In this document: positions 1 through 23,855 of the stretch, one piece after another
Layout of the letters: each line of letters opens with the position of its first letter
Numbering within the stretch: the first letter of the stretch is position 1
Virus record (IMG/VR): IMGVR_UViG_3300046458_000107
Coordinates: 1-23,855 of that record
DNA: 23,855 nucleotides
From: a virus
Strand: one strand, 5' to 3'
Program-made: the position numbers and the translations under genes
Notes under the pieces: model-generated
The model's input: only the letters and a program-made list of their open reading frames with translations
Told to the model about the DNA's origin: nothing
Database searches by the model: none

Positions 1-1788
1 GCCTGCACGCAAGTCGCTGGCAATCAAACCGGCTTCACGTGGGACATCTTCGTAGGCCTTGTCGAAGAGGTCTGCGGTCAGGTTGTCCGCTTCGATACGA
101 GTCAGTTCTTCGTCAGTTGGCCACAGCTCGCGCAGGTAAACAGGTACGCCATTCTCATCCAGGCCCAGAGCATCTTTCTCCGGATCGATCAGGTAAGTAC
201 CCGCAATCGCGTAGGCAACGATCAGTGGCGGCGACATGATGAAGACTTCGCGAGCCAGTGGGTGAACCCGACCTTCGAAGTTACGGTTACCAGAGGTCGC
301 AGCCACGGTTTCCAGCTTGCGGGTGCGGATCTCTTCTTCGATCTCAGGGCTGAGCAGCGGGCCGGACATGCCGTTACAGGTGGTGCAGCCGTAGCCCACC
401 AAGTTGAAGCCCAAGGCGTCCAGGTCTTCGTTGAGCCCGGAACGTTCCAGGTAATCGGAGACAACCATGGAGCCAGGGGCAAAGGACGTCTTGACCCAAG
501 GAGCACGCTTCAAGCCGCGTTTGCGGGCGTTTCGCGCGACCAGGCCGGCGGCGATCACACCGCGTGGGTTGGAAGTGTTGGTGCAACTGGTGATAGCCGC
601 GAGCACGACCGAGCCGTTGTCCAAGCCAACAGGGAGGTTGGTCGCGGGGGCTTTTTGACCCAATACAATTCGTTGATGGGGTTGCTTGGGCCCCGCAATC
701 GAACGTGCCACGGAGCTTAGATCCAGCGTGACGATGCGGTTGTATTCAGCTTCTCCGAGACTGTCATGCCACAGGCCTTGAGCGCGAGCATAGGCTTCAG
801 TCAGACCGGAGATCTGACCACCGCGCCCCGTCATCCGCAGGTAATGCAGGGTGCGATCATCAATCGCGAACATCGCGGCAGTGGCTCCGAACTCAGGCGC
901 CATGTTGGACAATGTGCCACGGTCAGCCAGCGACAGTTGTGGAACGCCAGGGCCGAAGAACTCCAGGAACGAACCGATCACGCCCGCCTTGCGCAGTTGC
1001 TCGGTCAGGGCCAGCGCGATGTCGGTTGCCAGATAGCCTCGAGGCAGCGTGCCTTCCAGACGCACACCGACAATCTCCGGCAGGCGGAGCATCAGCGATT
1101 TACCCAGCATCGCGGCTTCGGCTTCGATACCACCCACACCCCAGCCAAGCACGCCAATGGCATTGATCATGGTGGTGTGGCTGTCGGTGCCGACCAACGT
1201 ATCCGGGAATGCCCACAGCTCCCCGTCACGACGCTGAGTACCCACAACCGTGGTCAGGCGCTCCAGGTTGATCTGGTGAAGGATGCCTTTGCCTGAAGGA
1301 ATGATCGACAGATTGCTGAATGCCTTGTTGCACCAGTCCAGAAACTGGAAACGTTCAGCGTTGCGCTCACGCTCGATGGCTTCGTTATCGGCAAGCGCGC
1401 TGGCATCACCCCAACGCTCGACGTTGAGCGAGTGATCCACCACCAGGTGAGTCGGCGTGACCGGATTGACCAGGCGTGGATTGCCACCTTTCTCGGCAAC
1501 AGCATCACGCAGCCCGGCGAGGTCGACCAACGCAGGCGTACCGAGCAGATCCTGCAGCACGACACGGGCTGGTCGGAAAGGGATATCGAATTCTTTGGAG
1601 CGGGCGCAGATGACTTTGAGTGCGGCTTCGGGGTCAGCCTCTCCACGCAAAACGTTCTCGGCGAGGATTCGCAGGCTGTAGGGCAGCTTTGCGTAATCAC
1701 CGCCCAGGTCAGTCACGACCCCACGAATGTCGCTGACACGGTACTCGATTCCATTGGCGGAAACGATTCGACCCTTTGACTCAGGCAT
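1..1788 (-). CDS. acnA: AcnA-type aconitate hydratase, 3' end off the window
   Basis: Iron-sulphur aconitase that interconverts citrate, cis-aconitate and isocitrate in the cytoplasm. The first 596 codons are open without a stop and run off the left edge; the family is about 900 residues, so roughly the last third is missing only because the window ends. Visible signatures are the substrate-site stretch DTLVGTDSHTT, then SCTNTSNP and GYGCTTCNGMSG, which carry the three cysteines expected to hold the 4Fe-4S cluster. The start (ATG at 1788) follows a good GAGGA Shine-Dalgarno. The N-terminus (MPESKGRIVSANGIEYRV) is unlike the housekeeping Pseudomonas AcnA and AcnD as I remember them, so this may be a specialised paralogue. 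It is divergent from a citrate-type transporter, suggesting a tricarboxylate-use locus. Family assignment is secure; the paralogue idea is inference. Confidence 0.93.
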   Translation of the reverse strand, partial: MPESKGRIVSANGIEYRVSDIRGVVTDLGGDYAKLPYSLRILAENVLRGEADPEAALKVICARSKEFDIPFRPARVVLQDLLGTPALVDLAGLRDAVAEKGGNPRLVNPVTPTHLVVDHSLNVERWGDASALADNEAIERERNAERFQFLDWCNKAFSNLSIIPSGKGILHQINLERLTTVVGTQRRDGELWAFPDTLVGTDSHTTMINAIGVLGWGVGGIEAEAAMLGKSLMLRLPEIVGVRLEGTLPRGYLATDIALALTEQLRKAGVIGSFLEFFGPGVPQLSLADRGTLSNMAPEFGATAAMFAIDDRTLHYLRMTGRGGQISGLTEAYARAQGLWHDSLGEAEYNRIVTLDLSSVARSIAGPKQPHQRIVLGQKAPATNLPVGLDNGSVVLAAITSCTNTSNPRGVIAAGLVARNARKRGLKRAPWVKTSFAPGSMVVSDYLERSGLNEDLDALGFNLVGYGCTTCNGMSGPLLSPEIEEEIRTRKLETVAATSGNRNFEGRVHPLAREVFIMSPPLIVAYAIAGTYLIDPEKDALGLDENGVPVYLRELWPTDEELTRIEADNLTADLFDKAYEDVPREAGLIASDLRAG

Positions 1789-2105
1789 TGGCTAATCCTC
1801 ACAGGCTGTACAGGCAATGTTTTTGCGAGGCTGATATTGAACTTCATCATGATATAGGTCAATGTTGATTCATCCGATCCGTTCAGCCACTGAGATCGGG
1901 CGTACCCCTTCCGGCACCGTGCCAGGCAGGTACGGTAAAAAATAAACATAAGAAAATGAGGCCCTCCATGATCCAGCTTTCACACTCCGAATCCGTTCGA
2001 CCTCCCGTCCGCATCGAGCCTGTCTCGACCTGAGTCACGCCGGCTACCTTGCAGCTGTCAGGCTGCCAGGCGCCCTACAAATTCAAGAAAAAAGGGAGTT
2101 CGACC
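1789..2105. promoter_or_regulatory. Divergent acnA/citrate-transporter intergenic region
   Basis: 317 bases with no convincing gene separate the two divergent genes, so both promoters and probably the operator of the nearby GntR regulator lie here. It contains a candidate acnA promoter (1834-1862), a short perfect palindrome GGCACCGTGCC at 1913-1923, and an AT-rich stretch near 1937-1955. The transporter Shine-Dalgarno (AGGGAG, about 2094-2099) is at the right end. No confident plus-strand promoter was recognised. Confidence 0.5.
1834..1862 (-). promoter_or_regulatory. Candidate sigma-70 promoter of acnA
   Basis: On the minus strand a TTGACC -35 (1857-1862) is followed after exactly 17 bases by CAATAT (1834-1839), about 45 bases upstream of the acnA ATG. 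The -35 matches consensus in five of six positions; the -10 is weaker. Predicted by eye only. Confidence 0.4.
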
Positions 2106-3422
2106 GTGCTGACAATCCTCGGCTTTTCGATGGTCATCTGTTTCATGTACCTGATCATGACCAAGCGCCTTTCGGCGTTGGTCGCTCTGATCCTGATCCC
2201 CATCCTGTTCGCCCTGATGGGTGGGCACTACGCAGGTTTGGGCGGGATGATGCTCGACGGCGTGAAAACGCTGGCCCCTACGGGCGTCATGCTGACGTTC
2301 TCAATTCTGTACTTCGGGATCATGATCGATGCAGGGCTTTTCGATGGGTTGGTGCGCTTCATTCTGAAGTTGGTGAAAGGCGACCCGTTGAAGGTACTGG
2401 TCGGTACAGCCGTGCTGACGATGCTGGTGTCGCTGGACGGTGATAGCTCAACGACTTACATGATTGCGTGCGCCGCCTTTCTGCCGCTTTATCAGCGCCT
2501 GGGCATGAGCGTTCTGGGTATGACGTGCCTGGTCAACATCGCCAGCGGCATCATGAACATCTCCCCATGGGGTGGCCCTACCGCGCGCGCAGCCGCTGCC
2601 TTGCATGTTGATGCCATGGACATCTTCGTTCCGATGATCCCTGGGATGCTGATCGGTGCTGCCTGCCTGGTGTTCACTGCCGTGATCCTGGGACGAAAGG
2701 AGCGTGCGCGCCTTGGCATCATTCACCTGGATGACTTCCACAACGGATCCATGGCGCTGGGCAACGGTTCTGCCGAAGAGTGTGACGGTAACCGCCGCCC
2801 GAAAATGTTCTGGCCGAATCTCATCCTGACGCTGACCCTGATCACATGCCTGGTGCTGGGCACTATGCCGATCCAGATACTGTTCATGGTCGGCTTTGCC
2901 ATCGCGATCATGCTCAACTATCCAAAAATCGAGGATCAGAAAGCCCGTATCGCGGCTCATGCAGCCAACGTACTGGCGGTAACGGCCGTCATCTTCGCCG
3001 CAGGTATCTTCACTGGAATCCTGTCTGGCACCGGCATGGTGGATTCAATGGCCAAGAGCCTGCTGCACGTGATTCCGCCGAGCTTCGGGCCATTCCTCGC
3101 GGTATTCACTGCTGTCGTCAGCCTGCCCTTCACCTTTTTCATGTCAAATGACGCGTTCTACTTCGGCATCCTGCCTGTGATAGCCCAAACTGCTGCCCAG
3201 TACGGCATTACGCCGTTGGAAATTGCCCGCGCATCCGTCGTTGGCCAGCCGGTACACCTGTTGAGTCCCCTCGTACCGTCGCTCTATCTGCTGGTTGCCC
3301 TGGCCAAAGTCGACCTGGGCGATCACCAGCGATTCGCGCTGAAATGGGCCATTCTCGCAAGCTTTGGATTGTTCGTAGGGGGCGTGCTGTTCGGGGCTTT
3401 CCCGTTCTATCAGGTTCGCTGA
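2106..3422 (+). CDS. CitMHS-family citrate/tricarboxylate-proton symporter
   Basis: Integral inner-membrane transporter of 438 residues, the usual size for CitMHS (citrate-metal:proton symporter) proteins. It begins with hydrophobic segments (LTILGFSMVICFMYLIM, then ALVALILIPILFALMGG), continues with roughly twelve hydrophobic stretches, and carries the family-like SLDGDSSTTYMI and SPWGGPTARAA loops. I chose the GTG at 2106 over an in-frame TTG at 2049 because AGGGAG sits seven bases upstream and the 19 extra residues look unlike a transporter N-terminus. It is divergent from the aconitase and followed by a GntR regulator. The substrate may be citrate, aconitate or a similar tricarboxylate; the sequence does not settle which. 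Confidence 0.88.
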   Translation: MLTILGFSMVICFMYLIMTKRLSALVALILIPILFALMGGHYAGLGGMMLDGVKTLAPTGVMLTFSILYFGIMIDAGLFDGLVRFILKLVKGDPLKVLVGTAVLTMLVSLDGDSSTTYMIACAAFLPLYQRLGMSVLGMTCLVNIASGIMNISPWGGPTARAAAALHVDAMDIFVPMIPGMLIGAACLVFTAVILGRKERARLGIIHLDDFHNGSMALGNGSAEECDGNRRPKMFWPNLILTLTLITCLVLGTMPIQILFMVGFAIAIMLNYPKIEDQKARIAAHAANVLAVTAVIFAAGIFTGILSGTGMVDSMAKSLLHVIPPSFGPFLAVFTAVVSLPFTFFMSNDAFYFGILPVIAQTAAQYGITPLEIARASVVGQPVHLLSPLVPSLYLLVALAKVDLGDHQRFALKWAILASFGLFVGGVLFGAFPFYQVR

Positions 3423-3540
3423 GCAGATAGTGCGCGCTCAAAGTACATCGGCGCAGATCAGGAAATGGTCTCTGCCGCTGCCTAAAATGACGCGCTAGAA
3501 TGGCGGCTCTCTGGTTCAGCTATTTCTGGTTCCCGATCCA

Positions 3541-4428
3541 ATGCCTCTAAGCCCACTGCAAGCACGCATTGCGCGTGACATCGTCTCTCACGTACGTCGT
3601 GAACGCTTCGCTATTGGTCATCATCTGGTCGAGTCCCAGCTGGCTACGACGCTCAATGTGTCGCGCACGCCAGTCAAGTTCGCCATGGGCCATCTGGTCG
3701 AAAAAGGCATGTTGACCTACGACCGCAACAGAGGCTTTTTCCTGGCCCGCGCGAGCGATGATCTGGGCGATCTGGTCTCTGAGGTCATGGAGAACAGCGA
3801 CGATCCTCTCTACCTGAAATTTGCAGAGCTGCGCCTGAGCAGACAGCTTCCAGAGCTGTTTACCGAGATCGAGTTCATGCGTCAGTTCGACGTTTCCAGA
3901 GCGGCTCTGCGAGCCGTACTCTCGCGGATCCAGCAAGAAGGCTGGGTTGAACAGCGAGCGGGCCAAGGGTGGCGCCTGTTGCCGATGATCGACTCTGTTG
4001 AGGCGTACGAGGAAAGCTATTCGTTCCGCGCCACCATCGAGCCTTCCGGTCTTCTGTCACCCACCTTTCAGATTGATCGCGAGACCCTGGCGGCCTGTCG
4101 TCGGCAGCAGGAATTCATTGCCAATGGCGGATACCTGACGATGACGCCGCAGGAGCTATTTGAGGCCAACTCGCAGTTCCACGAGACTCTGGCGGCATGT
4201 TCAGGCAACCGCTTCCTGCAGCAGACCGTACGTCGCCTCGACCAGCTACGCCGTCTCGTTGAATACCGGCAGGCAAGCGCGCGCGCACCTCGTAAAGGCC
4301 AGGCCGAAGAACACTTGGCGATTCTGGAATGCCTGGAGCGAGGAGACCGATTGGCCGCTGCTGATCAAATGCGGCGCCATCTGGAACAGGCGAGACGGCA
4401 CAAAGTCGACCCTGCGCTCTTCGAATAA
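3541..4428 (+). CDS. GntR/FCD regulator with tandem winged-helix domains
   Basis: A 295-residue DNA-binding regulator, longer than the usual 220-250 residues of FadR-subfamily GntR proteins. Two winged-helix domains can be read: residues about 5-70 (LATTLNVSRTPVKFAMGHL as recognition region) and about 95-148 (MRQFDVSRAALRAVLSRIQ, then a GQGWRL wing). A C-terminal FCD ligand domain follows (about 150-290), with His residues in FHETLAACSGNRFL, EEHLAILECLERGD and MRRHLEQA at the positions that usually bind metal and an organic-acid effector. There is no obvious Shine-Dalgarno before the ATG, so the start is less certain. Lying between the transporter genes, it probably controls the locus in response to an organic acid; that is inference. 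Confidence 0.87.
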   Translation: MPLSPLQARIARDIVSHVRRERFAIGHHLVESQLATTLNVSRTPVKFAMGHLVEKGMLTYDRNRGFFLARASDDLGDLVSEVMENSDDPLYLKFAELRLSRQLPELFTEIEFMRQFDVSRAALRAVLSRIQQEGWVEQRAGQGWRLLPMIDSVEAYEESYSFRATIEPSGLLSPTFQIDRETLAACRRQQEFIANGGYLTMTPQELFEANSQFHETLAACSGNRFLQQTVRRLDQLRRLVEYRQASARAPRKGQAEEHLAILECLERGDRLAAADQMRRHLEQARRHKVDPALFE

Positions 4429-4457
4429 CCCCTCCAGCCCCTCCCCTCCCAAGCCGT

Positions 4458-4481
4458 CACGCGATCTCTCCAGATCGCGTG
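4458..4481. terminator. Perfect 10-bp hairpin after the GntR gene
   Basis: CACGCGATCT and AGATCGCGTG form a perfect 10-bp stem around a four-base loop, 30 bases past the regulator stop. There is no T-run on either side, so it is a weak candidate for an intrinsic terminator. It could instead stabilise the 3' end of the message or be a protein-binding palindrome. Confidence 0.5.
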
Positions 4482-4559
4482 CGCCATTCCCTGCCTGTCG
4501 ATCCTGTGCCAACCCTTCAGGTCAGTCGTCAGCTTCATCTGCTTTTCAAAAAACACAGA

Positions 4560-4588
4560 TTGACTTATATCGTTACAAAGTTCATTTT
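4560..4588 (+). promoter_or_regulatory. Candidate promoter of the MFS transporter gene
   Basis: TTGACT (4560-4565), a 17-base AT-rich spacer, and CATTTT (4583-4588) lie about 105 bases upstream of the MFS start in a clearly AT-rich patch. The -35 is good and the -10 poor. The long leader would leave room for regulator binding. Confidence 0.35.
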
Positions 4589-4693
4589 TGCACTACACCA
4601 CGAAACAAGCTCTGGCACCGTGTCCGCCTGAACACACCCCTACCGCCAGAGACTTGATCGCGTACACACCACAATCAAAATAATGGTGAACAC

Positions 4694-6028
4694 ATGTCAT
4701 ACCGTAGAGGCTGGATAGCCGTCTTCCTATTCTCCCTGGCCATGATCAACTACATGGATCGCATCGCGCTTTCCATTGCGGCCAAACCCATCGCAGAGGC
4801 GTTTCATCTCACATCGGTCGGGATGGGCTACCTGTTCTCGTCCTTCATCTGGAGCTATGCGCTCTTCCTGATTCCGGTCGGGCTGCTGATCGATAAGTAC
4901 GGCGTGAAACGAGTCGGCGGCCTGGGGATTTTCATCTGGTCTCTGGCGACGGCACTCACCGGTGCCGCGTCCAGCTTCGCCAGTCTGCTGACCGCACGGC
5001 TGGTCATGGGGGCAGGCGAATCGGTCAGCAATCCGGTCGGGGCCAAGGTCATTCGTGAGTGGATTCCCAGCACGGAGCGCGGCACGATCACTGCCATCTT
5101 CAACAGTGGCTCATACGCTGGCCCGGCGATCTGTTCAGTGGTGCTCGCTGCCCTGGTTGCAGCATTCGGCTGGCGTATGTCGTTCGTGATCGCTGGCGCC
5201 ATTGGGTTCGTTTGGCTGGTGGCGTGGTATTGCTTCTACGACAAGCCTGAGCAGGTGAAGTGGCTGGAGAAAGAGGAGCGCGAACACATCGTTGCCACTC
5301 GAACCACAGGCTCGGCCGGTGGCACCGCTACCACGGGCCATGGCCTCAAAAAACTGCTGAAGACACCGACGCTCTGGGGCTTGGCCATCGCTCAAGGCTG
5401 CAACGTCTACACCCAGTATTTGTTCCTGACCTGGCTGCCAAGCTACCTGCAGGATGTGAGGCACCTGACCATTGCCAAGAGCGGTCTGTTCACTGCCATT
5501 CCTTACGCGGCCGCCGTGGTGTTGTGCATCGTGATCGGCAAATTGAGCGACCAGTACCTGAAAAACGGCAGCGGTGCCGCCTCGGGGAAACGTCGCAACG
5601 TCATCGCGCTGACGATGCTGGTTGCAAGCTGCATCCTGCTGATTCCCTTCGCTGACGATATCGCAGTGCTGGTGCTGATTTTCTCTCTGACACTGGCAGG
5701 TATCGCGTCGACCACGTCGCTCAACTTTTCGCTGCTCAACGACCTGCTTCCAAGCTCAGGAGACGTTGGCCGAGCCATGGCGTTCGTGGTGGTCGGTGGA
5801 AACATCTTCGGCATGTTGGCACCGATTGTGACGGGATACGTCATCACTGCCACAGGGAGCTATAACTGGGCGTTTGCCATCGCAGGAGCGCTGCTGGTGA
5901 CCGGCGCGGTCGTGATCTTGAGCATGACCAGAAAGCCCATGATCCCCGCCGAGCAGTCAGGTGTGCGCAAGAACGAGGAAAAGCCCAGAGAGTTCCTAGC
6001 GCTAACGCCAGAAACGACAAAGCCCTGA
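4694..6028 (+). CDS. MFS transporter, anion:cation symporter (ACS) type
   Basis: Inner-membrane major facilitator of 444 residues with twelve predictable membrane segments. Landmarks fit the ACS branch (relatives of galactonate, glucarate and hexuronate transporters): NYMDR in the first helix, DKYGVKRVGG in the loop between helices 2 and 3, and MGAGES in helix 4, whose Glu is a conserved substrate/proton residue in this branch. A polar central loop (about residues 195-225) separates the halves. The likely substrate is a carboxylate or sugar acid carried in by proton symport; which one cannot be told. The ATG at 4694 has only a weak ribosome site. The stop codon lies inside the terminator hairpin at 6014-6047. 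Confidence 0.88.
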   Translation: MSYRRGWIAVFLFSLAMINYMDRIALSIAAKPIAEAFHLTSVGMGYLFSSFIWSYALFLIPVGLLIDKYGVKRVGGLGIFIWSLATALTGAASSFASLLTARLVMGAGESVSNPVGAKVIREWIPSTERGTITAIFNSGSYAGPAICSVVLAALVAAFGWRMSFVIAGAIGFVWLVAWYCFYDKPEQVKWLEKEEREHIVATRTTGSAGGTATTGHGLKKLLKTPTLWGLAIAQGCNVYTQYLFLTWLPSYLQDVRHLTIAKSGLFTAIPYAAAVVLCIVIGKLSDQYLKNGSGAASGKRRNVIALTMLVASCILLIPFADDIAVLVLIFSLTLAGIASTTSLNFSLLNDLLPSSGDVGRAMAFVVVGGNIFGMLAPIVTGYVITATGSYNWAFAIAGALLVTGAVVILSMTRKPMIPAEQSGVRKNEEKPREFLALTPETTKP

Positions 6029-6047
6029 ATAATCAGGGCTTTGTCGT
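6014..6047. terminator. Perfect 15-bp terminator overlapping the MFS stop codon
   Basis: ACGACAAAGCCCTGA and TCAGGGCTTTGTCGT pair perfectly over 15 bp around a four-base loop. The left arm encodes the last codons and the TGA stop. There is no long T-run beyond the stem, only A/T-rich bases, and the symmetry would allow it to work in either direction. Confidence 0.75.
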
Positions 6048-6055
6048 ACAAAATA

Positions 6056-6116
6056 TGGCGGAGGCGCAGAGATTCGAACTCAGGGACCTGTTACAGTCGG
6101 CAGTTTTCAAGTCTGC
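6056..6116 (-). tRNA. 3' half of a tRNA-Ser(TGA) gene (att junction remnant)
   Basis: Read on the minus strand this is the right half of a serine tRNA: anticodon loop CTTGAAA with anticodon TGA, the 3' side of the anticodon stem, a long class-II variable arm (GCCGACTGTAACAGGTC), a T-loop TTCGAAT, and an acceptor 3' strand ending GCCTCCGCCA. The 5' half (acceptor 5' strand and D-arm) is absent; beyond 6116 the sequence turns into unrelated AT-rich DNA. A mismatch in the anticodon stem and another in the T-stem suggest decay. The displaced 3' end of a tRNA gene is the classic mark of an integrated element, and the complete copy should lie at the far end of the prophage, outside this window. Confidence 0.85.
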
Positions 6117-6360
6117 AATATTATCCTTTAAAAGCAATGGTTTATAAAATTTACCGTTCCGTTAGGGTGTGTTTTTTACCATTCTGCGAACCCTGCAATA
6201 CCTGCCTCACTGATTGAGTTTCGGAACGCAATTTTCGGACTTTACCCGCCCCATACAGGACGAGAGCGCGCTTCCGTTCATTAACTTACGAGCTGCCTAT
6301 TTACGTATAAAATGTAACGGAGGTTGGCAAGATTACTGCTAGATGAAGAGGAGGGTTTGA

Positions 6361-6564
6361 ATGGATACCATCGAAGAATCAATGATTTTGCTCCGATCCC
6401 TGGTAGGGTGCCAGACAGCCGCAGCTAAGGCCCTCGTCGAGTTAGCGCGCGAGATCGAATGCGGCAACGTAAGTCACCTAACGCAAGACAAGCTCCGGAC
6501 GATTGAGGCAAGCCAAGAAATCGTTACAGGCTGCATCAACACTTTGAAAATCGGGTGCAAGTAG
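6361..6564 (+). CDS. Small protein of unknown function next to the att junction
   Basis: A 67-residue soluble, helix-rich protein, preceded by a strong GAGGAGGG ribosome site four bases before the ATG and followed by an intrinsic terminator about 30 bases after its stop, so it looks like a complete self-contained transcription unit. It has four scattered cysteines or so but no Cys-x-x-Cys pair, signal peptide or membrane segment. It is the first gene inside the prophage boundary. I do not recognise a family. Its place beside the att site would suit a small regulator or excision helper, but no helix-turn-helix can be read, so that remains open. Confidence 0.7.
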   Translation: MDTIEESMILLRSLVGCQTAAAKALVELAREIECGNVSHLTQDKLRTIEASQEIVTGCINTLKIGCK

Positions 6565-6587
6565 AATCGTAGTGCCCCCTACCAAAC

Positions 6588-6620
6588 AAAAAAAAGACCG
6601 CCTAACTAGGCGGTCTCTTT
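6588..6620. terminator. Intrinsic terminator, probably bidirectional
   Basis: AGACCGCCT and AGGCGGTCT form a 9-bp stem around AACT. An A-run precedes the stem (6587-6594 region) and a T-rich stretch CTTTGCTTTC follows it, so it could end the small upstream gene on the plus strand and any leftward transcript of the DUF2971 gene on the minus strand. Confidence 0.8.
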
Positions 6621-6642
6621 GCTTTCTCCGGCGTTCGACATG

Positions 6643-6716
6643 GCGACTTTCTTAGGGATTTGAACCCGACCGGGTCGCCGTACTGCCCGCCCTAGGCCAC
6701 AATTGTCGCGACTTTC
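6643..6716. repeat. Direct repeats GCGACTTTC flanking a tRNA T-arm-like motif
   Basis: GCGACTTTC occurs at 6643-6651 and 6708-6716, each followed by a TTAG/CTAAG-like tail. Between them, on the minus strand, lies GGTCGGGTTCAAATCCC, which resembles a tRNA T-arm, but no full tRNA can be folded. Possibly remnants of integrase sites or an older integration; uncertain. Confidence 0.35.
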
Positions 6717-6757
6717 GCTAAGTTATCAAGGCCGGTGAGAGCCCATAACGGTCTGGG

Positions 6758-6779
6758 TTTTGCCCTAATTTTGCCCTAA
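6758..6779 (+). repeat. Tandem pair of the 11-mer TTTTGCCCTAA
   Basis: Two exact, head-to-tail copies of TTTTGCCCTAA occupy 6758-6768 and 6769-6779, in the 296-base gene-free stretch between the small gene and the DUF2971 gene. Short tandem direct repeats near an attachment site can be arm-type integrase sites; here that is only a suggestion. Confidence 0.55.
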
Positions 6780-6860
6780 GCCTGCTACGCGGTAGGCATC
6801 GCGTGCTGGGTAGCTGAGCACCCTTAACGCATGAGACAAACCAGCAATGCTAAGATTTCG

Positions 6861-7769
6861 CTAAAGTGCCGTTCCCGAAATGTCGGATTGCGAATCTCCG
6901 GAGCTGAGATTCGGGACAGGGAGGCGAGTAATGTGGAATTCCATTCCTATCGATGAGATTTCCCCATGGTCAAAAGTCCAACGGTACATTTTCACTTCAG
7001 GATAATCTGACGCGAGCAACCCATAAATTTCTGCGAATCGTAGACATTCAAATCCTACTACGTGCACAGCTTTTAACACCGCTCGCAGAATTGGAAGAGC
7101 GCGCGAGCGGGCCACGAGCACTCTTACCTCCTCCTCATGCGCCCAATCTGAATGTTTCATCGAGGCCGCCCTTCCCGAAAGATCGAGCCCTACCTGCCGT
7201 CTAAAAGACTCATCTAAAGACATTTTTTGCAAGTGATACACATCCGCGTCGGGGCATTGGCGGGAGAGCTCCATGATCGCGTTGGCCATGTGTTGCGACT
7301 GATTAATTACCCTAGGGCCGGATGTGTATTCCACATCGCGTAAAAGCAGCCCGTGCTCCACAACGATGTCCCAGCTCCACTCCAACTCAAAGCAGACGCC
7401 TTTGCGTTCATCCGCGTAGTAGGCCCACATAGCCTGATGGTCTGGCCGCTTGCCAGTAGCAAAAATGCCTACCCTCTCAAGGCTCTCCTGAAACTGATTA
7501 TTTCTCCGAGATATCATCTGTTCCAGCTCGTGGATATCCGCCTCTGTATCCGGCTGATAACTCCAGGTCGGTCCACCCTGGGAAACACTTACCGCTGAGA
7601 AAGCCTCGAGCAATGCTTGCTGCTCCTCAGCAGCGGTTGCGTGGCTAAATTTCACCTCTAACGAATCATTCAATTGTCGAGGTGAAGCGAAATACAGCTC
7701 ACCAGATGACAGTCGACGAAGTGCACTATCCACGTTCATATATTTGAAACTTCTTGGAAACTCAACCAT
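6861..7769 (-). CDS. DUF2971-family protein
   Basis: A 302-residue soluble protein. It shows the usual DUF2971 pattern: an N-terminal FKYMNVDSALRRLSSGELYFASPRQLNDSLEVKF (here cited as FASPRQLNDSLE at about residues 27-38), a central MWAYYADERKGVCFELEW, then KHSDWAHEEEVRVLV. The molecular activity of this family is not known to me. Members turn up often in mobile elements and defence-rich islands. The ATG has AAGGG seven bases upstream. It stands alone on the minus strand between the att region and a HEPN-motif gene, in AT-richer DNA than the phage structural genes. A role in phage defence is inferred from context alone. Confidence 0.75.
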   Translation of the reverse strand: MVEFPRSFKYMNVDSALRRLSSGELYFASPRQLNDSLEVKFSHATAAEEQQALLEAFSAVSVSQGGPTWSYQPDTEADIHELEQMISRRNNQFQESLERVGIFATGKRPDHQAMWAYYADERKGVCFELEWSWDIVVEHGLLLRDVEYTSGPRVINQSQHMANAIMELSRQCPDADVYHLQKMSLDESFRRQVGLDLSGRAASMKHSDWAHEEEVRVLVARSRALPILRAVLKAVHVVGFECLRFAEIYGLLASDYPEVKMYRWTFDHGEISSIGMEFHITRLPVPNLSSGDSQSDISGTAL

Positions 7770-8186
7770 CCCGGTACCCTTCTCAAATTTCTGGCTTGAA
7801 CTAGCGTATGAGCGCTAGCCATGACGCCATGCCGATAACATACATCGAGGCAAAATCAAGCGGTTGTAAAGGTTTCATGCTGATGTTATGAGCATGACTT
7901 TGGCCGCCTGCACCTGTCTCTCGAGGGCTCCAGCCTAGCCTGCCTAATACGGGCGTCCATTAGGCTGCTCGGCTTGCCAATCAGCCCATCCTACTGGCCC
8001 GATATCCGTAGCATTTCGAATCGCGCTGCTACTAAGCTCTTGGACACTGCTCAACGGTGAGACATATGGTACAGATTATCGGAGTTTCTGATAGCATTAA
8101 GCCACTTTTACTAGGTAAGGGGCCATCGACCTGCTCCATGCGCTTCAGCCTAGTAGCTCATTGGCGCAATCAAATGGGATGTCAAG
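7770..8186. other. 417-base gene-free divergent region
   Basis: Separates the leftward DUF2971 gene from the rightward HEPN-motif gene and so should hold both promoters. Two small hairpins are visible: CTAGCG/CGCTAG near 7800-7819, and TCATGCT (7875-7881) with AGCATGA (7891-7897). No tRNA, long open frame with a ribosome site, or clear promoter could be recognised. Confidence 0.4.
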
Positions 8187-9074
8187 ATGGCTCGTACCGC
8201 AGGCTCAAATAACATTAAATCGTTCGAATCACGCGACACGCTTGCGACTACCAGCGGCAGAGATATACGCCACCTCGCTCGACAGAGCGACCTAACCCCA
8301 AGAGCACAATTCGAAGCGCTTTTAGTAAACCAAAAAAGCTACCTCTCCTGGATTGACTCCCGTCACAGTGAACTTCTGGACGCTAAGAAACTGCTTAAAC
8401 CGGAGGGCCGCGGCCCGAAAGACGCCGTCTACAGGAAGTATAAGTGGTACGCCGAACAGCAGTCGCTGCTTGAGGCGATAAACGGATTTGAAGTCTTCTA
8501 CAAATCTAGCTTTATTGCTTTGGCAAAAAGCGTCCGGACTCTTGTGCCCCCTAGTAAAATCAAGGGAAGCATTGAGGCTAAGGTACTATGGGCCACCCAA
8601 GGCGGCGCCTCATTTACTGCATTGATATTTGAATCCCAGCTCTATCACAATCTGGAAACAGTCGACGACACGCTTAATATGTTGATAGGTTGCCGAAGAT
8701 ATAACGTCAATAATCCTAACGGTCCGATGAGGAAGAGGGTGCGTGCGATTCAAGCAGCATTCCAAATCCGCCACACCTTGTCCCATAATCAGGGAACCGT
8801 GACTCAAAGTGACCGTGCAAAATTTTCAGCGATCGGATTTGATGTGGAACACTCGGAGGTCATCGATCCAGAAAAAGATCATCTGGGGAAAGTTATCCGA
8901 GATACCCTGCTCGCCGAGTCCAAAGAATTTACTAACTGGGTACTAGAAAAAACCGCGATTTTCCTTGCCCAATCGCATCAAAGCACCGGAAAACCACTGC
9001 CGGGCAAGCTCAAAGCAAAAATAGTTTCGCGATTAGGACAGCATGCTGAAATTGATAAGCTTCCTTGGACCTAA
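8187..9074 (+). CDS. HEPN-motif protein, candidate RNase effector
   Basis: A 295-residue soluble, mostly helical protein. Arg195-x4-His200 followed by Asn201 (IRHTLSHNQGTVTQSD) matches the HEPN ribonuclease motif, and the following G-x-V-x-x-x-x-x-K/F pattern resembles the RiboL-PSP-HEPN type. HEPN proteins of this kind cut RNA as toxins or abortive-infection effectors. No antitoxin (MNT nucleotidyltransferase) gene adjoins it, so it could be autonomous or act with a neighbour. The ATG has only a weak ribosome site. Base composition is visibly more AT-rich than the phage tail genes, suggesting separate acquisition. The motif is seen; the function is inferred from the family, and the rest of the protein is unfamiliar. 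Confidence 0.65.
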   Translation: MARTAGSNNIKSFESRDTLATTSGRDIRHLARQSDLTPRAQFEALLVNQKSYLSWIDSRHSELLDAKKLLKPEGRGPKDAVYRKYKWYAEQQSLLEAINGFEVFYKSSFIALAKSVRTLVPPSKIKGSIEAKVLWATQGGASFTALIFESQLYHNLETVDDTLNMLIGCRRYNVNNPNGPMRKRVRAIQAAFQIRHTLSHNQGTVTQSDRAKFSAIGFDVEHSEVIDPEKDHLGKVIRDTLLAESKEFTNWVLEKTAIFLAQSHQSTGKPLPGKLKAKIVSRLGQHAEIDKLPWT

Positions 9075-9243
9075 ACACTGCGATCGGGCGGCGCCGAGAA
9101 TTCTGCACCTCGAATAAGGCGAAAATACGCTAAGCACTAAGTTGAATATTGAGTGCATAACTGATCAAGCCAGGCGCTGAGCATTAACACATCAGGATAC
9201 GGCGCATCGTCCAAGCGTTTGACTGAAGCTCGGGCGAAGCACC

Positions 9244-9258
9244 GCAGACGGCGTCTGC
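9244..9258. terminator. Small hairpin between convergent genes
   Basis: GCAGAC and GTCTGC pair around GGC, between the convergent HEPN-motif and TOPRIM-like genes. It has no T-run, so it is a weak candidate. The rest of 9075-9291 shows nothing recognisable. Confidence 0.3.
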
Positions 9259-9291
9259 AGGCGCTACGCATTTAGATTCCAAGATCGCCCG

Positions 9292-10029
9292 TCAATGGGC
9301 TGAACTCCCTGCCGCCCCAGCCGCCTCGACATTTGGAGGCCAAATAGCCGATTCTAAACAACTGATAAACGCATCTAACGATGTAGAATTGTCTCGAACA
9401 GTCGTGTAGATCTCATCGAAGTCCAGATGTGAAATCAAGCTGTGAGTTTCTGCCTCTCTTTTCCGATAACGCTTGCCTACCAAGGCGTAGATATTCTTAA
9501 GAACTGTCGCTGGATGAGGAACATCCGTCTCAATGCTCGGACTTTCCGGATCGAAGCCGGTTTCCGCCCTAATCCGACCTAAAGTTAACGCTGGATCCAC
9601 TTTTTCGTAGTGGGTGGACTCGTTCAAGAACCAAGCTTCGACCTCTGCCACCGCCAAGAATATTCTGATCGTCTGGCCAGGAAAGTCTAGGCCACTCGTC
9701 AAGCCCGCTTCGAACCTTTCTCTTTTTTCTGGCGTTATTGGAAAAAGATCCCGTAGCCCGATAATCATTTTGAAATCTTTGGCTGCCAACGATTCTCGAC
9801 GCTCTAAGATGAAACTTTTAACGCCCTCATCTCCCCCACAGTTCACCAGCATGACAAAAACTTCGGCAGTTTCTTCCGGCGCTCCTTCAACTCGAATTTC
9901 ATGTAAAGCACCACCACGATGAAGCCAAAGCGCCACCCTGACAGCACCATGACCGGCGATCTCGGTCACCAGCCTATGGACGAAATGCAGTTCAGTTTGG
10001 CCCTCAACAAAAATAGCAACTTTTTTCAT
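9292..10029 (-). CDS. TOPRIM-like protein (DUF4276/RloB type), candidate defence nuclease
   Basis: A 245-residue soluble protein. The N-terminus KKVAIFVEGQTELHFVHRLV is the EGxTE opening of TOPRIM-like DUF4276/RloB proteins, and FLAVAEVEAWFLNE (about residues 125-138) is their second conserved acidic region. A strict DxD is not visible: the corresponding strand reads MIIGLRDLFP. Its ATG overlaps the stop of the ATPase gene by four bases (ATGA), so the two are translationally coupled and probably act together, as in two-gene ATPase-TOPRIM defence systems such as PARIS, where the ATPase senses and the TOPRIM protein is the effector. PARIS itself uses a DUF4435 protein, so this is at most an analogue. 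Nuclease activity is inferred. Confidence 0.72.
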   Translation of the reverse strand: MKKVAIFVEGQTELHFVHRLVTEIAGHGAVRVALWLHRGGALHEIRVEGAPEETAEVFVMLVNCGGDEGVKSFILERRESLAAKDFKMIIGLRDLFPITPEKRERFEAGLTSGLDFPGQTIRIFLAVAEVEAWFLNESTHYEKVDPALTLGRIRAETGFDPESPSIETDVPHPATVLKNIYALVGKRYRKREAETHSLISHLDFDEIYTTVRDNSTSLDAFISCLESAIWPPNVEAAGAAGSSAH

Positions 10030-11216
10030 TGCTTACCTTCCGACGCGTAATGCTTGCCGGAAAAAAAATCAAAATTACTAAGACCTGAATATGAGAACTC
10101 CTCGAAAACGTCCTGTGCATTCGTGTGATCAATCGCAGTAACTACAGCGCCTTCTCGTTGCAAAACAGACCAATATTCCAAGGAAACATAGTTCATTACA
10201 TATCGATCATTAGACGACATTACAATTTGAATATTATGCTTTAGCGCCTTTTTCATTAGCAATTCAATAAGCTTTCTAGACCTCTCGTGGTCCAGCCCTT
10301 CTCCGATATCATCAATTAAAACCAGTGGGCTATCACCGAGCTTAGGCTCACGGCCAACCATAGAGCTTCTGGTCCATAAAACATTCGCATTAAACTGTAT
10401 TATTATTGCCAAAGCCCGATACATGCCCTGGGAAAGATGGTCTTGCGCTACATAACAGCTCACTCGCTTTTCTTTCACCCCTAGTGCCATAGGGGCACTA
10501 CCATTTACGCTAAACCCACCACCCACTTGAACAAGTAAGATGTCATCGATCTCGTAGCCGATAGAGTTCATGTCTTCAACTACGGAGTCACGGTACTCAG
10601 CCTCAAAGCGAGCCTTCGTATTGGCGAAAACTTGGGTGACATTTTCCACCAGAGAGCTTACTTCTAAAATGGCAGTGGGATCAGGAGGTGGCGCTATGGT
10701 TCCAACCAAATTCCCCCTACCAAACTCTGAACCAAACCTATATAAACAGACATTCTTCGCCCACTTTTTTAGGTGATCGAACTGAGGATGTTGATAGGCG
10801 TCACTTCTAACCACCGCCATCAGTTGATTCCGATCAACCTTGTACTGAACTTTATTTTCCGTATTTTTTCGTAAAACAAAGCCCTCGCCTTTTTCATCGC
10901 GGCGCATCACAATTGAGTTCTTTATTCGGAAGAACTCGCTTACTACGACGCCGCCAGAGAAGGACACATGATAGGTTTGCTTCTCGACTGCCTCGCCTTT
11001 CGATCTGGCGAAATTAGCATCCCATGTGCCGCTGCCGAAACCGCCTACTCGCCCTGCCAACAACCCAGCCAGCGACGCTATTACGCTCAGAACACGGCTC
11101 TTACCGCTAGAGTTCTTTCCCACCAGTAAGGTAACGTGTCCAAAGTTAAGCTTCTTCACCGCCCAAGTTGTTGGCGTATTTTCATGCTCATGATAAGTCA
11201 ACGTTTTCAAGTACAT
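10026..11216 (-). CDS. AAA/ABC-type ATPase, partner of the TOPRIM-like gene
   Basis: A 396-residue single-piece ABC-fold ATPase of the AAA_15/AAA_21 kind. Walker A is GKNSSGKS (residues 33-40), a signature-like DHLSQGMYRALAI lies near 257-269, Walker B is LVLIDDIGEGLD near 296-307, and a switch-like IVMSSNDRYVM lies near 327-337. Walker B has Asp-Asp followed by Glu two residues later. There is no long coiled-coil insertion, unlike SMC/RecN. An upstream in-frame ATG at 11258 exists, but the ATG at 11216 has a strong GGGAGG about eight bases ahead and starts right before the first strand, so I chose it. It is the first gene of a two-gene operon. The DNA is clearly AT-rich, consistent with transferred cargo. 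Confidence 0.82.
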   Translation of the reverse strand: MYLKTLTYHEHENTPTTWAVKKLNFGHVTLLVGKNSSGKSRVLSVIASLAGLLAGRVGGFGSGTWDANFARSKGEAVEKQTYHVSFSGGVVVSEFFRIKNSIVMRRDEKGEGFVLRKNTENKVQYKVDRNQLMAVVRSDAYQHPQFDHLKKWAKNVCLYRFGSEFGRGNLVGTIAPPPDPTAILEVSSLVENVTQVFANTKARFEAEYRDSVVEDMNSIGYEIDDILLVQVGGGFSVNGSAPMALGVKEKRVSCYVAQDHLSQGMYRALAIIIQFNANVLWTRSSMVGREPKLGDSPLVLIDDIGEGLDHERSRKLIELLMKKALKHNIQIVMSSNDRYVMNYVSLEYWSVLQREGAVVTAIDHTNAQDVFEEFSYSGLSNFDFFSGKHYASEGKQ

Positions 11217-11438
11217 TGCAATTACCTCCCTGTCAAAAATCCCCTTATACTTGCACATCCGCCCCTAGAAATTCTAGCTCCCCCCTTCGCCAATCGTAAG
11301 CAGCAAGATCGCTTGAGGCCTAGGCAAAGTCTGCGGCTACCTCGCTGCAGCCCGGCATATGTACGACGCTCCTAAGCAGAAACCAAGTGGACGGAGGTAT
11401 ACCCGGGCGTACACACACTGAGGTCGTACTACCTTCGG

Positions 11439-12248
11439 TTAACAAACCCCTTGGGTGAACAGCCCACCCAGATCATCTGGCGTCCAGTTCATGATGATGA
11501 GCTCCTCACTGATGTCTGTTTTCGTTTGTCGCTGATTGGCCGTGCTATAGCGGATACGAATTTCTTCAAAATGAAACCCATCGAATACTTCTCGGATCGC
11601 AGGATGATCATTGATACTGACCATCACCTTCCCTTTACAGCGCCGCATGAAATCGGCCATGCGCTCGTAGTTCACAAACGCAAAATCTACGCCGTAACCG
11701 GCGGTCTGCCAGTACGGCGGGTCCATGTAATGGAAGGTGTGAGCCCGATCGTACCGCTCTGCGCATTCAAGCCACGGTAAATTCTCGACGTACGTGCCAG
11801 CGAGCCGCTGCCAAGCTGCAGACAAGTTCTCCTCGATACGCAGCAGATTGATGGCCGGGGCCGTGGTCGCGGTGCCGAACGTCTGGCTAGCAACCTTTCC
11901 CCCGAACGCATGCTGTTGCAGGTAGAAAAACCGCGCAGCGCGCTGGATGTCTGTGAGCGTTTCTGGACGGGTCATCTTCTGCCATTCGAAGATCTGGCGG
12001 GAGCTGAGCGCCCATTTAAACTGCCTGATGAATTCTTCAAGGTGATTTTGGACGACGCGATACAGCGTCACCAGATCGCCATTGATGTCGTTCAAGACCT
12101 CAACGGGCGCTGCCTGGGGACGCATGAAATAGAGGGCCGCGCCTCCAGCGAATACTTCGACGTAGCATTCATGAGGCGGGAAAAGCGGAATGAGACGGTC
12201 GGCAAGACGGCGCTTGCCGCCCATCCAAGGGATGATTGGACTGGACAT
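11439..12248 (-). CDS. Dam-family (D12 class) DNA adenine N6-methyltransferase
   Basis: A 269-residue enzyme that should transfer a methyl group from S-adenosylmethionine to adenine in a short DNA site. The motifs are in D12 (alpha) order: an N-terminal PWMGGKRRL, AdoMet-binding VFAGGAAL (residues 32-39), and the catalytic MDPPYW with D176-P-P-Y179. Full length matches phage-borne Dam proteins, which often protect phage DNA from host restriction. The ATG follows AAAGG about nine bases upstream, and a LexA box lies only 15 bases before it. No cognate restriction gene is adjacent, so it looks like an orphan phage methylase. The target sequence cannot be predicted from here. Confidence 0.9.
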   Translation of the reverse strand: MSSPIIPWMGGKRRLADRLIPLFPPHECYVEVFAGGAALYFMRPQAAPVEVLNDINGDLVTLYRVVQNHLEEFIRQFKWALSSRQIFEWQKMTRPETLTDIQRAARFFYLQQHAFGGKVASQTFGTATTAPAINLLRIEENLSAAWQRLAGTYVENLPWLECAERYDRAHTFHYMDPPYWQTAGYGVDFAFVNYERMADFMRRCKGKVMVSINDHPAIREVFDGFHFEEIRIRYSTANQRQTKTDISEELIIMNWTPDDLGGLFTQGVC

Positions 12249-12263
12249 TAATAACGACCTTTA

Positions 12264-12279
12264 CTGTATGGATAAACAG
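12264..12279. promoter_or_regulatory. LexA (SOS) box between dam and the coiled-coil gene
   Basis: CTGTATGGATAAACAG fits CTGT-N8-ACAG exactly. It lies 15 bases upstream of the methylase ATG (minus strand) and 123 bases upstream of the plus-strand gene at 12403, so it could repress either or both. The AT-rich middle agrees with real LexA sites. Confidence 0.7.
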
Positions 12280-12402
12280 TTGTTAGACTCCGCCTCGCTT
12301 TGTGCACAAGGCAGGAGACGTGGCTGAACTTGCAGTAAAGGGCTGCGGGTTTGGTGATCGGCCAGGGTGTTGACGCACCTTGGCTGATCGCTCCTTTTTA
12401 CA

Positions 12403-12786
12403 ATGACTGACTCCGAGGTACTGGAGCCCATGGACGCTGATTTCGGCAGTGATGATTGGTCCGACGAATTCACTCGTGAGGAGATGCTGGAACAGCATGC
12501 GCATCGGCTCGAAGAAGAGTGCCGGATGCTCAACGAGGAATTGAGTCGCTACCGCAAGAACATGGCGAAGCTTATCGACATGCACGGCACCGCGAGCGGT
12601 GATTGTGAAAAGCTGCGCATAGCGCTGGCAGCGGCAAAAGCAGATATCTCAAGGCTGCACAATGACACCTATGAGAGGGGCAGAACCATTGGTGCTCTGA
12701 AGGCTATCCTCAGCCAGCGGGACAGCGTGATGCGGCAGTTTGGTGTTCCGGAGGACTATTTCGGGTCACCCCGGACGGACTTGTAA
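12403..12786 (+). CDS. Acidic coiled-coil protein of unknown function
   Basis: A 127-residue protein with a very acidic N-terminus (MTDSEVLEPMDADFGSDDW) followed by a long helical, heptad-like stretch (about residues 24-105, rich in Glu, Leu, Arg and Ala) and a short non-helical tail. No enzyme or DNA-binding motif is visible. The ATG at 12403 lacks a clear ribosome site; an in-frame ATG at 12430 has GGAG just upstream and is an alternative start. It is on the opposite strand to the lysis genes and its 3' end overlaps the Rz 3' end by about 30 bases. The LexA box at 12264-12279 may make it SOS-inducible. I do not recognise the family; strand choice rests on the protein-like composition. Confidence 0.6.
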   Translation: MTDSEVLEPMDADFGSDDWSDEFTREEMLEQHAHRLEEECRMLNEELSRYRKNMAKLIDMHGTASGDCEKLRIALAAAKADISRLHNDTYERGRTIGALKAILSQRDSVMRQFGVPEDYFGSPRTDL

Positions 12787-13283
12787 GAACGCTCGCAGGC
12801 CAGTCCGGCTATTCGGGCTGCGTCATAAGCCCTTGCCAGCTCCCCCGCTCTTTTGTCAGCGCGCTGGAACATGTCGGAGAGCACCATTGCGGCGCGGGTG
12901 GCTGAAGCGCCTCGTTCGGCAGCTCCGGGATCGACGGGGGTGCAGCTTGCTCCAGCAGCAAAGGTTCCGGCTTGATGGCGCACCCGCTCACCAGCAGCAT
13001 CAGCACCAACGGCATCAGAAGTCGCGACGGCCTGTTCTTGTCTAGCATCATTTCCCACCTGGTTAACTGCCGTCTGGCGACGTTGTTCTTCGGTTCGGTT
13101 TTTGGTCGTGGCGGCAGCGAGTCCCTTTGCTCGGAGTACCTGCTGATCGGCCTGCTTAGCCTCCCAGCGCGCATCGGTTACCGACTTGCCATGGTGGTAG
13201 GCGCCATATAGAACGCAGGCCACCAGCAGCAGGAAGGCCAGCACTCCGGCAATCCTCATGTAAAACGTTGCAGCGGGGCTCAT
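12756..13283 (-). CDS. Rz-like inner-membrane spanin (DUF2514 type)
   Basis: A 175-residue i-spanin: short N-terminus, one membrane helix (about residues 9-28, IAGVLAFLLLVACVLYGAY), then a long alanine/glutamine-rich periplasmic coiled coil. It pairs with Rz1 to fuse inner and outer membranes at the end of lysis. I chose the ATG at 13283, which overlaps the endolysin stop as ATGA, rather than an in-frame start further upstream that would run 54 residues into the endolysin gene. The C-terminal portion also encodes Rz1 in another frame. The order endolysin-Rz-Rz1 is the standard lysis cassette of tailed phages. Confidence 0.82.
   Translation of the reverse strand: MSPAATFYMRIAGVLAFLLLVACVLYGAYHHGKSVTDARWEAKQADQQVLRAKGLAAATTKNRTEEQRRQTAVNQVGNDARQEQAVATSDAVGADAAGERVRHQAGTFAAGASCTPVDPGAAERGASATRAAMVLSDMFQRADKRAGELARAYDAARIAGLACERSYKSVRGDPK
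12809..13051 (-). CDS. Rz1-like outer-membrane spanin lipoprotein, nested in Rz
   Basis: An 80-residue lipoprotein encoded wholly inside Rz in a different frame. It begins MMLDKNRPSRLLMPLVLMLLVSGC, a short signal peptide with lipobox LVSGC, followed by the proline-rich stretch expected of o-spanins (PEPLLLEQAAPPSIPELP). GGTGG lies just before the paired ATGATG at 13051, which supports this start over the longer in-frame reading. After lipid attachment it would sit in the outer membrane and join the periplasmic tail of Rz. Complete nesting of Rz1 in Rz is as in lambda. Confidence 0.8.
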   Translation of the reverse strand: MMLDKNRPSRLLMPLVLMLLVSGCAIKPEPLLLEQAAPPSIPELPNEALQPPAPQWCSPTCSSALTKERGSWQGLMTQPE

Positions 13284-13705
13284 GGGACATCCCTGAAAAA
13301 AATGTGGTGACCAAGCTTCAGCGTCTGCTCTGCCCCCACAGTCCAGCCAGGTGCCTTCGGCATGGTTGTCGCGTAGTAGTGAGTCGCCCCGCCAGTAGGG
13401 TCGGGCTCCAAACCGCCAATGACCTGCTCCGCCGCGAGACGACACATAGCAAATTCAGCTGCCGGGATTGGCTTCACTCCACTGAGAAACGGATAGTTGG
13501 GATCGTTCTTGTTCCAGCAGCTGAACTGATACGGTTTCTGGCAGACACCGACATAGCCTTCACCCCACCATGACTTATCCTTGCCATCGTCAACCCGGTT
13601 GCGGATAGACCAGGCCACAGCCACCATCCCGGCCAGCCCTTCCCCACGCGCTTCGCCCCACAGCGTGCGTGCCAGTACATCGCGATCTTTGCTAGTCACG
13701 TTCAT
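13280..13705 (-). CDS. SleB-type cell-wall hydrolase, phage endolysin
   Basis: A 141-residue peptidoglycan hydrolase of the SleB/Hydrolase_2 family, thought to cut glycan strands as a lytic transglycosylase-like enzyme. Visible marks are TLWGEARGEG with the likely catalytic Glu18, then GVCQKPYQFSCWN, and ATHYYATTMPKAPGW near the end. There is no signal peptide or N-terminal membrane anchor, so a holin would be needed for export, yet no holin gene is apparent beside it. Two ATGs adjoin (13708 and 13705); 13705 has the better spacing from GGAG. A terminator hairpin lies immediately upstream of the ribosome site. Its stop overlaps the Rz start. Confidence 0.87.
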   Translation of the reverse strand: MNVTSKDRDVLARTLWGEARGEGLAGMVAVAWSIRNRVDDGKDKSWWGEGYVGVCQKPYQFSCWNKNDPNYPFLSGVKPIPAAEFAMCRLAAEQVIGGLEPDPTGGATHYYATTMPKAPGWTVGAEQTLKLGHHIFFRDVP

Positions 13706-13720
13706 CATTTTCTCCAGACG

Positions 13721-13745
13721 AAAAAAAACCCGAATAGGTCGGGGT
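13721..13745 (-). terminator. Intrinsic terminator directly upstream of the endolysin ribosome site
   Basis: On the minus strand CCCGA and TCGGG pair around a five-base loop (one extra G at the foot), followed by a run of eight T. The T-run ends just before TCTGGAGAAA, the endolysin Shine-Dalgarno, so any transcript from the tail operon must read through it. Confidence 0.65.
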
Positions 13746-13784
13746 CTTGGTTGAACAGCCAGTCGGAAATGCGCTGGCATGACC

Positions 13785-13803
13785 AAAAGCTGGCGAAGCT
13801 TTT
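13785..13803. repeat. Perfect inverted repeat AAAAGCT...AGCTTTT
   Basis: Seven-base arms (13785-13791 and 13797-13803) flank GGCGA in the region between the leftward endolysin gene and the rightward HTH gene. It could be an operator of the HTH protein or a weak terminator. Confidence 0.5.
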
Positions 13804-13830
13804 ATTAGCGAGAAGCCTGCGCTAGGATAG

Positions 13831-13846
13831 CTGTATATAAATACAG
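13831..13846 (+). promoter_or_regulatory. LexA (SOS) box over the HTH-gene promoter
   Basis: CTGTATATAAATACAG is a near-ideal LexA site (CTGT-N8-ACAG with an alternating AT core). It sits 14 bases before the ATG at 13861, and its TATATA/TATAAA core doubles as a likely -10 element, so LexA binding would block transcription directly. Confidence 0.85.
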
Positions 13847-13860
13847 TGCCGGGGAGCCCC

Positions 13861-14229
13861 ATGCGTAAAAACGTCATCGATCTTGAAACAGCCAGGATCG
13901 ACAGAAAATCCGAAGTTGACGCCGAGATGATCGATTTTTTCTTGAATCAACCACCTACCATCACGCCGCAACAATGCGTGCAGGGCCGAGAAATTTTAGG
14001 GTGGTCGGAAGAGGCGCTTGCTTTCAGATCAGGCGCATCCGTCAAAGCGATCCAGCAATTCGAGAAGGGGAGCCGTCCCTTGAAATGGGTCACTAAGCAG
14101 GCGCTGCAATTTGCAATGGAAGAGGAGAGTTTGATTTTCATTCCTGGATACGCCCCATCAGTTGGCAATAACTGTCGCGGTTCGACACAGGATCCTCGGT
14201 CGCGCGATGACTTTCACCTGATCGAATAG
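13861..14229 (+). CDS. Small helix-turn-helix regulator, SOS-controlled
   Basis: A 122-residue protein whose centre (about residues 37-95) reads as a Cro/XRE-like helix-turn-helix: PQQCVQGREILGWSEEALAF, then SGASVKAIQQFEKGSRPLK. The N-terminal 35 residues are charged. I chose the ATG at 13861, which has GGGGAG four bases upstream; an in-frame ATG at 13846 overlaps the LexA box. It lies on the strand opposite to the lysis and tail genes, and its last 16 bases overlap the end of the DUF1353 gene. With the LexA box over its promoter it should be produced on DNA damage, perhaps to time late or lytic genes. The target is unknown. Confidence 0.75.
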   Translation: MRKNVIDLETARIDRKSEVDAEMIDFFLNQPPTITPQQCVQGREILGWSEEALAFRSGASVKAIQQFEKGSRPLKWVTKQALQFAMEEESLIFIPGYAPSVGNNCRGSTQDPRSRDDFHLIE

Positions 14230-14585
14230 TGATTCGCACCACCCATTCGGACGCCGGCCCAGAACAGCCATGCGCGCCATCGAGCAACACCCTCGGCACG
14301 CAGTGCGCGGTACAGAACGGCGTCCGCTTCCTTGCGGGTGACCTCCCCGGTCGCGTATAGCCAGTCGTGAACGGTCGCCGCGTAGTTGCCGTATCCGGAC
14401 ACCAGCGCAAACAGCACGAACAGGAAGGCGTTGTGCAGTACCTTGATGCTGGCGAAGTCGGTGGTGAATCCGGCGGGCACCGTGATGACGCGCTGATCCT
14501 CGTCCGCAAGCACCAGGTCATTGAGCAGAGTGTGAGTCCACTTGCCGATCTGCTCTGTCTTGAGCGTGGTGGTGAACCGGCTCAT
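14214..14585 (-). CDS. DUF1353-family phage protein
   Basis: A 123-residue protein with the DUF1353 pattern: VPAGFTTDFASI (about residues 36-47), a hydrophobic NAFLFVLFALVSGYG, AATVHDWLYATGEVTRKEADAVLYRAL, and a C-terminal Trp/Gly-rich helix. Family members are common near tail-fibre or lysis genes of tailed phages and their function is unknown to me; the His-Asp pair in VHDWLY suggests a metal or catalytic site. Its ATG overlaps the preceding stop (ATGA). The single hydrophobic helix raises the possibility of a membrane role, but it does not look like a standard holin. Confidence 0.8.
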   Translation of the reverse strand: MSRFTTTLKTEQIGKWTHTLLNDLVLADEDQRVITVPAGFTTDFASIKVLHNAFLFVLFALVSGYGNYAATVHDWLYATGEVTRKEADAVLYRALRAEGVARWRAWLFWAGVRMGGANHYSIR

Positions 14586-15142
14586 GCGGGTAACTCCAGC
14601 ACTGGCAGACCAGCGAGGAACGTGTCGAGATCAGGCTGCAGCTTCTCGCCGGCCAGCACCGCATTCAGCTCGGTATGCGCGAAGTCCCAGACCAGCGAGC
14701 GCCAGCGACGGAAGGCCTGGCCGTCTGCCTGAAAGCGCGGCACTGCCGGCTCATCGGCGTATGAGATGGCGGTGAACAGACTGTCGTAACCTCGCTCATT
14801 GGCTGCCGTTTCCATCTTCGCCTGCACCGCCTGCTCGAACATCGCTGTGGTCTGGGCTTGGATTGCCGCGTCGCGCTCGGCCTTCTCGTCAGCCGTCAGA
14901 TTGACCTGCTTGTGGGTGACGACCACGACCTTGCGATCAGGATCCAGGGTCAGCACCTCGGCGCCCCATTTCTTGTTCGCGCCCAGTTCGCCGTCGCCAT
15001 TCTCTTCCGGCCACCAGGCAGCAGCCTGCACGCCCAGTGCGGAATCAGTCCAGGTAAGATCCAGCAGCGATTCTGGCGCCAGCCCCTTGAGGAAGTCCGG
15101 CAACTCCTCGCGAATCGGTTTTCCGTTTTCGACCTTCACCAT
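14582..15142 (-). CDS. Phage tail-fibre assembly-type protein
   Basis: A 186-residue soluble protein directly after the fibre-like gene, overlapping it by seven bases. The N-terminal half is Trp-rich (LTWTDSALGVQAAAWWPEE), the middle is an acidic helix, and the C-terminal part (NERGYDSLFTAISYADEP, then AFRRWRSLVWDFAH) resembles the DUF4376-like C-terminus found in many tail-fibre assembly proteins. Such proteins help fibre subunits fold and trimerise. The position and C-terminal motif support the call; the specific family is not certain. Confidence 0.6.
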   Translation of the reverse strand: MVKVENGKPIREELPDFLKGLAPESLLDLTWTDSALGVQAAAWWPEENGDGELGANKKWGAEVLTLDPDRKVVVVTHKQVNLTADEKAERDAAIQAQTTAMFEQAVQAKMETAANERGYDSLFTAISYADEPAVPRFQADGQAFRRWRSLVWDFAHTELNAVLAGEKLQPDLDTFLAGLPVLELPA

Positions 15143-15972
15143 AGTTCGATCCTCAACCTTCCATTGCCGCCGTTTCCGCCTGATGCGCCAGTGTTGTAGC
15201 GACCTGCGCCACCACCGCCACCCCCCGCCCCGCCATCGGATCCGTTGCTACTTCCCGCAGATCGAACTTGAGCAGGGCTTCCAAGTCTTTCCGGCGCCAC
15301 ACCCGCAGGCATGACCACGCCAAGCGCTCCCGCATTACCTGCGGCCGCAGCACCGCTCGCTCCCTGACCACCGCCTCCCCCGCCACCAACCCCCGAAGTA
15401 CCAGTACTGCCCGCGCCTCCTCCAGATCCAGCGTCAAAGAGCCCATCACCTCCGTTCCCTCCCACGGATCCGCCATTGCCGCCGGGTGCGGAGAACCCAG
15501 CCGCGCCGCCGCCGCCACCTCCTGAATTCCCAGTGGAGTCACGTTGCCCACCAGTGCCCCCGCTGAACCCTAACGGGCCTCCTATCCCAGCGGCGTTTGT
15601 CCCGCCCCCTCCCGCCAAAAATGAGTAACCCATGACCCAAGCCGTGGTGTTGCCGCCACTGGTTGGCGACGAAACCGCACCCAGCCCTCCAGCTCCGACC
15701 GAATACACGATATCGACCAACGCAGATGTGAGATTGAGGATGGGCGTTGAGTCTGTACCTCCGCCGCCGCCACCGATACCGTTTGTAAAACCGCTGCCAC
15801 CGCCACCGGCGCCCACACCGCTGACGCGGATCTTCTTGTAGCCTGTCGTGTCGATGGTCAGGATGCCAGACCCGGAATCGATGTAGTAAAGCTGCGGGCG
15901 TTTCGATGGCCGGTTGTCTGCCACGGCCTTGGGAATGGCCAGAGGATTCCCAAGGTCCAGAGCCGAGGCCAT
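15136..15972 (-). CDS. Glycine-rich phage adhesin / tail-fibre tip protein
   Basis: A 278-residue protein. The first 45 residues look like an attachment segment, followed by YYIDSGSGILTIDTTGYKKI and then about 200 residues dominated by glycine with repeated GGGG-type stretches broken by Ser, Ala and Asn, ending in LRIELW. This layout is that of the glycine-rich domain of phage adhesins and receptor-binding tips, where glycine helices form a stiff bundle and the loops touch the host receptor. The start overlaps the preceding stop (TGATG). Glycine loops vary quickly between related phages, so host range may be set here. Confidence 0.72.
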   Translation of the reverse strand: MASALDLGNPLAIPKAVADNRPSKRPQLYYIDSGSGILTIDTTGYKKIRVSGVGAGGGGSGFTNGIGGGGGGTDSTPILNLTSALVDIVYSVGAGGLGAVSSPTSGGNTTAWVMGYSFLAGGGGTNAAGIGGPLGFSGGTGGQRDSTGNSGGGGGGAAGFSAPGGNGGSVGGNGGDGLFDAGSGGGAGSTGTSGVGGGGGGGQGASGAAAAGNAGALGVVMPAGVAPERLGSPAQVRSAGSSNGSDGGAGGGGGGAGRYNTGASGGNGGNGRLRIELW

Positions 15973-16391
15973 CAGTAATCCATCCAGCGGCCGGTGAAGA
16001 CGATGCCGGCAGCCAGTGCGACTTGAGATCCGACATAGAGCTTGTCGCCAGCCTCTAGGCGCAGTGGGGTCGCATCGCTGATAAGCGCAAACGCGGTCAC
16101 CGGAATAGCCGTGGTGGTGGCCAAGGTATATGCGGGCATTAGCACGGAATCGATGGGGCGGTAGATCGTGGGAGTTGCGCTCTTGACCAGGAACAGCACC
16201 AGTGAAGAGGCGGTGACAGTGCCGCGCGGCATGGCGGTGATGCTGCTGACGATTGCGCCGTTGGATCCGGCAGTGACGAGCAGCTGCGCGCCGGTAATGG
16301 CGTCAGTGCCCAGTCCGCCAACAGCAGCAGTAACCGCAACACTGAGGCTTTTTGGGTTTTGCGCGAAAGGCGCAGTGAAAGTCATTGGCAC
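15972..16391 (-). CDS. Phage tail/fibre-associated protein of unknown function
   Basis: A 139-residue protein, predominantly beta-strand in character (many Val, Thr and Ala alternations), with no enzyme motif, signal peptide or membrane span. I took the GTG at 16391, which has GAGGG seven bases upstream; an ATG six bases later is the alternative. It is sandwiched between the coiled-coil stem gene and the glycine-rich adhesin gene and overlaps the latter, so it is most likely a tail-fibre or baseplate component. Confidence 0.6.
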   Translation of the reverse strand: MPMTFTAPFAQNPKSLSVAVTAAVGGLGTDAITGAQLLVTAGSNGAIVSSITAMPRGTVTASSLVLFLVKSATPTIYRPIDSVLMPAYTLATTTAIPVTAFALISDATPLRLEAGDKLYVGSQVALAAGIVFTGRWMDY

Positions 16392-16401
16392 AGGAAATCC
16401 C

Positions 16402-16893
16402 TCAGAAAAGAAGAGCGGTAGCGTGAAGAAGCGGAGTCAGCGAAGTGAACTCGACGGCGGTGTTGGTGGAGTTGATTGCCAGCACGTTGCCGGCACCATT
16501 GAGAGCGGGCAGCCCTGCGGCCGCCCCCGCAGCCGCTGCAGCTGTCTGAGCCGCGGCGCGGGCCTGATTGGCCAGCGCCACCTGGTCTTTCGCCAGATCG
16601 ACCTGAGCCTTTCCGTTGTTCGTGGCGTCAGTTGCGGACTGCGCTGCGGCGGTCTTGGAAGAGTTCGCCGAACTGGCGGAGCTCTGGGCATCAGCAGCAC
16701 TTTGGGCAGCAGCCTGGCGATAGCCGTCGATCACCCCGACTTGCTGCCAAATCCACGTCAGCCGGGTGTTGATGTTCACCACCATCGGTGGAAGAGCCGC
16801 CATCAGCGCGTCAGCCTTGGCCGTGAAATCGGCCCGGCCATCCGCCCGGACAGGCGGTTCTGGTAGCTCTGGAATCGGAGTTGTCGCAGCCAT
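16402..16893 (-). CDS. Coiled-coil tail-fibre stem protein
   Basis: A 163-residue protein: a proline-rich N-terminus, a segment with FTAKADALMAALPPMVVNIN, and then a run of Ala/Ser/Gln/Asp-rich heptads (about residues 58-125) typical of trimeric fibre stems, ending in GLPALNGAGNVLAINSTNTA, a motif common at the base of phage fibre proteins. It would form the shaft linking tail tip to receptor-binding parts. Its start overlaps the stop of the upstream gene by one base. The short length means the fibre is small or built from several polypeptides. Confidence 0.7.
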   Translation of the reverse strand: MAATTPIPELPEPPVRADGRADFTAKADALMAALPPMVVNINTRLTWIWQQVGVIDGYRQAAAQSAADAQSSASSANSSKTAAAQSATDATNNGKAQVDLAKDQVALANQARAAAQTAAAAAGAAAGLPALNGAGNVLAINSTNTAVEFTSLTPLLHATALLF

Positions 16894-17792
16894 CAGGTCA
16901 TGCCCTCAATGGTGATTTGCATGTTCGAGTTGTATTTGTCGCCGTAGGTGATATCGAAGGTCTGGTAAAAGCCATAGATGATCGTGGCTTCGTACGTTGC
17001 CTCGGCGATCCAGACGACAGGCTTGGCGCGGATGTCTGTGAGCAGGCGCTTGATCTTCGTGACGTTGTCGGTTTCGACGAGCACCGGGAATTCGCCGTTG
17101 TCGGCAAAGGCGCGCTCGACCACGGTGTAGTTGCCGAAGTCGTCCTTCTTCTTCACCGAGTAGTCGTCGATGCCCACGCGCGCGGTGTAGAGCGTGATGC
17201 CCAGCTCGGTCAGTTTCCCCATGACCAAAGCACCGATACCGGCGGTACCGCTGGCCGCAACGGTCACGGTGATGCTCGCGGTACCGTATTTCGGCAGGTC
17301 CAGGAGGACCGTCGATGTGCGAACCTCGAAGTCCTCGAAGAACCAGTCGAACCAGTTGTCCACGTCGGCGTCGACCACGGTGACGGTGCGCTGATAAACC
17401 ACGCCGTCGACCGGATCAGTCATGGTGACCGTGGCCGACTGGCCGGCAAGGTTGAGCAGCGCGATCGAGTCGACCACGGAGCCCGGCACCACCGTCACCG
17501 TGACGGTGTCTGCGTGCGTAGACCGGGTACCCACCACCTCGTCAAACATGGCCATGCGGTTGGTCGCGCCGAGGTCCAGCCACTTGGCCGGGCTCTCGGT
17601 GGTCACAACCTCGTTGCCTGGTTCAACGCCGGCGGGCACCGCCGCCAGTGCCCGCCAGTTGCGGTCCTTCCAGGTGCGCTTGTCGTCCTTCTCATACGTG
17701 GCGGTGTTGACCCAAAGCGCATAGTCAGCCGGCGGTATGTTCGAACTGGTCACCATCGCTGACGTGACGTTGATCGGCTTGATGAACCGCAT
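16893..17792 (-). CDS. Phage minor tail / tail-tip structural protein
   Basis: A 299-residue protein following the tape measure gene directly (TGATATG junction). I chose the ATG at 17792, with a G-rich ribosome site GTGGGGG, over an earlier in-frame start lying inside the tape measure gene. The N-terminus (MRFIKPINVTSAMVTSSN, then PADYALWVNTATYEKDD) is a pattern seen in small tail proteins of several Proteobacteria phages. The central part is rich in Val/Thr beta strands and the C-terminus (DITYGDKYNSNMQITIEGM) looks like a beta-sandwich edge. Probably a distal-tail or baseplate-hub component; the exact role is inferred from position. Confidence 0.7.
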   Translation of the reverse strand: MRFIKPINVTSAMVTSSNIPPADYALWVNTATYEKDDKRTWKDRNWRALAAVPAGVEPGNEVVTTESPAKWLDLGATNRMAMFDEVVGTRSTHADTVTVTVVPGSVVDSIALLNLAGQSATVTMTDPVDGVVYQRTVTVVDADVDNWFDWFFEDFEVRTSTVLLDLPKYGTASITVTVAASGTAGIGALVMGKLTELGITLYTARVGIDDYSVKKKDDFGNYTVVERAFADNGEFPVLVETDNVTKIKRLLTDIRAKPVVWIAEATYEATIIYGFYQTFDITYGDKYNSNMQITIEGMT

Positions 17793-17793
17793 A

Positions 17794-20700
17794 TCAAACC
17801 CCCACATCAGCTGGCAGGCCGACACGATCCCATTTATCGAGCATCTGTCTTCCCTTATTGGAGTTGTCGAGGATGTCGTCGACCGGGCCCACCAACTTCT
17901 CTAGAAGCCCGGCAAGGCGGTCCAGCTTCTGGCCGACAGCATCGCTCCCGGCGGATCCGGACGAGGACGACACCTGGCCAAGCTTTGGAATCGACACGAC
18001 CGGGCCGCCCGCTGCAAATGCAGGCAGGCTCAGGTTGTTCATCTGATTGAGGAGATCGGTGCCGTAAGCGCTGACGGCAGCGGCATTCATCATGTACTCG
18101 CCGTTGGAAACCCGAGCCAGTATGCTGTCGCTTGTACCAGTACCTGGCCCCGAGATGAGCCCGCCACTGGCGAATGCTGGGAGCGTGCCGTTGGCTTTGG
18201 CCGCGTTGCGGATGGCCTGTTCGAGTTGATCAAGGCTGATCGCGCCGCTCGCCAGTTGCTGCTGCCAGTAGGCCCGACCCGCCGCGTCTGCTTGGTAGCC
18301 CGCGCCATATACCGACTGGTAAGCCGTATCGACGAAGACTCCGGAATTACCGGGAGTAAGCGACTTGCCGCCCGACAGGCCAGCTAGCGCCGCCACCACC
18401 GCAGCGTTCATTGCCTTCACCGCATCGGCAACGCTCTTTACGGAGTTGTCCACACCGTTCAGCGCGTCGAGTTGCGACTGAGCAAAGCTGAGCTGGGCGT
18501 CAAACACGGCTGTCTGCGCGTCATACGCCTTTTTTGCCTGGTCCAACTGGTCCTGCAGCGTCTTCACGGTCTGCTGAGCAGAGGTGAGCTGACGCCCGTT
18601 CAGTTGGTTCAGCTCGGCGACAACGTTCGCTGTCTCACCCTGGTCACGGTTGAAGTCCTCAAGCGAGGCGTACAGGTCCGTGCTGTTGCTGCCAATCGCC
18701 TCAAGCGCATCGCTCAACCCTGAGAAGTTGGCCAGGGAGCCGCCCGCGCGGGCCGTTGCCAGTGCACTTTGCAACGTGGCCTGCGCCTGCTTGCGGAGCA
18801 CCTTCACCGACTCGTCCGACGTTCCGCTCAGTTGCTTGAGCGCCGAGGTCAGGTTGTTGCTGACGCCGGTCAAGTCTCTGACCTTGGTGGTCGCCGCCGT
18901 CATCATGTCGTTCAGCGACGACACCTGGGCGTTATAAGCATCCGTCAGCGCTTTCTGTTGGGCCTGAATCGACCGCTGCAACGTCGAGAACGACGCGCCG
19001 GCGCCATCGACGAGCACCTGCTGTTGCTGAGCCAGAATGTCGTAGGCTGTTGAAGCGCTACCAGCCAAGCCCATCAGCTGGATAAACAGCGTGCGACCAG
19101 CGTCGGTGGTGCTGTCGATCCCCTCCACCATCGCCCTGAAGCCTTGCTTGCTGGCAGGGAACGTGATGTTCAGGTCGGCAAACTGTTTCTTCACTGCGTC
19201 CAGGGTATCTGCCGATTTCTCCGCCTCGGAGAAGAAGGCGCCGTAGTACGTCTGGGTCGCGGTACTGAAGTTCTGCATGCCGCCCGCGAGCGCCACGTAC
19301 TGCTCGGCCAATTTTCCGCCCCAAACCGAAACGGGCAGAGCATTGACGTTCAGCAGCTTGAAGGTGTCGTTGATGCTGTACAGGTTACTGACGAACTCGG
19401 TCAACTGGTTGACGTTGTAGCCATCCAGATCCAGCTTCATCGACTTAGAAATAGCACCTACCGCTTCATTTCCCAGCACCTCGAACCAGTCGGAAATCAA
19501 CTGCGTGACCTGGTCCGAGGTCAGGTCTTGAGTGCTGATCTGCTGCGCGGCAATGTTCAGTCCATCGAGTACGCCATCCTTGACGTCGACGTGCAGCTTG
19601 TCGAACAGATCGAAGACAGTGTCCAATCGGTCATCGAACGCATCTTGCAGCTGTCCTTGCAGCTCGTCGTCCAGCGCCGTCAGTTGGGTGCGCTTTTTGT
19701 TGCTGCCGAACAGCCCACCTTTTTTCTTCTGGTACTTGAACGCATATGCATCAAGATCGCCATCTTTGACGCCGAGTTGAATACCGGAGTTCTTTGTTAC
19801 CCAGTCGCCCGCGAACAATTTGGAACCACCGATGGAGCCGAGCAGGCCGCCCAGAACCGCACCAATTGCCGTGCCAATGCCGGGCATAATGTAAGTACCC
19901 AGCGCCGCACCGCCTTTCGCCCCTAAATACCCGCCTGCGGCACCTGCTGCAGCGCCTTTTGCCCCCGAGTTCTGGTAACCCATGAAGGCGCCGCCGATTG
20001 CGCTGAAATATGGGGCATATGCTGCAGCGCCAGCACCAACGCTTTGACCCAATGCCCCCGAACTCGCCTGATAACTGATAGGGGCATAGGTGAGCGCGCC
20101 GCTGCCATTACTGATAGTGCCAAACAGTTGACCAGCAGCTTGGTCCCAGCCAGCCAGCACGCCCGAGGAATAGCTACCCAGGCCGCTCCATGCTCCAGCC
20201 AGTCCGCCGCTTTGATAGCCAGTGTATAAGGCCTTACCCCAACCAGTAGCGGCGCTGTACAGCGAAGACGCCCCGTTGAGAAGAGAGCCGACGCCGATGC
20301 CCCCGCCGCCACCACCACCCAGCGCTGCGGTCTGGCCCGCCAAGCCGCCAACACCCAGCGCTGTCGCAATCTGGAGCACTATCGGTCGAGTGATCGCCAT
20401 ATGCGCCAGCTCGGCCAGCAGCTGTTTAAAGCCATCGATCAAACTCTGGGAAAACCCTTCGAAGCCCTTGTCGATATTTTTCCAAGCGTCAGCAAATGCA
20501 CCATCGACACGGTCAACCGCCCCCTCGGTGAATTTGCCCCAAGCCGTCGATGCATTCCTGTTTGTTTCATACTCCACACCCAGGCGCCGAAGTGCTGCCC
20601 GATAATCGTCAGCTCTTTCGGGGTAAAGCTTCATTGCAGCGTTAAGAGCTTTCTGGTCCTCGGTATAGTCCTTGAGCAGCTTCGACTCTGGGTAGAGCCG

Positions 20701-22554
20701 GTCCATGATACCGCCGGCGGAACCAGCCTTCTGCGCGAGATCGACAGCCGCCTGCTGAGCCTTAGTGGCGTCCAGCAGTTGCTGGTACTCCTTGCTACCT
20801 ACCTCAATGCTTTTGCCGGCGAGCGCGACTTGCATCGCCTTCTGGACGTTGTACGCCTGGAGAGCATCTGCACCCTGCAATGTGGCCGTGGCCAGCGCCA
20901 ACTGATCGGCAGCGTCCTTGCCAAGGTCATAGGCCTGCTTGCTGATGGCGAGTCTGTCCTCGGCGTCAGCCTGACCATGAATTGCTTTTTCGACTTCAGC
21001 GCGCGCCGCAGCGCCGGTCTTGAGCAGTTCCTGCTCGACCTTCTGCTGAAGGGTGAACTCGCGACTTTTGTCGATCCCGGCCAAATAGGCATCAGCGAGG
21101 CCGCCAGTCGAGCGGATCGCGATATCAGCTTGGGCCTTGAGATCTGCCAGCGCCTTGGCTTCGCGCTTTTTCTGAGCCTCCAGCTCTTTTGAAGCGGCGG
21201 TGTTCGCATTAGTCGCTGCGGTCTGCTTTCCAAACTGGGCCAGCACGTCACCGCCGGTGGCCAAGGCGGTTGCCCGTTCCTCGCGGTATTTCTTCAGGCG
21301 CTCATCAGCCGCCGCACTCTGCTGCTTGTACGCACCGACAGCAGCGTCACGCTCGGCGATAATCTGCTCGATGCTTCCTTCGCGAGCCTGATTGATAACG
21401 TTGAGCGAGCCAGTCAAGCGGGCGCCAACCTGGTCGAGGGTATCGTTTGTGAAAACGGCTTTAACACCGTCCTTGAAAGCGACTGCGTAAGCCTGAGCCT
21501 TGTCGAATCCGGCCAGCACCTCGACAGTCATCAACTGAATGAATGCCCGAACGTTCTCCGGGAAGTCGCTGAACGCCTCGATCATCGCGGCTGTAGCAAC
21601 ACCCATGTCAGAGCCGAGCTGACCGAAGAACTCGCTGAACAACCCGTCGAGAATGACGAGCAGTTCGCCAATATCCCCCACTACCCCGTCAAACTTCGAC
21701 CCGATAGCTTCGAGGTGCGCTTCAAACTGCCCCGAGGCAAGGGAGTCGTTCAAATCCTGCAGGCCGGTGGCGGCGATATCCACCGCGTCCTTCATCAGTT
21801 CGCCCAGGCCGCGCTCATTGATGAGGCGAAAGGTGGTATCCCAAGTGTCGCCAAGGTTGGAAATAGCACCGTCGAGCGTTTTAGCGCGCTGATCCATCGC
21901 GCCAGCGAAATCAGTGTTGCCCAGGTTCAGCAGGTAGCCTTCAATCTCCTTGGCGTTCTTGCCGATGGTGGTGGTTACACCTCGGAAGGTAAGAGAAACC
22001 TTATCGCCCTGCTGGCTGGAGGTGATCCCGAACTCTTTCAAGCGCTCGAATTCACCGGTCGCCGCATCGGCGACCGCCTCAATCATCTGATTGAGGTCCT
22101 TGCCCATGGCAGCTGCAGTGTTGCCGTAGGAGTTCAGCGCAGCCTCGGATGGCGTCAAACCGAGGTTCACCAGCTTGGTGAAGCCCTCAACGGCCTGGTC
22201 CAGGCTGTAAGGAGTTTGAGCGGCAAACCTTTGCAGCGCCTGGAATGCGACAGCAGCCTTTTCCGAGCTGCCGGTTGCGGTGATTAGGCCGGCATTGAGC
22301 ACATCGAACTGCCGCTGAACTTCCACAGCTTTGCTGAGGGCCTCGAACGCGGACACCGCGCTGACCAACGGGCCCAGCAGGCGCGTAGCAGCGCTCGCCA
22401 TGCCGCTGAAGGCACTGTCAACGCTACTGCCTGCCCGGTTGGTGTTATCGGCAAATTTCTTTACACGACTATCACCCAGGTCAAGCTCGCGGCGCAGACC
22501 GGCAGTAGTGGCTTCGATCCGAACGAGCATGCCTTGAATATCGGCATCAGCCAT
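17794..22554 (-). CDS. Phage tail tape measure protein
   Basis: 1586 residues, by far the longest gene. It sets tail length during assembly and is carried inside the tail tube. The N-terminus (DIQGMLVRIEATTAGLRREL) and the region near residues 65-260 (QRFAAQTPYSLDQAVEGFTK, GKDLNQMIEAVADAATGEFE) match the tape measure domain. Long coiled coils follow, then a Gly/Ala-rich hydrophobic zone (about 735-915) that should include the membrane-inserting part. More coiled coils lie at about 1190-1370. Near 1405-1450 a DUF4214-like stretch (YQSVYGAGYQADAAGRAYWQ) is embedded. GGAGAAA precedes the ATG, and a terminator hairpin lies immediately upstream of that. Confidence 0.95.
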   Translation of the reverse strand: MADADIQGMLVRIEATTAGLRRELDLGDSRVKKFADNTNRAGSSVDSAFSGMASAATRLLGPLVSAVSAFEALSKAVEVQRQFDVLNAGLITATGSSEKAAVAFQALQRFAAQTPYSLDQAVEGFTKLVNLGLTPSEAALNSYGNTAAAMGKDLNQMIEAVADAATGEFERLKEFGITSSQQGDKVSLTFRGVTTTIGKNAKEIEGYLLNLGNTDFAGAMDQRAKTLDGAISNLGDTWDTTFRLINERGLGELMKDAVDIAATGLQDLNDSLASGQFEAHLEAIGSKFDGVVGDIGELLVILDGLFSEFFGQLGSDMGVATAAMIEAFSDFPENVRAFIQLMTVEVLAGFDKAQAYAVAFKDGVKAVFTNDTLDQVGARLTGSLNVINQAREGSIEQIIAERDAAVGAYKQQSAAADERLKKYREERATALATGGDVLAQFGKQTAATNANTAASKELEAQKKREAKALADLKAQADIAIRSTGGLADAYLAGIDKSREFTLQQKVEQELLKTGAAARAEVEKAIHGQADAEDRLAISKQAYDLGKDAADQLALATATLQGADALQAYNVQKAMQVALAGKSIEVGSKEYQQLLDATKAQQAAVDLAQKAGSAGGIMDRLYPESKLLKDYTEDQKALNAAMKLYPERADDYRAALRRLGVEYETNRNASTAWGKFTEGAVDRVDGAFADAWKNIDKGFEGFSQSLIDGFKQLLAELAHMAITRPIVLQIATALGVGGLAGQTAALGGGGGGGIGVGSLLNGASSLYSAATGWGKALYTGYQSGGLAGAWSGLGSYSSGVLAGWDQAAGQLFGTISNGSGALTYAPISYQASSGALGQSVGAGAAAYAPYFSAIGGAFMGYQNSGAKGAAAGAAGGYLGAKGGAALGTYIMPGIGTAIGAVLGGLLGSIGGSKLFAGDWVTKNSGIQLGVKDGDLDAYAFKYQKKKGGLFGSNKKRTQLTALDDELQGQLQDAFDDRLDTVFDLFDKLHVDVKDGVLDGLNIAAQQISTQDLTSDQVTQLISDWFEVLGNEAVGAISKSMKLDLDGYNVNQLTEFVSNLYSINDTFKLLNVNALPVSVWGGKLAEQYVALAGGMQNFSTATQTYYGAFFSEAEKSADTLDAVKKQFADLNITFPASKQGFRAMVEGIDSTTDAGRTLFIQLMGLAGSASTAYDILAQQQQVLVDGAGASFSTLQRSIQAQQKALTDAYNAQVSSLNDMMTAATTKVRDLTGVSNNLTSALKQLSGTSDESVKVLRKQAQATLQSALATARAGGSLANFSGLSDALEAIGSNSTDLYASLEDFNRDQGETANVVAELNQLNGRQLTSAQQTVKTLQDQLDQAKKAYDAQTAVFDAQLSFAQSQLDALNGVDNSVKSVADAVKAMNAAVVAALAGLSGGKSLTPGNSGVFVDTAYQSVYGAGYQADAAGRAYWQQQLASGAISLDQLEQAIRNAAKANGTLPAFASGGLISGPGTGTSDSILARVSNGEYMMNAAAVSAYGTDLLNQMNNLSLPAFAAGGPVVSIPKLGQVSSSSGSAGSDAVGQKLDRLAGLLEKLVGPVDDILDNSNKGRQMLDKWDRVGLPADVGV

Positions 22555-22571
22555 TCACTTTCTCCAGGCAT

Positions 22572-22594
22572 AAAAAAACCCGCCAAAGCGGGTT
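22572..22594 (-). terminator. Intrinsic terminator directly upstream of the tape measure ribosome site
   Basis: On the minus strand AACCCGC and GCGGGTT form a 7-bp stem around a four-base loop, followed by a T-run. It lies between the lipoprotein stop (22630) and the CCTGGAGAAA ribosome site of the tape measure gene, leaving no room for a new promoter. It probably ends the lipoprotein transcript and must be overcome for tail genes to be expressed from upstream. Confidence 0.8.
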
Positions 22595-22629
22595 ATGGTT
22601 TAAATCAGCTGCGTCTGGCGCGGCACGCG

Positions 22630-23265
22630 TTAGGGGCTTTTTGCTCGCACTTCTGCTGCATCAATGAGCTTCTGCGCCGCATCAACAAGAGCGAGCGATA
22701 TGGCTTTGCTTACGTCAGATTCTCTGATCGCAATAAACGTGACCGGTAAAGAGCCGGTACCCGTGACTTCTATTTGTTCAGCGGGCTTGCCGGGTGATTC
22801 AACTGTGGCCGTTAAGCGCAACTTCGCCCCGACGACTGCATCTACGCCTGATCCGATAATGGGACTCAGACCCATGAAGCCCATAGCTTTGCTATCGTCG
22901 ACACCAAATTCTAGTTTCGTCTCTCCCGGTTTCAGCTTCACGGTGGACTGCATGCCGTTATCCGTATCGCCAACCGCCGCTGTGGGAATCCGGCTGCGGA
23001 GATCCTCAGCCAGCAATTTACTCAACGGCGCACCTACGACGATCTCAAAATCTCTGTGGCGCCACGAATCACCGTAGGCCGGACTCTGAGTGAGTATTCG
23101 CCTTTGAAACTCCTGCGACAGAATGAGCTGTGCAGAGGCGTCTTTCAGCGGGGTCTTGTAGGTGTATTGCGGCTGTGGCTCGGGCCGAACCTGAATAGGT
23201 GAGCAAGCGCCGATGAGCGCAGATGCAGCACAAATGATGGCAAGTTTGAAAAGTAGTTTTCTCAA
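22630..23265 (-). CDS. Lipoprotein moron between tail chaperone and tape measure genes
   Basis: A 211-residue exported lipoprotein. From a TTG start at 23265, with AGGGAGGGAG just upstream, it reads MRKLLFKLAIICAASALIGAC, a textbook signal peptide with lipobox LIGAC and Cys21. Serine at the next position suggests sorting to the outer membrane. The mature part has a mixed alpha/beta pattern (FEIVVGAPLSKLLAEDL, KLRLTATVESPGKPAEQIEV) reminiscent of YajG-like lipoproteins, but I cannot place it firmly. A host-envelope lipoprotein in the middle of a tail operon, with its own strong ribosome site and a terminator behind it, fits a lysogenic-conversion moron, for example a superinfection-exclusion factor. 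That role is inference. Confidence 0.78.
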   Translation of the reverse strand: MRKLLFKLAIICAASALIGACSPIQVRPEPQPQYTYKTPLKDASAQLILSQEFQRRILTQSPAYGDSWRHRDFEIVVGAPLSKLLAEDLRSRIPTAAVGDTDNGMQSTVKLKPGETKLEFGVDDSKAMGFMGLSPIIGSGVDAVVGAKLRLTATVESPGKPAEQIEVTGTGSLPVTFIAIRESDVSKAISLALVDAAQKLIDAAEVRAKSP

Positions 23266-23316
23266 GCGACTCCCTCCCTGTAGTCGCGGCAATCTACCAT
23301 CAACAACCTTGGATCA

Positions 23317-23556
23317 CTATTGCTTGCGGCTCATCGCCGCCACCCTGAACCCCATCCGAACTTCCTTGGCCACAGCCTTTTTGTCGACCTTCTCCTCCGC
23401 CTGGCCCCAAGGGTTCGTTTTTTTGAGGAAGTCGAGCTTCGCCTCCCATGCCGTCAGGATCTCGATGATTGGGGTGTCCCACGCATCGCGCGGCGGCCAG
23501 CCCAAATAGCCGGTAGCTATTCCGAAGATTTCGTCAATGTAGCTTCCGGGTTTTCG
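23317..23556 (-). CDS. Tail assembly chaperone T part, read by -1 frameshift from G
   Basis: This 79-residue segment (from the slip point, RKPGSYIDEIFGIATGYLGW, onward) is open in the -1 frame relative to gene G and extends past the G stop at 23517. It has no good independent start: the first candidate is a TTG at 23505 without a ribosome site, and the continuous reading through IDEIFGIATGYLGW looks like genuine protein. It is the equivalent of lambda T, made only as the GT fusion that loads tail tube subunits onto the tape measure. It lies just upstream of the lipoprotein moron and tape measure genes, as expected. Confidence 0.82.
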   Translation of the reverse strand, partial: RKPGSYIDEIFGIATGYLGWPPRDAWDTPIIEILTAWEAKLDFLKKTNPWGQAEEKVDKKAVAKEVRMGFRVAAMSRKQ

Positions 23557-23855
23557 TTTCCCTGATCGGAAGCCTCGGCCAATTCCGCGTCGGTCTTGCC
23601 GCCCGGGTTGAGCAGGGCCTTTATGAATGGAATCACCTGGTTGGCGACGATGGTGGTTCCGCCGTCGAATACGGCCTCTTCGACCTGCTCCACCTCTTTA
23701 CGCTTGTTGGTGTCGATACCGGAGCCAGCCGCAATTATCAGCGCGATAGCAGTCAGGTTCCCTTGGCCAACGGCACTCAGTGCGGGCAACAGGCCGCCGA
23801 ACTTCGACTCAATGGCACGGGCAGCACGCAGGTTGGACTTCAGGGTGTAGGAGGT
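23517..23855 (-). CDS. Tail assembly chaperone G, 5' end off the window
   Basis: 112 residues are visible in an open frame that runs through the right edge (TSYTLKSNLRAARAIESKFG at the edge), so the true start is outside. The pattern LRAARAIESKFGGLLPALSA, followed by a helix and a polar tail, is that of lambda-gpG-like tail chaperones encoded between the major tail protein and the tape measure gene. The protein ends at a TAG in 23517-23519 unless ribosomes slip at 23556-23562, giving the longer GT product. An internal TTG at 23789 is not the start, because coding sequence continues upstream. Confidence 0.85.
   Translation of the reverse strand, partial: TSYTLKSNLRAARAIESKFGGLLPALSAVGQGNLTAIALIIAAGSGIDTNKRKEVEQVEEAVFDGGTTIVANQVIPFIKALLNPGGKTDAELAEASDQGNENPEATLTKSSE
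23556..23562 (-). promoter_or_regulatory. Programmed -1 ribosomal frameshift site, G GGA AAC
   Basis: Near the end of gene G the minus strand reads GGGAAAC in the correct phase for X-XXY-YYZ (codons CAG GGA AAC). It differs from the lambda G/GT site GGGAAAG only in the last base. A -1 slip here enters a frame open for 79 codons, exactly the T coding region. Confidence 0.9.

Follow-up and report, generated by a model that had tools for sequence, protein, structure and literature searches.

A probable programmed -1 ribosomal frameshift of the lambda G/GT kind in a putative tail chaperone gene pair of a provirus fragment and its relatives

Two overlapping reading frames, G and T, on the minus strand of the complete IMG/VR record IMGVR_UViG_3300046458_000107 (23,855 bases, hereafter the window) very probably (about 95%) form a programmed -1 ribosomal frameshift pair of the phage lambda G/GT kind. 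The sequence shows a slip site in phase with G, no alternative start for T, a conserved heptamer and, at that heptamer, a switch of coding constraint; the slippage itself, its rate, the chaperone role and the G:GT copy ratio are what we infer. The first-pass annotation had proposed a programmed -1 frameshift here, and both the conservation of the heptamer and the absence of an independent T start in the window support that proposal. The device is textbook in kind, and this family is a further case of it, with value for annotation.

ORF G, the putative short tail assembly chaperone (23517..23855, minus), comprises 112 codons, is open at the contig end at 23855 and stops at TAG 23519-23517. Its 5′ end is cut by the contig end, so that about 15 N-terminal residues are absent compared with L067, the closest relative, whose T part is 91% identical. 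The heptamer G GGA AAC, the candidate -1 slip site (23556..23562, minus), lies in phase with G (...CAG GGA AAC GAA...), 36 nt before the G stop. The first-pass annotation had reported GGGAAAC at 23556-23562 in X-XXY-YYZ phase, with the -1 frame open for 79 codons past the slip; its coordinates, phase and codon count were right, and only the strand had been left unnamed. It had also described the site as joining G and GT: the join by frameshift is supported, and the correct wording is that G and T together give GT. A -1 slip yields GGG AAA followed by CGA AAA CCC GGA AGC TAC ATT GAC ..., translated as RKPGSYIDEIFGIATGYLGWPP..., and the T extension, the C-terminal part of GT (23317..23556, minus), continues for 79 codons to TAG 23319-23317. 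This extension is supported by the match of the GT fusion to phrog_7493, the T alignment and pN/pS ratios.

Under the proposed mechanism, most ribosomes would read G and stop at TAG 23519-23517, producing the short tail assembly chaperone, and a minority, with P- and A-site tRNAs on GGA AAC, would slip back one base onto GGG AAA. Having slipped, these ribosomes would bypass the G stop and translate a further 79 codons; the resulting GT fusion would have 179 residues in the portion that the window contains. By analogy with lambda, many G and few GT molecules would coat the downstream-encoded tape measure protein, the T part would recruit tail tube subunits, and both chaperones would leave the finished tail. 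The slippage rate would, again by analogy, be a few per cent; for two genes belonging to a tail chaperone cluster, measurements gave 6-7% frameshifting (PMC3711429). A point against the mechanism is that, judging by how A_AAA_AAC compares with A_AAA_AAG in PMC5009743, a site with AAC as its second codon should slip less readily on E. coli ribosomes than one with AAG.

The distribution of substitutions between the window and L067 differs between the two frames. Before the heptamer, the 0 frame had a pN/pS of 0.25 and the -1 frame one of 1.87; after the G stop, the values were 1.75 for the 0 frame and 0.105 for the -1 frame. In the stretch from the heptamer to the G stop, where the counts are small, the -1 frame carried three synonymous and one other substitution and the 0 frame zero and three, respectively. 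This pattern indicates that at the heptamer the 0 frame hands over to the -1 frame as the one under protein-level selection.

The possibility that T has a start of its own was examined by sequence. On this view T would be a separate small gene, started for example at TTG 23505; reinitiation or translational coupling would bring ribosomes to it from G, and no frameshift would be involved. Indeed, a TTG-started ORF of 62 codons is present in the window, depositors annotated T separately in 18 phage records, and a GTG lies between the heptamer and the T motif in 12 of the 50 relatives in which that motif was located (in the other 38, no start codon precedes it). In the window, however, the -1 frame is open upstream as far as 23697, and no ATG, GTG, TTG or CTG occurs between the opening stop and TTG 23505, the first start in this frame. 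No Shine-Dalgarno sequence was found before TTG 23505, and this codon falls within the invariant ATG(W/Y)LGW motif of the T alignment; because it lies inside the motif, initiation there would lose conserved residues and could not make the conserved protein. Moreover, an independent start leaves unexplained both why 66 of 67 relatives have a slippery heptamer in phase and why constraint on the -1 frame begins at the heptamer. We therefore regard an own-start T as very unlikely and retain the programmed frameshift.

For the comparison with relatives, loci were gathered by their G part or T part, profile HMMs were built from the first seven-sequence alignments, and the frame relation of G and T was measured in every fetched locus (n = 145, some contigs being counted twice because two scans fetched them). 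In 133 of the 145, T lay in the -1 frame and the overlap contained one of three heptamers in phase. The remainder comprised one -1 locus without a heptamer (L063), four loci with offset 0, one with offset +1 (L077) and six in which the G HMM found no G part. L077 is a short contig in which AAAAAAG also directly precedes a stop, and its +1 offset is likely to come from an assembly indel. After near-copies were removed, 66 of the 67 loci with the -1 relation had an in-phase GGGAAAC, GGGAAAG or AAAAAAG. Thus, the alignment of relatives, proposed earlier as a check on conservation of the site, revealed a strongly slippery heptamer in phase in nearly every non-redundant -1 locus.

In the G/T overlaps of these 67 loci, the three heptamers occupied 68 of 1568 in-phase codon positions, compared with 3 of 3002 out-of-phase positions in the same overlaps and a background of 14 of 60960 in-phase positions in other long ORFs of the same loci. 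The enrichment over background was about 190 times (odds ratio ~197); the three heptamers were chosen after a first census and the loci are related, so p-values should not be read at face value. The heptamers stand out so far from the other two phases and the background that neither the post-hoc choice nor kinship affects the conclusion. What exceeds chance is the phase of the heptamer, its place in the G/T overlap and its conservation; the heptamer alone does not, as GGGAAAC occurs four times in the window against 2.9 expected.

This frequency is one reason to consider a chance heptamer next to a chance open -1 frame, or else a single gene broken by a mutation or sequencing indel, the latter being conceivable given that relatives with a fused single ORF exist. 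Against both stand the strong protein constraint on the -1 frame and the recurrence of the same frame relation with a slippery heptamer in dozens of independent assemblies and isolate phages. Judged from these comparative data, an accidental origin is vanishingly improbable and already refuted in practice. Two further in-phase XXXYYYZ heptamers in the G frame of the window, CCCGGGC at 23607 and AAACCCG at 23553, were rejected as slip sites; in each the second triplet consists of G and C only, and neither recurs at that place in relatives.

GGGAAAC and GGGAAAG together account for 54 of 66 relatives, and the distant relatives Alize, 5400 and VW-6S carry GGGAAAG, which we take to be lambda's own heptamer. 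On a tree of the 66 fusions, the heptamer type requires at least five changes. The AAAAAAG loci form one group on this tree, and in them the heptamer directly abuts the G stop. Two loci (L089 and L145) contain two in-phase heptamers in the same G/T overlap, GGGAAAC and, 9 nt on, AAAAAAG.

The use of AAAAAAG by some relatives raises the question of whether the frame changes by slippage of the polymerase on the A run rather than of the ribosome. Runs of about eight or more are required for the polymerase to slip, and the GGGAAAC of the window has runs of three only. In addition, GGGAAAC and GGGAAAG are typical tandem-tRNA slip sites. Transcriptional slippage is accordingly extremely unlikely as the source of the frame change, which we continue to attribute to the ribosome.

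Sequences that might stimulate a ribosomal shift were compared with the dnaX-type cassette (slip site, upstream Shine-Dalgarno and downstream hairpin). Upstream, the window has GAGG (23573..23576, minus) 10 nt before the heptamer, a possible, doubtful, weak Shine-Dalgarno-like stimulator. Such a motif was found in 21 of 66 relatives, compared with 15% of control positions; being present in only about one third of relatives, it is doubtful as a family-wide feature. The stability of RNA downstream of the heptamer was tested against dinucleotide and synonymous shuffles, with nested structures only. In the window, no convincing nested stimulatory structure was found (z -0.36 against synonymous shuffles), and a downstream stimulator was not supported there, which speaks against the frameshift reading. 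Taken together, the family does lean that way: the mean z of the downstream RNA against synonymous shuffles was -1.24, with 30% of loci below -2, compared with -0.26 and 3% in a control region later in T. Downstream stability was strongest in the AAAAAAG loci (z -2.0).

Homologues without the heptamer, which the first-pass annotation had named as evidence that would speak against the frameshift, do exist in alphaproteobacterial elements, but G and T there already form one in-frame ORF, so these homologues support the fusion instead of refuting it. In about ten elements (L056-L062 and L064-L066), including Devosia, Sulfitobacter and Yoonia as well as an unclassified proteobacterial MAG (L058), the T motif lies within an ORF of about 200 amino acids. 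When nine of these in-frame proteins were aligned, the N-terminal part matched the G profile (hhalign E 1.7e-12, probability 97.7) and the C-terminal part the T profile (E 2.3e-15, probability 98.5), in one frame. Additionally, Phage_TAC_6 was matched in the T part of eight of the nine members (best 9.8e-6, scans at E up to 1), and a structural model of one in-frame protein resembled phage tail assembly protein/chaperone entries (probability 1.00, E ~1e-3). These predicted proteins independently point to G-T as a single polypeptide.

In the eight in-frame loci tested, a separate PF11836 (GTA gp10) gene, above cut-off, lies upstream of the protease-capsid fusion gene, which together with the in-frame G-T gene suggests that the short and long forms may come from two genes. 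In profile comparison, the separate PF11836 protein showed no significant similarity to the N-terminal part of the fusion (E 0.023 and 0.08), which led us to reject the idea of a close copy of the fusion's G part. Because the PF11836 protein is not detectably a copy of the N-terminal part, replacement by two genes stays a lead. Tentatively, and with slightly less than even confidence, the frameshift might be a replaceable device, its heptamer being swapped within the family and doubled in two loci, and abandoned in the alphaproteobacterial elements for an in-frame G-T, with the PF11836 gene perhaps giving the short form.

G of the window matched phrog_6454 (residues 2-97 on 17-109 of 114, E 1.4e-25) and, weakly, phrog_2115 "tail protein" (E 1.9e-5), and was aligned to its relatives. 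The T part alone matched the C-terminal third of phrog_7493, and the in-silico GT fusion matched that family end to end (6-177 on 2-173 of 178, E 1.2e-23). By profile match, then, G is phrog_6454 and the GT fusion phrog_7493; both families are listed as "unknown function", neither as chaperones nor as one frameshifted gene. A Pfam search of the window's own G and T gave no meaningful match, Phage_TAC_11 and Phage_TAC_6 included. Distant relatives of G reached Phage_TAC_11 (GTA gp10) with a best E of 6.7e-5 and up to 23.3 bits, below the cut-off of 27.8. The likeness to GTA-type chaperones (Phage_TAC_11 and Phage_TAC_6) is seen via relatives of G and the T part of the in-frame relatives. The AlphaFold model of G (pLDDT 80) had no fold match in the PDB, and G had no sequence match among solved structures; in a viral structure library, the model gave weak matches, several of them named tail assembly chaperone.

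The tape measure protein gene (17794..22554, minus; phrog_1538 E 8.2e-58; Pfam TMP_3 E 1.8e-11, above cut-off) lies downstream of the pair in the window, and the contig ends short of the tail tube gene. In VW-6S, the pair sits between an annotated tail tube gene, directly upstream, and the tape measure gene. Gene order, the frameshift architecture and distant family matches, rather than a solved fold, are the grounds on which we propose the chaperone role for G/GT.

The lambda G/GT arrangement is widely conserved in long-tailed phages, and G_GGA_AAC and G_GGA_AAG are among the g-t shift sites of haloarchaeal viruses (PMC5009743, reviewing, for the former, Levin 1993; Xu 2004, 2013, 2014). The window pair shares with lambda the overlapping ORFs upstream of the tape measure gene, a T that lies in the -1 frame and lacks a start codon of its own, and a heptamer near the 3′ end of G. 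It differs in that these searches revealed no recognisable similarity of its proteins to lambda G or T, in that its heptamer ends in C, and in that a lipoprotein-like ORF intervenes between T and the tape measure gene. The pair is likened to lambda on the basis of sequence, with copy ratio and slippage as predicted features. Unlike RcGTA, which has two chaperone genes, g10 (pfam11836) and g10.5 (PMC11409702), the window has one frameshifted pair. In the Pseudomonas phage Adele/Vandenendeviridae, a tail chaperone -1 frameshift at a GTTTTT motif was argued from conservation (PMC12846349, 2025); it leads from TAC-N to a downstream ORF annotated as a separate hypothetical gene, as in the window's family. 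Those phages, likened here by description, differ in being myoviruses and in the GTTTTT motif.

No paper on this chaperone family was found in the literature searched, which left out most subscription papers. The analysis offers a likely function and a correct gene model for two PHROG families of unknown function. It had been anticipated that automatic annotation would split the pair, and this was the case in all 18 related isolate Pseudomonas phage records found, where it is entered as two separate hypothetical proteins, an entry that the present gene model corrects. The three heptamer types and the in-frame relatives form a natural series for asking how the proportion of short to long chaperone is maintained as one slip site gives way to another. 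The family does not alter the wider understanding of frameshifting in tail chaperones.

The lipoprotein-like ORF between T and the tape measure gene (22633-23292, minus) has 220 codons from TTG 23292, or 211 from TTG 23265, which is preceded by GGGAGGG. It had no PHROG, Pfam or isolate-phage match, and among the non-redundant relatives a homologue was found in L010 and L067 only. Many relatives have 3-82 nt separating T from the tape measure gene and others about 390-1850 nt, so that this interval looks like a slot for variable cargo genes.

The pair sits in an integrated provirus fragment with one host flank, and the provirus may be defective elsewhere. The record was recognized as a provirus with one flank because positions 1-6028 carry host chromosomal genes, namely an aconitase-like ORF (named by eye), a CitMHS-type transporter, a GntR/FCD regulator and an MFS transporter. 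Between these host genes and the phage lysis end, a gene cluster (6861-12248) comprises a DUF2971 protein (PADLOC PDC-S31), an ORF without a match (8187-9074), a D12 adenine methyltransferase, and a DUF4276 and AAA_21 pair with weak HEC-01B/HEC-01A and AriA-like matches. This cluster is possibly defence cargo of the provirus.
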